NCBI GenBank assembly: GCA_024653215.1
Contig: JANLFU010000002.1
Coordinates: forward strand, 266,447 to 330,446
Reading direction: 5' to 3'
Length of the DNA stretch: 64,000 nucleotides
Origin: Candidatus Saccharicenans sp.
GTDB taxonomy: Bacteria > Acidobacteriota > Aminicenantia > Aminicenantales > Saccharicenantaceae
The position numbers and the translations under genes are program-made. Each line of letters begins with the position of its first letter. The stretch's first letter is position 1. This document shows positions 1 through 64,000 of this stretch, piece after piece. The notes beneath the pieces are model-generated. The model did not search any database, had not been told where the DNA came from, and was given only the letters and a program-made list of their open reading frames with translations.

Positions 1-864
1 CAGCTCGATCAGCACCGGTTCCGGACGTAGCGGGGTGACCATGACTTTCTGGCCACGCCACATGGATACCTTATGGTAATTGAGGTGGCTGCCGTTGATC
101 AATTTCCAGCCGTGCAGGCAGAATTCCAGGAAACTCAGGCTCTTGACCAGGATGATGTCGAACAGGCTGTCATCCAGGCGGGCCCGCGGGGCGACTCTCA
201 TTCCCTTGCCAAAAATCTGGCCGTTGGCAATGGCTCCGATCAGGTACCGGCCGGAGGTCCCTTCCCGGTCGTCAATGGAAATTCTCACCTCGTGTCCCTT
301 GAACGAAAGCATGGACTCTATCAGGCAGCGGACATAGGAAGAGGCCTTTCTCTTCAGCCTTTCCTCGTTTACTCTTCTGACCACCTCGCCACCCAGGCCA
401 AAATCAGCGATGTTAAGGAAATAACGGCTATCCAATTGACCTTCAGGACCGGTGAAACTGACCCGGCCCACGTCGATCGGTTGGTCCGGCGCTTCCGAAA
501 TAAACTTGACCGCGTTTTTAAGGTTTCTCGGGATATTCAGGCTGCGGGTCAGGTCGCAGCCGGTGCCCGAGGGAACAATACCCAGGCTGGCCTCCGGGTT
601 GATGGCTTTCTGGTTGTCAAAAAAACCGTTGGCAATTTCATTGACCGTGCCGTCCCCGCCCACCCCGATCAGCAGTTCGGTTCCTTCCTTCAGGGCTTCC
701 CGGGCCAGCTCGGTGGCCTGGAAGGGCTTTTCGGTGAAATCATACTTGAATTCCTTGAAAAAGCTCTTCAGGCTTTCCTTGATCTCCAGCCAGCGCTGCC
801 TGGTGCGGCCCTGGTTAGAGGCCGGGTTGACTATCACCCGGGTTTTGAGGAGTTTGCGTTTCAT
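1..864 (-). CDS. Diacylglycerol/lipid kinase family protein (YegS/DAGK catalytic domain), truncated by window start
   Basis: Reverse complement from CAT at 862-864 reads MKRKLLKTRVIVNPASNQGRTRQRW...LLIGVGGDGTVNEIANGFF...GIVPSGTGCDLTRSL...; GGDGTVNE and PSGTGCD are DAGK motifs. Missing from the ORF track because it is open at the edge; the listed + ORFs here are antisense. Confidence 0.9.
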   Translation of the reverse strand, partial: MKRKLLKTRVIVNPASNQGRTRQRWLEIKESLKSFFKEFKYDFTEKPFQATELAREALKEGTELLIGVGGDGTVNEIANGFFDNQKAINPEASLGIVPSGTGCDLTRSLNIPRNLKNAVKFISEAPDQPIDVGRVSFTGPEGQLDSRYFLNIADFGLGGEVVRRVNEERLKRKASSYVRCLIESMLSFKGHEVRISIDDREGTSGRYLIGAIANGQIFGKGMRVAPRARLDDSLFDIILVKSLSFLEFCLHGWKLINGSHLNYHKVSMWRGQKVMVTPLRPEPVLIEL

Positions 865-1345
865 TTTTAGCACCCTTGGAAGGTTTGAAGAGGGAGAAGC
901 CGATCAGCCCGCCCAGCGCCCCCAGAAGGGCGAAGATAATTGAGGTTAGAAGCAGGCTCAGAAAAAAGGTAAAGGGGTTCCAGCCCTGCTGGCCGATTTC
1001 AGTCCATTTTTCCCAGCCCGGCGGCATCTCGTCAGCAAACCTGGCCAGGCTTTCTAAGAATCTCTTGTTCCAGTTAAGGAAGTAGCCGGCAAGAGGAATT
1101 CTTATGATGAGGCTGATGACGGCACCAAACACTCCGGACAGGGCTCCGGTTAACAGTCCGTCGCCTACCTGGTAAGAGGTTGATTGCTTGGAGGCCCTGT
1201 CGGATAAAAGGTAGGTGGCCAGCACTCCGCCGGCCAGGACCCAGAGGCAACAGAGACAGTGAAAAAAGGGAATGGATGAGAGTATACCGGCCAGGGCCCC
1301 ACCGACCAGGGCTGGCATGACCAGGTCGTTTTCTTTTATGGCCAT
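815..1345 (-). CDS. Integral membrane protein of unknown function
   Basis: 176 aa with several hydrophobic glycine/alanine-rich segments; same strand as and overlapping the DAGK start. Confidence 0.65.
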   Translation of the reverse strand: MAIKENDLVMPALVGGALAGILSSIPFFHCLCCLWVLAGGVLATYLLSDRASKQSTSYQVGDGLLTGALSGVFGAVISLIIRIPLAGYFLNWNKRFLESLARFADEMPPGWEKWTEIGQQGWNPFTFFLSLLLTSIIFALLGALGGLIGFSLFKPSKGAKNETQTPQNPGDSQPGL

Positions 1346-1653
1346 TTTTCTTTACTCTGCCTAAAGGCTATTAATTTTACGATTAAACTTTATTGAATGC
1401 AACTTGCAGACAATTATCCTGGTAAGGATCAGTTTGAGAACGGTCCCCCAGGTTCTCGAGAAAACCTGCGATGAAAAGAGCTTTCTCTGAACGATAAATT
1501 AGATAGATTCGTGCAGAGAAGGTAGCAAGAAAAATGGCTGACAGAGATAATATTTATGTTCTAGATAATAAAGGAGTTAGCTCTTAAACCAATGTCTTAG
1601 TGGTATTCTGATCATTAGATCGGCCTGGGGATTTCTTTGAAGGATGAAAGAGT

Positions 1654-2142
1654 TTACTGGTCTGTTTCTGATTTCCTGGTTCGTTTTAGCTCGGCCAGGG
1701 CCCTGAACCAGAAAACGGGGAGAAAGGCAGCCCACAAAGCTCCGCTGGCCAGCCTGAGGCCCAGCGGTGTCCACCACAACCCGAGAAGACCTCCGGTGGC
1801 GTCCAAAATCATCGGCCCGGCGGCGACTAAAATAAGGGAAGGCCTGGATTCCAGGCGGTGGACAAGCCGGCGCGGCCACAGTGGATATGACAGCGCGCTT
1901 ATGAAAAAGCCGGCATAAAAACCCAGGCAGCGGCTGCAGACGGCCAGGGGCCGGCCGAGCCAGAAAAAACAACGCTCGGCCTTCTGGTGGCAGACGGAAG
2001 AGAAGAGATGATAGATGAATGCAGACCAGGCCGGGTTTTTTTCCTGAAGGAATGGAGCCAGGAATATCCCTGCCAGAATCAAGCCCGACAGAAAGACCGT
2101 GGCCAACCAGAACCGACTCTGGGTTCGATTCATTCCACTCAC
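1654..2142 (-). CDS. DUF2085-type membrane protein
   Basis: 162 aa; HLFSSVCHQKAERCFF and PLAVCSRCLGFYAGFF cysteine motifs typical of DUF2085, plus TM segments. Confidence 0.75.
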   Translation of the reverse strand: MSGMNRTQSRFWLATVFLSGLILAGIFLAPFLQEKNPAWSAFIYHLFSSVCHQKAERCFFWLGRPLAVCSRCLGFYAGFFISALSYPLWPRRLVHRLESRPSLILVAAGPMILDATGGLLGLWWTPLGLRLASGALWAAFLPVFWFRALAELKRTRKSETDQ

Positions 2143-2170
2143 TCGCCTGAATTCTGTAAGAATAAAATGT

Positions 2171-2198
2171 TTGACACGATGATTAAAGATAATATAAA
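2171..2198 (+). promoter_or_regulatory. Sigma70-like promoter (TTGACA-16-TATAAA)
   Basis: TTGACA 2171-2176, TATAAA 2193-2198, upstream of AAGGAGG (2218-2224) and ATG 2229. Confidence 0.6.
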
Positions 2199-2228
2199 TT
2201 TTTCTCAGATGGAATGGAAGGAGGCGTG

Positions 2229-4064
2229 ATGAGAAAAAAACGTCTCGTCTTTTCTGCCCTTATTTTATTTACTTTATTTCTCTGTCAGACGTGGTCTGCA
2301 GCTCAACCGCAGGAAGCTGTTGATATACTGGGAAAGGCTTCGGCCGGCGTGGTTACTTTCAAGGCCTGGGATAACAGCAAGAATGTGGTGGGTGAGGGCA
2401 CGGGGTTTGCCCTCGCAGAAAACCTGGTCGTGGTGCCCTACCATCTTATCTCCCAGGCCACCGAAGCTGAAGTGACCAGCATTTCGGGGAAGAGCGGGAA
2501 AGTGGAAGCCCTGGTGGCCACCTACAAGGACTACGACCTGGCCCTGGTCAGAATTAAAGGCAAGGTCAACGGGTTATCTCTGGGAGTTTCAACCGGCCTG
2601 AAGGCCGGGGATAGGCTTTTTGCCCTGAGTGAAATTTCCGGGCAGGTGATTATCACCGAGGGCAACCTGAGAAACTGGCTGGAAATTTCTCCTGGCAGGC
2701 TCAGGGTGATGGAAGTAACCATGAATCTGGAAAAACCCGCCTGCGGGGCCCCCATTTTTGATGTCCAGGGACAGGTGGTCGGGGTGGCCCTGGTGTTCGG
2801 GGCCGGAGTCAAGTTCGGGGTTCCGGTGGAAGCGGTTTCAGCCATGAATACCCAGGCCAAGGGCCAGGATTTGAAGGGTGCGGCCAAGGAAAATTACCTG
2901 GAGCAGGCCGAGGGCAGTTTCCTGGTCGGCAAGTCAGCCGCCCTCATGAACGAACCGGGAATGGGCAGCGTCTATCTGGAAAAATATCTCAAGTTCAAGC
3001 CGGATGACCTGGAAGGTTATGTGCTTCTCGGGCAATCATATTTCAAACTGGGGAATACGACCGAAAGCTACAAGAATTTTGCCAAGGCCCTTCTCCTGAA
3101 CCCGGACCACGCCCAGGCACTTTATGGAATGGGGTTGACCCAGCTAAGGGAAAGGAAGTTCAAGGAAGCGGCCGAATTTCTGGAAAAAGCCATCAGCAAC
3201 CGGGTTGAGTCGAAAGAAATATATTTTGAACTGGGCACAGCCTACGAGGAGTTACAGGACCTGGCCCGGGCGGCTGAAAACTATGAAAAATATGCCAGGA
3301 GCGGGCCGGCCAATCCCTTTCCGGCCTGGCTGAAACTGGCCCAGACCTACCAGAGGCTCAACCAGCCGGAAAAGGCCATCGCCGCCTTCCGGGAAGCCCT
3401 GAAGATAAATCCTGATGACATTAACTGCAATTATAACCTGGCCAAGATGCTGGCCGAAACCAACCAGCTGGCCGAGGCCGAAGAGGTCTTCAAGAAACTG
3501 GCCACCAGGAACCAGCGTGATGCCATAACCTATTACGGCCAGATCATGCAGATGTACGACCGGGCCCAGAACTATGAAAAGGCGGTTGAGGCGGCCAGGA
3601 AAATAGTGGAGATAAATCCGAAAAACGAGGTGGCCCTGTATAACCTGGCCATCATGTATGACCGGCTGGGCAAACTGGAGGAAGCGGCCAGCACCCTGAA
3701 TGAGTGCCTGGCAGTCAAGAGTGACTACACCCATGCCTGGTTCAACCTGGGCATAGTTTATGACAAGATGAAGAAACATGCCGAGGCGGTGGAAGCTTTC
3801 AAGAAGTACACTGCCCTGGCTCCGGATGACCCCAGCGGCTGGCTGAACATCGGGCTGGAATACATGCTGATGAAGGACTTCGAAAAGGCCCTGCCCAACC
3901 TGGAGAAGAGCGTTTCCCTCAATCCCAACAATGCCGTGGCCCAGTATAACCTCGGTATAACCTACATCAACCTCAAGGATAACTACAGTGCCCGGGAAGT
4001 CCTGAAGACCCTGCAGCGGCTGGACCAGAACCTGGCCGGCCGGCTGGCCAAGCTGATCAAGTAA
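2229..4064 (+). CDS. Secreted trypsin-like (DegP/HtrA-type) domain protein with C-terminal TPR repeats
   Basis: Signal peptide MRKKRLVFSALILFTLFLCQTWSAA; GTGFALAENLVVVPYHLI and ACGAPIFDVQGQVVGVAL resemble trypsin-like folds; then many TPR units. ORF call starts at 2214, but AAGGAGG at 2218-2224 favours ATG 2229. Confidence 0.8.
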   Translation: MRKKRLVFSALILFTLFLCQTWSAAQPQEAVDILGKASAGVVTFKAWDNSKNVVGEGTGFALAENLVVVPYHLISQATEAEVTSISGKSGKVEALVATYKDYDLALVRIKGKVNGLSLGVSTGLKAGDRLFALSEISGQVIITEGNLRNWLEISPGRLRVMEVTMNLEKPACGAPIFDVQGQVVGVALVFGAGVKFGVPVEAVSAMNTQAKGQDLKGAAKENYLEQAEGSFLVGKSAALMNEPGMGSVYLEKYLKFKPDDLEGYVLLGQSYFKLGNTTESYKNFAKALLLNPDHAQALYGMGLTQLRERKFKEAAEFLEKAISNRVESKEIYFELGTAYEELQDLARAAENYEKYARSGPANPFPAWLKLAQTYQRLNQPEKAIAAFREALKINPDDINCNYNLAKMLAETNQLAEAEEVFKKLATRNQRDAITYYGQIMQMYDRAQNYEKAVEAARKIVEINPKNEVALYNLAIMYDRLGKLEEAASTLNECLAVKSDYTHAWFNLGIVYDKMKKHAEAVEAFKKYTALAPDDPSGWLNIGLEYMLMKDFEKALPNLEKSVSLNPNNAVAQYNLGITYINLKDNYSAREVLKTLQRLDQNLAGRLAKLIK

Positions 4065-4072
4065 TCTCCTGA

Positions 4073-4101
4073 TTGACTGACAGGCAAAAGTATGGTATTT
4101 T
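4073..4101 (+). promoter_or_regulatory. Candidate promoter for tRNA-Leu (TTGACT-17-TATTTT)
   Basis: TTGACT 4073-4078, TATTTT 4096-4101, about 50 nt upstream of the tRNA. Confidence 0.4.
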
Positions 4102-4150
4102 TTAATCTCAATCCGCACAGGCAATCAGATCACCATAAGATAATTCAGCT

Positions 4151-4235
4151 GGGCAGGTGGCGGAATTGGCAGACGCACTAGGCTTAGGACCTAGTTCCTG
4201 AATAAGGAGTGCGGGTTCGATTCCCGCTCTGCCCA
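4151..4235 (+). tRNA. tRNA-Leu (anticodon UAG)
   Basis: GGGCAGG...TCTGCCC acceptor stem, CTAGG-CTTAGGA-CCTAG anticodon arm (anticodon TAG), long variable arm, GGTTCGATTCC T-loop, discriminator A. Confidence 0.95.
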
Positions 4236-4261
4236 TTCCCAGCATCCAGGAGCCTGAATCC

Positions 4262-4287
4262 ACCCCAACCGGGCTGACGGCCGGGGT
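4262..4287 (+). terminator. Weak hairpin after tRNA-Leu, possible terminator
   Basis: ACCCC-aa-CCG-ggctga-CGG-cc-GGGGT; no strong T-tract. Confidence 0.3.
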
Positions 4288-4307
4288 AAATTTATAACCA
4301 GAGGATA

Positions 4308-5588
4308 ATGATGGAAAACAACACCAACCAGGAAAGGCTGAAAGTGGTCAGTCCCACGGTCCGGGAACTGGACCTGGAAATTTCTCCGGAGGCGGTTAAA
4401 AAAGAATACGAAAAGGTGCTCAGGGATTACGTGGCCCGGGTCAAATTACCCGGTTTCAGGAAGGGCTATGCCCCCCGGGACATGGTGCAGAGGATGTTTG
4501 AAGCTGAAATAAAAGAAGCGGTCCTGGACAACCTCATTCCCGATAACCTGAGACAGGAGCTGGAAAACCTGAAGGTAGTTCCGGTCAACGTGCCCACGGT
4601 CAAATCGGTGGATTTCAGCCTGGATGGGGGAGTCCGGTACCAGGTGTCCTTTGAGGTTTGGCCCGAGTTTGAGCTGCCGGCCGATTACCTGGAGAAAAAG
4701 GTAGAGAAGGAGAAGGTCCAGCTGGATGAGGCCGAAGTCGAAGCTGTGCTTAACCGGCTCCGGGAAAACGCGGCCGAGTACCTGCCGGTGTCTGAACGCG
4801 GAGTGCAGGCTGGAGATTACGTGGTCATCGAGATCCAGGGCAAGGATGCGGCCACCAAGAAGTTCATGCCGGTGGAAAAGGTGGTGGTGCTGGCCGGCCA
4901 TGCCGATAACGAACCGCAACTGAACGAGGTCCTGCCGGGACTCAAGCCGGGGGACGAGAAGAATTTCACGGTCAAGTATCCTCCCGACTACCGCCAGAAG
5001 AAGTTTGCCGGGAAAGAAATTGAGTACAGGCTGAAAGTTCTGGAGATAAAAGAGAAAAAGCTGCCCGAGCTCAACGATGAGTTTGCCAAGCTGGTAGATG
5101 ACGTGGAAAACCTGGAAGCCCTGAAGGAGAAAATTCGCCAGGACCTGGTCAAGCACCGGGAGGAGGAAGCCCGGGATAAAGCCATAAACCAGTACCTGGA
5201 AAAACTGGCCACAGAGATAAACCTGGTCATCCCCGAGAGCATGGTCAAGGAAGAGGCCCAGGCCATAATCGGGCGCCAGTTCCGAGAGGAGGAACTGAAA
5301 AAGATTCCCAATGAACTCTGGCCCGGCCTGCTGGAACAGGCCCGGAAACAGGCAGAGGCCAACCTTAAGAATCATATTCTGCTGCGCAAGATTGCCGCCC
5401 GGGAAGGACTGCAGGTCACGGCCGAGGAGTTCGAGCAGGAACTTAAGAAGGTATCCGAATCAAGAAATATTCCCCTGGACCAGCTCCAAGCGGCCCTGGC
5501 CCGGGACGGTCGCGACGAGGACTGGAAGATCAACCTGCTCCTGAGAAAAACGGTTGACTTTTTGTCCGGGAGGGTTATAATAGAGTAA
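4308..5588 (+). CDS. tig: Trigger factor
   Basis: 426 aa; N-terminal [15 protein letters not shown] ribosome-binding signature, PPIase and C-terminal domains; next to clpP/clpX/lon. Confidence 0.96.
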
Positions 5589-5598
5589 AGCTTCCCCT

Positions 5599-6195
5599 AT
5601 GGCCATAATTCCTTTCGTCATTGAATCCGAGGGGCGCACCGAGCGCGGTTACGATATCTATTCCAGGTTGCTCAAAGACAGGATAATCTTCCTCGGCACT
5701 GAAATAACGGATGAGGTGGCCAACCTGGTAATTGCCCAGTTGTTATACCTCGAGGCCGAAGCCAGCGATAAGGATATTTCCTTGTATATAAATTCACCGG
5801 GAGGCAGCATAACTGCCGGCCTGGCCATTTATGATACCATGCAGTTCATAACTTCACCCGTGACCACCATCTGCCTGGGTCAGGCGGCCAGCATGGCCGC
5901 TGTACTGCTGGCGGCCGGGACGGCCGGCAAGAGATTTGCCCTGCCCAATTCCCGGATCGTCCTTCACCAGCCGTTTGGTGAGTTCCAGGGCCAGGCCAGC
6001 GACCTGGCCATCCAGGCCAAAGAGATTCTGAGGATGCGCGAGAACCTGAACCAGATCCTGGCCAGGCATACCGGGCAGCCCCTGGACAAGATACAGGCTG
6101 AGGTCGAACGGGATTTCATCATGACTCCTGTTCAGGCCAAGGACTACGGTCTGATTGACCAGATCATCAGTTCCCGTAAGGAAACTCTCGCCTGA
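5599..6195 (+). CDS. clpP: ATP-dependent Clp protease proteolytic subunit
   Basis: 198 aa; [47 protein letters not shown] (catalytic Ser), [12 protein letters not shown] (catalytic His). Confidence 0.98.
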
Positions 6196-6236
6196 GCGGC
6201 AAAGGCTCCCCGCCGGGAGCAGGTAAGGCATAGAGC

Positions 6237-7484
6237 ATGACAACCAACGAACAGAATGCAGGCACGGTCAAGTGCAGTTTCTGTCACCGGACCCAGACCC
6301 AGGTCCGGAGACTGATTGCCGGTCCGCAGAAAGTCTATATCTGTGATAACTGCGTGGAGATCGCCCATTCCATCCTGGTTTCCGACCGCCAGCAGGAACT
6401 GGAAATCAAGCAGAAAAAAGAACCCTTCCTGACCCCGGTTCAGATCAAAAAAGCCCTGGACGAATACATCGTCGGCCAGGAAGAAGCCAAGAAAAAAATA
6501 TCGGTGGCCGTCTATAACCATTATAAACGCATCAACCAGCCCAGGGGCCAGAGCGAGGTGGAAATAACCAAGAGCAACCTGCTGTTCATCGGCCCGACGG
6601 GAACCGGCAAGACCCTGATGGCCCAGACCCTGGCCAGGTTGCTGTCGGTACCGTTTGCCATAGCCGATGCCACCACCCTGACCGAGGCCGGCTACGTGGG
6701 CGAGGACGTGGAGAACATCATCCTGAAGCTTTTCCAGGCGGCCAAGGGCAACATCGAAAAGACCCAGAAGGGAATCATCTACATCGATGAAATAGACAAG
6801 ATCAGCCGCAAGAGCGATAGCCCGTCAATTACCCGGGATGTTTCCGGGGAAGGGGTTCAGCAGGCCCTGCTCAAGATCATCGAAGGCACGGTGGCCAACG
6901 TGCTTCCCCAGGGCGGCCGCAAGCACCCTTACCAGGAGTTCATTCCCGTCGATACTTCTGATATACTGTTTATCTGTGGCGGGGCCTTTAACGGCCTGGA
7001 CAAGATAATAGCCCAGCGCCTGGGCAAGTCCACGGTCGGTTTCAAGTCTGAGATCAAGAAGCTGGTGGACAGCCAGGACATTTACCGCCACCTGATGCCG
7101 GAGGACCTGATCAAATACGGCCTGATTCCCGAGCTGGTGGGCCGGGTGCCGGTGGTGGCCGTTTTCCATGACCTGGACCGGAACCACCTGATCGAAATCC
7201 TGACCGGGCCCAAGAACGCCATCATCAAGCAGTACCAGAAGCTGTTTGAGATGGAGGGAGTCGAACTGGAATTTACCGCCGAGGCCCTTCAGGCCATAGC
7301 CGAAAAGTCGATAGAAAAGAAGCTGGGAGCCCGGGGGCTGAGGGCCATAATCGAGGACCTGATGCTCGACCTGATGTTTTACCTGCCGTCACAGAAAAAG
7401 GAAACCAAGATCGTCATCACCCGGGAGATGGTGGAGGAGCAAAGGCTCAGCTACGAAAAATATAAACAGGTAATGGGAGCGTAA
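6237..7484 (+). CDS. clpX: ATP-dependent Clp protease ATP-binding subunit ClpX
   Basis: 415 aa; N-terminal zinc finger CSFCHRTQ...CDNC, Walker A GPTGTGKT, Walker [11 protein letters not shown]. Confidence 0.98.
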
Positions 7485-7485
7485 C

Positions 7486-9900
7486 ATGACCGAGTCCCAG
7501 GAAAACTCTGAACTCATAAAAAATATACCGCTCATCCCGCTCAGGGACCTGGTGGTTTTCCCGGCCACGCTGGTGCCCTTTGTCGTCGGCCGGCCCTCAT
7601 CGATCAAGGCCCTGGAAAAGGCCTACGAGAAAGACAAGCTGATTTTCCTGGCTGCCCAGATGGATGCCGGAATCGATAACCCCTTGCCGCGTGATATCTA
7701 CACCATGGGGGTGACGGCCAGGATTATCAGGACGGCCAAGACCGATGAACGGAACATGAAGGTCATAGTCGAGGGGCTCAACCGGGCCCGGATCGTTGAG
7801 TTTCTCAGCACCTACCCCTATTACCAGATACTGGCCAAGGTGGTCAAGGAAATCGAGGACAATTCGCCGGAGACCCAGGAACTGCTCAAGAAGGTCCTGG
7901 CCCTGTTCGAGGAATACTTAAAGATCAACCAGAATGCCAACCTGGATTCCATCATCCCGGCCCTCAGGGAAAACAGCACCGACCGGATTGCCGACATCAT
8001 CTCTTCCCATCTGTACCTGCCGCTGGAAGAAAAGCAGAACCTGCTGGAGACGCTGAATACCCGGGAGAGGCTTAACCGCCTGAGGTTCCTGCTCCAGGAA
8101 TCCCTGGTCAACTTTATCGGCCGGGAACCGGGGGCCGGTTCCTCCCGAAGAAGGGGAGGGCAGAAGGAAGGCGGCCAGCGGACCTTCATTCCCGGTGCCC
8201 AGTTCAAGAAAGAAGAACAGCCCAACGAGATAGAGGAGCTGAAGAGAAAGGTGGCCGAAGCCCAGATGCCTCCCGATGCCCACGAGAAGGCCATGAAGGA
8301 AATCGAGCGCCTGGAAACCATGCCTCCAATGTCGGCCGAGGCTACTGTCAGCCGGAACTACCTGGACTGGCTTATTTCTCTGCCCTGGAACAAGAAATCC
8401 AGGGAAAAGAGGGACCTGAAGGAAGCTGAAAGAATCCTGAACGAAGACCATTACGGATTGGAAAAGGTCAAGGAAAGGATCCTGGAATACCTGGCCATCC
8501 GCCAGCTGGTCAAGAATCCCAAGGGTGTCATCCTGGCCTTCATCGGGCCGCCTGGAGTCGGCAAAACCTCGCTGGGCAAGTCCATTGCCCGGGCCACGGG
8601 CCGGAAATTTGTCCGGCTGTCGCTGGGCGGCGTTCGGGATGAAGCCGAAATCAGGGGCCATCGCCGGACCTACATCGGGGCATATCCCGGACGGATTATC
8701 CAGATGATCAAGCGGGCTGGCACCAAGAACCCGGTTTTCCTGCTGGACGAAGTCGACAAGATGAGCATGGATTACCGGGGCGACCCGGCCGCAGCCCTGA
8801 TGGAAGTCCTGGACCCGGAACAGAACAAGGAATTTCTCGACCACTACATAGATACCGATTTTGACCTGTCCCAGGTGATGTTTATCGTAACCGCCAATTC
8901 CATAGACCCGATTCCGCGGGCCCTGCTGGACCGGATGGAGGTCATCAGGCTGCCCGGCTATACCGAGGATGAAAAGGTCCAGATTGCCCGGCAGTTCCTG
9001 ATTCCCAAGCAGCTCAAGGCCCATGGCCTGACCTCCAAGAACCTGGAATTTACCGAGCAGTCCATCCTGAAAATAATAAGGGAGTATACCAGGGAGGCCG
9101 GGGTCAGAAACCTGGAGCGGGAAATCACCTCCATCTGCCGCAAGATGGTCAAGAAAGTGGTGACCAAGGGCAAGGAATACCGCGAAAAGCTGACAGCCAA
9201 GGCGGTGGAAAACTACCTGGGCATCCCCAAGTACCGCCGGCTGGAAATTGACCAGCAGAATGAGATCGGTGTTTCCCTGGGGATGGCCTGGACCGAATTT
9301 GGCGGCGAGCTGCTGACCTTTGAAGCCACCAAGATTCACGGCAAGGGCAACCTGACCCTGACCGGCCACCTGGGCGAAATCATGCAGGAGTCGGCCCAGG
9401 CCGCCTACAGTTATGTCCGACACAAGCTCTACGAGCTTAACATGGGCAAGGAACTGGAAAAGAACTTTGACATACACATCCACGTGCCGGAAGGAGCCAC
9501 GCCCAAGGAAGGTCCCTCGGCTGGTATCACCATCGCCACGGCCATCATCTCCCTGCTGACGGGTATCCCGGTCAGCAAGAAAGTGGCCATGAGCGGAGAA
9601 ATCACCCTGAGGGGCAAGGTTCTGCCGGTGGGCGGAATTAAAGAAAAACTCCTGGCCGCCTTCCGCGAAGGCATAACCGAGGTCATCCTGCCGGTTGATA
9701 ACCGTCCCGACCTCAAGGACCTGCCCAAGAAATTGAAACAGAACCTGAAAGTCCATCTGGTGGAAAACATGGACCAGGTTCTGAAAATAGCCCTGACCGA
9801 GGAGCTGGTGCCCAAGGCCGGACCGAGCGAGCCCGAGGCCAAGGAAAAGCAACCGGCGGCCGGGACTGAAGCCACCAAGGAACCCCAGATGACCAATTGA
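7486..9900 (+). CDS. lon: ATP-dependent protease Lon
   Basis: 804 aa; IPLIPLRDLVVFP N-domain, GPPGVGKTSLGKSIARA, PEGATPKEGPSAGITIATA (catalytic Ser), KEKLLAAFREGI (catalytic Lys). Confidence 0.98.
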   Translation: MTESQENSELIKNIPLIPLRDLVVFPATLVPFVVGRPSSIKALEKAYEKDKLIFLAAQMDAGIDNPLPRDIYTMGVTARIIRTAKTDERNMKVIVEGLNRARIVEFLSTYPYYQILAKVVKEIEDNSPETQELLKKVLALFEEYLKINQNANLDSIIPALRENSTDRIADIISSHLYLPLEEKQNLLETLNTRERLNRLRFLLQESLVNFIGREPGAGSSRRRGGQKEGGQRTFIPGAQFKKEEQPNEIEELKRKVAEAQMPPDAHEKAMKEIERLETMPPMSAEATVSRNYLDWLISLPWNKKSREKRDLKEAERILNEDHYGLEKVKERILEYLAIRQLVKNPKGVILAFIGPPGVGKTSLGKSIARATGRKFVRLSLGGVRDEAEIRGHRRTYIGAYPGRIIQMIKRAGTKNPVFLLDEVDKMSMDYRGDPAAALMEVLDPEQNKEFLDHYIDTDFDLSQVMFIVTANSIDPIPRALLDRMEVIRLPGYTEDEKVQIARQFLIPKQLKAHGLTSKNLEFTEQSILKIIREYTREAGVRNLEREITSICRKMVKKVVTKGKEYREKLTAKAVENYLGIPKYRRLEIDQQNEIGVSLGMAWTEFGGELLTFEATKIHGKGNLTLTGHLGEIMQESAQAAYSYVRHKLYELNMGKELEKNFDIHIHVPEGATPKEGPSAGITIATAIISLLTGIPVSKKVAMSGEITLRGKVLPVGGIKEKLLAAFREGITEVILPVDNRPDLKDLPKKLKQNLKVHLVENMDQVLKIALTEELVPKAGPSEPEAKEKQPAAGTEATKEPQMTN

Positions 9901-9939
9901 GGAAAAATTAACTGAAATCTGTTTTCGATTTTTCCTCAA
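9897..9939 (+). repeat. 12-bp inverted repeat at the lon stop codon (hairpin)
   Basis: TTGAGGAAAAAT (9897-9908) ... ATTTTTCCTCAA (9928-9939), perfect complements. Confidence 0.7.
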
Positions 9940-9943
9940 AATA

Positions 9944-9963
9944 GATTCAAGATGAATTGAATC
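9944..9963 (+). repeat. 7-bp inverted repeat in the rho leader
   Basis: GATTCAA-GATGAA-TTGAATC. Confidence 0.55.
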
Positions 9964-9990
9964 AAAAAATTTATATGTGAGGTAGGAGCG

Positions 9991-11271
9991 ATGAAAGAAT
10001 ACAGTCTGATCGACCTGGAAGAAAAGGAACTATCCGGTCTCAAGAAGATTGCCAACTCCCTCGGGCTGGAAGAAGAGGACATTGAAAATTCCAGCCGGCA
10101 CCACCTGATCTTCAAGATCCTGGAGGCCCAGGCCAAGAAGCAGGGCCTGCTGTTTTCCGAAGGTGTCCTGGAATGCCTGGAAGACGGCTTTGGCTTCCTG
10201 CGGGCCCCGGAGTTCAGCTATCTGCCCAGTCCCGACGACATCTACGTCTCGCCCTCCCAGATCCGCAAGTTCCAGCTCCGGACCGGAGATACCATTTCTG
10301 GCGTGGTCAGACCTCCCAAAAATGGAGAAAAATACTTTGCCCTGATCAAGATAGAAGCCATAAATTTCCTGCATCCCGACGTGGTCCTGGAAGCCAGGCG
10401 AAATGTCCAGTTCGAACAGCTGACTCCCGTCTATCCCTTCGAACTCATCAAGCTCCAGGACGGAAACCCGAAGAATATGAACGCCAGGGTCATGGAGCTG
10501 CTGACCCCGATAGGGAAGGGGCAGAGGGGCCTGATCGTTTCCCCGCCCCGGGCCGGTAAGACCACGCTGCTCAAGACCATTGCCAAGTCCATCGAAAAGA
10601 ACCATCCCGAGATATTCCTGATAGTACTGCTGGTGGCAGAGAGGCCGGAAGAAGTTACCGATTTCAAAAGAAGCGTTAACGGCGAGGTGGTGGCCTCGAC
10701 TTTCGACGAGCCGCCAACCCGCAACGTCCAGGTGGCCAACATCGTCCTGGAAAAGGCCAAGAGGCTGGTCGAATTAAAGCGCGACGTGGTCATCCTGCTC
10801 GATTCCATCACCAGGCTGGCCAGGGCCCATAACGCCATCGTCCCGCCCTCGGGCAAGGTGCTTTCGGGTGGTATCGATGCCAATGCCCTGAACAAGCCCA
10901 AGAAATTCTTCGGCTCGGCCCGTAAGATCGAGGAAGGCGGCAGCCTGACCATAGTGGCCACGGCCCTGGTCGATACGGGAAGCCGCATGGATGATGTCAT
11001 TTTTGAAGAATTCAAGGGCACCGGCAACATGGAAATCAACCTTGACCGTCGCCTGGTTGACAAGAGAATCTTCCCGGCCATTGATATCAGCCGTTCCGGA
11101 ACCAGAAAGGAAGAGCTGCTGATCGGAGACAAGGACCTGAACCGGGTCTGGATACTGCGCAAGATTCTCAGCCAGCTTAACGAAGTGGAAGCCATGGAAC
11201 TGCTGCTGGAAAAACTCTCCAAGACCAAGACCAACAGCGACTTCCTGGATGCCATGAGCAAGGGCCTGTAG
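9991..11271 (+). CDS. rho: Transcription termination factor Rho
   Basis: 426 aa; cold-shock RNA-binding domain [14 protein letters not shown], Walker [38 protein letters not shown] upstream. Confidence 0.98.
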
Positions 11272-12190
11272 CGGGCGTCTGGCAAGGGCTATTTTTTCCA
11301 CAAACATAAATTTTACTCGAGAGAATCACCCTGTCTTCTTATTTATGGTGACGGACTTCGTTTTCTGGCCTGTGCCGGATAATGATTCTGGCCCCTTGTC
11401 CCGCGCTGCTTAAAAAATAAGCTTTCATAAAAAAAATACCAGCACAGGTCTTCTTAATAGAGTCTCTCCAGATTTAAATCACAGAAAATAAATAAATTAG
11501 AAGAAAGTGTCGCGTAACTAAAAGATTATAAATAAGATAGATGAAATCCACCTGGCCTATCGAAAGCCATTAAGAATGTACGCCAGTAACACGGTTCCGA
11601 CTTCGAATCAGGCTCCAAATTTCAAGTTTTTAAAAAAAGCACTTAATTATGATGGGATTTGATATGGCATAATCCGCAGAATTCGTCAGCAGGTGAGTCG
11701 GCCTGGGATATTATTAAGAACATAATCTGGCTAATTCTTGGAATAAGGAGTCGGTCAGGTTCGTCAGTGGGGTTATAAGCTATTCAAGCTCAGATTTCCA
11801 GCCGAGGACTTATTAAAAAAGCTATTAAAGCCAGGGGTTAACGGGATATCCTGAAATTGGGTTCTATATAAAAGTTAAATATCTCGGAGTCCAGGGAAAC
11901 CAGTTGACTTGATAAAACAAAGGTTTCGGGACCGCGCGGCTATATATCAACTTAAAGGTCATCGAGGAAAATAATCCTTTAGGCCCAGGCCAATACAAAA
12001 TTCAGACTTTTAATAACTGATTAAATTAAATCGAAGTACGTTTATAAGGCAAGCAAATCGCTATCATATGTTTAATTGGGAATGAGGAACTTTTCCACAG
12101 TTGACCAAAAGCTGGGTATAAGAGAAATTCACAATCTTAACAGGCAGGCAAATAATTGATTATAAAAGAGATAGAAAATAAAGCTATATT

Positions 12191-12218
12191 GTGTCGCATA
12201 AGTTATATTATGTAAACT
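12191..12218 (+). other. dif site (XerC/XerD chromosome dimer resolution site)
   Basis: 28-mer GTGTCGCATAA-GTTATA-TTATGTAAACT: 11-bp XerC arm, 6-bp centre, 11-bp XerD arm. XerC arm core CGCATAA as in E. coli dif; XerD arm TTATGTAAACT matches the recalled B. subtilis dif arm. Lies between convergent genes. Confidence 0.85.
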
Positions 12219-12253
12219 AATATATCGAGAACGGATAGGGACTATAGCGCGGC

Positions 12254-13156
12254 TTATTTATCCTGGTTATCGTTAAGCTTGAGTTGCCCGGGATTGGCTT
12301 TGCCCCCTGATTCTTCCTTAAGTTGCCTGATAATCCCCTCAAGGATATTGATCAATTCCTGCCTGGTTACGACCTGTTTCTTGAATTCTATTCTGAGCCT
12401 GAAGCTCTTATTGTCTTTAGGTACATAATTGAATACGAAAAATTTTGGTTTTTCTTTATCTTTTTCTTCTTTTTCCTTAAAAAGCTTGGTCAGGTCGCGG
12501 GTATCAGTCCTGGTGAGGCGGTTTTGAATGATTCGCTCTACAACCTGGGACATTAGTGTTTCTGGTTCAACCTTGGCAATCTCGATTATGGTACTGCGGC
12601 TGGTTATGCCGGCCTTTTTTAGTTTTTCGCGGAGGTCTACGGGTATGCGGGAAACAGAAATAATCTCGGTTATGGTTGACCTGGCTTTGCCGATCTTATC
12701 GGCAACTTCCTGGTGGCTGTAGCCATAAAGATTCATCAGGGCCTTAAGGCCGTCAGCCTCTTCAAATATATCAAGATCCTTTCGCTGCAGGTTCTCAATG
12801 AGGCTGATTTCCATGGCCTCCTGATCGTCAACAGTCATCTCAATACACGGAATTTCTTTCAACCCCAGGTTCTTTGAGGCCACAAACCGCCTTTCTCCGG
12901 CGATAATCTCAAATTTTTCCCCTTTGGGGCGGACGATGATTGGCTCCAGGACGCCCTTGGCCCTGATTGAATCCATTAATTCCTGGATATCTCCCAACTC
13001 GCTACGCGGCTGCCTGGGATTTGGTTCGATTCTATCCAGCGGAATCATTCGGATCCTGGGCGCAGAGGTCTTGGAGGCAATCAGCTCAACGAAATGAGGG
13101 TCATGCCTCATGATTAAATTGTCAGGAAGGCCTGATTTTTTAGTTTTTGTTTGCAC
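12254..13156 (-). CDS. parB: ParB/Spo0J-family chromosome partitioning protein
   Basis: 300 aa; PLDRIEPNPRQPR, IAGERRFVASK (CTP-binding box), SLIENLQRKDLDIFEEA, HTH region YGYSHQEVADKIGKARSTI. Confidence 0.93.
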   Translation of the reverse strand: MQTKTKKSGLPDNLIMRHDPHFVELIASKTSAPRIRMIPLDRIEPNPRQPRSELGDIQELMDSIRAKGVLEPIIVRPKGEKFEIIAGERRFVASKNLGLKEIPCIEMTVDDQEAMEISLIENLQRKDLDIFEEADGLKALMNLYGYSHQEVADKIGKARSTITEIISVSRIPVDLREKLKKAGITSRSTIIEIAKVEPETLMSQVVERIIQNRLTRTDTRDLTKLFKEKEEKDKEKPKFFVFNYVPKDNKSFRLRIEFKKQVVTRQELINILEGIIRQLKEESGGKANPGQLKLNDNQDK

Positions 13157-13907
13157 GTTCGATCAACTCCTCGGCCACAGATTTATATTGAATAGCCCCT
13201 ATGGAATCAGGGGCAAAGGTAAATATACTTTCTTTATAAGCCGGGCTTTCCTCCAGCTTGACACTCTTGGAAATATAGGTCTTAAAGACCTTATCTCCAA
13301 ATACTTCGATTATTCTATCAACCACATCCTTGGAAATATTTGTTCTGCGGTCATGCAGTGTGATAATAACCCCGATGATTTCCAGCTCCGGATTGGCAAT
13401 CTTTTTAACCTTATCTATGGTTTCGAGCAGGTCATCGGTGCCTTCAAGACATAAATAGGACGATTGGATTGGTATAAGGATATGGCTGGCGGCTACCAGA
13501 GCATTTAGTGTAATGAGGCCGAGCGTGGGTGGCGTATCTATAAAAATATAATCATAATGATCACGAACAGTATTGAGAGCATCTCTGAGCCGATAATGGC
13601 CATCAAATTCACCTATCAAAGCAGGCTCAAGCTTGGCCATGGATATCCTGCTTATGGCCACGTCCAGCCCCGGAATTGTGGACTTCACGATTATATCGGA
13701 AATCTTTGTGTTTTTGTCCATGAGAACATCGAACAGCGACCTGGGAATCTCATGAGGATTATTGACTATCGAAATCGTGCTGTGAGCCTGTGGGTCCATA
13801 TCCACCAGGAGAACACGATGTCCCATAAGGGCTAGGGCGGCAGAAACATTAACGCAGGTAGTGGTCTTCCCCACTCCGCCTTTTTGATTGGTTACAGCGA
13901 TTATCAA
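13140..13907 (-). CDS. parA: ParA/Soj-family partition ATPase
   Basis: IIAVTNQKGGVGKTTTCVNVSAAL deviant Walker A, VLLVDMDPQAHST, YIFIDTPPTLG. ORF call starts at ATG 13946, but GGAGG (plus-strand CCTCC 13914-13918) sits 6 nt from TTG 13905-13907, which gives MIIAVTNQKGG. Confidence 0.93.
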   Translation of the reverse strand: MIIAVTNQKGGVGKTTTCVNVSAALALMGHRVLLVDMDPQAHSTISIVNNPHEIPRSLFDVLMDKNTKISDIIVKSTIPGLDVAISRISMAKLEPALIGEFDGHYRLRDALNTVRDHYDYIFIDTPPTLGLITLNALVAASHILIPIQSSYLCLEGTDDLLETIDKVKKIANPELEIIGVIITLHDRRTNISKDVVDRIIEVFGDKVFKTYISKSVKLEESPAYKESIFTFAPDSIGAIQYKSVAEELIERANKN

Positions 13908-13937
13908 GCTAATCCTCCGGTTAATAGCTTTAATAAA

Positions 13938-13966
13938 AATATACAAAAAAAGAATTGTAAATACAA
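13938..13966 (-). promoter_or_regulatory. Candidate parA promoter (TTGTAT-17-TATATT on minus strand)
   Basis: Plus-strand ATACAA 13961-13966 (-35) and AATATA 13938-13943 (-10), 17-nt spacer. Confidence 0.5.
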
Positions 13967-13992
13967 GATAAATTTTTTAAATTTTTATAACC

Positions 13993-14008
13993 TGTCGGCA
14001 GGCCGACA
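13993..14008. promoter_or_regulatory. 16-bp palindrome upstream of parA, candidate ParB/ParA operator or parS-like site
   Basis: TGTCGGC-AG-GCCGACA, perfect 7-bp arms, GC-rich inside an AT-rich intergenic region. Confidence 0.45.
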
Positions 14009-14055
14009 TATCTATAAGTAATTGATAATAAAGAATATATAAAATATTCGAATTT

Positions 14056-17000
14056 TCAGTTATCCAGGCTTATTAATTCTGGTTTCTTGATCGCCGTTAG
14101 TTTGTTTACTTCGAGGAAGCGGTTAAATTCATATAGATCCCGTTGTATAAATTCATTTAATTTCTGGATTGAATCGCAGACCTTGAGGTTGATTTCTTCG
14201 GCCTGCTTTAATTCAGTGGTCGTTGGCTCTGATGGATATCCGGCAATGCCCTGAATTAGCGTTATAAGTCTGATATTTAAAGGACCCCGAAGGAATTTCT
14301 GGTAAGGAATAGAAAGCCCGACCAGCGTCCCCTCAGTCTGGAAAATTTCGGACACCGCGTTGAATGAATCCATGAACTTCCTGTATTGGTCCTGGGCTTG
14401 TTTTCTGGTTCCCTCGTCTTTAATGGTGCTGATTTCGCCAGCTATCTTTTCCAAATCCCTGGAAATGTTTCTGGCTGCGGCCGCAGCCCTGGCATAAAGG
14501 TTATTGGTCTTGGCCAGCTCGGCTACGACCTGATACTGGCCTTGAAGTTCTGCCGGGTTAAGCTCAAACCTCGGATCTGGCAGGACCTTTATTCTGGACT
14601 TATATTCTTTTTCCCCTATTTTTATAAGCACATCGTATTCTCCAGGAGTTATGTTACACATAACGCTCATTATGCCAGCAATCTGGGGCCTCTCTCCCCC
14701 ACCGGTTTTGGGCATAAACTGAAGGTTCCAGTACGTCCGGTTGAGCCCGGCTTTCTTCTGAAGAGGCAGCTCTATGATTTGTTCTTGATCGCCGGAACGA
14801 ATGCTGATTCTGAAATCGCCACTTAAGTCGGTCCGGACAAAATAGGTTAGGCCTGCCCCGACCGGCGGATTGTTAGCCCTGAATCCGAAGGTTGAATAAA
14901 TATCACCGCGGCTGGAATTAAAAAACAGGTAGGCCTGCCTGGGCTTAAAAAGATAGAAATCTGAATTAAATACTTCCTGTCTGAGCTGGCTTAAATAACA
15001 GATATCATCCAGGATCCAGATGCCTCGACCGTGGGTTCCTATGATCAAGTCATTTTCCCTGGGATGAATGGCTATATCATGTACGGCAACTGTGGGTAAA
15101 TTTGAGCCATGAATTTTTATCCAACTTAACCCAGAGTTATAAGATACATAAATTCCGAACTCTGTTCCAACAAAAAGTAAATTCCTGTTTTCCGGGTGCT
15201 CTCTGACCACGTGCACCCATCCGAAATCCGGCAGGTTGGAACGCAGGGATTTCCAGGTCTTGCCGAAATCAGTGGTCTTATAAACATATGGGGAATAATC
15301 ATCACTGCGTTGGTTATCGAAGGAAACGTAGGCTGTTCCGGCCTCAAAATGAGAAGCCTCCACCCTGGAACACCAGGAATTCTTCGGAAGCCCTGGTATA
15401 TTTCTGACAACATTGGTCCAGGTCTGGCCGCCATCCCTGGAAACCTGCAAATTGCCATCGTCCGTTCCGCACCACAGAACCCCGGCCTGGACGGGCGATT
15501 CGGCTATGGCGGTGATGGTGCAATGAACCTCGGCCCCGCTGTTTTCAACGGTTATGGGGCCCACGCCGTCAACCTGCTTGGTCGGGTCGTTGGTGGTCAG
15601 ATCCGGGCTGATTTTCTCCCAGGTATAGCCTCCGTCCTTTGACCTGAACAGGAAGTTTCCGGCGCAGTACACCGTGTTACTCTCGTGGGGCGAGATCATT
15701 ATCGGTGCATTCCAGTTGAAGCGGTAAGGGGGCTCGTTCAGGGGAGCTTCAGGCCTGACGCCCTTGCCCAGGCCGTGCCTGAGGTCTTTCCTTATGAGGC
15801 CGTTATTCTGGGAGTTGCAATAGACGATAAAGCTATTTTTGGGGTCGGGCCTGACAAAAAACCCATCTCCTCCGTTGATAAATTCCCAGTGCTCGTTGAG
15901 AATACCCCGGCTGTCCAGCGAATGGGAGGGGCCTCCCCAGCAGCCGTTGTCCTGCAGCCCGCAGTAAACCCTGTAGGGTACGCTGTAATCAAAGCCAACC
16001 TGGTAGACCTCGGCCGCATCGATGCTGGTTACCGGAAGCCAGGTTTTCCCGCCGTCGTAGGTAATATCGATTCCCCCGTCATTGCCGTCTATGAGGTGCA
16101 GCGGGTTGGCCGGGTCAATCCACAGGGCATGGTGGTCAGGATGAGTCCCCTGCCCTATCGCCCGGAATTTTTGGCCCATGTCGTTGGAAACGTAAAGCCC
16201 TGTTGACTGAACGTAGATAGTCCGGTCATCGTTCGGGTCCACATAGATATGGCTGTAATAGAAAGGCCTGTTGTTGACGTTTTTATAGGTCTTGGCGTCG
16301 CAGGTCCTTTTCCAGGTCTGGCCGTAATCTTCCGAGCGCCAGATGCCCGGGTCCTGGTGTTCAATCAGGGCATAGACCACTCCCGGCCTGTTCCTGGCCA
16401 CGGCCAGCCCTATACGTCCCATTATTCCTTCCGGCAGGTCCTGCTTAAGCCTGGTCCAGGTCAGGCCACCGTCGGTGGATCTATAAAGGCCACTGCCGGG
16501 GCCGCCACTGACCATTCGGTAAGGCAGCCGGCGGTGCTCGTAGGCGGCTGCATAGAGAACCTGAGAATTTTCAGGGTCAATTTCCAAGTCGCTAAAGCCT
16601 GTATTTTCATTAACATACAGAATTTTCTTCCAGCTCTCTCCACCGTCTATAGTTTTGTAGATTCCCCGCTCAGAGTTGGGCCCCCACAGGTGGCCCATGG
16701 CCGCCACGTAAACGATGTTGGGGTCGCCCCGGCTGATGATAATCCGGCTGATGTGCCTGGTATCCTTGAGCCCCATATTCTTCCAGGTCTTACCCCCGTC
16801 GGTTGACCTGTAAACCCCGTCTCCGAGGGTGACCGAATTACGGCTGGTGCTTTCCCCGGTTCCCACCCAGACCACCTCCGGCGCGGACTGGGCCACGGCC
16901 ACCGCTCCCACCGAAACCGTGGCTTCACGCTGGAAGACCGGCACCCAGCTAACACCGTTATTTTCCGACTTCCAGAGGCCGCTGGGCCCGACGGCCGCGT

Positions 17001-17259
17001 AGATGATCCAGGGCTTTTTTTCTACCACGTCAAGGTCAACCGTCCGTCCTCCAGGGACAGCCGGGCCGATGTTTCTCCAGGTGATAAATTTATTCAGGTA
17101 GTCGGCTATCTGGTCCGGTTGCTGTGAATAGGCCGGAAACGGCCAATATAATATGAATAGAAACAGGCAGGAAACAACCACCCGGACCGAGGTGATTCTT
17201 ATACGCCTTAACAGAAGGCCTGTCTTTTTCTGGGTGCTGATGAACATGCCGACCTCCAA
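14056..17259 (-). CDS. Secreted VPS10/sortilin-like BNR-repeat (beta-propeller) protein
   Basis: 1067 aa with N-terminal hydrophobic signal; repeated S.DGG.TW/ S.D.G.TW Asp-box motifs and VYVAAMGHLWGPNSERGIYKTIDGG. Confidence 0.88.
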   Translation of the reverse strand: MEVGMFISTQKKTGLLLRRIRITSVRVVVSCLFLFILYWPFPAYSQQPDQIADYLNKFITWRNIGPAVPGGRTVDLDVVEKKPWIIYAAVGPSGLWKSENNGVSWVPVFQREATVSVGAVAVAQSAPEVVWVGTGESTSRNSVTLGDGVYRSTDGGKTWKNMGLKDTRHISRIIISRGDPNIVYVAAMGHLWGPNSERGIYKTIDGGESWKKILYVNENTGFSDLEIDPENSQVLYAAAYEHRRLPYRMVSGGPGSGLYRSTDGGLTWTRLKQDLPEGIMGRIGLAVARNRPGVVYALIEHQDPGIWRSEDYGQTWKRTCDAKTYKNVNNRPFYYSHIYVDPNDDRTIYVQSTGLYVSNDMGQKFRAIGQGTHPDHHALWIDPANPLHLIDGNDGGIDITYDGGKTWLPVTSIDAAEVYQVGFDYSVPYRVYCGLQDNGCWGGPSHSLDSRGILNEHWEFINGGDGFFVRPDPKNSFIVYCNSQNNGLIRKDLRHGLGKGVRPEAPLNEPPYRFNWNAPIMISPHESNTVYCAGNFLFRSKDGGYTWEKISPDLTTNDPTKQVDGVGPITVENSGAEVHCTITAIAESPVQAGVLWCGTDDGNLQVSRDGGQTWTNVVRNIPGLPKNSWCSRVEASHFEAGTAYVSFDNQRSDDYSPYVYKTTDFGKTWKSLRSNLPDFGWVHVVREHPENRNLLFVGTEFGIYVSYNSGLSWIKIHGSNLPTVAVHDIAIHPRENDLIIGTHGRGIWILDDICYLSQLRQEVFNSDFYLFKPRQAYLFFNSSRGDIYSTFGFRANNPPVGAGLTYFVRTDLSGDFRISIRSGDQEQIIELPLQKKAGLNRTYWNLQFMPKTGGGERPQIAGIMSVMCNITPGEYDVLIKIGEKEYKSRIKVLPDPRFELNPAELQGQYQVVAELAKTNNLYARAAAAARNISRDLEKIAGEISTIKDEGTRKQAQDQYRKFMDSFNAVSEIFQTEGTLVGLSIPYQKFLRGPLNIRLITLIQGIAGYPSEPTTTELKQAEEINLKVCDSIQKLNEFIQRDLYEFNRFLEVNKLTAIKKPELISLDN

Positions 17260-17434
17260 TTTTTGATTTACTTCAATTCGATGTCCATTATAAGATAATA
17301 AGCTCGGGCAATGAAAATAGATTGAAATTAATTTTATTTCCGGATGGACTGGAATTTTTTTTAACTGATTTCGTCAGAACCAGGTGAATTCTTATCCGTA
17401 TAATTATTCTAACCGGAAATAAGAAGGAGGACTG

Positions 17435-19489
17435 ATGTCCAGGTTAAAAATCCCGTTGCTTCTGGTAATGACTGGTTTCTTGATCTTAATGGCCACTCCC
17501 CTGCTGGCCGGCCAGGTGGAAACCAAGTTTCACTCGCCGGCCGAGGTGGTGGCTGGTCTTAAAAGCCTGGCCGGCAAATACCCTGAAATCTGCCGATTAA
17601 GCACCATCGGTAAATCATTCGGCGGTCAGGATATCCAGGTCCTGGAAATTGCCGCCCGGAATAATAAACCCGACCCCAAGGCCAGGCCGGCGGTGCTGGT
17701 GGTGGCCAATTCAGAAGGGGTTCACCTCCCGGGAACCGAGGCCGCCCTGCGGCTGGCAGAAGACCTTCTCACCGCCTACGGCCAGGATAAGGCCTGGACG
17801 GATTTTCTTAACCGGAACACCGTCTATGTGATTCCCGTCTTAAACCCGGAAGCAGCCGGGGCTTACTTCTCAAGACCCCTCCAGGAAAGGACTTTTAACA
17901 GCCGTCCAGTAGATGAGGACAACGACGGGCTGGTCGACGAGGACGGTCCGGAGGACCTCAACGGCGATGGCCTGATCACCATGATGCGGGTCAAATCTCC
18001 GGAGGGACGCTGGATAATCGACCCTAAGGAGCCGAGGTTAATGAGGCTGGCTGACCCGAAAAAAGGGGAAAAGGGTGAATACCTGGTCTACGCCGAAGGC
18101 CTGGACAACGACGGCGATGGCCAGATAAACGAGGACGGCCCCGGCGGGGTCGAGCTCAACCGCAATTTTCCCCACGACTTTGAGTACTTCCAGAAACGGG
18201 CCGGTCTTTACCCGGTGTCGGAACCTGAAACCGAAGCCCTGTTAAAGTTCATGTTTGACCACAATAACATAGCCATGGTGATCAATTTTTCGACCGAGAA
18301 TAACCTGCTGAACATGCAGCAGACCGGTCAGGCCAGGGTTGGGGCTGACCGGGTCCGGGTTCCCCGCCAGTTCGCCGGCTTTCTCGGGCTGGATCCGGAT
18401 ACTGAATATACGCTGAAGGAAATAGTGGATGTCCTGAAGAGCTCCGGGTTCGGTGGCGGTATGGAAATAGATGAAAGCCTGGTGGCCACCTTCCTGGGGC
18501 TGGGCCCGGCCATGAACCTTGACCGTTCGGACCAGGCCATATATGAAGAGCTCCTGAAAGACTACAAGGCCGGGCTGAAGGAAATCGGCCTTGATTACCT
18601 GGAAAAGAGAGCCAGGGGTGTGGGCAAGGGCTCCTTCCCGGCTTTTTGCTATTACCAGTACGGCGTGCCTGTCTTTTCCTTTGACCTGTGGCAGGTACCG
18701 GAGCCAAAGAGGGAAGAAAAAAAGGATGAACTGACCCCTGACCGTCTCAAGTCCATGTCGTCAGAAGAATTTCTGGCTCTGGGAGAAGAAAAGATTGCTG
18801 CCTTCCTGAAAGAACGTGGTGCTCCGCCCAACTTCAATGCGGGCATGCTGATGAAGATGGTTCAGTCGGGCCAGGTCACCCCGGCCAGGATGGCCGAGAT
18901 GATGGAAAAAATGCCCAGGGCGGCCGGAGCCGGAGTTGCCGGGGCCGAGGAAAATCCCGAAGCCTACCTCCTCGCCTATTCTGATAACGTCATAAAAGGT
19001 GCGGGCTTCATTAGCTGGAAGCCTTTTAAGCACCCCGAACTGGGCCAGGTGGAAATCGGCGGCTTTGTTCCTTTCCTGAAATACACGCCGCCTCCTGACC
19101 AGCTTCAGGCTACCATCAAGTATCATGTTCAGTACAGCCGGAAACTCATGATGAAACTGCCAAGCGTGTCGATCAAGGAAACGAAAATTGAAAAACTTGG
19201 CACGGACCTCTACCGGTTGACCGTTTACCTGCAGAACGAAGGACTTCTGCCCACCTCCTTTGCCCAGGGCCGGCGGGCCCTGACCTCCTACCCCATCAGG
19301 GTCAGCCTCAAGCTCGAAGGCAAGCAGAAGCTCTTTGCCGGCCGCCCGGTGGAACAGGTGCCGTTCCTGCAGGCCGGCGAAGTCCGAAAGCTGGAATGGA
19401 CGGTCCAGGCCAAGAAAGGCTCAAGCCTCGGTTTCAGAGTCTGGAGCAACCGGATATCGCCCGTCGAAACTATGGTTAAAGTGGATTAG
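17435..19489 (+). CDS. M14 zinc-carboxypeptidase-like secreted protein with altered metal ligands (likely pseudoenzyme)
   Basis: 684 aa, signal peptide; homologous to the downstream M14 protein, but HxxE is replaced by EGVH and SFHNYGG by NFSTENN; Ca-loop DEDNDGLVDEDGPEDLNGDG. Confidence 0.8.
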   Translation: MSRLKIPLLLVMTGFLILMATPLLAGQVETKFHSPAEVVAGLKSLAGKYPEICRLSTIGKSFGGQDIQVLEIAARNNKPDPKARPAVLVVANSEGVHLPGTEAALRLAEDLLTAYGQDKAWTDFLNRNTVYVIPVLNPEAAGAYFSRPLQERTFNSRPVDEDNDGLVDEDGPEDLNGDGLITMMRVKSPEGRWIIDPKEPRLMRLADPKKGEKGEYLVYAEGLDNDGDGQINEDGPGGVELNRNFPHDFEYFQKRAGLYPVSEPETEALLKFMFDHNNIAMVINFSTENNLLNMQQTGQARVGADRVRVPRQFAGFLGLDPDTEYTLKEIVDVLKSSGFGGGMEIDESLVATFLGLGPAMNLDRSDQAIYEELLKDYKAGLKEIGLDYLEKRARGVGKGSFPAFCYYQYGVPVFSFDLWQVPEPKREEKKDELTPDRLKSMSSEEFLALGEEKIAAFLKERGAPPNFNAGMLMKMVQSGQVTPARMAEMMEKMPRAAGAGVAGAEENPEAYLLAYSDNVIKGAGFISWKPFKHPELGQVEIGGFVPFLKYTPPPDQLQATIKYHVQYSRKLMMKLPSVSIKETKIEKLGTDLYRLTVYLQNEGLLPTSFAQGRRALTSYPIRVSLKLEGKQKLFAGRPVEQVPFLQAGEVRKLEWTVQAKKGSSLGFRVWSNRISPVETMVKVD

Positions 19490-19499
19490 GAGAGTAACC

Positions 19500-21284
19500 A
19501 TGAACCGAACCCTAAGAATTGTTTTACTTATAGCTTTAATGGTCACGCTCTCGGGTCTTAGCCCGGTCGATTCGGCCCAGGGTGCCAGGACCAGGCCCGA
19601 GGTCAAACTGAGCTTTGACCATTTTTATGACCAGGCCGAGCTAACCGCTGCCCTGAAAGAATTGCAGAGAGCTTACCCCGAACTGATGAAGCTGGAATCA
19701 ATCGGCAAGTCCTACCAGAGCCGGGATATCTGGGCAGTCATCATCAATAATCCGGCCACCGGCCCGGCCGAGCGGAAGCCTGGTTTTTATATTGACGGTA
19801 ACATTCACGGCAACGAAATCCAGGGGGCAGAAGTGGCCCTGTACACCATCTATTATCTCCTGAAGAATTCCGGGAAGCTGGAGTTCGTGGACCGGTTGCT
19901 GCAGGACCGGGCCTTTTACATCGTTCCCACCATGAACCCTGACAGCCGCGATTATTTCCTCCACCAGGCCAGCGATTCCAACTCCCCGCGCTCGGGGCTT
20001 GTCCCATATGACGATGACCGCGACGGCCTGCTGGACGAAGATGGCCCGGATGACCTGGACGGCGATGGCTCGATAACCTACATGCGCAAGCGGGACCCGA
20101 AGGGAAATTACAAAACCAGCCCGGACAATCCCCTGGTCATGGTCCCCTGCCGGCCCGGGGAAAAGGGCGAATTCATCATGCTGGGCTCGGAAGGCCTGGA
20201 CAACGACGGTGATGGCCAGGTCAATGAAGACGGGCCCGGCGGCTACGACATGAACCGGAACTTCGGCTACAACTGGCAGCCCAATTATGTGCAGCGCGGA
20301 GCCGGCCCGTATCCTTTCTGCTGGCCGGAGACCAGGGCGGTCAGGGATTTTCTCCTGGCCCATCCCAATATCATGGGAGCCCAGTCTTTTCATAATTACG
20401 GCGGGATGATTCTCCGCGGGCCCGGGGCCAAGAACCTGGGCGAGACTCTTCCCCAGGACCGCCAGGTCTACGATTACATCGGAAAGCAGGGCGAAAAGAT
20501 TCTTCCCGGCTACCGCTACATAGTCATCTACAAGGACATGTACACCGTCTACGGCGGGACGATTGATTTCACCTATAACCTGCTCGGCATCTTCACCTTT
20601 TCCAACGAGCTGGATTTTGACCAGTATGCGGGAACCCAGCCGGCGTCGCAGAGAGGCGGAGGCGAAGAGGAAGATGAGGATGTCAGGGGCCGGATGTTCC
20701 GGGCCGGAGCCAGCCTGGAAGAAATCATTTACCAGCAGCTGGTGCTGATGGGCGAACAGCTGGTGGAGTGGAAGCCCTATAAGCATCCGCTCTACGGCGA
20801 GATTGAAATTGGCGGGGTCAAGAAGATGGGGCGCCGGGTGCCGGCCCTGTTCAGGCTGGCCGAGACCTGTCACCGCAACGCGGCTTTCTGCCTGTACCAT
20901 GCTGACCAGCTGCCGAGACTGAAAGTGGAATCGGTCAACCTCAAGAAGCTGGAAAACGGGCAGTACCAGGTGGACGTCAGGATAGCCAACGACCGGGTAA
21001 CTCCCTCGATTTCCAGCCAGGCGGTAATGAGAAAGCTCCACCGGCCGGATATGCTGAAGGTGGAAGGTAAGGCCAGGCTGGTCTCGGCTGGAATTCTGAC
21101 CGACCGCTTCCGTGAGCTGGCCGAACCGGTCAAGGTCCGGAAAAATTATCTCCAGGTGGAAAATGGCATCCCGGGCTTCGGCTACGTGGACTTCAGGCTG
21201 CTCCTGGAAGGCTCGGGAGAAATTAATTTAATTTATGATTCCCTCAAGGGCGGTTACCTGGAACAAAAAGTCAACCTGAAATAA
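19500..21284 (+). CDS. M14 family zinc carboxypeptidase, secreted
   Basis: ATG 19500 (MNRTLRIVLLIALMVTLSGLSPVDSA signal); NIHGNEIQGAEVAL (HxxE), AQSFHNYGG (third Zn His), FTFSNELDF (catalytic Glu). ORF track start 19335 is upstream of the signal peptide and overlaps the previous gene. Confidence 0.88.
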   Translation: MNRTLRIVLLIALMVTLSGLSPVDSAQGARTRPEVKLSFDHFYDQAELTAALKELQRAYPELMKLESIGKSYQSRDIWAVIINNPATGPAERKPGFYIDGNIHGNEIQGAEVALYTIYYLLKNSGKLEFVDRLLQDRAFYIVPTMNPDSRDYFLHQASDSNSPRSGLVPYDDDRDGLLDEDGPDDLDGDGSITYMRKRDPKGNYKTSPDNPLVMVPCRPGEKGEFIMLGSEGLDNDGDGQVNEDGPGGYDMNRNFGYNWQPNYVQRGAGPYPFCWPETRAVRDFLLAHPNIMGAQSFHNYGGMILRGPGAKNLGETLPQDRQVYDYIGKQGEKILPGYRYIVIYKDMYTVYGGTIDFTYNLLGIFTFSNELDFDQYAGTQPASQRGGGEEEDEDVRGRMFRAGASLEEIIYQQLVLMGEQLVEWKPYKHPLYGEIEIGGVKKMGRRVPALFRLAETCHRNAAFCLYHADQLPRLKVESVNLKKLENGQYQVDVRIANDRVTPSISSQAVMRKLHRPDMLKVEGKARLVSAGILTDRFRELAEPVKVRKNYLQVENGIPGFGYVDFRLLLEGSGEINLIYDSLKGGYLEQKVNLK

Positions 21285-21606
21285 GCTGTTGTCCGAACCG
21301 GCCGGCCGGGCATTAACCTGGACATCTTTGCCGCCAGTAGAAAACGGTCTGCCGCGGCCTATTTCTGATGGCCGCTGTAAAATTTGTGCTGTGATTTATC
21401 ATTTTTCTCTCATGTCCTGAGGTCAGCTTCCACTCCGTTTCAGAAAGCACTATTTTGCCGCGGCTGCGTGCTGCAGTAGGTTCTTGGTCTGGGCCCCCTG
21501 GACCTGGCCGCGGGTAGGTCTGCCCGGAGGCTTTTCTGGCCTTTGGCGAAATACGGCAGACCAATCAGCATGGCAATGAGGAAAGAACCCTGCGGTTATT
21601 TAATTA

Positions 21607-22941
21607 TCATTCGCCGCCGATCTGGAGAGATTTAATCCTCAGGGTGGGAGCGGTCCGGCTGCGGTTCAAATCCAGGTCGTTGCCCAGCATATCTATTCCG
21701 TTCAGAATTTCCTCGGCCGTGCCGGCGATGGTAATGCCCTTTACCGGGAAGGCGATCTTACCGTTTTCTATCCACAGGCCAGCGGCCCCGCCACTGAAGT
21801 TGCCGTTGACCGGGTTTATGCCGTAGCCGGTTACTTCCTTGACCAGCACTCCCCTTTCGGTTGCGCCGATTATTTCCTCCGGTTTCATCTTTCCGGCCGA
21901 AATGTAAAAATTATGCGGGCCGATTCCAGGCAGGCTGTCAAACCCGCCCCGGCTGGCGTTTCCGGTGCTCTTGACCCCGGCTCTTCTGGCGGCATAGGTG
22001 TTATATAGAAATCCTCTGAGGATCCCGTTCTCGACCACCGGCCGCTTCTGGGTGGGCACGCCCTCCCCGTCAAATGGGGCGCTGGCCAGCCCCTTTTCCA
22101 GGGTGCCGTCGTCAATCATGGTGATGAGCTCGGAAGCGATTTTCTGGCCGAGCTTTTTCCCCAGGAAGCTGGCTCCCTGAAGTACCCTCTCGCCGTTTAT
22201 GGCCTGGATGATTCCACCCAGGATGGCGTAGGCCACGTCCGGGTCAAGGATGACCGCCGCCCGCTGGGTTTTTACCGGCCTGGGGTCGAGCATTTCCAGG
22301 GCCCTGTCCGCGGCCATCTTGGCCACTTCAGCCGCCGGTTTTAGGTCGGCGAAGAAACGACGCTGGCAGGACTCGTAACCGCTGGATTTCTGGTCGCCCT
22401 TTTCGGCAATTACCCCAACCCCGAAGCCACAGCCACTGGACTTATAGCTTTTAACCAGGCCGAGGGAGTTAGCCAGAACGATTTCGCTCTCGCTTTCCCC
22501 GTACCTGGCCCCCTCACTCCTGGTAATGCCTTTGACCTTCAGGGCCAGGCTTTCCACCTCCCGGGCCAGGGCAATTTTCCTGTCCATGGCCACCTGGCTC
22601 AGCCCTGGGTCATACAACCCCCTGACCTCGGTCACACCCGGGTCGTCGGGCAGGACATTATTTTCATCAGCGGTCAGTATCCTGGCAAAATCCAGGGCCC
22701 GCCTGACCGTTTCTTCCAGGCTCTCCGGCCGGAAGTCGTTGACGTAGGCAAAGCCCAGCTTGTGGCCGCTGATGACCCGGAGGCCCAGGCCGTAGCTGCT
22801 GGCTTCCTGGATGCTCTCAATCTTTCCGTTCCTGACCTCAAGGCTGAGTTCCCTTCCGCTGGCCAGGTAGGCTTCGGCCTGGTCGGCTCCCTTCTGTTTG
22901 CAGATTTTTATAACCTGTTCGGCAATTGCTCTGTAATCCAT
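21607..22941 (-). CDS. TldD/PmbA family protein (TldE/PmbA-like subunit)
   Basis: 444 aa; MDYRAIAEQVIKICKQKGADQAEAYLASGRELSLEVRNGKIESIQEAS, typical PmbA/TldE; no HExxxH. Confidence 0.87.
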   Translation of the reverse strand: MDYRAIAEQVIKICKQKGADQAEAYLASGRELSLEVRNGKIESIQEASSYGLGLRVISGHKLGFAYVNDFRPESLEETVRRALDFARILTADENNVLPDDPGVTEVRGLYDPGLSQVAMDRKIALAREVESLALKVKGITRSEGARYGESESEIVLANSLGLVKSYKSSGCGFGVGVIAEKGDQKSSGYESCQRRFFADLKPAAEVAKMAADRALEMLDPRPVKTQRAAVILDPDVAYAILGGIIQAINGERVLQGASFLGKKLGQKIASELITMIDDGTLEKGLASAPFDGEGVPTQKRPVVENGILRGFLYNTYAARRAGVKSTGNASRGGFDSLPGIGPHNFYISAGKMKPEEIIGATERGVLVKEVTGYGINPVNGNFSGGAAGLWIENGKIAFPVKGITIAGTAEEILNGIDMLGNDLDLNRSRTAPTLRIKSLQIGGE

Positions 22942-22952
22942 TTTATCCTCCC

Positions 22953-24479
22953 TTAACCTCTCTGCCTGGTTCCGCCGACAGTGATGCCCCTGATCCTGAC
23001 CGTCGGCTGCCCGGCCGTAACCTCGGCCGCCTGACCCTTGCCGCAGATACCGGGACCGAAATCAAGGTCATCGCCCACTGCGTCTATCCTGGTGATGATA
23101 TCCAGGCAGCTACCGATGAGGGTGGCTCCCCTGACCGGCACGGTCTTCTTGCCGTCTTCTATGAGGTAGGCTTCCCGGCAGGTGAAGTTAAAAACACCGG
23201 TGGTCGGGTTGACGCTGCCACCGCTCAGGCTCTGAACATAAAGGCCCGATTTGGTCGAAGCCACGATATCCTCTGGCTTATCCTTTCCCTTCTCGATGTA
23301 GGTATTGGTCATTCGGGGTATGGGGTAATAACGGAAGCTCTCCCGGCGGCCATTTCCGGTCCTCTCCATTTTCAGCTGCTTGGCGGAGAGGACATCAGTC
23401 ATGTACTTGACCAGGACACCATTTTCTATCAGGACGTTCTTTTTCATCTGGGTGCCCTCGTCGTCAAAGTCGGTTGTCCCGCGGAAGTTGGGCAGGCTGC
23501 CATCGTCGACCATGGTGAAGATATCGGCGGCCACCTTCTGTCCGAGCTTGCCGACAAAGGCCCCGGTCTCCCTGGCTATGTTATCGGCTTCGAGCGGGTG
23601 CCCGACCGCTTCGTGGACCAGGACCCCGCCCCAGCCGTTCTGGATGACCACGTCCATCTTGCCGGCGGGGGCTTCCCGGGCTTCCAGCATGGCCACCGAT
23701 TCCCGGGCCGCTTCCCGGGCTGCTTTTTCCGGCGGCAACTCTTCGAACATCTCCAGGCCGGAGTGCCGGCTGAGCCTTTCCCGGCCCATGTGAGAGGTGT
23801 TATTGCCGGCGGCCAGGGTCTGGACGATGAAGAAAATAAGCGGCAGGCTGCTTCTGAGCAACACCCCTTCGGAAGTGGCTATTATTCGGTCCCTGATTTC
23901 GTCGTAGTAATCTATGCTGGCCATCTTGATCCGCTGGTCGTAGCCCAGGGCTGCCTCGTGGGCCCTTTTCATGATTTCCATTCTTTTGGCGTCAGCCACT
24001 TCCTGCAGCGGAATTTTAACCCTGATGAAGGATGGCCTCTTTTGCTCTTTGAGGGCCACGGGCTGGGTCTTCTTCCCCGAGGTGGCAATAAAGGAAGCAA
24101 CCTCGGCTGCTCTCAGGATTTTTTCTTCGGTCAGCTCGTCGGTGTAAGCGTAGCCGGTCTTATCTCCGTCGATCACCCTGACCCCGGCTCCCCGGATCAG
24201 GCCGAAGACCGCGCTCTTGAACCTGCCTTCCTCAAGGATGAGGCTTCTGGAGATGCGATTTTCCACGTAAACATCGGCAAAATCGCCACCCCGTTTCAGG
24301 GCCACGGCCAGGGCTTTCTTCAGAATCTCGTCCGGCACCTGGAGTTTCTGTCCTTCCCCGGCCAGCAGCGACCTGACCAGGGCCGGGGTGGCGGCCAGGG
24401 CCAGTCCACCCTGAAGACCAAGGCTAAGAAACTTCCGCCTGTTGATGGGCTTGAGCCCGGGAAAAACATCTTTCATCAC
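22953..24479 (-). CDS. tldD: TldD family metalloprotease with Tat-type signal peptide
   Basis: 508 aa; GVLVHEAVGHPLEAD (HExxxH); N-terminus INRRKFLSLGLQGGLALAATPAL resembles a twin-arginine signal. Confidence 0.88.
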   Translation of the reverse strand: MMKDVFPGLKPINRRKFLSLGLQGGLALAATPALVRSLLAGEGQKLQVPDEILKKALAVALKRGGDFADVYVENRISRSLILEEGRFKSAVFGLIRGAGVRVIDGDKTGYAYTDELTEEKILRAAEVASFIATSGKKTQPVALKEQKRPSFIRVKIPLQEVADAKRMEIMKRAHEAALGYDQRIKMASIDYYDEIRDRIIATSEGVLLRSSLPLIFFIVQTLAAGNNTSHMGRERLSRHSGLEMFEELPPEKAAREAARESVAMLEAREAPAGKMDVVIQNGWGGVLVHEAVGHPLEADNIARETGAFVGKLGQKVAADIFTMVDDGSLPNFRGTTDFDDEGTQMKKNVLIENGVLVKYMTDVLSAKQLKMERTGNGRRESFRYYPIPRMTNTYIEKGKDKPEDIVASTKSGLYVQSLSGGSVNPTTGVFNFTCREAYLIEDGKKTVPVRGATLIGSCLDIITRIDAVGDDLDFGPGICGKGQAAEVTAGQPTVRIRGITVGGTRQRG

Positions 24480-24741
24480 GCTCTCCTTAAATCACGATTG
24501 GGGTTGGTCTGAATCTATTCAGAAATTTTCAGGCCTAATTTTCTCGTCTAGGTTGTTTTAACTTATCTGACCGACCGGGGTCAAGCTCTTTATGATGGCC
24601 TCGAGTTTCTTCAAAACGCTGACTGACCTGGTTAACATCTGCTAAAAGCAACTAAACAGTCTGACAAATTCCCTGTTTAACGGGGTCGGGCAATTTAATA
24701 CAATTATCTCGAAGGTTAACCGGGAGAGATCAAAAGAAATA

Positions 24742-26547
24742 ATGAACAAGATAAAATTAAAATTTTTATCCGGCGGCAAAATCATAAAGGCTGAAGCCAG
24801 TCCGGGCCAGACTCTTTCTTGGGTCCTGTTTCGGGCTGGCCTGCCCATCAAGCTCTACTGCCAGGGGCGGGGAATCTGCGGCCGCTGCCTGGTTGAAATT
24901 AAAAGCGGACCTCTGCCCGAAGAAACTGAAGCCGAAAGAAAATTGAAGCTCGAGCGACGATTGCCACCCACTTTTCGCCTGGCCTGCCAGCTCCGCCTCT
25001 ACCAGCCCCTGATTGTTAGAATTCCGGATGAACTTCTCCTGCTGCCGGAAATAAAGAATCTGGCCGGGAAATTTCCGGGAAGCGGTCGACCTGCACTGCG
25101 GGATTTTAACCCGCTGGTTAAAAAATATGTTTTGCGGCTCGCAAGAGAAGATTTATCCCGAGAAGAACGGTTGGCGTCGGTAATAAAGTCAACCCTGGGC
25201 CTGAAGCAGCTGGCTTTTGGCCCGACCGCAGGGCATAAACAAAAAAACGTGGGCCCCTCATGGCGCCAGTCCACGGCTGTAATCTATGATGACCGGTTGC
25301 TGCTGGCCCTGGAAGCCGGCCGCACCGATGATAGAATTCTTGGCCTGGCCCTGGACCTTGGAACCACCACCGTCTCGGCCAGGCTTCTTGACCTGGTGAA
25401 GGGAAAAACCCTGGCCTCGGCCAGCGCGGCCAACCTGCAGGCAGCCTTCGGGGCTGACCTTATTTCCAGGATTGCCTTTGCCGTCGAAAAACCGGGCAAC
25501 CTGAAGAAGCTCCGGCGGGCCGCCCTTAAATCAATTGCGCAACTGACGGAAGTTCTGGCCCGGGAAGCCGGGGTCAAAACGAAGTGGATTTATGCCGTCT
25601 GCCTGGCCGGGAATGCAGTCATGAACCACATCTTCCTTAACCAGCCGGTTGACTCCCTGGGGCGGGCGCCCTTCAGGCCAGCCTTCTTGTCCCATGAGCC
25701 GGTTCCCGGCTTAGAAGTCGGGCTCAGTCTTAATCCGCGGGCCATGGTCTTTACCAGTCCGAACCTTGGAGGCTTTGTCGGCGGCGATATTTCATCCGGC
25801 CTGCTTTATACCGGTCTGCCCAGTAAAGCCGGAAACTATCTCTACGTGGACCTCGGCACCAACGGGGAAATAGCCCTCAAAAAGGGTAAGAAGATTTTGG
25901 TTGCTTCCACCGCGGCCGGCCCGGCCTTTGAAGGCAGCGGAATTTCCTGCGGGCAACCGGCCCTGCCCGGGGCCATTGAATACGTGAAATGGTCCGGGGA
26001 CAGGTTTAAATACCGGACGATAGGTCGGAAAAAACCGTCCGGACTTTGCGGCTCAGGCCTGCTCAGTGTCCTGGCCGAATCGCTGAGGGCCGGCTGGTTA
26101 CTGCCTTCGGGAAGGATTACCGCAGGTCGCTCGGAAATACCGGTGGCTCCGGGTCTTACCCTGAGCCAGCTCGATATAAGAAAGTTGCAGCTAGCCCTGG
26201 CTGCCCTCAAGAGCGGAATGCGACTCCTGCTGAGCACCGCCGGGCTGGACTGGACCGAACTGGACGGGCTTTACCTGGCGGGAGTATTTGGCAGCTCGGT
26301 TGACCCGGGTCAGTGTATTGCGGTTGGACTTCTTCCTCCCCTGCCCCGCCGGAAAATTATTTTTGCCGGCAATGCTTCCCTGGCCGGGGCTGAGATGCTG
26401 TTGCTCAGCGGCCAAGCCAGGAAATCCGCGGCCAGGCTTCCGCTTAAGGTTCAACATGTTTCCCTGGCTGAACTGGAAAATTTTCAGGGCGAATTCTTAA
26501 AGGCCTTGAGCCTTGGCCGCCGCTACTGGAGGAAAAATGATGTTTGA
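24742..26547 (+). CDS. ASKHA-domain, 2Fe-2S ferredoxin-like protein: reductive activator of corrinoid proteins (RACo/DUF4445-like)
   Basis: 601 aa; LYCQGRGICGRCLVEI (CX5CX2C) with distal RLACQ; LGLALDLGTTTVSARLLDL and YLYVDLGTNGEIAL ASKHA phosphate motifs; followed by methyltransferase genes. Confidence 0.88.
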   Translation: MNKIKLKFLSGGKIIKAEASPGQTLSWVLFRAGLPIKLYCQGRGICGRCLVEIKSGPLPEETEAERKLKLERRLPPTFRLACQLRLYQPLIVRIPDELLLLPEIKNLAGKFPGSGRPALRDFNPLVKKYVLRLAREDLSREERLASVIKSTLGLKQLAFGPTAGHKQKNVGPSWRQSTAVIYDDRLLLALEAGRTDDRILGLALDLGTTTVSARLLDLVKGKTLASASAANLQAAFGADLISRIAFAVEKPGNLKKLRRAALKSIAQLTEVLAREAGVKTKWIYAVCLAGNAVMNHIFLNQPVDSLGRAPFRPAFLSHEPVPGLEVGLSLNPRAMVFTSPNLGGFVGGDISSGLLYTGLPSKAGNYLYVDLGTNGEIALKKGKKILVASTAAGPAFEGSGISCGQPALPGAIEYVKWSGDRFKYRTIGRKKPSGLCGSGLLSVLAESLRAGWLLPSGRITAGRSEIPVAPGLTLSQLDIRKLQLALAALKSGMRLLLSTAGLDWTELDGLYLAGVFGSSVDPGQCIAVGLLPPLPRRKIIFAGNASLAGAEMLLLSGQARKSAARLPLKVQHVSLAELENFQGEFLKALSLGRRYWRKNDV

Positions 26548-27436
26548 CATAAAGAGGTTAACGGAAAAACAGGTTATTCTCCTCGACGGGGCCATGGGCA
26601 CCGAGCTATTTCGGGCCGGGCTGCCTCCCGGCCATTGTCCCGAATCCTGGAACGAAGAAAGGCCGGAAGAGGTGGCCGGGATTCACCGCTCTTATTATGA
26701 AGCCGGCTCCCTGGCCGTCCTGACCAATTCCTTCGGCGGGAATGCCCTCAAGCTGGCCGGTTACGGGCTGGAGAGCAGGACCTTTGAGCTTAATTTTAAG
26801 GCGGCTCAACTGGCCCGGAGCGTCTGTCCCGAAGGCCGCTATGTCGGGGGAAGCATCGGGCCAACGGGGAAGTTCTTAAAGCCGGTTGGAGACCTGACCG
26901 AAGACCAATTACTTGAAGCTTTCAGGCCCCAGGTCGAGGGTCTGGCTGCCGGCGGCGTCGATTTCCTCTTAATAGAAACTCAATACGACCTCAAAGAGGC
27001 CCTTCTGGCTTTAAGGGCAGCCAGAGAAGCCTGTTCTCTTCCGGTCTTGGTAACCATGACCTTCAACCTTACCAGGCGCGGGTATTACACCATCATGGGA
27101 GTGTCGCCCGAGACTTTTATCAGAACCATGGAAGAAAACACCGTGGAAGCCTTTGGGGCCAATTGCACCCTGTCACCGGCCGACATGATCGGTCTGATAA
27201 TAATCATGCGCTCTCTGAGCGACGGTCCACTGATCGCCCAGGCCAATGCCGGCCAGCCCCGGGTCGGTCCCGATGGTTCCACTCTTTACGAGCTGGGCCC
27301 GGATGAATATGCCGGTTTCATTCCGGAGTTGATTGAAGCCGGGGCCCGGGTCATCGGCGGTTGCTGTGGAACCTCTCCGGAACACATAAAAAAAATTGCT
27401 GAAAAAATAAGTGCCTTTTTTGATAAAATCAACTGA
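26537..27436 (+). CDS. Homocysteine S-methyltransferase family protein
   Basis: VILLDGAMGTELFRAG, FGANCTLSPADM, VIGGCCGTSPEHI zinc Cys motifs; GGAGG just upstream of ATG 26537. Confidence 0.92.
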   Translation: MMFDIKRLTEKQVILLDGAMGTELFRAGLPPGHCPESWNEERPEEVAGIHRSYYEAGSLAVLTNSFGGNALKLAGYGLESRTFELNFKAAQLARSVCPEGRYVGGSIGPTGKFLKPVGDLTEDQLLEAFRPQVEGLAAGGVDFLLIETQYDLKEALLALRAAREACSLPVLVTMTFNLTRRGYYTIMGVSPETFIRTMEENTVEAFGANCTLSPADMIGLIIIMRSLSDGPLIAQANAGQPRVGPDGSTLYELGPDEYAGFIPELIEAGARVIGGCCGTSPEHIKKIAEKISAFFDKIN

Positions 27437-27460
27437 ACAGGATTAGCGAAGGAGACAGGG

Positions 27461-28135
27461 ATGAAACCAGAACCGAATAACCATCTTCAAGCCTTGAGCC
27501 AGGCCATAGTCCAGGGCCTGGTGGATGAGGCCGGGCCGTTGGCTGAAAAAGCGGTGGCTGCCGGGATGAAGCCGCTTCAGGTGATCGAGCAGGCCTGCGT
27601 TCCGGCCATCGAGGAAGTGGGACGCCTGTGGGAAGCCGGCGATTATTTCCTGCCGGAGCTCATTGCCGGGGCCGAGGCCATGAAAGCGGCCATGACCGTG
27701 CTCCAGGAAGCCCTGAAATCTTCCGGGCAGAGCCTGAAGTCGGCCGGCCGGGTGGTCATCGGCACGGTTGAAGGTGATATCCACGACATCGGCAAAAACC
27801 TGGTGGCCTCCATGCTGCGGGCCTCGGGTTTTGAAGTCATCGACCTGGGAGCCGATGTCAAGGTGGAACGGTTCGTGGAAACGGCCGAACGTGAAAAGGC
27901 TGATATCATTGCCCTGTCGGCCCTGCTGACCACCACCATGCTCAACCAGAAAAGGGTGGTGGAACTGCTGGTCAGCCGGGGCCTCAAGGATAAGTTCAAG
28001 GTGATGGTCGGCGGAGCCCCGGTTACCGAGAAATTTGCCCGGGAAATCGGGGCCGATGGTTACGGGGAAAGCGCCGTCCAGGCGGTCTCCGTGGCCCGGA
28101 GCCTTCTGGCCGGCCGGGGAGGCAACCATGACTGA
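27461..28135 (+). CDS. Methyltransferase cognate corrinoid (B12-binding) protein
   Basis: 224 aa; GTVEGDIHDIGKNLVASMLRASGFEVIDLGADV (DxHxxG), ALSALLTTTM, VMVGGAPVTEKFAREIGADGYGESA. Confidence 0.95.
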   Translation: MKPEPNNHLQALSQAIVQGLVDEAGPLAEKAVAAGMKPLQVIEQACVPAIEEVGRLWEAGDYFLPELIAGAEAMKAAMTVLQEALKSSGQSLKSAGRVVIGTVEGDIHDIGKNLVASMLRASGFEVIDLGADVKVERFVETAEREKADIIALSALLTTTMLNQKRVVELLVSRGLKDKFKVMVGGAPVTEKFAREIGADGYGESAVQAVSVARSLLAGRGGNHD

Positions 28136-29609
28136 AGAAGTCTTCAGACCCCGGGTCAGGTTCTTAAGCCAGCAGGCTGTGGAACAGATTATTGACGAGT
28201 CGTTTATACTGCTGGAAAAAGTGGGCCTGTTTATTGAAAACGAGGAAGCCCTGAAGCTTCTGGCGAATGCCGGTCAGAAAATAGACCATGCCAAAAACCG
28301 GGTCTTTATAGAGAAGGGCCTGGTGGAGAAATGCCTGAAGACCTGCCCGTCGGAAATCAGGCTCTATGACCTGGAAGGCAGCCGGGAATACCTGGTGGGC
28401 CGGGACGAAGTCCACTTTGACCCCGGTTCGGCTGCCATCAAGATCCTGGATTCAATAACTCTGAAGGAACGAGAGGCCGGGACTTCCGACCTGGTTACCC
28501 TGTATAAACTGGTTGAAACGCTGGAAAACCTGGATTTCCAGAGCACGGCCCTGGTCAGTGCCGATGTTCCAAAAGAAATGGCCGACATCTACCGGCTGTA
28601 CCTGGGCCTCCTCTTTTCGCGCAAGCCTTTCATCACCGGAATTTTCCGGGTGGAAAGCCTGAAGCCGATGCTGGACCTGCTGCTGGCGGTGCGTGGCGAT
28701 GCCAAGACCCTGGCCGAAAAGCCGCTGGCCATCTTCGACGCCTGTCCCTCCCCTCCCCTTAAATGGAGCCGGCTGACCGCCCAGAGCCTAATTGACTGCA
28801 GCCGTCTGGGTGTGCCTTCTGAACTCATACCCATGGGCCTGACCGGGGCCACCTCTCCGGTGACCCTGGCCGGAACCCTGGTCCAGCAGCTGGCCGAAAG
28901 TTTCGGCGGGCTGGTCATCTGCCAGCTAACCAGGCCCGGGGCCCCGGTAATCTTCGGCGGGTCTCCGGCGGGTTTTGACATGAGGAAAGGGACCACTCCC
29001 ATGGGCGCCCCGGAGACCATGATGATCGATTGCGCCTTCGCCCAGGTGGCCAAGCATCTGAACCTGCCCACCCACGCCTACATGGGACTCAGCGATTCCA
29101 AGCTGGTTGACGCCCAGGCCGGGCTGGAAACGGCCATGGGAGCCACCCTGGCCGCCCTGGCTGGAATAAATGTTGTTTCCGGGGCCGGCATGCTCAATTT
29201 TGAGAGCACCCAGAGCCTGGAAAAGCTGGTCATCGATAACGATATCTGCGGCCAGGCCCTGAGGCTGGTCCGTGGCATAGCGTTCAGGGAGAAACCGCTG
29301 GCCCTGCACCTGTTCTCTGAGCTTGGCCCCGACTTCAATTTCCTGGTTCTCCCCCACACCAGGAAATGGTACCGGCAGGAGCATTATTTTTCTTCGGTCC
29401 TGGACCGCGATGTCTACGATACCTGGACAGCCCTGGGCCGGCTCGATACCTTTCAGAGGGCTGGCAAGGAAATTGCCAGGAGGTTATCCCTGTACCAGAG
29501 GCCCGAGCTCTGCCTGAAGAAGTCCGCGGACCTTCAGAAAATCATGAAGGCTTATGCCGCCTCCTGCGGTCTTGAAAAGTTGCCGGAAGTGCCGGGACTT
29601 AAGGTCTGA
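28128..29609 (+). CDS. Trimethylamine methyltransferase (MttB) superfamily protein, non-pyrrolysine type
   Basis: MTEEVFRPRVRFLSQQAVEQIIDESFILLEKVGLFIENEEALKLL... MttB-like; no in-frame UAG; overlaps the corrinoid gene by 8 bp. ORF start 28035 is too early. Confidence 0.87.
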   Translation: MTEEVFRPRVRFLSQQAVEQIIDESFILLEKVGLFIENEEALKLLANAGQKIDHAKNRVFIEKGLVEKCLKTCPSEIRLYDLEGSREYLVGRDEVHFDPGSAAIKILDSITLKEREAGTSDLVTLYKLVETLENLDFQSTALVSADVPKEMADIYRLYLGLLFSRKPFITGIFRVESLKPMLDLLLAVRGDAKTLAEKPLAIFDACPSPPLKWSRLTAQSLIDCSRLGVPSELIPMGLTGATSPVTLAGTLVQQLAESFGGLVICQLTRPGAPVIFGGSPAGFDMRKGTTPMGAPETMMIDCAFAQVAKHLNLPTHAYMGLSDSKLVDAQAGLETAMGATLAALAGINVVSGAGMLNFESTQSLEKLVIDNDICGQALRLVRGIAFREKPLALHLFSELGPDFNFLVLPHTRKWYRQEHYFSSVLDRDVYDTWTALGRLDTFQRAGKEIARRLSLYQRPELCLKKSADLQKIMKAYAASCGLEKLPEVPGLKV

Positions 29610-29873
29610 GTCAACTCCCGCAATTAATTTCAGAATGGTCCAGCTTGCCGGTCTTGATTCGCAAATGACGGAAATCTGGCAGGGTAAGAAAACAACTTAG
29701 CTGTTTGGCCAGAGCTTTTTAGGTGGCCGTAAAGAATGGTCGGCCAAGAATCGCGGTTGGGGAAAGAGTGCCAGATCAGGAAATTTTATCCCTGCCTCTT
29801 TAGCCCCGTTATTTAAGCCCCGACAGAATTTGCCCTCGTTCCGCGGGTTTTTGAAATTTTCAGCCCGGGGACT

Positions 29874-31283
29874 CTAATCCAGCCGGTATTCGCTCAGGTA
29901 TTCGGGAATTACCACCGGCCAGCCGGTCTGTTCGCTTATTTCCCCCGCAAAGTGCTGTATGACTTCTTTTTCACCGTGTATCAGGAAAACTGTCCTGGGT
30001 TGCCTCTGGAACGAGCCGAGCCATTTCCAGAGCTGGGCCCGGTCGGCGTGAGCCGAGAAACCCTGAATCTGGTCGATGGTGGCCCGGACCTGGTACATCT
30101 GTCCATAAATACGTACCGGCGACTGGCCTTCCAGGATCTGCCGGCCCAGGGTTCCCCTGGCCTGGTAACCTACGAACAGGATGGTTGATTCCGGCCGGCT
30201 GATGTTGTTGACCAGGTGCTGCTTGATGCGGCCGCCGGTGCACATGCCCGAACCGGCCATGATGATGGCTGAACCTCGGGTTTTCTCAATCAGCCTGGAT
30301 TCTTCGAAACTCTGGACCAGTTTCAGGCCGGGAAATTCGAAGGGATTTTTTCCGGTAGAGAACAGGGCCCGGGACTCGTCGTCCAGGTACTTCAAGTAAT
30401 GGCCGAAAACGTTGGTCACCGAAACGGCCATCGGGCTGTCCAGGAAAACGGGCAGCTGCGGTATTTTTTTCTCTCTCACCAGCTGGCTGAGGTGAAACAT
30501 CAGCTCCTGGGCCCGCTCGATGGCGAAGGTCGGGATGACCAGATTGCCGCCTCGCGAGACCACCCGGTTGACGTTCTCGGCCAGCCGGTCTGCGACTTTT
30601 TCCGGGTGGTCGTGTTCCCGGTCGCCGTAAGTTGATTCCAGAAAAATGTAGTCAGCCTGCTGGAAGGTTTCCGGGTCCCGGACTAGCGGTTTGTTCCATT
30701 GACCGAGGTCTCCGCTGAAAAGAATCTTCCTGGCCTCCTGTCCCCCTCCGTCTTCAACCGTCAGCTCGATGATGGCCGAGCCCAGGATGTGGCCGGCTTC
30801 CCTGAAGGTGACCTGGACCCCGGACCCCAGGTTGACCTTGAGATGGTAATCCACCGCTTCCACCAGCGGCAGGGCTTTCTCCACATCGGCGGTGGTGTAA
30901 AGGGGAATTTCCGGGTAAGGCCCGCGCCGGCCTTCTTTTTCATGCCTTTTCTTTTTGATCTGGGCGTCTTCTTCCTGGAGCTTGGCCGTGTCGAAAAGAA
31001 CTATGGGCAGGATTTCAGCTGAGGGCGGGGTGCAGAGAATGCGGCCGCGAAATCCCTCCCGGACCACTTTCGGGATGAGGCCACAGTGGTCGAGGTGGGC
31101 ATGGGTCAATAAAATGTAATTAATCTTCTGCGGTGGAAAGGGAAAGGGTTCCCAGTTGCGGGCCTGGTAATCACGTTCCTGGTAGAGACCGCAGTCCACC
31201 AGGAAATTCAGACCGTTGGCTGAAAGCAGAAAACAGGAACCGGTGACCTGGGAAGCGGCTCCCAGAAATTTGACCTTCATCAT
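29874..31283 (-). CDS. Beta-CASP metallo-beta-lactamase-fold RNA-processing exonuclease
   Basis: 469 aa; LTHAHLDHCGLIPK, LESTYGDREH, GSGMCTGGRIKQHL, FSAHADRAQL. Confidence 0.92.
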   Translation of the reverse strand: MMKVKFLGAASQVTGSCFLLSANGLNFLVDCGLYQERDYQARNWEPFPFPPQKINYILLTHAHLDHCGLIPKVVREGFRGRILCTPPSAEILPIVLFDTAKLQEEDAQIKKKRHEKEGRRGPYPEIPLYTTADVEKALPLVEAVDYHLKVNLGSGVQVTFREAGHILGSAIIELTVEDGGGQEARKILFSGDLGQWNKPLVRDPETFQQADYIFLESTYGDREHDHPEKVADRLAENVNRVVSRGGNLVIPTFAIERAQELMFHLSQLVREKKIPQLPVFLDSPMAVSVTNVFGHYLKYLDDESRALFSTGKNPFEFPGLKLVQSFEESRLIEKTRGSAIIMAGSGMCTGGRIKQHLVNNISRPESTILFVGYQARGTLGRQILEGQSPVRIYGQMYQVRATIDQIQGFSAHADRAQLWKWLGSFQRQPRTVFLIHGEKEVIQHFAGEISEQTGWPVVIPEYLSEYRLD

Positions 31284-32153
31284 TCACTCGCCTTTCTGCC
31301 GGAGATAGTAGGCATATTCAACTCCGATGAACACCTGGCGGGCCAGCACTCTGAAGATTATATATATCTGGCCCAGAAATATAAAGGCCAGGACTCCCGG
31401 CCCGGCCCCTGACGGAATCAGGCGCATGATGAAGAACCAGAAGGCCGAGATAATTATGACCGCCAGGCCCAGCAGCAGATAGAGGCCCCAGAACCTGAAA
31501 AAGTGGCGTTTCAGGAAACGAAGGGCTGAGACATATGCCGGGATTACTTTTTTTGATTCGGATATCATGATTATTCTGGTTAGGTCCAGAAAAAGCTTGA
31601 AAGCTGTCCAGAGGAGGATCAGAACCAGCATCCGCAGGTTGGCCGAGATGATAACCGGCCACTCCGTCACCGCCCGGCTTGACCACAGGTTGAGCGGGGC
31701 GGTCAGCAACCGGAAAAGGATGAGAAGCACAGCCAGGAACGGTAAAAATACCAGAAGAGATAGAAAGAATTTCCAGAAATGACGGGCTCCGTCCGAAAGA
31801 AATTCCCTTAAGGTCACCACCGGGTCGGGGCTGAGCATCCGGCCGAACAGTCCGGCGCTGAGAAAGGTAAAAATCAGGCCGGTCAGCAGCATCAGGGTCA
31901 ACAAAAAACCGACATAGGGACTTAGAATCTCCTGGTTGGCCAGGAAAACTTCGGCCAGGTTCAGCTCAAAGGGCATAACGGGTTTGTCCGGCAGGTAAAA
32001 ATGGCCCAGGCTGTTTCTCAGAAGAGAGTTAATGGGAGCCAGGGCCAGGAGAGCCAGCACCAGCAAGATCAGCCAGATATAGACCGATAGCCTGAACCTG
32101 GTAATGGTTCTGTTAAGACCGGGATTTAAGTAGGTTTGAAGGCTCATGGTCAT
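31284..32153 (-). CDS. Polytopic membrane protein of unknown function
   Basis: 289 aa, multiple TM segments; directly upstream of the MBL gene. Confidence 0.7.
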   Translation of the reverse strand: MTMSLQTYLNPGLNRTITRFRLSVYIWLILLVLALLALAPINSLLRNSLGHFYLPDKPVMPFELNLAEVFLANQEILSPYVGFLLTLMLLTGLIFTFLSAGLFGRMLSPDPVVTLREFLSDGARHFWKFFLSLLVFLPFLAVLLILFRLLTAPLNLWSSRAVTEWPVIISANLRMLVLILLWTAFKLFLDLTRIIMISESKKVIPAYVSALRFLKRHFFRFWGLYLLLGLAVIIISAFWFFIMRLIPSGAGPGVLAFIFLGQIYIIFRVLARQVFIGVEYAYYLRQKGE

Positions 32154-32163
32154 CTCCTCTCGT

Positions 32164-34266
32164 TTACAGCAGGCCGGAGAAAGTCAGCAGCAGGTGCTGC
32201 AGGAACCAGACCAGTTTTACGGTGGCAGTCAGAAGCCTGGCCCCGGGACCCTGGCTGGAATAGCTGTTGTTGGAAAAATTGCTGTCCACCAGCCAGATGG
32301 CCTCGGGGTCAAGAACGGCCGTTTTGACCCGGGCCGGCTTTTCAAAATAAAAGCGAACCCAGCGGTCCTGTCCATCCCATTCACGCCACTCGCTGCTGCC
32401 ATCTTCAAAATCAACCCTGAGCTTCAGGCCGTAGCCGGGCCCTGGACGGGCCGGACCCAAGCGGCGCAGAGTAATTACCGTTTCATAAATTTTTTCTTTC
32501 TTTCTGGCGGTTTTCTCCTGAACCCCGGCGGGTGGCGAGCTGGCCTGGCCGGTCGGCAAACTGTCAAATACTCCCTGGTATTTTTCAGGCTTCAGGCGAG
32601 TTTCGACCGAGCCTATGGCATAATCAAAATTATTGGCGTTGAAAAAGAATTCCTTGAAAAACCAGGTCAGGTCCTGGCCGGAGACCTCGTTGACCACCCG
32701 GATAAAATCCTCGGTCTTTGGGTGGCGGAATCGATATCTCATGTGGTAGGTCCGCATGACCCTGGCCCAGGTCTGTTCTCCCAGCAACCTCTCCAGGGTA
32801 TGGAGACAGGTGGCTGCCCGGTAATAAACGTTCAGGGAATAACTCATGGAGTTGAAGAACTTCCAGGAGGCGGTGACTATGGGGTCGAGCTCGGCCACCG
32901 TGGCTGACACCACCCGCCCCAGCTGCCAGTCGTAAACCGCCGGGAACTTGATAAGCCAGCTAAGGGGCAGGCCGCTAAAACGAAATGGCAGGCGTCCGGG
33001 ACCGTAGGCCACCTCGGAAACCCGGCCCGTGGAATAGGTGTTAATACCCTCGTCCAGCCAGGCTTCCTCGAACTCGTTATTGGCCACCAGTCCGTACCAG
33101 TAGCCGTGCCCGAATTCATGGATTATAACCTGTTCCGGAGACAGGACATCTTTTTCCAGCAGGACCGAGGTCCCGGCGGTAAAGAGAGTGGGATACTCCA
33201 TGCCGCCGCTTCCGGTTCGATAGGGCGGGTCGACCATGGTTATGGTTCTGTAGGGATAGGGGCCGTACCATAGGCCATAATATTTCAGGGCCGCCCTCAG
33301 GGCTCTAAAGTGCCTTTCGGCCTGGTTCTGATGCTGTTTTTCAATAAGCAGGATCATCTTGACATCAGGCAGCTTTAGTTCCTGCGGGCTCAGTCCCAGG
33401 AGCTCAGCCATCTGCCGGTATTCTTCTGGTGTGACTTCTTCCTCACCCCTGAACCATCTTTCCAGCTTGACAAACCGGGGTGAGGCGGTCCAGGCAAAAT
33501 CGTGGATGTTCTGCTGGACATAGGTATAGGTGGTCTTGCCGCTGGCCGGGTCATCCCGCCTGGCCACTTCTTCCCCGCTGGCCCCCACCACCATACGTTC
33601 CGGCACGGTAATCTCGACCCGGTAGTCAGCAAAATCGGCATAGAACTCAGAGTTCAGGTGATACTCATGGCAGTTCCAGCCCCGGCCCTCTTCGTAAACA
33701 CCGGGCTTGGGAAACCACTGGGCGATGAAAAAACCGTCCCGGTAATGACCGGTCCTCAGGCCACTCCCTGGTACCTTGGCCTGAAATTCCAGGTTAAGGG
33801 TGATGGACTGTCCCGGGGCCAATGGCTCGGGCAGCTCCACCCGGAGAACGGTCTGGTCGTCTGGATTGTGCGGTTCATCCGGGCTGATAAACGTGGCGGC
33901 CGGCATCAGGTCCAGTCCAGAATCAGTGCTCAGGGAAACCAGCTTGATCCAGCCCCACTCGTCTTTTTTAGCCCTGTATCGGGAAATAATCTTCTCACGG
34001 CTGGCTTCCTGGGCCAGGGTTGATCGCTCGTTTTTGAAGGCGTTCCAGTAAAGATGGAACTGGATATCCGGTATGTAATCTGCCGTTCGGTTGGTCCAGA
34101 CTATGGTCTCTTTACCCTGGAGCGTGGCCGTTTCCGGTATCAGCTCCACCTTGAGGTCATAGCGAACGGGCCGGTCATCGGCCATGGCTGCCAGGCCGCA
34201 GGCCAGGAACAGAATCAGCCATAACCTGAAGACCGGTCGGGCCTTTGATAAACCTGGTTTTTTCAT
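32164..34266 (-). CDS. M1 family metallopeptidase, secreted
   Basis: 700 aa; signal peptide; VIIHEFGHGYWYGLVANNEFEEAWLDEGINTY (HExxH-18-E), GGMEYPTL (GxMEN-like). Confidence 0.92.
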   Translation of the reverse strand: MKKPGLSKARPVFRLWLILFLACGLAAMADDRPVRYDLKVELIPETATLQGKETIVWTNRTADYIPDIQFHLYWNAFKNERSTLAQEASREKIISRYRAKKDEWGWIKLVSLSTDSGLDLMPAATFISPDEPHNPDDQTVLRVELPEPLAPGQSITLNLEFQAKVPGSGLRTGHYRDGFFIAQWFPKPGVYEEGRGWNCHEYHLNSEFYADFADYRVEITVPERMVVGASGEEVARRDDPASGKTTYTYVQQNIHDFAWTASPRFVKLERWFRGEEEVTPEEYRQMAELLGLSPQELKLPDVKMILLIEKQHQNQAERHFRALRAALKYYGLWYGPYPYRTITMVDPPYRTGSGGMEYPTLFTAGTSVLLEKDVLSPEQVIIHEFGHGYWYGLVANNEFEEAWLDEGINTYSTGRVSEVAYGPGRLPFRFSGLPLSWLIKFPAVYDWQLGRVVSATVAELDPIVTASWKFFNSMSYSLNVYYRAATCLHTLERLLGEQTWARVMRTYHMRYRFRHPKTEDFIRVVNEVSGQDLTWFFKEFFFNANNFDYAIGSVETRLKPEKYQGVFDSLPTGQASSPPAGVQEKTARKKEKIYETVITLRRLGPARPGPGYGLKLRVDFEDGSSEWREWDGQDRWVRFYFEKPARVKTAVLDPEAIWLVDSNFSNNSYSSQGPGARLLTATVKLVWFLQHLLLTFSGLL

Positions 34267-34383
34267 CCGAACCTCGCTGCCTGAAGATTATAAAGGTTAT
34301 ATATACGAAAAATCAGGCTGGCTGGATTTGCTTTCACATCAGAATCCTCAGAGCCTGCCTTGAACCTTCTGGTATTCCTGGCC

Positions 34384-34851
34384 TCAGGTCTGGCTGATCA
34401 GCCATTCTTCCCAGGCCCGGCGCCTGGGAAAAAAAATGAATAGAACCACCACCGAAATTCCGAGGAGGATGTAGAAATCGCGGTATAAACCCCGGATTAA
34501 AAATAATATCAATCCAAACAGGGCCGGCAGTTCGCTCATGATGACCATGATGAGCGAGGTGCGGTGAAGCTTGTTGAGCAGGTCCTCCGGTCGGTCGCCC
34601 GGCTTTTTTCTTAAAAGGAGGGACTGCAGGATACGGGCCAGGATGACACTTGCGGCCGACAGGCCATAGAACAGGTAGCGCAGGTTTCTGATGGCCTGCG
34701 GGTCGGTTATCGGGTATAGCCCATGAAAAGGTGCCATTTTGCTACGGATGAGTTCCACCAGTACCAGGTAAAGAGCCATTGCCCCCAGGACTGAAAAGCC
34801 GACCAGGGCGGCAATGCGGTGAGTTCTCCTGATTATTTCCTGGGCTTCCAT
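34384..34851 (-). CDS. Membrane protein of unknown function
   Basis: 155 aa, four hydrophobic stretches; plausible start and isolated from antisense alternatives. Confidence 0.6.
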   Translation of the reverse strand: MEAQEIIRRTHRIAALVGFSVLGAMALYLVLVELIRSKMAPFHGLYPITDPQAIRNLRYLFYGLSAASVILARILQSLLLRKKPGDRPEDLLNKLHRTSLIMVIMSELPALFGLILFLIRGLYRDFYILLGISVVVLFIFFPRRRAWEEWLISQT

Positions 34852-35050
34852 CTTGCCTCCTTCGCTTGATTATATTTAATTTTGCCGGCCGGGGCAAACT
34901 GTGTTGTTAACCTGATCTGAACCTTCAGCTCGTTGCCGGTTTTTATCTGGAGAGGGGCCGGGCAGCAATTCCGGAGCAGGTCAGCAGCCAGGTCCTCTCC
35001 TTATCAGCTGCCGGGCTGGCTGTCCTGGCCCTCGCCAACAACCAGCCTGA

Positions 35051-35072
35051 TATATGAATGACTGTTCATATA
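35051..35072. repeat. 8-bp inverted repeat in intergenic region
   Basis: TATATGAA-TGACTG-TTCATATA. Confidence 0.45.
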
Positions 35073-35169
35073 TTATTGACTTTAATGGCTGACTGAGAGA
35101 TCTTAAATTTCAGGGCAACCTGGCTGGATACGGCTCGAATTAATAGATATGGCAGGAGGTTATTCTGTC

Positions 35170-36384
35170 CTAACTTATGTAGAGGAGCAGGCCTTTAAGG
35201 TAGTCGCTCTCCGGGTGGAAAATGCTCACCGGGTGGTCCAGGGCCTGGCGGTGGCGCTGGATGATCCTGGCTTCCCGCCCGGCCTCCAGGGCGGCCTGAA
35301 AAATTGTTTTCTGGAAGTCCTGGCTATCAACGTAGTAGGAGCAGGAAAAGGTCAGCAGGAAGCTTCCCGGCTCCATCCGGCTCAGGGCCAGGCGGTTCAG
35401 TTCCCGGTAAGCTTTGATCGCCTGCTTCTCATCAGCTTTTTTCCTGGCAAAGGCCGGCGGGTCCAGGATGACCAGACCGTAGTCCAGCTGTTGTCTTTCG
35501 GCCAAGAACTCGAACATGTCCCGGTTGATGAGACTGAAAGAATCTTCGGAAAAGCCGTTAAGCCGCAAGTTGGCTCCGGCCGTTTCTAGGGCTCTTTTCG
35601 AGTAATCGACCAGGTCTACCTGGCTGGCTCCCCCTTTCAGGGCGGCCACGGCAAACCCTCCGGTGTAGCAGAAGCCATCCAGGACTCTTAATCCCCCGGC
35701 CAGGGACCGAACCAGCTGTCTCATTTCTCGCTGGTCAAGGAAAAAGCCGGTTTTCTGCGATTCGGTCAGGTAGATGTTGAACTTCAAACCATTCTCTTCA
35801 ACCATCACCGGTTCTTCCAGCTTTCCGAAAAGCAGGCCTTCAAACTCGGACAGGCCTTCTTCCTTCCGCGATGGTATGAGAGATTTTTCGTAAATATAAC
35901 TGGGCTTCAGGGTCTCTCTGAGCAAGTCCAGTACCTGCTCCTTGAGTTTTTCCATTCCAAGAGTCGAAACCTGGATAACCAGGCCTGGTCCATAACGGTC
36001 AACCACCAGACCGGGCAGGTGGTCGCTTTCACCATTAACCAGCCGGACCGATTCGGCCCGTCGGTAGAGACGGTGCCTGAGCTGAACCGCCTGCTGCAGG
36101 TTTCTTCTCAGGGCCAGCTGCGGGTCTTCCTGGCCAAAACTCAGCAACCTTCCAGCCAGGGAGCATTTCTGGTTGAAATAGCCGTGTCCGAGCAGTTGGC
36201 CGGCTGCCGAATAAACCGGGTAAATCCCGCCGTTGACAAAATTTTCCGGGTAGGTCTGTATGGCTCCGGAAAAAATCCAGTGGTGCCGGCTGAGGACTGA
36301 TTTTTCGCGCCCGGGTTTGAGAATCACTCCATCGCGGACTTTTATTTTTTTCCGGTCTTTTCCTGAATTTCCTTCTCTATTCAT
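35170..36384 (-). CDS. RlmI/RlmK-like class I SAM-dependent rRNA methyltransferase with PUA domain
   Basis: 404 aa; N-terminal PUA-like ILKPGREKSVLSRHHWIFSGAI, VLDGFCYTGGFAVAALKGGA, VILDPPAFARKK. Confidence 0.9.
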   Translation of the reverse strand: MNREGNSGKDRKKIKVRDGVILKPGREKSVLSRHHWIFSGAIQTYPENFVNGGIYPVYSAAGQLLGHGYFNQKCSLAGRLLSFGQEDPQLALRRNLQQAVQLRHRLYRRAESVRLVNGESDHLPGLVVDRYGPGLVIQVSTLGMEKLKEQVLDLLRETLKPSYIYEKSLIPSRKEEGLSEFEGLLFGKLEEPVMVEENGLKFNIYLTESQKTGFFLDQREMRQLVRSLAGGLRVLDGFCYTGGFAVAALKGGASQVDLVDYSKRALETAGANLRLNGFSEDSFSLINRDMFEFLAERQQLDYGLVILDPPAFARKKADEKQAIKAYRELNRLALSRMEPGSFLLTFSCSYYVDSQDFQKTIFQAALEAGREARIIQRHRQALDHPVSIFHPESDYLKGLLLYIS

Positions 36385-36458
36385 CTTTATCCCGTCCTGG
36401 CTTTCGTTTTAGTCGCCTCTTAACCGCCCTGGGTCGTTAGCAAATTCCCCCGTGGTGT

Positions 36459-36848
36459 TCAGGCCAGAAGGTTACGGGCGGCCAGTTTTTTGACCAGTTC
36501 CCGGTCGGCCGGAAGCAAATTGAAATTTTCAAGCTCGCCCGGTTCTACCCAGGCATACTGGCGGTGCGAGCTCAGTCTGATCGCTTCCGATTCCAATCGG
36601 GCTTCAAAGGCCATCAATCTGGCCTCGGTGGCTCCGGGCAACTGGACCGCTTCCAGGAAACGGATGACTCTTATGGCCACTCCCATTTCTTCTCTGATTT
36701 CCCTGGCCAGAGCCTGTTCCGGGGTCTCTCCCGGTTCAACCTTTCCCCCGGGAAATTCCCAGCCGGTTTGAGAAGCTTCCTCGCCTCTTTCGGCCAGCAA
36801 CACCCGGCCCGCCTTCTTGAAAACCGCAGCCACCACTATCATCGGCAC
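36459..36848 (-). CDS. NUDIX hydrolase, MutT-like
   Basis: GGKVEPGETPEQALAREIREEMGV Nudix box. Confidence 0.92.
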   Translation of the reverse strand: MPMIVVAAVFKKAGRVLLAERGEEASQTGWEFPGGKVEPGETPEQALAREIREEMGVAIRVIRFLEAVQLPGATEARLMAFEARLESEAIRLSSHRQYAWVEPGELENFNLLPADRELVKKLAARNLLA

Positions 36849-36975
36849 CTAATTCTGCCCCAGCCGGCCCCCGGGTGTCAACCCGGACGACTTTTAGCCG
36901 TCCGCGGATTGTCACCCAGAGCTTTTACTGGTAATATAAGTTTTTATCGATGACGTTTTCGAGGGGTTTAGCGGC

Positions 36976-37818
36976 ATGGAAAACAGCCAGTACGATTTTA
37001 AGCGAATGATGCCCGGGCCTCCGGCCAGCTATACCTGTCTTCGGACTCCCTTGCCTCTTGAGGTAGACGGAAACCTGGATAAGCCTGCCTGGAAGGTGGC
37101 GCCCCGTTCGGAAAGATTCGTGGACCTGGTTACCGGAAGGCCGGCCCTCCTTGATACCAGAATGGCCGCGCTCTGGGATGATGAATATTTTTACCTGGCT
37201 TTCTGGGTAGAAGAACCCGATGTCCGGGCCCATCTCTCGGAAAGAGATTCCTTCCTCTGGCTGGAGAATGATGTGGAGGTCTTCATCGCCGGCCCGGATT
37301 GCTACTACGAGCTTCAGGTCAATGCCCTGGGCACCATCTACGAAGTTTTTTACATCTGGCAGGAAGCCCTGAAACCCGGGGGCTATTTTGACCGACCCGA
37401 ATTTGACCTCTACCGGCGGCAGGTCGATGTCCTGGGCGGGTACCAGGATTCTTCCCGCTGGGGCCGACACCCGCGGGGCCGTCGCTGGGCTTTCCTGGAC
37501 TGGGACTTCCCCGGCCTGAAATGGGCGGTCCGGGTGGAGGGCACCCTGAACGATTCCACGGATATCGACCGCGGCTGGACGGTGGAACTGGCCTTTCCCT
37601 GGAAAGGAATGGAGGTCCTGGCCCAGGGCCGTTCTCTTCCTCCCGGCGACGGGGATGTCTGGCGGATGAGCTTTTCCCGGTTTGAAGCCCTGGAAGCCGG
37701 GGGGAGCCGGCTGGAACCTTCGGCCGGCTGGGCTCTCAACGCCCACGGAGTTTATGATTCCCATATACCCGAATGTTTTTCCCGGGTAATTTTTTCTTGC
37801 AAAGAAATCAAAGTTTAA
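36976..37818 (+). CDS. Carbohydrate-binding family 9-like protein
   Basis: LEVDGNLDKPAWKVAPRSERFVDLVTG and WDDEYFYLAFWVEEPDV; 280 aa; no obvious signal peptide. Confidence 0.8.
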   Translation: MENSQYDFKRMMPGPPASYTCLRTPLPLEVDGNLDKPAWKVAPRSERFVDLVTGRPALLDTRMAALWDDEYFYLAFWVEEPDVRAHLSERDSFLWLENDVEVFIAGPDCYYELQVNALGTIYEVFYIWQEALKPGGYFDRPEFDLYRRQVDVLGGYQDSSRWGRHPRGRRWAFLDWDFPGLKWAVRVEGTLNDSTDIDRGWTVELAFPWKGMEVLAQGRSLPPGDGDVWRMSFSRFEALEAGGSRLEPSAGWALNAHGVYDSHIPECFSRVIFSCKEIKV

Positions 37819-37827
37819 GGAGAAGGC

Positions 37828-39312
37828 ATGAACGCAGCAACCAGGATCAGAGTGGTTTTTCTGACGCCCGAGATGGCCCCGCTGGCCAAGACCGGAGGTC
37901 TGGCCGACGTCACCGGAGCCCTGCCCCGGTACCTGGCCCGCAATCCCCGGCTTGAAGTGATGGTTATAATGCCGCTTCACCGCGAGGTGAGGAAGAAGAA
38001 TCTTCCCCTGAAGACGGTGTTCGAGCGAATTATGATAGATTGGCCCGGTTCGGAAAAGTTTTTCTCGGTCCAGGAATTTCAGTCTGAAGGTTTCAGGGTT
38101 TACCTCATAGATAATCCGCGACTATTTGACCGGGATTATCTTTACAGCACGCCTGAAGGCGATTATCCGGATAACGGCGAGCGCTTTGCCTTCTTTTCCC
38201 TGGCCGCCCTGGAAACGCTCCGGGCTCTGTCCTGGAAGCCGGACATCATCCACGCTCACGACTGGCAATCGTCCCTGGCCTTCGCCTATCTCCGTCACCG
38301 CCCGACGGCTGACGGCTTTTTTGCCGAGACCAGGTTGCTTTGTACCATTCACAACCTGGCCTACCAGGGCCTGTTTCCGCCTGACCTGCTCGGCCGGGTT
38401 GGTCTCCCGGGACATCTTTTCAACCCGGAAGACCTGGAATTTTACGGAAAGGTTAATTTTCTCAAGGCTGGCCTTCTATACTCAGATGCCATCAGCACGG
38501 TCAGTCCCACCTACAGCCGGGAAATTCAAACCCCGGAGTTTGGTTGCGGTCTGGAGGGTGTTCTGCGCAAGCGGTCGGACCGTCTTTTCGGCATTCTGAA
38601 CGGCATAGATTATCTGGAATGGAACCCCGAAACCGACCCGGCCCTTCCCGCCCACTATTCCAGGGGCAACCTGGCCGGAAAGTCGGTCTGCCGGCTGGAA
38701 CTTCTCCGTTACTTTAACTTTCCACTGGACTCCGCCCGGCCGGTGGTGGGCATGGTTTCCAGGCTGGCCGGCCAGAAGGGCTTTGACCTGCTGGCCAGGA
38801 GCCTGGACGAACTTCTTAAAAAAGAACTTTATTTGGTCATCCTGGGCACAGGGGAAATCGAGATCCAGAACCTGCTCGTAGAAGCCCAGAAGAAATATCC
38901 CGGCCGGCTTGGTCTCAAGATTGCCTTTGACGACCGACTGGCCCGTCTGATTTACGCCGGCAGCGATTTCTTTCTGATTCCCTCCCGCTACGAGCCCTGC
39001 GGCCTGACCCAGATGTACAGCCTCCGCTACGGAACGGTTCCGATTGTCAGGAGCACCGGGGGTCTCAAAGATACGGTGTCTGAATTCAACCCGGCCACCC
39101 TCCAGGGCAACGGCTTTCTGTTTGAGGAATATCAGACCGCTCCCCTGGTTGAGGCTGTTTCCAGGGCCCTGACTTTTTACAGGAAGGAACCTTTCTGGTC
39201 ACGGCTGGTGCAAAACGGCCTGGACAGCGACTTTTCCTGGGAAAAATCGGCCGAAGATTATTTCAATCTGTACCGCCAGCTGCTCAGCTGGCCGGCGGCT
39301 CGTTTTTCCTGA
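37828..39312 (+). CDS. glgA: Glycogen/starch synthase (GT5)
   Basis: 494 aa; FLTPEMAPLAKTGGLADVTGALPRYL (KTGGL), HAHDWQSSLAFAYL, PSRYEPCGLTQMYSLRYGTVPIVRSTGGLKDTV. Confidence 0.95.
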   Translation: MNAATRIRVVFLTPEMAPLAKTGGLADVTGALPRYLARNPRLEVMVIMPLHREVRKKNLPLKTVFERIMIDWPGSEKFFSVQEFQSEGFRVYLIDNPRLFDRDYLYSTPEGDYPDNGERFAFFSLAALETLRALSWKPDIIHAHDWQSSLAFAYLRHRPTADGFFAETRLLCTIHNLAYQGLFPPDLLGRVGLPGHLFNPEDLEFYGKVNFLKAGLLYSDAISTVSPTYSREIQTPEFGCGLEGVLRKRSDRLFGILNGIDYLEWNPETDPALPAHYSRGNLAGKSVCRLELLRYFNFPLDSARPVVGMVSRLAGQKGFDLLARSLDELLKKELYLVILGTGEIEIQNLLVEAQKKYPGRLGLKIAFDDRLARLIYAGSDFFLIPSRYEPCGLTQMYSLRYGTVPIVRSTGGLKDTVSEFNPATLQGNGFLFEEYQTAPLVEAVSRALTFYRKEPFWSRLVQNGLDSDFSWEKSAEDYFNLYRQLLSWPAARFS

Positions 39313-40333
39313 GGTATTCGGCGGCCACCTCCGGCGGCACCGGGTTAATGTAGAAACCGGTGCCCAGCTCAAAACCGGCCACCTTGGTCAGTATGGGCAT
39401 CACCTCGATATGCCAGTGGTAATAAGAATCTATGCCCGGCCAGGCCTTTTCAGAGACCTGGGGATTGGGAGCATGGTGGAAGACCAGGTTGTAGGCCGGG
39501 TCGGACAGCTGGAGTCGCAGCCGGCCCAGGGCCTGTTTCAGGGCCTCGGCCAGAAAGTCCGTTTCCTCGTCGGTTATGGCCCGGAAGAAAGCCGAATGTC
39601 TCAGCGGGAAAATGGCCATTTCAAACGGAAAGCGGGAGGCATAGGGGGCCAGGACCGCGAATTTTTCGTTCCGGTAAACCAGCCGCTCGCCGGCCGACTG
39701 CTCTTCTCTCAGCATCCGGCAGAAGACGCACTCCCGGAACTGGTTGCGGTAAAGCCGTTCCGCCCCGTAGATTTCTTCCTTGATTCTCTTGGGAACTATG
39801 GGAGTGGCAATCAGCTGGGAGTGAGGATGGGCCAGTGAAGCCCCGGCTTCTTTTCCTTTATTTTTGAAAATCTGGACATACTGGTGATGATAGACTTCTT
39901 CTATGTTAATGGTTCGTTCCCTGAAGACCTGGATGATCCGGGCCAGGTGGTCGGGCGGCAGGTCGGATAGTTCCTGGTTATGGTCAGGGGTTTCAATTAT
40001 GACCTCGTGGACTCCAACTCCTTCCATCCACTGGTATGACCCCCTGGTCTTCTTGGGTGGAGGGGAACCGGGCTGCAGGGCCGGGAACTTGTTGGGGACC
40101 ACCCTTATTGTCCAGCCAGGCCGGTCGGGCTCGGAATGGTCTTGGCGGATGGCATAGACTTCGGGTGGAGTCTTGGATTCGTTGCCCGGGCAGAATGGAC
40201 AGAAGGCCAGGCTCTCTTTTTTCGGCTCCGAACTTTCAGCCGGGCGAAAATCATCCGGCCTCTTGCTCCTTTCGGTCGATATGATTACCCAGCGACCGGT
40301 TAATATGTCTTTTCTAAGTTCAGGCATGGTCAT
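39284..40333 (-). CDS. galT: Galactose-1-phosphate uridylyltransferase family protein
   Basis: 349 aa; RKDILTGRWVIISTERSKRPDDF, CPFCPGNE, ASLAHPHSQLIA, LVFHHAPN, YHWHIEVMP. Confidence 0.9.
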   Translation of the reverse strand: MTMPELRKDILTGRWVIISTERSKRPDDFRPAESSEPKKESLAFCPFCPGNESKTPPEVYAIRQDHSEPDRPGWTIRVVPNKFPALQPGSPPPKKTRGSYQWMEGVGVHEVIIETPDHNQELSDLPPDHLARIIQVFRERTINIEEVYHHQYVQIFKNKGKEAGASLAHPHSQLIATPIVPKRIKEEIYGAERLYRNQFRECVFCRMLREEQSAGERLVYRNEKFAVLAPYASRFPFEMAIFPLRHSAFFRAITDEETDFLAEALKQALGRLRLQLSDPAYNLVFHHAPNPQVSEKAWPGIDSYYHWHIEVMPILTKVAGFELGTGFYINPVPPEVAAEYLRKNEPPAS

Positions 40334-40360
40334 TCACCCTTTCTATCACAGCTGACTGGA

Positions 40361-40714
40361 CTAATCGGCCAGGAGCTCCCTGATTTTCGTCTTCAGCTCG
40401 TCCAGGGACGAGGATTTGATGAGGTAGGCATCGGCAGCCCAGGTCATGAAGTCGCCCTTGTAGCTCTGGTAGGCGGTGTTGATGATGATGGGGATGTCCT
40501 TCCTCATGCCCATGATGCTGGAGATGAGCTCGATGCCGTCCTTGCCGGGCATCCTGATGTCGGTGATGATCAGGTCGAAGCCGCCGGACCTGACCAGCTC
40601 CAGGGCTGATTCGGCGTCGGCAGCCAGCACCACCTCGTAACCCTCCCGGCTGAGCTCTTCCTGGTAAAGCAGGCTCAAACTCTTGTCGTCTTCGACCAGC
40701 AGTATTTTTTTCAT
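40361..40714 (-). CDS. Single-domain response regulator (receiver only)
   Basis: MKKILLVEDDKSLSLLYQEELSREGYEV...LIITDIRMPGKDGIEL; ends after the receiver. The 40361..40939 ORF start is too early; CAT at 40712-40714 overlaps the kinase stop. Confidence 0.9.
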   Translation of the reverse strand: MKKILLVEDDKSLSLLYQEELSREGYEVVLAADAESALELVRSGGFDLIITDIRMPGKDGIELISSIMGMRKDIPIIINTAYQSYKGDFMTWAADAYLIKSSSLDELKTKIRELLAD

Positions 40715-42057
40715 GTTGACCCCCTTTCTCTGGCCAGAAAATAAAGCCTGAACATGGTGCCCCTGCCCGGCTTGCTCCGGACCTCGATCTTGCCGCCGCA
40801 GGATTCCATCACCCGCCTGACAAAAAGCAGTCCCAGCCCCAGGCCGCTTTCCTTGGTCGAAAAGAAGGGGCTGAACATCTTTTCCTGGCTTTTCTCGTCG
40901 AGTCCCGGTCCGGAGTCCTTGACGGTGATGGTCACCCACTTCTTGTTCCTCTGGCAGGCCCGGAGGTAAACCCGGCCCCCGGGCGGGGTGACGTCCAGGG
41001 CATTATCCAGCAGGTTGACCAGGGCTTCTTCAAAGTACACCGGGTCGCACAGTATCAGGGAATTATTTTCGGGCAGGCTGATGGTAATCGTCTTGCCGGT
41101 AGCCTTGGCTTTGATGTCCGGCCTTTCCCTGATTCCCAGCAGAATGGGACGGTAGTCTATCGGCACCAGTTCTTTGATTTTTATCCGGAGAAAATGGCTC
41201 ATCCGGAAGATGATTTCTTCCAGGTGCTTGATTTCTTCCTGGATGATTTGCAGGTTTCTCTGGCACTTTTCCTGGTTGCAGGGCTGGTTGACCAGCTGCC
41301 GGGTAAAGCCGCCGATGGCCACGATCGGGTTTCGGAGCTGGTGGGAGATGAAGGCGGCCATTTCTCCCAGGGCGGCCAGTTTTTCCATTTCCAGGACTTT
41401 CTTGTAAAGCCTGGTGGTATGAATGTAATTCCCGGCCAGCAGGCCGCACAGGCTGGCCAGCTCTATGTCCCGGGCGGTGATGGGAGCATGGGTGATGGCG
41501 TTGTCCACCACGATTTCACCCATGATTTCATTGCGGGCCACCAGGGGCAGACACAGAAACTCTTCTACCTGGACAAAATTCAGGAAGCGGCGGTCGACCC
41601 TGGGCTCGGTGCTGGCCCCGGTCACCAGAACTATCTCCTTATCCCTGGCCGCGGCCGCCGGATACTTCAGGTCTTCATCCTCCAGGTTGTATTCCAGGGC
41701 CTTGAGCTTGGGCTGCAGGTCGGGCAGGAGACGGCTGACCAGCTCCCGGTTGTGTTCCACAATTTCGGCGTAACCCAGTCCGGGGGAGCTGAGCATGGTC
41801 CAGATGGCCTCGGCCTCTTCCGGCGACCTCGGTCCCAGCCACAGGGTGGCCTTGAGCTTATCACCCTCGGTCAGGAAGAGGGTGGCCCGGTTGAAGCCGA
41901 TGCCGGCCCCGGAAGTCAGGGCGGTTAAAATGACCAGCAGGTTATCTTCCAGGGAGAAGGGCTGGAAGAAGCTCTGGGCGATGATCGATAGCAGCACCAG
42001 CTCCTTGGGTATTTCGGGGTTGAAGTTGGCCGGCTGCATCCGGTAGGAGGTGATCAT
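40711..42057 (-). CDS. Soluble sensor histidine kinase with GAF domain
   Basis: 448 aa; GAF-like N-terminal region; H-box MAAFISHQLRNPIVAIGG, N-box VNLLDNALDVTPPGG, DSGPGLDEKSQEKMFSPFFSTKESGLGLGL; no TM segments. Confidence 0.9.
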   Translation of the reverse strand: MITSYRMQPANFNPEIPKELVLLSIIAQSFFQPFSLEDNLLVILTALTSGAGIGFNRATLFLTEGDKLKATLWLGPRSPEEAEAIWTMLSSPGLGYAEIVEHNRELVSRLLPDLQPKLKALEYNLEDEDLKYPAAAARDKEIVLVTGASTEPRVDRRFLNFVQVEEFLCLPLVARNEIMGEIVVDNAITHAPITARDIELASLCGLLAGNYIHTTRLYKKVLEMEKLAALGEMAAFISHQLRNPIVAIGGFTRQLVNQPCNQEKCQRNLQIIQEEIKHLEEIIFRMSHFLRIKIKELVPIDYRPILLGIRERPDIKAKATGKTITISLPENNSLILCDPVYFEEALVNLLDNALDVTPPGGRVYLRACQRNKKWVTITVKDSGPGLDEKSQEKMFSPFFSTKESGLGLGLLFVRRVMESCGGKIEVRSKPGRGTMFRLYFLARERGST

Positions 42058-43238
42058 TCCAGCCTCCAGCCCTTGGGCACCGTCCTGATGCCACCCGCGC
42101 TGATCTTAAAATAATCGTCGTCCCTGGTGTCTTCATAGCCAATTGAAAATTTTTCCGGGACGATCACGTTCTTATCTATTATAGCCCTTTTTATCCGGGC
42201 TCCCCTTTTGATAATTGTGCCTTCAAAAACTATGGACTCTTCCACCACCGCTCCCGGCTCGACGGTAACCCCGTAAGACAGGATGGAGTTCTGAACCTGA
42301 CCTCCGTTTATCAGGCAGCCATCTCCAATGATGGAGTTCTTGATGGTGCCGCCGGAAATGTAAGAAGACGGGTACTGGGGCTTGTAGGTCCTGATGGGCC
42401 AGCCGGGGTCGTTGAGCTGAAAGGGCGTCCTGTCCGACAGGAAGTCCATGTTGGCCTGCCAGTAGGCATCGATGGTTCCGATATCCTGCCAGTAATCTTC
42501 GTAAATGTAGGCGTAGACCCGGCTTTCTTTTATCATCGCCGGCAGAACATCCTTGCCGAAGTCATGGCTGGATTTGGGATTGCGGGCATCCTTGATCAGG
42601 GCCTTGACCAGGACCGGGGTGGAGAACATGTAAACCCCCATGGAAATCAGGGCCTGTTCCGGCGACCAGGGCAGCGGAAATGGCTTCTTGGGCTTTTCGG
42701 CGAAATTGATTATCCGGTGGTCCTGGTCGATGCCGAGCACCCCGAACCGGCTGGCCTCGGCCACCGGCCAGGTATGGGTCATGACCACGGCTTCGGCTTT
42801 TTTGTCCAGGAAAAATTTTAGCACTTTCCGGTAGTCGGCCCGGTAGACGTGGTCGCCGGACAGCACCAGGATTATGTCCGGGTTTTCCTGCTGGATGGTG
42901 TAGATGTTCTGGAAAACGGCATCGGCCGTTCCTTCATACCAGTGCTCGCTGACCCGGCCCTGGGCCGGGAGGGAGATGATGTATTCGTTGCTTTCCGGAT
43001 GGAAAATGCTCCAGCCCTGAAGGATATGTCTTTCCAGGGAAAGCGACTTGTACTGGGTCAGCAGGGCGATCCTCCGGAAGCCAGAATTCAGGGAGTTGGA
43101 CAGGCTGAAGTCGATTATCCTGTAACTTCCGGCGAAGGGTACCGAGGGCTTGGCCCGGTCCCTGGTCAGGGGGTAGAGCCTCTCCCCTTTTCCACCGCAC
43201 AGTATCATAACCAGGACTTTTTTATAGAATGTTTCCAT
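42054..43238 (-). CDS. glgC: Glucose-1-phosphate adenylyltransferase
   Basis: 394 aa; ILCGGKGERLYPLTRDRAKPSVPFAGSYRIIDFSLSNSLNSG, DVLPAMIKESRVYAYIYEDYWQDIGTIDAYWQANMDFL. Confidence 0.95.
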   Translation of the reverse strand: METFYKKVLVMILCGGKGERLYPLTRDRAKPSVPFAGSYRIIDFSLSNSLNSGFRRIALLTQYKSLSLERHILQGWSIFHPESNEYIISLPAQGRVSEHWYEGTADAVFQNIYTIQQENPDIILVLSGDHVYRADYRKVLKFFLDKKAEAVVMTHTWPVAEASRFGVLGIDQDHRIINFAEKPKKPFPLPWSPEQALISMGVYMFSTPVLVKALIKDARNPKSSHDFGKDVLPAMIKESRVYAYIYEDYWQDIGTIDAYWQANMDFLSDRTPFQLNDPGWPIRTYKPQYPSSYISGGTIKNSIIGDGCLINGGQVQNSILSYGVTVEPGAVVEESIVFEGTIIKRGARIKRAIIDKNVIVPEKFSIGYEDTRDDDYFKISAGGIRTVPKGWRLE

Positions 43239-44907
43239 CTGGCAGTATGATCTCCTTAAAAATTGAATCTTCCTCTTCTATTTTTTCAAGGAAATAGCTT
43301 TCTTCGGGGCTTAGCTCTCCATTTCTTTCCAGCAGCCGGACAATCGTTTTGGCTCTTTCAAAATGCAGGCTGGCCCGGGCCTCGGCATAGTCCCGGGCGG
43401 TCAGGGTGGAAATCAGGAAGGGCCAGTCGGAGCTTTCCAGCAGGAACTTTTCCTGGCAGAGCAGCTTGAGGAGCCGGGGGTTGAGCCGGCCGAGTTGCCC
43501 GGGATCCCTGAGCCAGCTAAGGCATCTATTTTCGAGCTCGTAGATCCTGGACCAGATCCAGGAAGTGTCTTCGTTGAGCCAGATCCAGTGGTAACCGCCC
43601 TCTCCCCACGAGCCTTCGGGCAGGGAAACGATCAGGCTGGCCGGGACCTCTTCCAGTGAGCTGGATACGGTGGCCGGCCTGACTGCCGACTCCGGCTCAT
43701 GGAGCTTTTTGACCACCCGGTAGAACCATTCCGGTCCCTCGAACCACCAGTGGCCGAGAAGTTCGGTATCATAAAGCGAGGGAATCACCCCGGTCTGGTG
43801 ATTTTTCAGGGTTTCATTCAGCAACCAGACAAAGTGTCCGGCATGGGCCTCGGTTCTTTCCATGGCCAGGTTGTAATCATAGGGCAGCTTATCGGCCAGG
43901 TCGGAATCGGGAGCGGTTATTCTCCAGTAACGCAGGCCTCCAGGAAAATGCTTCTTGTGGAATTCAAGGTAATGGCCATCTCCGGGATAACCCTGGAAGC
44001 GGCTCCAGACCTGCTTGCCCGAGACTTCGTCCCGGGCCAGGAAACTGACATGAGACGGGTGGGCCAGGTAAGGCTGGTAGGGGTCCTGGGGCCTGACCGG
44101 TGTGGCCTTGAATTTTTCCCGGTACCTTTCCCAGAGATGCCTGAGGGCCGGAAACTTTTCCAGGTAGACCCCCCGGGCCTCGCCGCCCTTGAGCAGGTGG
44201 GCATCAACGAAAAAGTAGCTAAGGCCCTGCTCTCCCATGATTTCATCCACACCCCTGCGGGGATAAGGCTCCGAATTACCCAGGGGAGGCTTCCAGGAAT
44301 ACCCGGGGCGGTAGGCACACTCCGGCAGCCAGAAACCGCTCGGCTGTCGGCCGAAATATCTCTTATAGACGAATTTCCCCTGCTGCACCTGGTGGGCCAC
44401 GCTTTCATCACGCGATAGAAGGGCCAGGTAGCCATGAGTGGCGGCCGAGGTAATTATCTCCACCTGGCCGCTCTCCTGGAAACGGGAAAAGGCCGAGACC
44501 AGGTCGGAGCCAAACTCGTCGACGAACAGGCGGAAAGTCTTTTCGTACCACTTGCGCCAGAACAGGGCCAGAGGCAGGAGTTCCTTCTGGCCTGACCGCT
44601 GGAAGTAGAGATAATCGTTGACGGCCGCTTCCAGCTTCATCGTCAGGTAATCGATGAATCCCCGGACAAACTTCTGGCTCTTGAGTTGCTCAACCAGGAC
44701 CGGGGTAAAGCTGATGGTCAGGCCGGACTTGAGGCCCTCCTTCTCCAGCCGGTTCAGGACATCGAGAATGGGCAGGTAGGTTTCGGCGGCTGCCTCAAAA
44801 AGCCAGTCGGTCCCGTGGGGCCAGGTGCCGTGGTTGAGGACGTATGGAATATGGCTGTGCAGAACCAGGCAGAAAAATTTCTTCCCCGTTTCAATCCGGT
44901 CTTTCAT
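43222..44907 (-). CDS. GH57 1,4-alpha-glucan branching-enzyme-like protein (DUF1957)
   Basis: 561 aa; LVLHSHIPYVLNHGTWPHGTDWLFEAAAETYLPIL, GFWLPECAYRPGY, LYDTELLGHWWFEGPEWF. Confidence 0.9.
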   Translation of the reverse strand: MKDRIETGKKFFCLVLHSHIPYVLNHGTWPHGTDWLFEAAAETYLPILDVLNRLEKEGLKSGLTISFTPVLVEQLKSQKFVRGFIDYLTMKLEAAVNDYLYFQRSGQKELLPLALFWRKWYEKTFRLFVDEFGSDLVSAFSRFQESGQVEIITSAATHGYLALLSRDESVAHQVQQGKFVYKRYFGRQPSGFWLPECAYRPGYSWKPPLGNSEPYPRRGVDEIMGEQGLSYFFVDAHLLKGGEARGVYLEKFPALRHLWERYREKFKATPVRPQDPYQPYLAHPSHVSFLARDEVSGKQVWSRFQGYPGDGHYLEFHKKHFPGGLRYWRITAPDSDLADKLPYDYNLAMERTEAHAGHFVWLLNETLKNHQTGVIPSLYDTELLGHWWFEGPEWFYRVVKKLHEPESAVRPATVSSSLEEVPASLIVSLPEGSWGEGGYHWIWLNEDTSWIWSRIYELENRCLSWLRDPGQLGRLNPRLLKLLCQEKFLLESSDWPFLISTLTARDYAEARASLHFERAKTIVRLLERNGELSPEESYFLEKIEEEDSIFKEIILPDGNIL

Positions 44908-44995
44908 TTAAATTCCCTTCTCCAGCTCGCAGGTTCGGCTAAATTATACCATATAAATCTTTTGAGAAAAGATTCTGACCCCAGGCGGCAGGTCA

Positions 44996-46960
44996 TTATC
45001 TTCCGTGCTTTAAGACAAGAAAGAGCAGCTTTTTCTCCCGGGACGTCAGCTTCAACCGCCAGACCGGATGGCAACTTAAGCCCTGGGTAATTATTTCATA
45101 GTCTTTTTCCGATTGAGAAACTGTCTTGATCGGAAAGACCCAGATCTCCTGGGCCTCGGGAGCTTCGAGAACGAGTTCTCCTTCACGGAATTCCACCCGG
45201 TTGGTCCCGGCCCGAAATTCATTTTCAAAAAAGGCCAGGTTCCACTCCGAGGTCAGGGTCAGCTCCACCTCCTGCGGGGACAGGTTTTCGATTTCATAGA
45301 CAAACAGCAGGGCCCTGAGTCCCGGCCTGACCCGTTTGCACAACCTGAGCGGAATGGAGCCCGGGGCCAGTTTCACCTCTGCCTGCCTTTCCAGGACCAG
45401 GGTGTCATCTTCCAGGCTGGCCCTAAAAGGTTTTTCGATAAATTCACCCGGTTCCCTGAAGTAGGTCTCTTCGTACTCTTCATAACTTATCCCAGGATGG
45501 AGTATCCTTTCCAAAAAGGACAGCCGCCGGTAGTTATCGAATTTCAGCCACTTCTGGGCTTCGGGGGGCAGGGCCCGGCTGAGTTCGTGGATGGACTTGC
45601 CCTCCTGGTTTTCTCCATGAACAGTAGAGTGAAGATGGTAAAACTCCTGGCGCCTGGTCAGGACATCGGTCAAATTTAAGACCTGGTAGCGGTCGTCAAT
45701 CTCGGCAATGCCGCCTCCGTCATCGGGTTCTAGCCACAGGAAAAAGTAAGGCGACTTCAACAGGTATTCATCGTGGCCATCCAGGTCAAAATCAAGCCTT
45801 TCCCAGCCACTGAGGAAGGGGACCTTAAGCTCGGCCGAAATAAGCTTTTCATACACGGCCCTTCTCAGGTGGGGCAGATAGAGCCCGCCGAAAACCCCGT
45901 GCCAGTAGGCATCGTTGCACTGGGCCTGGTAAAGCTCTCTCCTGGCCTCCTGATCATCGCACTGGCTGACCTCGGCCGAAACCTGAAGCTGGCGGCAGCG
46001 CAGGTGGTGGCTTTCTGGATATTTCAGGGAAAAATCACGGTACAGCCCACCCCGCAGGAAACGGCGGGCGGCTGGCGGCAGGCTGTTCTTGAGCTGGATG
46101 AATTCCCGCTGGTCTTCAGGATTAAGTACCCATTCCATCATCTCTTCGTAGGAGGCCGGGGGCAGGTAGGCCCGGCCCAGTGGAGCCCTGTGCCGGAGAT
46201 ACTGGCCAAAGGTCATCATTTCCACCGGGTTGTTTTCCAGGAATTCCAGGAACTTAACCAGCCAGCCGTCTTCATAGACCCATTTGTCGGTTCCGGGCCA
46301 CAGCCCGAATTTTTCGCCGTCATCCCCGATGATGGCCGTGTCATTACCTTCATTCAATATTTTTTCAAAATAGGACTTGAGCTCGTCAAGCGACCTGAAA
46401 GGAATGTAATAACGAAGAGTCTTGTCTATCGGGAAAATGTTGAAGGCCAGTCCCTCGTCTTCGGTAATGTAATAACCATGGATGTTCTTGAGTCCGGCAT
46501 AGCGGAAATGTTCTTCATCGAGCAACGTGTAACGAAAACCGGCCCGGTGGAGCAGGCTGGCCAGGTGCGGTTCCCAGACCCTTTCGGTCAGCCACAGCCC
46601 CTCCGGCCTGACTCCAAAGGTCTCCTGCAGAAATTCGGACATAAGGGCCAGCTGGGCCAGCCGGTCTCGCTCCGGTATCTGGGTCAAAACCGGTTCATAA
46701 TAGCCGCCTCCCAGCAGCTCCAGCTGGCCTGAGTTCACCATGTTCCTGATGAGTTCCAGGCAGTCTTTTCTTTCCTTTAAAATGTAGTCCCAGAGAAAGC
46801 CTGAGAAATGAAGGGCGAACCGGAAGCGGGGAAAGCGGCTGACTGTTTCCAAAAAGGGGTAATAGGCCCGGTCAAAGGCCCGTCGGAAAACATCCGGAAA
46901 ATTACCCAGTGGTTGATGGTTGTGAACGGCAAAAAGAAAAATCAGTTTTTCCATGCTCAT
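44996..46960 (-). CDS. GH57 alpha-amylase/4-alpha-glucanotransferase-like protein (DUF1925/1926)
   Basis: 654 aa; FLFAVHNHQPLGNFPDVFRRAFDRAYYPFLE, GLWLTERVWEPHL, IGDDGEKFGLWPGT; long beta-rich C-terminus. Confidence 0.9.
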   Translation of the reverse strand: MSMEKLIFLFAVHNHQPLGNFPDVFRRAFDRAYYPFLETVSRFPRFRFALHFSGFLWDYILKERKDCLELIRNMVNSGQLELLGGGYYEPVLTQIPERDRLAQLALMSEFLQETFGVRPEGLWLTERVWEPHLASLLHRAGFRYTLLDEEHFRYAGLKNIHGYYITEDEGLAFNIFPIDKTLRYYIPFRSLDELKSYFEKILNEGNDTAIIGDDGEKFGLWPGTDKWVYEDGWLVKFLEFLENNPVEMMTFGQYLRHRAPLGRAYLPPASYEEMMEWVLNPEDQREFIQLKNSLPPAARRFLRGGLYRDFSLKYPESHHLRCRQLQVSAEVSQCDDQEARRELYQAQCNDAYWHGVFGGLYLPHLRRAVYEKLISAELKVPFLSGWERLDFDLDGHDEYLLKSPYFFLWLEPDDGGGIAEIDDRYQVLNLTDVLTRRQEFYHLHSTVHGENQEGKSIHELSRALPPEAQKWLKFDNYRRLSFLERILHPGISYEEYEETYFREPGEFIEKPFRASLEDDTLVLERQAEVKLAPGSIPLRLCKRVRPGLRALLFVYEIENLSPQEVELTLTSEWNLAFFENEFRAGTNRVEFREGELVLEAPEAQEIWVFPIKTVSQSEKDYEIITQGLSCHPVWRLKLTSREKKLLFLVLKHGR

Positions 46961-48279
46961 TTCTCCCGGCTGGCGGCTTTTTCCAGGTAACTCGAAAACA
47001 GCAGGTCAAATTCTTTCTCCTCGGTCTCCCCTGCCCACCAGAACCAGTCCGAACCCTCGGCCACGGCCAGGTATTCAGAAAAACCTGATTGTTCTCTTTG
47101 CCTGGCCAGTCTCATCCAGGCCTGGACTTTTTCCGGGTGCCCGACCCACTTGAAGAAACTGCTCATCCAGGTCCCGGAGACGAGTTCCAGGGATTTGGCC
47201 GGCTGGTGTGTCTTGAGGTAATCTCCCGGCAGCACGGGCTGGAAGGTTCCGGAGGCTTTAATTTTCTCAAATAACGACCGTAGAAAATCTATCCCGTTAT
47301 CTTTGTAGGCACCCCAGGGATTTTCACCGTCGAGTATGATGGAACAGATAGCATCTTCTGGCACCACGGCGGCTCTCTTCTCCAGCTTTCTAAAGAAATC
47401 ATCAACGGCCCGTTCGGCCGGCCAGCGGTGGTATTCAAAACCGATCAGGTCAGAGAGTTCCCGGTCTCGGAAAAAGAGTTTTAGCCCCTCACAGTCATAG
47501 GGTTGATACAGGAGTGCCGGGTCCGGGCGGTGGTCCAGGCTTTTCCAGAGAAGATGTTCATCGGTCATGGCAAACTGGTAGCCGCTTCTGGCAATCAAGC
47601 CACAGGCCACCTGGCTCAGGGCTCCTTCCGAAGGCCATAGTCCGGCCGGCGCCAGTCCTAACACCTGGCTGAAGTACTCCCGGGCCCGGTCCAGGTGCCA
47701 GGTCGCGTCTTCCGGATGGGCGAATGACGGAAGGTCGGGGGCTTCGGGGCGGGCCTGGTCCAGGTCGGCCAGCAGCGGGAGCAGCGGATGATAGTAGGGG
47801 GTTACGGTCAGCTCCAGCAACCGGCTGGACTGGAGTTTCTGGAAATATGGCAGCAATCCAGTCAGTATATTCTTTCTCAGGTTCAAGAGCTCATCCCGGC
47901 TTTTCTCTTCGGGTCGGGCCAGTGGTGAAAAGAAATGCTCCAGCACCCGGCGCTGCAACCCGGCCAGCCTCGTTTCCTGGTGAAATTGAGGGAAAAATCT
48001 TCTTAGCCGGTCTGTTTCCTCCTGGCTCAGCTTTTCTGGTTCTTTATGCAGTGATTCCAGGACGGGGTCGACCGCCCGGCCCTGGGCGTAATCCAGGAGC
48101 TGTTCCAGGAGGCAGGGCACCAGGTTGATGGTGCAGGCGAACTCGGTTTCCTCCACTATTTTCAGCATCTGCCAGTAATTCCTGGTGGCATGGTAATTTA
48201 CCCAGGGCAGCAGGTAGACCTTTGAGTCCGGAAGGTGGTAGATGGGCTGGTGAAAATGCCAGACAAAGTTCAATCTCAT
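46957..48279 (-). CDS. GH57 family glycoside hydrolase
   Basis: 440 aa; LNFVWHFHQPIYHLPDSKVYLLPWVNYHATRNYWQM, GLWPSEGALSQVA, IILDGENPWGAYKDNG. Confidence 0.9.
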   Translation of the reverse strand: MRLNFVWHFHQPIYHLPDSKVYLLPWVNYHATRNYWQMLKIVEETEFACTINLVPCLLEQLLDYAQGRAVDPVLESLHKEPEKLSQEETDRLRRFFPQFHQETRLAGLQRRVLEHFFSPLARPEEKSRDELLNLRKNILTGLLPYFQKLQSSRLLELTVTPYYHPLLPLLADLDQARPEAPDLPSFAHPEDATWHLDRAREYFSQVLGLAPAGLWPSEGALSQVACGLIARSGYQFAMTDEHLLWKSLDHRPDPALLYQPYDCEGLKLFFRDRELSDLIGFEYHRWPAERAVDDFFRKLEKRAAVVPEDAICSIILDGENPWGAYKDNGIDFLRSLFEKIKASGTFQPVLPGDYLKTHQPAKSLELVSGTWMSSFFKWVGHPEKVQAWMRLARQREQSGFSEYLAVAEGSDWFWWAGETEEKEFDLLFSSYLEKAASREK

Positions 48280-48280
48280 T

Positions 48281-49717
48281 TCAGACTCCTTGCTCGGCCA
48301 GGAAGTAGATTACCATGGCCAGTATTACCGCCTGAAGTTCCAGCTCCCGCGGATGCACCGCTTCCGGCACATCGAGGGCGCTGTGGTGGTAATCAAAATA
48401 ACGCTGCGATTCGGGAATAAGACCGCCGAGGATTGTGCCCTTTTCTCGCAGGGGAGCAATGTCCACTCCCCCGCCGCCGGTTCTGATCCAGTTTATGCCC
48501 AGGGGGCCCAGGTAAGCCAGTAACGGCTTGAGCCTGTCGGCCAGGCTTTCCAGGCTGAAGGCCAGGCCAACCGGGGCTGCTCCTCCCCTATCCTGTTCAA
48601 TGGCCACCAGGTGCTTTTCCTGCTTCCTGTGGTCGGAGGCGGCATAGGCCCGACCCCCGGTTCCTCCAAATTCCTCGTCCATGAACATAACTGCCCGAAT
48701 TGTTCTTTTTGGCTTCAGCCCGGTTTCTTTTATCAACCGGAGCACTTCGATGGCCACGGCGCAGCCGGCGGCATCATCGTGGGCCCCGGGGCCGAGGTCC
48801 CAGCTATCGAGATGGCCGCCTATGAGAATTATCTCATCCGGAAACTCGGAGCCGGTCAGCTGCCCGATGACGTTGGCCGAAGTCACCGGCTCTTCCTGGC
48901 GACAGTTCGTCCTCAACCATACCTTCAGTTCCGGATCGGTCTGCAGCCAGTGGTGCAGCAGTTCGGCCCCGGCCGTGCTTACGGCTGCAGCCGGAATTCT
49001 TGGTGCCCGGTCGTCGTATTCCATCAACCCGGTGTGGGGATTTTGATCGACCCTGAAGGTCATGGACCTGATCAGAACTGCCCGGGCTCCGTAACGGGCC
49101 GCTTCCGAGGCTCCCCGGACCCGGAATTGGGCAGCCCGGCCGTAGGCAGCAAAAGGCTCGACCACCGTCCTGTCCATGGGCACGTTGTAAAAAACTATCC
49201 GGCCGGGAACAATGTCCTTCAGGGCCGACAATTCCTCAAAACTACGAACCTCAACCACCCCCGCTTCCACCCCGTTGACCGGAGTACCGAGGCTGTTGCC
49301 CAGGGCACAGATACTTAGGGCCTGAGTGCCCAGTTTCGAGCTTCGGACCATGGCTTCTTCGGCCTGTCCCCTGACCCAGCGCTGAACCTTGACCGGCTCG
49401 GTCCAGACCCGGTCGAACCCCTGCTCTGCCATAAGACTGGCGGTCAGCTCCACCGCCCGGTCGGCCTCGGGGCTCCCGGTCAGACGACCGCCGATTGAAG
49501 TAATCTGCTTGAGAAATTCGTAGGCCTTTTCCTGTCGCAGGCCCAGGTCCTTTATGGATTCAAATTTTTGCAGAAGCTCCGGCCGCAGGGCTGGCGGCAA
49601 GCTTCTGTCCCGAGCCTGTGGCTTACAGCCTGATAGCCACAGCAGAGGCAGGGTACAGATTAGCAAATAGAAGCTATTTAATCTTTTCTCTGCTTTTCCT
49701 GTTAGAGTTCTTTTCAT
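48281..49717 (-). CDS. M28 family metallopeptidase with PA domain
   Basis: 478 aa; signal/lipoprotein-like N-terminus (LLWLSGC); ILIGGHLDSWDLGPGAHDDAAGCAVAIEVLRLI, FMDEEFGGTGGRAYA. Confidence 0.88.
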   Translation of the reverse strand: MKRTLTGKAEKRLNSFYLLICTLPLLWLSGCKPQARDRSLPPALRPELLQKFESIKDLGLRQEKAYEFLKQITSIGGRLTGSPEADRAVELTASLMAEQGFDRVWTEPVKVQRWVRGQAEEAMVRSSKLGTQALSICALGNSLGTPVNGVEAGVVEVRSFEELSALKDIVPGRIVFYNVPMDRTVVEPFAAYGRAAQFRVRGASEAARYGARAVLIRSMTFRVDQNPHTGLMEYDDRAPRIPAAAVSTAGAELLHHWLQTDPELKVWLRTNCRQEEPVTSANVIGQLTGSEFPDEIILIGGHLDSWDLGPGAHDDAAGCAVAIEVLRLIKETGLKPKRTIRAVMFMDEEFGGTGGRAYAASDHRKQEKHLVAIEQDRGGAAPVGLAFSLESLADRLKPLLAYLGPLGINWIRTGGGGVDIAPLREKGTILGGLIPESQRYFDYHHSALDVPEAVHPRELELQAVILAMVIYFLAEQGV

Positions 49718-50144
49718 TTTTTAATCCGGCTTTTTCCTGGTTCTTGTTTCTGAAAAATAGCCACAGGTTTTCTTTACCTTGCCTGCGGTCTTTTATGCGG
49801 ACAAGAGTATAAACGCCACGCAATTTCTTTCCCTGGATCAGTATTTCTCTGAGGTCTTGATCCCGGTGAAGCGGTTGATAGGTTCCCCGGTCCCAGATTT
49901 CCACCCGGCCCGCACCGTATTCGCCTTCGGGGATTGAGCCTTCAAAATCTTCATATCCCAGGGGGTGATCTTCCACCTCGACGGCCAGTCGTTTTTCGGC
50001 ACCGGTGGTCGGGGGTTCCTTGGGCAGGGCCCAGCTCTTCAGCACACCGTTTTCCTCCAGCCTGAGGTCATAATGGAGGCGGGAGGCCAGGTGTTTTTGA
50101 ATTACGTAGATAAGTCCTGGTTCTTTTTTGGTCTGCCGGTTCAC
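49674..50144 (-). CDS. Stand-alone DNA ligase D 3'-phosphoesterase (LigD PE) domain protein
   Basis: YVIQKHLASRLHYDLRLEENGVLKSWALPKEPP and DFEGSIPEGEYGAGRVEIWDRGTY; 156 aa, no ligase or polymerase domain. Confidence 0.9.
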   Translation of the reverse strand: MNRQTKKEPGLIYVIQKHLASRLHYDLRLEENGVLKSWALPKEPPTTGAEKRLAVEVEDHPLGYEDFEGSIPEGEYGAGRVEIWDRGTYQPLHRDQDLREILIQGKKLRGVYTLVRIKDRRQGKENLWLFFRNKNQEKAGLKNEKNSNRKSREKIK

Positions 50145-50176
50145 GGAAGCTGCCAGACTGATTTCCTTGAAGCGGA

Positions 50177-51274
50177 TTATCTATGCAGGAAACAACGTTC
50201 GCAGTCAACTTCTCCTGGTCTGCGCGTTACCATCATCACCAGGCCGAGCTCATCAGCCCTGGCGATGACCTCCTGGTCCTTGACCGAGCCCAGGGGATAG
50301 ATGATGCCGGTAATCCCATGGCCAGCAGCCAGCTCCACCACGTCCGGGAAGGGCATGAAGGCGTCAGAAGCCAGGACACAACCCAGCGGGCCATAGCCAC
50401 GACGGGACAGCCGGATGGCGTCTTCGGCCGCATCGATGCGGCTGCGCTGGCCTGAACCGATGCCATGAATTTTGTCTTCGGTCCCGATGACTATGGCATT
50501 GGACCTGGTATAACAGGCCACCGTCCAGCACAGCAGGGCGGCCCGCAGCTCGCGGTCATCGGGTTTTTTCTTCGAAACGACATCGATGAAATCCGGGGAG
50601 ACGATGCGGGAATTGAATCTCTTTTGAACGAGCAGGCCTCCGGCCACTCTCTTTATTTCCAGCCCGTTATCAAGGGAAGGCTGGTCCAAGTAGGCTCCCA
50701 TTTTTACCACCCTGAGAACTTTCCTGGTGGCCAGGACTTCCAGGGCTTCGGGGCTGAAGTCCGGGGCATAGACCACTTCGATATTTCTGGGGCTTTCCAC
50801 CAGCAGGCGGGCCAGGTCGGCCTCCACCCGGAAGTTGAAAACGTCAACGCTGCCAAAGTTGGACAGCGGGTCGGTCTGCCAGGCCTTCTGAAAGGCCTCC
50901 AGGCCGGTGGCGGCCAGGGCCACCCCGCTCGGCATCTCGTGCTTGATGATAACGGCCACGGCCTGCCCTGGAAAGACCTCGGTTAATTTCTTGGCCAGGC
51001 GCTGCCCCAGGTCCATGTCGCCGACGTTGATGTAACTCAGGCCCTTGGTTCCTTCCTGCAACACTTCCATGGTGGCCATGTTGGGACCTGAGGCCCCCTC
51101 TTCCTGGTAGAAAGCCGCCGGGTAACCGGGGTTCTCACCGTAGCGCATTGAAATCTTCTTGGTAAAGCGGGTGTCTCCCACCATAAGAGAAGATGGGAAA
51201 TCTTCGCTGACCTTGGTCTGGTATTGGGTTCGGGCCGTTCTCTGGTCCTTGGTCTCCATTTTATTATCCTTCAT
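50177..51274 (-). CDS. Stand-alone AICAR formyltransferase domain (PurH AICARFT half, PurV-like)
   Basis: MRYGENPGYPAAFYQ, VIIKHEMPSGVALA, LPFPDVVELAAGHGITGIIYPLGSVKDQEVI; lacks the N-terminal IMPCHase domain. Confidence 0.88.
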   Translation of the reverse strand: MKDNKMETKDQRTARTQYQTKVSEDFPSSLMVGDTRFTKKISMRYGENPGYPAAFYQEEGASGPNMATMEVLQEGTKGLSYINVGDMDLGQRLAKKLTEVFPGQAVAVIIKHEMPSGVALAATGLEAFQKAWQTDPLSNFGSVDVFNFRVEADLARLLVESPRNIEVVYAPDFSPEALEVLATRKVLRVVKMGAYLDQPSLDNGLEIKRVAGGLLVQKRFNSRIVSPDFIDVVSKKKPDDRELRAALLCWTVACYTRSNAIVIGTEDKIHGIGSGQRSRIDAAEDAIRLSRRGYGPLGCVLASDAFMPFPDVVELAAGHGITGIIYPLGSVKDQEVIARADELGLVMMVTRRPGEVDCERCFLHR

Positions 51275-51998
51275 GTTTGTTGATTATTTTTATTTCCTGG
51301 ATCTGGCCGTCGTGAACCGAGGCCCGCAGGGCGGCCAGGGCCACCCGGAAATCGGCTTTGCCCGGCGCCGGGGCCAGCGAGTTGAAAACACCCTCGGCCA
51401 CCTCTTCGGCCGTTCTGCCTGCCATTTCCAGGGAAATGGGTTCACCGAAAAATGAGGGCAACGGGTCGACGTTGATACCCATGTAGGTCATAACCAGCCA
51501 GCCTTTACCGGGAACAAGGGGCAGTTCGAAATAATTCCTGATGACCGAGCCGTATTCTCCCCTTCTGATGACGCTCATGGCCAGGTTAAACCCGCCGCCA
51601 AAGGCCAGGCTGATCCGCGGGGTAAAAATGGGATCATCCGGTTCATATTTCCAGTCTTTAAGGGCCCTGACCAGGGCCAGTAACGGCTGGTGAACTGCTT
51701 CCAGCTGGCCCATGATGTCGGTGGTATGCTTGCCGTTGGAAACGACCAGGCCGGCGGAAGAATACATTATGGCCGGGTAGATCAGGAGCTCAGGCTTTCC
51801 GGTAAGTATCACCTGGGGGTCGGTGGGCTCCACCCAGATGCTGTTTTCCTTCTTTACCAGGCGCCGGGCCTGGCTGGCCGGAGAACGTCCGGTCAGGCCG
51901 TAGACCAGGCAGACCTCATCGCCTTCCTTGAACTGTCCGGCGATGATGAATCGGCCCGGGTATTCCAGGCCACTGAGATAGGTTGTTTGCTTGTCCAT
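51264..51998 (-). CDS. PurO-type IMP cyclohydrolase
   Basis: 244 aa; YPGRFIIAGQFKEGDEVCLVYGLTGRSPASQARRL, IYPAIMYSSAGLVVSNGKHT, YEPDDPIFTPRIS; overlaps the AICARFT gene by 11 bp. Confidence 0.8.
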   Translation of the reverse strand: MDKQTTYLSGLEYPGRFIIAGQFKEGDEVCLVYGLTGRSPASQARRLVKKENSIWVEPTDPQVILTGKPELLIYPAIMYSSAGLVVSNGKHTTDIMGQLEAVHQPLLALVRALKDWKYEPDDPIFTPRISLAFGGGFNLAMSVIRRGEYGSVIRNYFELPLVPGKGWLVMTYMGINVDPLPSFFGEPISLEMAGRTAEEVAEGVFNSLAPAPGKADFRVALAALRASVHDGQIQEIKIINKHEG

Positions 51999-52101
51999 TG
52001 TTTTTCACCTGTTAGATATCATACCCTTTTCTGATAGTCAAGAAAAGCTGTCCGGAGCCCGACCCTTGTTTTAATTCCAACGGCTGGTAAAATACCATTT
52101 A

Positions 52102-52518
52102 TTGAGAAAGGTTACCTGGATGAGATTTGACAGGCGCTGGCTGTATTTTTCTCCGGCCGTTTTCTACTGTGGCCTTATATTTTTCATGTCAAGCCGCACC
52201 CTGAAATTAAAGTTCGGCCTGGTCTTCTGGGACAAAGGAGCCCACTGGCTGGAGTTCGTGGGCCTGGGCTTCCTGCTGGCCCTCGGCTTTTTCCATAACC
52301 TGCCAGGCCTGCCCTTTCTCAGGGCCTACCTGACCTTCATGACCGGGATTTCCATCGGCCTGCTGGACGAGCTGCACCAGAGCCTGGTTCCGGGAAGACA
52401 ATGCGACTGGAAGGACTGGGTGGCCGATATGATCGGAGTCCTGGTGGGATTGGCCGTCTTCTGGCTGATTTTTCTGAAAAAAGAGCAGCGGGCAGAAAAA
52501 TCAGGCCAGCACTCTTAG
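52102..52518 (+). CDS. VanZ family membrane protein
   Basis: 138 aa; FYCGLIFFMSSRTL, DKGAHWLEFVGLGFLLALG, LLDELHQSLVPGRQCDWKDWVADMIGVLVG. Confidence 0.85.
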   Translation: MRKVTWMRFDRRWLYFSPAVFYCGLIFFMSSRTLKLKFGLVFWDKGAHWLEFVGLGFLLALGFFHNLPGLPFLRAYLTFMTGISIGLLDELHQSLVPGRQCDWKDWVADMIGVLVGLAVFWLIFLKKEQRAEKSGQHS

Positions 52519-53261
52519 TGCATTTCGGGCAGGCACTTTTTCAGGTAGTTAAAGGTTTCCTGGGGCGAAGAAAATACTGAAAATAGCCTGACGTCTTCCT
52601 CGGTGATGGCCCCGCAGTCAACCAGCGCCCGGAAATTGAGCACCTTATCCCAGTATTCTTTTCCGTAGAGAATTAACAGCACTTCCTTTCGGGATACCTT
52701 CCCGGTCTGGAGAAGGGTGATGATCTCAAAGAACTCGTCCAGGGTGCCAAAACCTCCGGGGAAGGCAATGACCGCCTTGGCCTTGTACATCAGCCAGAAT
52801 TTTCTCATGAAGAAATAATGAAAGGTAAAATTCAATTCGGGTGTTATGTAGGGATTGGGTAGCTGGGGCTGCGGCAGCGAAATGTTCATGCCGATACTCT
52901 TGCCGCCAGCCCGGGTGGCCCCGCGGTTAGCCGCCTCCATGATACCCGGACCGCCACCGGTGCAGATAACGTACTTTCTACCCTTGGGTTTGATGTTCAT
53001 GCCCCACTTGGTAATCCGGTAGGCCAGCTCCTCGGCTTCCCAGTAATACCTGTGCAGGATGGAGTCGGAACTGGCCGGGCTGGCCTTGGCCGAGCCCAGG
53101 AAAAGGATGGTGCTTTCCACCTTCAGCTTTTCCAGCCTGGCCATGGGCCAGACGTACTCACTGAGTATTCTCAGAGTTCTGCCTTCCTGGGATTCCAGGA
53201 ATTCCAGGTCGCGGTAAGGGGATTCCGGCATTTCCAGCTTTCTCGTTTCGATTTTCTTCAT
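52515..53261 (-). CDS. LOG family/TIGR00730-like Rossmann-fold nucleotide-binding protein
   Basis: CTGGGPGIMEAANRGATRAGG and AFPGGFGTLDEFFEIITLLQTGK. ORF track start 53363 possible; MKKIETRK at 53261 preferred. Confidence 0.87.
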   Translation of the reverse strand: MKKIETRKLEMPESPYRDLEFLESQEGRTLRILSEYVWPMARLEKLKVESTILFLGSAKASPASSDSILHRYYWEAEELAYRITKWGMNIKPKGRKYVICTGGGPGIMEAANRGATRAGGKSIGMNISLPQPQLPNPYITPELNFTFHYFFMRKFWLMYKAKAVIAFPGGFGTLDEFFEIITLLQTGKVSRKEVLLILYGKEYWDKVLNFRALVDCGAITEEDVRLFSVFSSPQETFNYLKKCLPEMH

Positions 53262-53374
53262 CCTCAACTCCTGCGGACTTCTGATTTGGTTAGAACAAAT
53301 CAATTTTTGCCCGATTTTTGCCAAGTTGTCAATCAGTTTGAAATTCGGGGCCGAGACTGGCAAAATAGGGCTGG

Positions 53375-54013
53375 ATGAAAAAATCGTTCTTTGTGCCTCT
53401 GCTGATTTTATCGGCTGCCTTCTATTCCTGCCGGCCTTCCCGGCCGGAAGTCAGCCCGCCGCCTGCCGGCTTTGTGGAGACAGGTATAGCTTCGTGGTAT
53501 GGACAGGAGTTCCATGGCCGCCCGACCTCCAGCCGGGAAATCTATGACCAGAATGACCTGACCGCCGCCCATCCCACTCTTCCCTTTGGAACCATGGTGC
53601 TGGTTACCAACCTGGAAAACGGGCGCCAGGTTACGGTCCGGATAAATGACCGCGGGCCTTTTGTCAAGGGACGCATCATCGACCTGTCCTACGCCGCGGC
53701 TCGCATGCTGGGAATGGTCGGCCCGGGTACAGCCCGGGTCAGGCTTGAAGTCACCGGGTATGCACCGCCCGCGGTGGAACCCAGGTCCGGTGCTTATGTT
53801 CTCCAGGTTGGTTCTTTCGCGGTTGAGGAGAATGCCCGCAACCTTTTCCAGAAATTACAGAAAGAATTCCCCGGCGTTTATCTTTCCTCGTTTCAAACCA
53901 ACGGCCGGATTTTTCACCGGGTCCGCCTCCGGGTAACAACCGAGATTGAGGCCAGAGAGCTGGCCGAGAAGCTTTCGGCTGCCGGTTATCCGGTTCTGCT
54001 TCTTCGAGAATAG
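53375..54013 (+). CDS. rlpA: RlpA-like septal ring lipoprotein with SPOR domain
   Basis: Lipobox-like LLILSAAFYSC; GIASWYGQEFHGRPTSSREIYDQNDLTAAHPTLPFGT, VRINDRGPFVKGRIIDLS; C-terminal SPOR. Confidence 0.9.
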   Translation: MKKSFFVPLLILSAAFYSCRPSRPEVSPPPAGFVETGIASWYGQEFHGRPTSSREIYDQNDLTAAHPTLPFGTMVLVTNLENGRQVTVRINDRGPFVKGRIIDLSYAAARMLGMVGPGTARVRLEVTGYAPPAVEPRSGAYVLQVGSFAVEENARNLFQKLQKEFPGVYLSSFQTNGRIFHRVRLRVTTEIEARELAEKLSAAGYPVLLLRE

Positions 54014-54052
54014 CGACCGCTTGGCTCTGGAAAGACAGGGTCTTCAGGCTGC

Positions 54053-56410
54053 TCAATCCTGGACGATTATGACCACGGCCTGTTCTCCCTCGGGCACCCG
54101 GACTTCAACCTGCCGGCCGTCAAACTGTCCAGCCTCCTTACCGTTGATGAGTATCTGTCCCCTTTTCCTGGTTCCCAGGTTGAGTCTGATGGTGTTTTTC
54201 TTCAGGCTCTTCACCTCAAACGAAATTTCTCGCTGGGTATAAAGAAAATGACGGAAAACGGCCGGGGAGTCGGTCTTGAGCAATTCCCTTCCCTCTTCAA
54301 TAAGTCTCACCCGTGATGGGGACATTTCCACCTCGTAGTGGCGGCCGAGAATGGACATTCTCTTGAGGAGTCCCTTTGTTTCCGGCTTGAGCTGTCCGAA
54401 CCTGAACCCATCCCACGGGGTTATATCCAGGTATTCTTCCACCCCGATCAGGGCGAACAGCGGTCCCCAGCTCTGGTAACGCTGCCCCCCGGCTTCCCCG
54501 GTCCTGGAATCGAAATTTTCCGGGCAGAGCTGATAATTCTTCCAGATCCGCAAGAACAGGTCGGTGCTCTTGCGGGCGAAATCGGCGGCTACCAGGTCCA
54601 GGCCGTAGGATTTCAATCCCTGGTAGACCAGGTAGTTGGTCGGGGGCCAGATTGTTCCCCGCCAGTATTGCTGGTCGGAGAAAGCCGGGTCATCCCTGGA
54701 GATGGTGGGCAGGACGAAGTCCCCCCAGAACTCTTCAGGATTCAGCAGGTGGCGGAGCATCTTCAGGGCCTGCTTCTCGTCGGGAATGCGGGCCACCAGC
54801 GGGAAGAAGTTGGAGGCTGCCTTTCTGGTGGAAAAACGGCCGTCCCAGTGCCGGTCAAAATAAAAACCTTCCTTTTCGTTCCAGAGGTAGAGGTTCATCA
54901 GCTTCTTGGTTTTTTCGTACTCGTCCAGGAATTTTTTCCGGTCTTCTTCCTTGCCCAGAAACTCAGCCAGCCGGGCCAGGCAGTAGGAATCAAGGGCATA
55001 GAGACTATTCAGGTCGACGCAGTTCATCTCCATCGTACCGGTTCGGTCGTCGAAACCGGCCTCGTCCCAGTTGGGCAGGTCATCCTGGCCTGATTCCCAC
55101 ATGGCCCTTTGCTTGCCGCTGGCCTCTTTTTCCCACGGAGGCACCTCCCCGGCCACCAGACCGGCATCACTTCCCCACTCCAGCAGGCCGTCGTTATTGC
55201 CGTCCCTTCTGGGGTGGCCGCCGGGCATCGGTTCTGTCCAGAACTGGTGCCACTTCTTCAGGTAAGGATAGGCAAACTGGATCAGCTCCCGGTCGCCGGT
55301 CCTCAGGAATAGTTTCAACACGGCGAACGACCCGACCGGCGGCTGCGAGCGGTCTGGAGTGCCGTTGAAACGACCGCGCCAGTTAGGAATGTTGCCGTTT
55401 GGATACTGGGTCTGGAGGACAGCTTTGACCACGTCGCTGGCCAGCTTCTGGCTTTCCACCGCTATTTCCAGGGAATTGAAAAAGGAATCCCATTCGAAGA
55501 TAGTCCAGTGGTCCGGCTGACCGTCGGGACGCGGAAATATCCAGCCGCGGCCGGCCGGAGTATAGAAGCGATGATGCCCGTTCTGGTACAGAGACATCCA
55601 GAAGAGGTTGTTGGTGATGGCCTCGGCCGCTCCCTGGTAAAGTCCGGTAATTTGGAGTCTTTTTTTATTGTAGGCAAGGCGTTCCTCTTTGAGGATGTCG
55701 TTGATGGCCCCGCCGCTTCTGAAGCGGTAAATCCGGTCATTTATGGTTTCCAGACTTTCGCCGCTGCCGACCGCGAAATGCAGTTCGGTTTCATCTTTGA
55801 CCTTAAAGGTCAGGTGGAGCTCGTTCCCAACCGGCTCCACTTTTTCCGGGGCCAGGCTTAACCAGCAGAGGAACTGCTCGTTTTTGCGGGCGGTTGACTG
55901 TCCATGGATGTAACTGGAGGCTGGAAGGTAATAATAATTTCCCTTGAAATCCCAGGGAAAATAAAAGACCAGGACCACCCGGTCCAGTATGGCCGGAAAG
56001 CGATAGCGGCCGACGACGGTCTGCTCATCGCGCCGGCTCCATTCCACCAGCATTACATACTCATCAAGGGTGGGCTTGAGAAAAATCGGGGTCTCCCTTC
56101 CCTTCTTAAATGGAAGTCGCAGGTCGAACTTCATCGAGGCATAGAGGCCGTCGGGAGAATGGGGTCCCACCTCAGAAACCAGATAGAAGAAATCGTGAAA
56201 CTCGGCCAGCTGGTCCTGGCGATAAACCCTGGGGGCAAAGGCAAAGGCGGAAGACGGGCTGGGCACCACCACCAGGCCCGGCCAGGCCCTGGGGTCCAGG
56301 GCTCCGATGAAGGTATTTTTCCAGGGATAATAAATCTCTCCGCTGAGAGACAGAACAATAAGCAGAATGGCTGTTGAAGTCAGCAGCCAGAGCAATTTGG
56401 GGCTCTTCAT
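54053..56410 (-). CDS. MGH1-like/GH63-trehalase-like glycoside hydrolase, membrane-anchored or secreted
   Basis: 785 aa; N-terminal hydrophobic segment; IFEWDSFFNSLE, WRGTIWPPTNYLVYQGLKSYGLD. Confidence 0.8.
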   Translation of the reverse strand: MKSPKLLWLLTSTAILLIVLSLSGEIYYPWKNTFIGALDPRAWPGLVVVPSPSSAFAFAPRVYRQDQLAEFHDFFYLVSEVGPHSPDGLYASMKFDLRLPFKKGRETPIFLKPTLDEYVMLVEWSRRDEQTVVGRYRFPAILDRVVLVFYFPWDFKGNYYYLPASSYIHGQSTARKNEQFLCWLSLAPEKVEPVGNELHLTFKVKDETELHFAVGSGESLETINDRIYRFRSGGAINDILKEERLAYNKKRLQITGLYQGAAEAITNNLFWMSLYQNGHHRFYTPAGRGWIFPRPDGQPDHWTIFEWDSFFNSLEIAVESQKLASDVVKAVLQTQYPNGNIPNWRGRFNGTPDRSQPPVGSFAVLKLFLRTGDRELIQFAYPYLKKWHQFWTEPMPGGHPRRDGNNDGLLEWGSDAGLVAGEVPPWEKEASGKQRAMWESGQDDLPNWDEAGFDDRTGTMEMNCVDLNSLYALDSYCLARLAEFLGKEEDRKKFLDEYEKTKKLMNLYLWNEKEGFYFDRHWDGRFSTRKAASNFFPLVARIPDEKQALKMLRHLLNPEEFWGDFVLPTISRDDPAFSDQQYWRGTIWPPTNYLVYQGLKSYGLDLVAADFARKSTDLFLRIWKNYQLCPENFDSRTGEAGGQRYQSWGPLFALIGVEEYLDITPWDGFRFGQLKPETKGLLKRMSILGRHYEVEMSPSRVRLIEEGRELLKTDSPAVFRHFLYTQREISFEVKSLKKNTIRLNLGTRKRGQILINGKEAGQFDGRQVEVRVPEGEQAVVIIVQD

Positions 56411-56583
56411 AATTAAAATTTAATTCAATTTGTCGATATAATCAACCGCTTCGAAGCTTGAGTTCAACCCGAGCCTGTCCGGCTTAACGGGCCGGCTGGT
56501 TTACCAGAATAACCGGAGCGGTTATTTCACTTTAAATTTTTCCATCGCTGAATATAATCAATTAATAGTGGAAAGGAGGGACA

Positions 56584-57714
56584 ATGGATTTCCTGAGGTA
56601 CTTCCGGTCTCGTCAGGGTGAGATGGTCAGGTTGCTGAAAAACCTGGTCCAGCTGGAATCTCCAACCTCCGAGAAAAAAGCCGTTGACAGATGCTGCGCC
56701 GAAGTTCTGAAGCATCTCACCGGCCTGGGAGGCCTGGTCAAAAAATTTCCCCAGAAGGAAATAGGCGACCTCCACCTCATCGAATTCGGCTGGCCCGGGT
56801 TTAAGCCCTCCGGAGGTCCGATCCTGATTCTGACCCACATCGATACCGTCTGGCCGCTGGGCACCATCGACAAAATGCCCTTCTACCTGGCCGGAGATAA
56901 GGTTTTCGGGCCCGGTGCTCTTGATATGAAAGCCGGAATTGTCATGGCGGTTTTCGCCCTGGGAGCTATCAGTAATCTTGGAGTCAGGCCCCGCCGAAAA
57001 ATCTGGCTGTTTATAAATTCGGCCGAGGAAACGGGAAACGAGGAAAGCCATCGCCAGATTGCCGCCCTGGCCAGGAAAGCCGGACTGGTACTCTGCCTGG
57101 AACCGGGCCTGCCCGGGGGAACGGTCAAAGTCCAGAGGAAGGGTCGGGTGGTGGTCAGGATAGACTGCAGCGGGCGCCAGGCCCATGCCAGCACTCCGGA
57201 TAAAGGCGTGAATGCCATTGAAGAGTTGATGGCCCAACTGTCAAAACTGAAAAAATTGAAGATAAAAGACCTGAGTCTGAATATCGGGCTGATTGGCGGC
57301 GGAGAGAAAGCCAACGTGGTCCCGGAAAAAGCCTGGGCCATCTGCGACCTGCGCTTCTGGACCTCCGGGGACCTGACCACACTGAGATCTTACCTGCGAG
57401 AGCTGAGGCCGGTTCTGAAAGGGGCCCGGGTCAAGGCCAGCCTGCAGAGCTTCACTCCACCGATGGAATTCAGTCCGGCTTCGCGTCAATTATTTAATCG
57501 AGCCAGTGAGATCGCTTCTTCACTGGGGATGGACCTCGTTCCGGGACGCAGCGGGGGCGGTTCGGACGCCTCGATCGCTTCTCACCTGGGGCTACCCTGT
57601 CTGGATGGGCTCGGGCCAGAAGGCGAGGGCATGCATGCCCCCCACGAGCATCTCCTTCTGACGACCATGATCCAGAGAACGGCCCTTCTCACCAGGCTTC
57701 TCCTGGAGCTGTGA
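56584..57714 (+). CDS. M20 family metallopeptidase (carboxypeptidase G2-like)
   Basis: 376 aa; PILILTHIDTVWPLGTI, FGPGALDMKAGIVMAVFAL, NSAEETGNEES, GGGSDASIAS. Confidence 0.92.
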   Translation: MDFLRYFRSRQGEMVRLLKNLVQLESPTSEKKAVDRCCAEVLKHLTGLGGLVKKFPQKEIGDLHLIEFGWPGFKPSGGPILILTHIDTVWPLGTIDKMPFYLAGDKVFGPGALDMKAGIVMAVFALGAISNLGVRPRRKIWLFINSAEETGNEESHRQIAALARKAGLVLCLEPGLPGGTVKVQRKGRVVVRIDCSGRQAHASTPDKGVNAIEELMAQLSKLKKLKIKDLSLNIGLIGGGEKANVVPEKAWAICDLRFWTSGDLTTLRSYLRELRPVLKGARVKASLQSFTPPMEFSPASRQLFNRASEIASSLGMDLVPGRSGGGSDASIASHLGLPCLDGLGPEGEGMHAPHEHLLLTTMIQRTALLTRLLLEL

Positions 57715-57717
57715 AGG

Positions 57718-57746
57718 TTGACTTTATCATCCAATTTAGGTTAATT
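57718..57746 (+). promoter_or_regulatory. Candidate promoter (TTGACT-17-TTAATT)
   Basis: TTGACT 57718-57723, TTAATT 57741-57746, upstream of the 57783 aminotransferase with AAGGAGG. Confidence 0.4.
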
Positions 57747-57782
57747 ATTTGGTAGGAATGACCAATTTCAAGGAGGAATAAT

Positions 57783-58931
57783 ATGATAAAAAAGTATTAT
57801 CTCTTATCACCCGGCCCCACTCCAGTTCCGGAATCGGTTCTGTCGGTGGCTGCCGAGCCCATCATCCATCACCGGACTCCTGAATTTTCCAAGATATTCA
57901 TGGAGGTGACCGAGGGTTTGAAATATGTCTTCGGGACCAAGGAAGATGTCTACATCCTGGCCGCTTCCGGAACCGGAGCCATGGAAACGGCCGTCATAAA
58001 TACCCTGTCGCCCGGAGACAAGGTTATCACCATCAACGGTGGTAAGTTCGGGGAGAGATGGGGTAACATCTGCCGGGCTTTCGGGCTGGACACCAAAGAG
58101 ATCGTCCTGCCCTGGGGTGAAGATTTCAGCCCGGAACAGCTGGCCGAAGAAATAAAGAAAAACCCCGGGGTAAAAGCCATTTTCACCACTCTGTCGGAAA
58201 CCTCAACCGGAGCCATCTTTGATATCAAGGGCTTTGGTGAGGTGGTGGCCGCTACCGAGGCCATCCTGGTGGTTGATGGCATTTCGGGCCTCGGAGCCAC
58301 GGCCTGCTACATGGACGACTGGAAGATTGATATCCTGGTTACCGGTTCCCAGAAATCGTTCATGATTCCGCCGGGCCTGGCTTACCTGGCCTTCAGCCCC
58401 AAGGCCTGGAAGCTGGTGGAAACCTCCAAGCTGCCCAAGTTTTATTTTGATATAAAGAAGTACCGGAAGAACCTGGAAAAGCAGACCACTCCCTGGACTC
58501 CGGCCGTTTCGCTCATCATCCAGCAGAAAAAGGCCCTGGATATCATCAAGAACATGGGACTGGATAACCTGCTCAGGCACCACCAGATTCTGGGTGAAGC
58601 CACCAGGGCCGCGGTTAAGGCCATAGGCCTTGAGCTCCTGGCCAAAAAGCCTGGAAACATCCTGACCGCGGTTAAGACCCCGGCCGGGGTGGACGGCAAC
58701 AAGCTGGTCAAGACCATGCAAAGCAAATACATGGCTTACATATCCAATGCCCAGGAGCCACACAAGGGCGAGTTCTTCCGCATTGCCCACCTGGGTTATA
58801 TGGGCGGCTTCGACATCATCACCGCCCTGTCCGCCCTGGAAATGACTCTCCTGGATCTGGGCTACGATAAATTCCAGGCGGGGGCCTCGGTGGCTGCCGC
58901 CCAGAAGATTTTAAGGGAGGGATGGCAATGA
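57783..58931 (+). CDS. Class V aminotransferase (alanine-glyoxylate/serine-pyruvate type)
   Basis: 382 aa; LLSPGPTPVPESVL, LAASGTGAMETAVINTLSPGDKV, VTGSQKSFMIPPGLAYLAFS (PLP Lys). Confidence 0.92.
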   Translation: MIKKYYLLSPGPTPVPESVLSVAAEPIIHHRTPEFSKIFMEVTEGLKYVFGTKEDVYILAASGTGAMETAVINTLSPGDKVITINGGKFGERWGNICRAFGLDTKEIVLPWGEDFSPEQLAEEIKKNPGVKAIFTTLSETSTGAIFDIKGFGEVVAATEAILVVDGISGLGATACYMDDWKIDILVTGSQKSFMIPPGLAYLAFSPKAWKLVETSKLPKFYFDIKKYRKNLEKQTTPWTPAVSLIIQQKKALDIIKNMGLDNLLRHHQILGEATRAAVKAIGLELLAKKPGNILTAVKTPAGVDGNKLVKTMQSKYMAYISNAQEPHKGEFFRIAHLGYMGGFDIITALSALEMTLLDLGYDKFQAGASVAAAQKILREGWQ

Positions 58932-59833
58932 CCAAAATATTGGTAGCTGACACCCTGGATAAAGAGGCCGTGGCCGAGCTGCAGAAAGTTCCCGGTTTTG
59001 AGGTAACGGTTAAGACCGGGCTCAGCGAGCCGGAACTGGTTCAGATCATCCCGGAATTTGAGGTGGCCGTGGTTCGCAGCGCCACCAAGATAACCAGGCC
59101 GGTCATAGAGGCCGGAAAGAATTTGAAGTTGCTCATCAGGGCCGGTATCGGTCTGGATAATATAGACGTGGCTGCGGCCAAGGAAAAAGGAATAGAAGTG
59201 GCCAATACTCCGGCGGCCACTTCCATCTCCGTGGCCGAACATACCCTGGGCCTGATGCTGGGCGCGGTCCGTCATCACGGTCCGGCCAATCTGACCATGA
59301 AGCAGCACAAGTGGGAGAAAAAGGCCTTCACCGGGACCGAACTTTACGGAAAAACACTGGGCATTATCGGCTTCGGCCGTATAGGAAAAGAAGTGGCCAA
59401 AAGAGCCCTGGCCTTCGGCATGACCGTCCTGGCTTACGACGTGATCCAGATAACCACCGACCTGCCCGTTAAACAGGTCAGCCTGGAAGAGCTTATCAAG
59501 CAGGCCGACATCATCACCCTGCATGTGCCCAAGACCCAGAAACCAATTCTGGGTGAGGCCGAGTTTGCCATGATGAAAGACGGGGTGGTCATCGTCAACG
59601 TGGCCCGTGGCGGAGTCGTTGATGAAAAAGCACTGCTCCAGGCCCTGAACTCCGGCAAGGTTAAGGCCGCGGCCCTGGATGTTTTTGAGAAAGAACCGCC
59701 CGAGGATTTTTCGCTGATCGACCATCCCCGGGTAACGGCCACTCCCCATCTGGGAGCGGCGGCCGAGGAAGGCCAGAAAAGAGCCGGGATGGAAGTGGTC
59801 AGAATCCTGAAAGAAAAATTCGCCACGGGCTGA
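58928..59833 (+). CDS. serA: D-3-phosphoglycerate dehydrogenase-like D-2-hydroxyacid dehydrogenase
   Basis: MTKILVADTLDKEAVAEL; LGIIGFGRIGKEVAKRALAFGM; VNVARGGVVDEKALLQAL; TPHLGAAAEEGQ. ATGA overlap with upstream gene. Confidence 0.9.
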   Translation: MTKILVADTLDKEAVAELQKVPGFEVTVKTGLSEPELVQIIPEFEVAVVRSATKITRPVIEAGKNLKLLIRAGIGLDNIDVAAAKEKGIEVANTPAATSISVAEHTLGLMLGAVRHHGPANLTMKQHKWEKKAFTGTELYGKTLGIIGFGRIGKEVAKRALAFGMTVLAYDVIQITTDLPVKQVSLEELIKQADIITLHVPKTQKPILGEAEFAMMKDGVVIVNVARGGVVDEKALLQALNSGKVKAAALDVFEKEPPEDFSLIDHPRVTATPHLGAAAEEGQKRAGMEVVRILKEKFATG

Positions 59834-59911
59834 ACCGCGAAGTTCCGCCCGCTGCTGTAGCCTCTTCCCTAATCCTCGGATAGGCGTAGAATATAACTGG
59901 AAAGCAGACAC

Positions 59912-61066
59912 ATGGTATACCTGGATAATAATGCCACCACTCCCCTCGACCCTCAGGTCGCCGAGAAAATGGCCTGGTTTATCCGGGAACATTTCGGCAA
60001 TCCCTCTTCGCTCTATCCGATCGGGCGCCAGGTTAAAGAATTTCTGACCGAGGCCCGGGAACAGGTGGCCGCAGCCCTCGGGGCTCACCGCAGCGAGATA
60101 ATTTTTACCGGTTCCGGAACCGAAGCCGACAATTTTGCCATCATCGGGGTCCTGGAAGCCCGGCCCGAGAAAAAGCAGTTCATAACTTCAGCCATCGAAC
60201 ACCCGGCCGTCCTGGAGACGGCTCGATACCTGGAGAAAAGAGGTTACCTCGTTCATTACCTTCCGGTTGACCGGTTTGGACTGGTCGACCTTAACTACCT
60301 GGAGTCTGTTATTTCGGACGAGACCGCCCTGGTTTCGGTGATGATGGCCAATAACGAGATCGGTACCATTCAACCCCTGGAAGAAATAATAAGGCTGGCC
60401 AGGCGTTATGGAGTTCCGGTTCATACGGATGCCGTACAGGCTTTTGGCAAGATGGAGCTCAACGTCAGGAAACTGGGAGTGGACCTGCTGACCGTATCCT
60501 CCCACAAAATTTATGGACCCAAGGGAGTCGGGGCTCTCTTTATAAAAAAGGGAACGCCAATTCTGCCCTTTATCCACGGTGGTCACCAGGAATTCGGTCT
60601 CAGGGCCGGTACCGAGAACACGGCCGGGATTGTGGGCTTCGGCGAGGCGGCCCGTATCCTTCAGGAAAGGTGGAAGAAGGATAAGGACAGGCTGGAAAAG
60701 CTGGCCGAAAAATTGAAAACCGGCCTGGAAGAGAAAATTCCCAACATAATTTTTAACGGTCATCCAGAAAAAAGGATAAAATCGACCATAAATTTTGCCT
60801 ATCCCGGGCTGGAAGCCGAAGCCATTCTTTTGGCCCTGGCCACCAGGGAGATTTATGTTTCTACCGGCTCGGCCTGCAGCGAGGAATCAGAAGAGGCTTC
60901 GCATGTGCTCCTGGCCATCGGCCTGAAGCCAGAAATTGCCAGGTCAGCCATCAGGATGTCGCTGGGCCGGTTCAACACCGACCAGGATGTGGAGACCGTG
61001 CTCAAGGAGATGCCGGACATAGTTGCCCGGCTGAGAGCCATCTCCCCCTTTCAACCTGAAGTCTGA
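59912..61066 (+). CDS. Cysteine desulfurase (NifS/IscS-like)
   Basis: 384 aa; MVYLDNNATTPLDPQV, HTDAVQAFGKMELNV, SSHKIYGPKGVGALF, STGSACSEESEEASHVL (catalytic Cys). Confidence 0.95.
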   Translation: MVYLDNNATTPLDPQVAEKMAWFIREHFGNPSSLYPIGRQVKEFLTEAREQVAAALGAHRSEIIFTGSGTEADNFAIIGVLEARPEKKQFITSAIEHPAVLETARYLEKRGYLVHYLPVDRFGLVDLNYLESVISDETALVSVMMANNEIGTIQPLEEIIRLARRYGVPVHTDAVQAFGKMELNVRKLGVDLLTVSSHKIYGPKGVGALFIKKGTPILPFIHGGHQEFGLRAGTENTAGIVGFGEAARILQERWKKDKDRLEKLAEKLKTGLEEKIPNIIFNGHPEKRIKSTINFAYPGLEAEAILLALATREIYVSTGSACSEESEEASHVLLAIGLKPEIARSAIRMSLGRFNTDQDVETVLKEMPDIVARLRAISPFQPEV

Positions 61067-61093
61067 CCGGAAATATTTATATCCGGACTGAAG

Positions 61094-61897
61094 ATGCTTA
61101 TTATCATTGGAGAACTCTTAAATTCCAGCCGCCGGCCGGTGGAAGAAGCCTTTCTCCAGAAGGATGAGAGCTATCTGGTTGAGCTGGCGGTGGAACAGGA
61201 AAGGGCTGGTTGTTCCTATCTGGACCTCAATGCCTCTACCCTGCTGGACCGGGAGTCAGAGATACTTACCTGGATCATTCCCATTCTCCAGGATAGGACT
61301 TCACTGCCGATTTCCATAGACAGCCCCAGCCCGGCTGCCCTGGAAGCCGGGCTGAGAGTTCATCGCGGCCGGGCCCTGTTAAACTCGATTCCCTGCAAGC
61401 AGCGGGAGATGGAGGAAATAATTCCTCTCGTCTGTGACTACCGGCCCCAGGTCATTGTTTCCTGTCTTGACGACACTGGCTTCCCGGAGACTCCGGACCA
61501 GATGGTCAGCCTGGCCGGTAAAATTCTCAACCGGCTCTTCAGCCAGACTCCACTCGGCAAGGACGACATCTTCCTGGACCTGCTGGCCAGGCCATTGGCC
61601 GTAAGACCAGAGGCCGGGCGCCTCTTCCTGGAGAGCCTGCTCCTGGTAAGAAAAGAATTCCCGGGTATAAAGACCCTGGCCGGCCTGAGCAACATATCTT
61701 ATGGTTTGCCCAGGAGGCGGGTGGTCAACCTGACCTTTCTCAGCAATCTCATCGGGCATGGCCTGGACGCGGTGATTGCCGACCCGCTGCATCCGGATTT
61801 CCAGGCCACGGTCGTGGTCAGCGAATTCTTGAATAACCGGCCCGGGGCCAGGGAAAGGTTTCTGGTCTGGGCCCGGTCAGGACAGAAAGAAGACTGA
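61094..61897 (+). CDS. Pterin-binding/methyltetrahydrofolate:corrinoid methyltransferase-like protein (MeTr/MtgA-like)
   Basis: 267 aa; MLIIIGELLNSSRRPVEEAF, CSYLDLNAST, LPISIDSPSPAALEAGL, TLAGLSNISYGLPRR. Confidence 0.87.
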   Translation: MLIIIGELLNSSRRPVEEAFLQKDESYLVELAVEQERAGCSYLDLNASTLLDRESEILTWIIPILQDRTSLPISIDSPSPAALEAGLRVHRGRALLNSIPCKQREMEEIIPLVCDYRPQVIVSCLDDTGFPETPDQMVSLAGKILNRLFSQTPLGKDDIFLDLLARPLAVRPEAGRLFLESLLLVRKEFPGIKTLAGLSNISYGLPRRRVVNLTFLSNLIGHGLDAVIADPLHPDFQATVVVSEFLNNRPGARERFLVWARSGQKED

Positions 61898-61901
61898 AAT
61901 C

Positions 61902-62441
61902 CTATGATTGATCCCTGAGCTGCCTCAAGTAAATTTCTCTCACCCGGAGAAAAAACTCCTGGTATCCCGGCTGCTTAAAGTCCGGGTAAGTCCAGTCCAG
62001 GAGCTTAACTCCTTTCCTGGTAAACAGTAATTCCAGGTGGGCATATATCCCCTGCCCAATCGGGATGCGGTGTGAAAAATCCTTGGCCGTGGCCATCACC
62101 AGGGCGGAAGCACTCAGATAACCGGGGTCGAGATTGACCGGTCTGGCCGGAGTCCGAAACCGCAGCCTGAAACTATCTTCCAGGTGGTTGGTCCAGACCT
62201 TGATGCCGGCCAGCTCTTCTGGTTGAATCAACCGGGCAAAGCTGACAAAGGCCCGGTACAGGACCGATCCCATCTGGGGTTGGTAGTAATCCGTATAGGT
62301 AAAAGGAAAAGAGGAGCTGGCCAGGTCAACCGGGCCGAACTTTTCCGACAGGCTGACCTCAGCCTGGTTTCGGATTTCTTCCCGGGAAAAAATAATTCCG
62401 CAGACCAGCTTGACCGGCTTGTAAGGCTTGATTTCAGCCAT
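61902..62441 (-). CDS. DUF4416 family protein
   Basis: 179 aa; KPVKLVCGIIFSREEIRNQAEVSLSEKFGPVDLASSSFPFTYTDYYQPQMGS. Confidence 0.85.
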   Translation of the reverse strand: MAEIKPYKPVKLVCGIIFSREEIRNQAEVSLSEKFGPVDLASSSFPFTYTDYYQPQMGSVLYRAFVSFARLIQPEELAGIKVWTNHLEDSFRLRFRTPARPVNLDPGYLSASALVMATAKDFSHRIPIGQGIYAHLELLFTRKGVKLLDWTYPDFKQPGYQEFFLRVREIYLRQLRDQS

Positions 62442-62575
62442 GTTTTGCTACCCGATAAATTAAAGTATCGAGACTAAATTTGCAAGCGCCGGCCGGAAAG
62501 TTCAATTAAAAAACAAAATCCCCAGCCGGGCCAGCGGATTGATTTAGGTGGTCATTTTGATATAATTCTTCCATT

Positions 62576-63868
62576 ATGAAATGGGTCTACATAGAGGATA
62601 TCGGCCAGCACAACGGACAGGAAATTGAAATTCGCGGCTGGGTTTATAATAAGAGGTCCAGCGGCAAGGTGCGTTTCCTGCTGGTCCGGGACGGCACCGG
62701 GATAGTCCAGGGAACGATCTTCCACCCCGACAAGGATTTCCCGTTGTTCAAAGTCTTTGACGACCTGACCCAGGAGTCTTCAGTCATCGTCAGGGGGAAA
62801 GTCAGGGAGGACCGACGGGCACCCGGAGGCTACGAGCTGGAGATATCAGACATTGAAGTAATCCAGATTGCCAAGGATTATCCCATCACCCCGAAGGAAC
62901 ATTCGGTTCCCTTCTTGATGGAGCACCGCCATCTCTGGCTGCGTTCCCAGAAGCAGCACGCCATACTTCAGGTCAGGGCCGAGACGGTCAGGGCTATCCG
63001 TGACTTTTTTGATGGCCGGGGCTTCAGGTTGATGGACACCCCGATCCTGACCCCCAGCGCCTGCGAGGGCACCACCACCCTGTTTGAAACCCAGTACTTT
63101 GACCAGAAAGCCTATCTCAGCCAGAGCGGCCAGCTGTACAACGAGGCCACGGCCGCGGCCTTCGGCAAGGTTTACTGTTTCGGGCCGACCTTCCGGGCCG
63201 AAAAATCAAAAACCCGGCGACACCTGATCGAGTTCTGGATGGTGGAACCGGAGGTGGCCTTTGCCACCCTGGAGGATATTATCGAGCTGGGCCAGGACCT
63301 CATCCTGTTCATCCTGGAAAGAGTGCTGGATAGAAGAAAAAAAGACCTGGAAATCCTGGAGAGGGATACCGCCCCGCTGGAGAGAATAACCAGGCCCTTC
63401 CCCCGGCTTACCTACGACGAGGCGGTAAAGCAACTGGTGGAGCACGGTTCTAAAATGGTCTACGGGGATGATTTTGGAGCCCCGGAAGAGACAATCCTTT
63501 CCCAGATTTATGACCGCCCGGTCTGTGTTACCCACTTTCCGGCCAAGATCAAGGCCTTCTACATGCAGCCTGATCCCCAAAGACCCGACCTGGCCCTGGG
63601 TGTTGATTTCATGGCTTCTGAAGGCTACGGGGAAATTATCGGCGGCGGCCAGAGGATTCACGACCTGGAGCTCCTGGAGCGGAGAATCAAGGAGTTCAAC
63701 CTGCCCGAGGAAGCCTACAAATGGTACGTTGACCTGCGCCGTTACGGAACCTTCCCCCACTCCGGCTTCGGGCTCGGCCTGGAAAGGACTGTGGCCTGGA
63801 TCTGCAAGTTGCCTCATATCAGGGAAACCATACCCTTCCCCAGGCTCCTCTACAGAATTTATCCCTGA
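62576..63868 (+). CDS. asnS: Asparagine--tRNA ligase
   Basis: 430 aa class II aa[28 protein letters not shown] fold, [52 protein letters not shown]. Confidence 0.94.
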
Positions 63869-63879
63869 AATTCGAATTG

Positions 63880-64000
63880 ATGCCAAAAATTTCGCTGGTC
63901 ACTCTCGGTTGTGCCAAGAATCTGGTCGATTCCGAGGTCATGCTGGCCCGGCTGGATTCCAGGGGTTATAGTTTTACCGCTGACCTGTCTCAGGCCGACA
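63880..64000 (+). CDS. rimO: Ribosomal protein S12 methylthiotransferase RimO, truncated by window end
   Basis: ATG 63880 reads [40 protein letters not shown], the RimO N-terminal signature; absent from the ORF track because it is open at the edge. Confidence 0.9.

Follow-up and report, generated by a model that had tools for sequence, protein, structure and literature searches.

A second parABS unit beside dif in Acidobacteriota chromosomes and its proposed role at the replication terminus

A parAB operon lies next to dif in the window analysed here, a stretch of 64,000 bp (G000:C22:266447-330446) from a 2.6-Mb, 36-contig assembly of Ca. Saccharicenans (Aminicenantia, Acidobacteriota). The locus raises the question of what a partition operon does at dif rather than at oriC. 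The first-pass annotation of this DNA offered two options, a terminus-linked partition system or an IMEX-like element integrated through XerCD. The anatomy of the locus, its predicted DNA site and its distribution in the phylum were analysed.

Organization of the locus and its position on the chromosome

The features of the locus are as follows.

9991-11271, plus strand: rho (Pfam match), a neighbour outside the conserved unit
11272-12088, no strand: AT-rich non-coding spacer (GC 0.38) between rho and the dif-flanking block
12089-12190, plus strand: conserved block flanking dif, with a pair of DnaA-box-like [AT]TCCACA-like motifs fixed at -101 and -67, Aminicenantales only
12191-12218, plus strand: dif, GTGTCGCATAA-GTTATA-TTATGTAAACT (XerC arm, centre, XerD arm)
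12254-13156, minus strand: parB2, terminus ParB, Pfam ParB_N and HTH_ParB, residue signature H162, R173, T177-E178, R/K201
about 13140-13907, minus strand: parA2, Soj/ParA-type deviant Walker ATPase, Pfam AAA_31, TTG start
13993-14008, no strand: parS2 (predicted), TGTCGGCAGGCCGACA, a palindrome of 16 bp some 85 bp upstream of parA2

The Pfam matches of ParB2 are strong (ParB_N, E=4e-27; HTH_ParB, E=1e-14), as is that of ParA2 to AAA_31 (E=3e-56), and the two genes overlap by 17 bp, in an operon. The dif core, TCGCATAA-GTTATA-TTATGTAAA, was found at 12194-12216 with 0 mismatches, within a full site of 28 bp, and the exact dif occurs once in the whole genome. The parB2 stop lies 35 bp from the 28-bp site, in agreement with the distance of about 36 bp given by the first-pass annotation. 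Its description of the gap between rho and parB, about 980 bp with no open reading frame of 60 aa or more past the rho-proximal edge, also held: the gap is 982 bp and no such frame was found in it. The sequence of the spacer is not conserved between species, and an Rfam search of the region between rho and parB2 returned no family and nothing convincing. The gap has a GC content of 0.38, and parA2 and parB2 have 0.44-0.46, compared with 0.55-0.56 for the flanks. The AT-rich island noted earlier is thus real, but the same low GC is seen at the equivalent position in related species and AT-richness is therefore no sign of recent import.

No integrase or transfer genes were found between rho and the next gene, and only parA2B2 lies between dif and the next gene. 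A second dif that might bound an element was also looked for; the sole other match in the window, at 14655, has two mismatches, is located inside a gene and is at chance level. No canonical parS is present in the window.

On the other side of dif, a proteostasis run of tig-clpP-clpX-lon followed by rho occupies 4308-11271, with all genes oriented toward dif (rho was assigned by Pfam, the other four by eye). Further along the window are neighbouring genes for TldD-like and PmbA/TldE-like metalloproteases (21607-24479), preceded by two tandem zinc-carboxypeptidase-like ORFs (17435-21284; by eye only). A methyl-transfer cluster at 24742-29609 comprises an AcsV-like corrinoid reactivase, a homocysteine/betaine methyltransferase, an MtgC/MtbC-like corrinoid protein and a methyltransferase of the non-pyrrolysine MttB family, most of them scoring under their specific NCBIfam cut-offs.

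The block of about 100 bp that ends at dif (12089-12190; loci L004-L033) carries an [AT]TCCACA box at exactly -101 in 21 loci and at exactly -67 in 19, where 0.06 are expected per 200 bp. At two loci (L086 and L089) one box is displaced by roughly a helical turn (10 bp). The boxes may be DnaA boxes or may serve the Xer complex as an accessory site. A reading of this block as DnaA boxes or a secondary origin was considered and not adopted: the boxes resemble TTTTCCACA/ATATCCACA and keep fixed positions but do not form a cluster, they are missing outside Aminicenantales, and the skew indicates a terminus.

The chromosomal position was examined from strand composition. At dif, the 50-kb mean GC skew drops from +0.048 to +0.003 in the 330-kb contig that holds the window, and from +0.058 to -0.018 in a 390-kb stretch of a relative (G010). 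The detrended cumulative skew reaches its maximum 6.6 kb from dif in the former and 94 bp from it in the latter. The polarity of the KOPS motif GGGNAGGG also switches at dif, with plus/minus strand counts changing from 36/17 to 4/15 in the own contig and from 35/9 to 8/21 in G010, and an FtsK with a gamma domain is encoded. Seven closed or near-closed genomes were compared, and in six of them ParB2 and dnaA are 43-50% of the circle apart (G098, 47.6%; G215, 50.2%; G161, 43%; G133, 49%; the main replicon of G159, 44%; in G347 ParB2 is at 3.13 of 6.47 Mb, with dnaA at 0). The exception is the single-contig genome G356, in which ParB2 is just 14% from ParB1 and a full-score DnaA was not found. 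Thus, parA2B2 does not have the position near oriC that characterizes canonical chromosomal ParABS; skew and KOPS place it at the terminus, antipodal to dnaA in most of these relatives, as the earlier annotation had held in assigning parAB to dif rather than oriC.

A coexisting origin system and the predicted centromere parS2

The earlier annotation had advised a search for a second parAB. A canonical origin-type parABS was found adjoining mnmG in the same genome, with parS of sequence TGTTCCACGTGGAACA, so that the operon at dif is not the sole chromosomal copy. The canonical parS, TGTTTCACGTGAAACA, is present at this origin system and was not found in the 330-kb contig that carries the window. 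A third, more distant ParB_N protein is encoded by a 340-aa open frame elsewhere in the assembly (G000:C35:18495). Among solved structures the best relative of ParB2 is Spo0J (1vz0, E=6e-40), and plasmid ParBs reach about 37% identity at most, over no more than 67% of the query. ParB2 is a ParB/Noc-family paralogue. An AlphaFold model of ParB2, built with ten close sequences only, had a mean pLDDT of 46 and was set aside.

Comparison of palindromes in 75 diverse loci gave a single dominant motif, TGTCGGC-NN-GCCGACA. This site, parS2 (TGTCGGCNNGCCGACA, TGTCGGCnnGCCGACA), shares the 7-2-7 layout of parS and is predicted to be the cognate site of ParB2. Among 103 loci, 86 have an exact copy and 94 a copy with at most one mismatch, while 200 permuted palindromes of equal composition were found in a mean of 0.01 loci and a maximum of 1. 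Its placement varies: it is often upstream of parA2, in 29 loci it is within parB2, and elsewhere it lies between parB2 and dif. Whole genomes carry one to few copies. Multiple copies, where they occur, are grouped close to ParB2, as in G133 with four exact copies in the 53 kb around it. The copy in the window is the only one in its genome at up to one mismatch. Palindrome enrichment around dif in the own contig alone gave no signal, as expected for a genome with a single parS2, and it was the phylum-wide comparison that revealed the motif. The site was detected in 172 of 229 genomes that have ParB2 (the exact site is missing in the other 57) and in two of 167 that do not (G055 and G408), with a Fisher odds ratio of about 249 and p=1.6e-58, a p value that ignores shared ancestry. 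A reversed control pattern gave only a handful of matches.

The recognition residues were compared with the known specificity code. In ParB and Noc, R173 reads G at position 1 of the site and R201 reads C at position 6, and Q162, N178 and others are common to both families (Jalal et al. 2020, PMC7383237). All 97 ParB2 orthologues compared have R173 and E178, and 96 have H162; position 201 is occupied by R in 51 and by K in 46. The origin ParBs of these genomes have Q162, R173, N178 and A/G201. The parS2 site carries G1 and C6, matching the prediction from R173 and R201, and has CGG at positions 3-5 in place of the TTC of canonical parS. H162 and E178 are the obvious candidates for reading these new bases. 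The fit of the residue code to the site ties ParB2 to parS2 independently of their genomic proximity. The CTPase motifs GERR and EN-QR are conserved in ParB2, as are KGGVGKTT, D-DPQ and RT in ParA2, where the catalytic motifs are invariant. The locus thus has the sequence features of a ParABS: a ParA-type ATPase, a ParB with CTPase N-domain and HTH, and a predicted palindromic site near the genes. Noc is defined by Q173/K179/K184/R201 and the NBS site; in ParB2, R173 is invariant, position 179 is not K and the score lies under the TIGR04285 cut-off.

With origin ParABS (Soj/Spo0J) the locus shares both proteins, the gene order, the deviant Walker ParA, the CTPase ParB with HTH and a 16-bp 7-2-7 site near the genes. 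It differs in lying at the terminus beside dif, in coexisting with a canonical origin system, in its predicted site, and in having H162/E178/R or K201 instead of Q162/N178/G201. Noc-NBS, the nucleoid occlusion system of Firmicutes, is likewise built on a ParB paralogue with diverged DNA specificity, R at 201 and C at site position 6. However, Noc retains Q162 and N178 and swaps R173 to Q, whereas ParB2 retains R173, has a ParA and has its sites at the terminus. Noc sites avoid the terminus.

Distribution, inheritance and linkage to dif

The sample consisted of 396 genomes of one phylum, Acidobacteriota, mostly MAGs. A ParB2 orthologue (E<=1e-38) was found in 229 of them; it is missing in about 40% of the sample and is therefore dispensable for the phylum as a whole. 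Among 40 relatives, a sample of 7 families and 15 genera, 35 have a strong ParB2 orthologue (55-98% identical) together with an origin-like ParB, and a perfect dif core lies beside ParB2 in all 30 orthologous loci fetched. In the broader set, parA2 precedes parB2 in 102 of 103 loci, and a dif-like site with up to three mismatches lies within 800 bp downstream of parB2 in 78; as a control, the best match within parA2 or parB2 never had fewer than four mismatches. Outside Aminicenantales most dif sites have the variant form TCCGATAA or TCTGATAA-N6-TTATGTNAA.

By family tallies made by hand, dif lies within 3.2 kb of parB2 in 35 of 47 sampled families, a wider scan having added sites within that distance in G294, G303, G110, G402 and G280. 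Linkage is loose or not settled in the other 12. Among these exceptions, the distance is 13 kb in G044, 139 kb in G284 and 39 kb in family f41; in f41 a parS2 with one mismatch is found some 2 kb from the candidate dif. By tblastn, rho is beside parB2 only in the class Aminicenantia. Since rho and other neighbours vary, conservation concerns parA2-parB2-dif and does not extend to a longer syntenic block; of the rho-dif-parAB synteny that the first-pass annotation had proposed to compare, only this part is general. ParB2 proteins form a monophyletic clade apart from the origin ParBs of the phylum (support 100/98). These sequence comparisons indicate that parA2B2 is vertically inherited across the phylum and is not a mobile element.

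Whole families lack ParB2 (f14, f18, f33, f37, f24, f64 and others), and in the sample genomes without ParB2 are also without parS2, G055 and G408 excepted, which suggests joint loss or absence of the two. In one genome (G267) a parS2 (C2:28880) and a perfect dif (C2:30965) are 2 kb apart and the detected ParB2 is on C77, as if the genome had a second parA2B2-dif unit or a contaminant contig. Another (G364; C88, C96, C103) has five perfect dif-like cores and no ParB2 match, a possible expansion of a dif-module or integrative element.

The AT-rich island with parAB adjoining dif is what a recent IMEX-like insertion through XerCD would look like. The orthologues spread over 15 genera with dif beside them, an AT-richness shared with relatives, the single dif and the lack of integrase or transfer genes all argue against it, and we regard such an event as highly improbable. 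The option of a terminus-linked partition system is, on the other hand, strongly supported by the second canonical parABS, the skew and KOPS switch, the position opposite dnaA and the phylum-wide unit. An origin of parA2B2 by replicon fusion before the phylum diversified is possible. A stronger version of that history is improbable. In it, XerCD joined a replicon to the chromosome of the phylum ancestor at dif, and the locus is what remains of that replicon after domestication, surviving only through local synteny or autoregulation of its operon, with no present terminus function. It would agree with the fact that plasmids and secondary chromosomes carry their own parABS and that XerCD-dif matters in replicon fusions (PMC12153318), and parS2, often upstream of parA2, could serve autoregulation. 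But parS2 is also found within parB2 or between parB2 and dif, parA2 and parB2 are intact across dozens of families, the window has no mobile genes or second dif, and dif stays while the neighbours change, for which simple synteny inertia is insufficient.

A present function of another kind is also conceivable. As a MatP-like terminus organiser, ParB2-parS2 might condense the terminus or anchor it to the division site, or mark division timing as an inverse Noc, with ParA2 as a regulator rather than a segregation motor. To our knowledge, Noc and MatP operate without a dedicated ParA. The one or few parS2 near dif, the paralogy of ParB2 to ParB/Noc and the absence of a MatP (PF06303) match in the nine Acidobacteriota genomes tested would suit such an organiser. 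Unlike in Noc and MatP, however, parA2 is kept beside parB2 almost without exception and with its ATPase motifs intact, and one site per genome is a small number for an organiser of a macrodomain. We consider this reading unlikely, though less so than the remnant. The MatP-matS system of the Ter macrodomain (enterobacteria, vibrios) resembles the present locus in having a terminus-specific DNA-binding protein (for ParB2 the binding is predicted) linked to dif and FtsK/XerCD processing. It differs in that MatP belongs to a family unrelated to ParB_N/HTH_ParB, has no ParA partner and has 23 matS across 800 kb (PMC3330122).

Proposed function at the terminus

Operon, parS2, dif linkage, terminus position and vertical inheritance are all features of the sequences; the function at the terminus is what we infer from them. 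The locus probably encodes a complete ParABS, the second of its chromosome and orthogonal to the first, that is dedicated to the replication terminus and would position or separate sister termini around FtsK-XerCD-dif. ParB2 dimers would bind parS2 and then close as CTP-dependent clamps, which would slide from the site over nearby DNA, dif included. Nucleoid-bound ParA2-ATP would hold or move the ParB2 complexes, so that sister termini are positioned and finally parted across the septum, in coordination with the XerCD recombination that FtsK drives at dif. Through the altered recognition residues ParB1 and ParB2 would each stay on their own sites, and a terminus centromere of this kind would thus leave ParB1 and SMC loading at the origin. 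Sites of parS far from oriC impair chromosome segregation in Pseudomonas and Bacillus (PMC5098823); orthogonal specificity would avoid this harm from ParB/SMC recruited away from oriC. Positioning or anchoring without active partition also fits this anatomy.

The wider proposal, towards which we lean only slightly, is that Acidobacteriota chromosomes are naturally two-centromere. The origin centromere would act first, and an orthogonal terminus centromere beside dif, read by a third ParB DNA-specificity class, would actively separate the sister termini as the cell cycle ends. The dicentric fused chromosomes of Agrobacterium also have two partition systems per chromosome with dif between them, and require XerCD (PMC12153318). 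In that case the fusion is recent and both centromeres serve active origins, whereas here the predicted second centromere lies at the terminus and is phylum-wide.

The machine itself, ParABS, is already known; its place and its predicted DNA specificity are new. No description of a terminus- or dif-linked chromosomal parABS was found in the open-access literature searched, and priority is uncertain. Kono et al., who surveyed dif sites, predicted the site in three Acidobacteria and, in the available part of the survey, make no mention of parAB (PMC3025954).

Chromosomal ParABS has been described as an origin system, and a phylum-wide parABS at dif would be a way round that limit through orthogonal specificity. 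The terminus gains a candidate active segregation machine where MatP was not found, and ParA-driven segregation of the terminus becomes testable. The locus may also provide a marker for the terminus in fragmented Acidobacteriota genomes. A third predicted ParB-site pair, besides ParB-parS and Noc-NBS, would be of use in the study of specificity evolution and as a DNA-labelling tool.

Follow-up and report, generated by a model that had tools for sequence, protein, structure and literature searches.

Prediction of dif sites across bacteria, Acidobacteria included, has already been published (PMC3025954), and the site described here, from a draft genome of Candidatus Saccharicenans sp., is like those chromosomal dif/XerCD sites in its 11-6-11 layout, its single copy, its skew switch, the presence of XerC, XerD and FtsK-gamma and the KOPS-like polarity around it. 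It is unlike them in the DnaA-box-like and IHF-like upstream element that stands at a fixed spacing in this order, and in the parABS that adjoins it. Partition genes near dif are also carried by the gonococcal genetic island (GGI), which is mobile, inserted at dif, flanked by two dif sites and bears both parA and parB (PMC4207684), whereas the present locus has one dif and is conserved phylum-wide. The origin-proximal ParABS systems (PMC7333895) share with it a ParA ATPase, a ParB with CTPase-type and HTH domains and a 16-bp palindrome in or near the operon; here, however, the genes lie at the terminus beside dif, the ParB belongs to a separate clade that coexists with a canonical ori-type system, and the palindrome is TGTCGGC-NN-GCCGACA rather than of the TGTTTCACGTGAAACA type. 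The MatP/matS system of E. coli (PMC7394560) is comparable in that the ParABS described here would also serve the terminus region, although the proteins are unrelated and most genomes have one site, tied to dif itself, rather than many.

We propose, with a probability of roughly 0.7, that the site is the dif of the chromosome, located at the replication terminus, and that it belongs to a conserved Acidobacteriota module made up of dif, parB, parA and a dedicated 16-bp palindromic candidate centromere. Sequence comparison establishes the identity of dif, its terminus position, the presence of two phylogenetically distinct ParB types in one genome and the tie of the terminus-linked ParB to dif and to the palindrome; the workings of the module are set out below as a proposal.

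A dif site between rho and parB

The window, the whole stretch of 64,000 nucleotides that was analyzed, forms the last part of contig C22, which is 330 kb long, in a draft genome of 2.6 Mb and 36 contigs. The site and the features on its XerC side are:

9991-11271, plus strand: rho, the XerC-side flank, 0.1-6 kb from dif among relatives and outside the module
12091-12099, plus strand: DnaA-box-like sequence TTTTCCACA, 100 bp before dif, at a spacing fixed in many order relatives
near 12125-12133: second, weaker DnaA-box-like sequence
12149-12161, minus strand: IHF-like site AATCAATTATTTG in an A-rich element that is conserved on the XerC flank of dif, a consensus match only
12191-12218, plus strand: dif, GTGTCGCATAAGTTATATTATGTAAACT, with XerC arm GTGTCGCATAA, 6-bp centre GTTATA and XerD arm TTATGTAAACT

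A sequence-only reading of this DNA had proposed the 28-mer as a near-ideal dif, and its letters, its placement and its 11-6-11 split all stand. The claimed 21/28 identity with E. coli dif is borne out (7 of 28 positions differ), as is the equality of the XerD arm TTATGTAAACT with that of B. subtilis. When the whole 2.6-Mb genome was scanned at up to three mismatches, the 28-mer occurred once and no better dif was found elsewhere, which removes the objection that the sequence might be multi-copy; within the window, the single copy at this threshold compares with an expectation of 0 from 100 shuffles. With a degenerate dif pattern, a matching site is found in 57 of 60 relatives, nearly always one per genome. 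An ungapped stack of 47 genomes has information content near its maximum at dif and an immediate drop toward parB, and the arms are constant while the 6-bp spacer varies between species, as is expected for an XerCD site. XerC and XerD are encoded in the genome, both above the NCBIfam cut-offs, together with FtsK-gamma. Judged by these sequence features, the 28-mer is the chromosomal dif, the site of chromosome dimer resolution, and an ordinary representative of its class.

Multiple dif-like sites occur in a few relatives. Genome G053 has about 20 of the form TGTCGCAKAA-N6-TTATGTCAACT, with varied centres, on contigs C96, C103, C83, C91 and C88, several of them within 24 kb of C96, a pattern like that of the pdif arrays that XerCD mobilizes in Acinetobacter plasmids. 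G064 and G079, from another family, each have more than one dif-like site.

As had been noted, dif lies between rho (plus) and parB (minus), which converge on it across a 982-bp gap of low GC; it is not mid-gap, being placed 35 bp from the parB stop codon. The wider flanks are clpX-lon-rho on one side and a sortilin-like/BNR protein on the other. Window positions 12060-12190 contain a conserved element whose parts, DnaA-box-like TTTTCCACAG at about -100, NTATCCACA at about -66 and the A-rich stretch that includes the IHF-like match, stand at nearly constant distances from dif in many order relatives, though not in all. These conserved sequences could be accessory sites for the recombination complex. 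TTTTCCACAG also precedes dnaA. A reading of the boxes as an origin array was rejected because the boxes are few and because skew, gene orientation and KOPS-like polarity converge on the site. An RNA family search of the rho-parB gap gave no match up to E = 1, and intrinsic terminators and promoters in the gap were not above shuffles. In close relatives, rho and dif are separated by as little as 0.1 kb or as much as about 6 kb, a spread that may reflect a hot spot for insertions on the XerC side of dif.

Position at the replication terminus

The view that the site lies at the replication terminus, also put forward from the sequence alone, is supported because skew, KOPS-like inversion, gene orientation and the XerC, XerD and FtsK-gamma genes agree. 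The anticipated GC skew inversion near 12.2 kb is present, with the right side in the genome's own contig falling only to about zero and not clearly negative: on C22 it amounts to about +21 G-C per kb left of dif and +2 right of it, and the best change point is at 272 kb, against 278.6 kb for dif (block permutation p = 0.004). In the near relative G010, the best change point (1,000,000) practically coincides with dif (999,784), and the skew passes from +32 to -8 per kb. There is no skew switch at dif in G024, and the complete chromosome CP070750.1 is irregular, with no clean two-arm skew pattern among 20 samples.

The KOPS sequence of E. coli is GGGNAGGG. Matches to it invert at dif both in G010 (23/5 on the left versus 8/21 on the right, p = 5e-5) and in the genome's own contig (36/17 versus 4/15, p = 9e-4), and the marks of a terminus, a skew switch and FtsK-orienting sequences, were thus found in these two. 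Genes on both sides also tend to face dif.

A second parA and parB beside dif

The parB neighbour was passed over in the sequence-only reading. It is not incidental: it is part of a second, dif-linked ParABS, whose genes are:

12254-13156, minus strand: terminus-linked parB (ter-ParB, 300 aa), with a ParB_N CTPase domain, HTH_ParB and an N-terminal GLP...MRHDxHFV motif
13140-13946, minus strand: terminus-linked parA (ter-ParA), a ParA ATPase with a KGGVGKT Walker A motif (Pfam AAA_31, 3e-56)

A ParA with a deviant Walker A motif therefore adjoins a ParB with ParB_N and HTH domains, the gene arrangement of a ParABS, and the two genes are likewise neighbours in the order relatives examined. ter-ParB matches PF02195 (4e-27), PF17762 (1e-14) and, above cut-off, TIGR00180, and its CTPase/HTH relatives with solved structures are ParB, Spo0J and Noc.

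The genome has a canonical parA-parB as well, on contig C31; these genes follow what was taken for the C-terminal end of mnmG, and the parS-like palindrome TGTTCCACGTGGAACA stands in front of them. A tree of 47 ParBs contains a branch, supported at 100/100, that sets the ter type off from the other ParBs, among them the canonical one of this genome. Four closed or nearly closed genomes give the separation of the two ParB loci, which lie at 3.64 and 0.82 of 6.0 Mb (2.8 Mb apart), 7.47 and 4.26 of 7.5 Mb (3.2 Mb), 2.74 and 0.40 of 4.6 Mb (2.3 Mb), and 1.34 and 3.07 of 4.35 Mb (1.7 Mb), or 40-51% of the chromosome. The present locus is thus not the origin-proximal one that is usual for ParABS: it is at the terminus and the ori-type copy is elsewhere.

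Further ParB arrangements were seen in individual genomes. In G010 there is another strong ParB_N match (G010:C10:1049691-1049987), 50 kb from dif and beyond the ori-type and ter-type copies. G144, G169 and G206, of the same genus, have two large contigs that each carry a ParB, that of the ter type being on C1; they look like two-chromosome genomes of the Chloracidobacterium type.

The order relatives examined have dif followed directly by convergent parB-parA, an arrangement that further families of the class and of the phylum also show; named records that have it include Aminicenantes, Vicinamibacteria and Thermoanaerobaculia bins. With a profile built from these ParBs, strong matches to ter-ParB were obtained in 141 of 247 Acidobacteriota genomes. 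Of the 79 genomes in which both dif and ter-ParB were found, 65, from 29 families, have dif past the 3' end of ter-parB, at a distance of 21-1442 bp (median 129) and never on its 5' side, and the XerD arm faces parB in 56 of the 65. In the other 14 of the 79 the two are not within 2 kb of each other, and among these dif matches some may be chance and some real. A dif match in a genome where ter-ParB was not found occurs 44 times, so the module is dispensable.

A candidate centromere that stays with dif

Two features lie in front of parA:

13993-14008: candidate centromere 'parS-ter', TGTCGGCAGGCCGACA, a 16-bp palindrome of the form TGTCGGC-NN-GCCGACA
14015-14027, minus strand: IHF-like site TATCAATTACTTA, adjoining parS-ter and matching WATCAANNNNTTR, a consensus match only

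The palindrome is single-copy in the genome, and TGTCGGC-NN-GCCGACA is common to the sequences upstream of parA in the order relatives inspected; an AT-rich sequence related to the TATCAATTACTTA site is likewise found in many relatives of the order. The exact palindrome is present in 103 of the 141 genomes with ter-ParB, leaving 38 without it, and in 1 of the 106 without ter-ParB (Fisher p = 8e-36, an optimistic value that overstates independence because the genomes are related). In most cases there is one per genome; G144, G254, G117 and G106 have several within about 45 kb, and in G144 there are up to four within about 55 kb. The 75 sites listed fall into five groups: the parA side (23), inside parB (18), between parB and dif (12), farther away within 45 kb (15) and other places (7). 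Those inside parB (18 genomes) always fall near codon 175, and constraint on the coding sequence may play a part there.

Several genomes separate the palindrome from the genes or alter it in an informative way. G274 has ter-ParB on C77 and, about 2.1 kb apart on C2, an exact palindrome and an exact dif; in G103 and G266, where ParB is on another contig, a one-mismatch palindrome lies about 140 bp from dif; and G092 and G174 have the symmetric variant TGTCGACATGTCGACA, in which both arms are changed alike. That the palindrome shifts its place and yet stays with dif is the behaviour expected of a centromere for dif; constraint from coding or from the operon would hardly account for it alone. As a sequence association, a palindromic site in or near the operon tracks the ParB type, as in a ParABS. 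It is not of the canonical type, as TGTTTCACGTGAAACA-type parS gave no match at up to three mismatches on the contig. Another candidate site for ter-ParB, TATCCACA-N3-TGTGGATA, was rejected because its right half is not conserved in the genus of the window and because, within the mismatch limits used, the pattern is absent at the locus.

Alternative explanations

In Bacillus, Noc is a ParB paralogue with an altered site, NBS, and ter-ParB resembles it as a ParB-family paralogue with a palindrome of its own, here a candidate site. It could be that ter-ParB is Noc-like or SMC-loading, labelling the terminus so that division is controlled or condensin loaded there, the ParA being regulatory. The single palindrome of most genomes and the presence of Noc among the relatives with solved structures would fit such a role, as would a score of 173 bits with the NCBIfam Noc model; this is below the cut-off of 315, however, and the model scores the canonical ParB higher (227 bits) and is therefore not specific. 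The ter-ParB, unlike Noc, is placed at the terminus and retains a cognate ParA, whose gene adjoins parB in the loci examined. We consider this explanation unlikely.

We give little credence to the idea that parAB is a chance or passive neighbour, held by inherited synteny and unrelated to an ordinary dif. The tig-clpX-lon-rho side is also syntenic in many genomes of the order, but dif and parB stay together while the distance to rho varies between 0.1 and 6 kb, and rho was not found on the stretches examined in several relatives. The link moreover spans 29 families with dif always 3' of parB, and the three genomes with parAB on another contig keep the palindrome near dif.

That the genes are the relic of a plasmid or a GGI-like integrative element inserted at dif by XerCD, an idea prompted by the parA and parB that the GGI needs for DNA secretion (PMC4207684) and by the pdif-like arrays of G053, is highly improbable, since the genome has a single dif in place of two flanking ones with mobile genes, the best plasmid and phage matches listed are 35-39% identical to ter-ParB over about two thirds of its length, with none covering 80%, and the ter-ParBs form one clade within Acidobacteriota. 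A mobile element at dif may nevertheless be the ancient origin of the module.

Proposed role of the module

If the preferred reading of a terminus module of dif, parB, parA and centromere is correct, ter-ParB would load on parS-ter as a CTP-dependent clamp, as expected from the ParB family (PMC7333895), and would spread from there over the neighbouring kilobases, dif included. The complex would be positioned by ter-ParA. In this way the part of the chromosome replicated last would be actively kept, or pulled apart, close to the division site; there, following KOPS-like sequences, FtsK would join two copies of dif for XerC and XerD. The ParABS would then do at the terminus what MatP/matS does in E. 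coli.

By extension, much of Acidobacteriota might have a dicentric chromosome, with a ParABS at the origin and a second ParA/ParB/parS at dif. Such a terminus would be partitioned actively, and dimer resolution would be linked to this partition and perhaps, through the conserved boxes beside dif, to DnaA; we put this forward tentatively, at somewhat less than even odds. The dif itself is ordinary. In titles and abstracts of the open literature searched, we found no description of a dif-linked ParABS.

Chromosomal ParABS have been described as origin systems (PMC7333895). A phylum-wide partition module beside dif, with a predicted single-copy site, would allow terminus partition, and the coupling of segregation to dimer resolution, to be tested directly. 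In addition, ter-ParB together with the palindrome provides a sequence marker for the terminus in draft genomes of Acidobacteriota.
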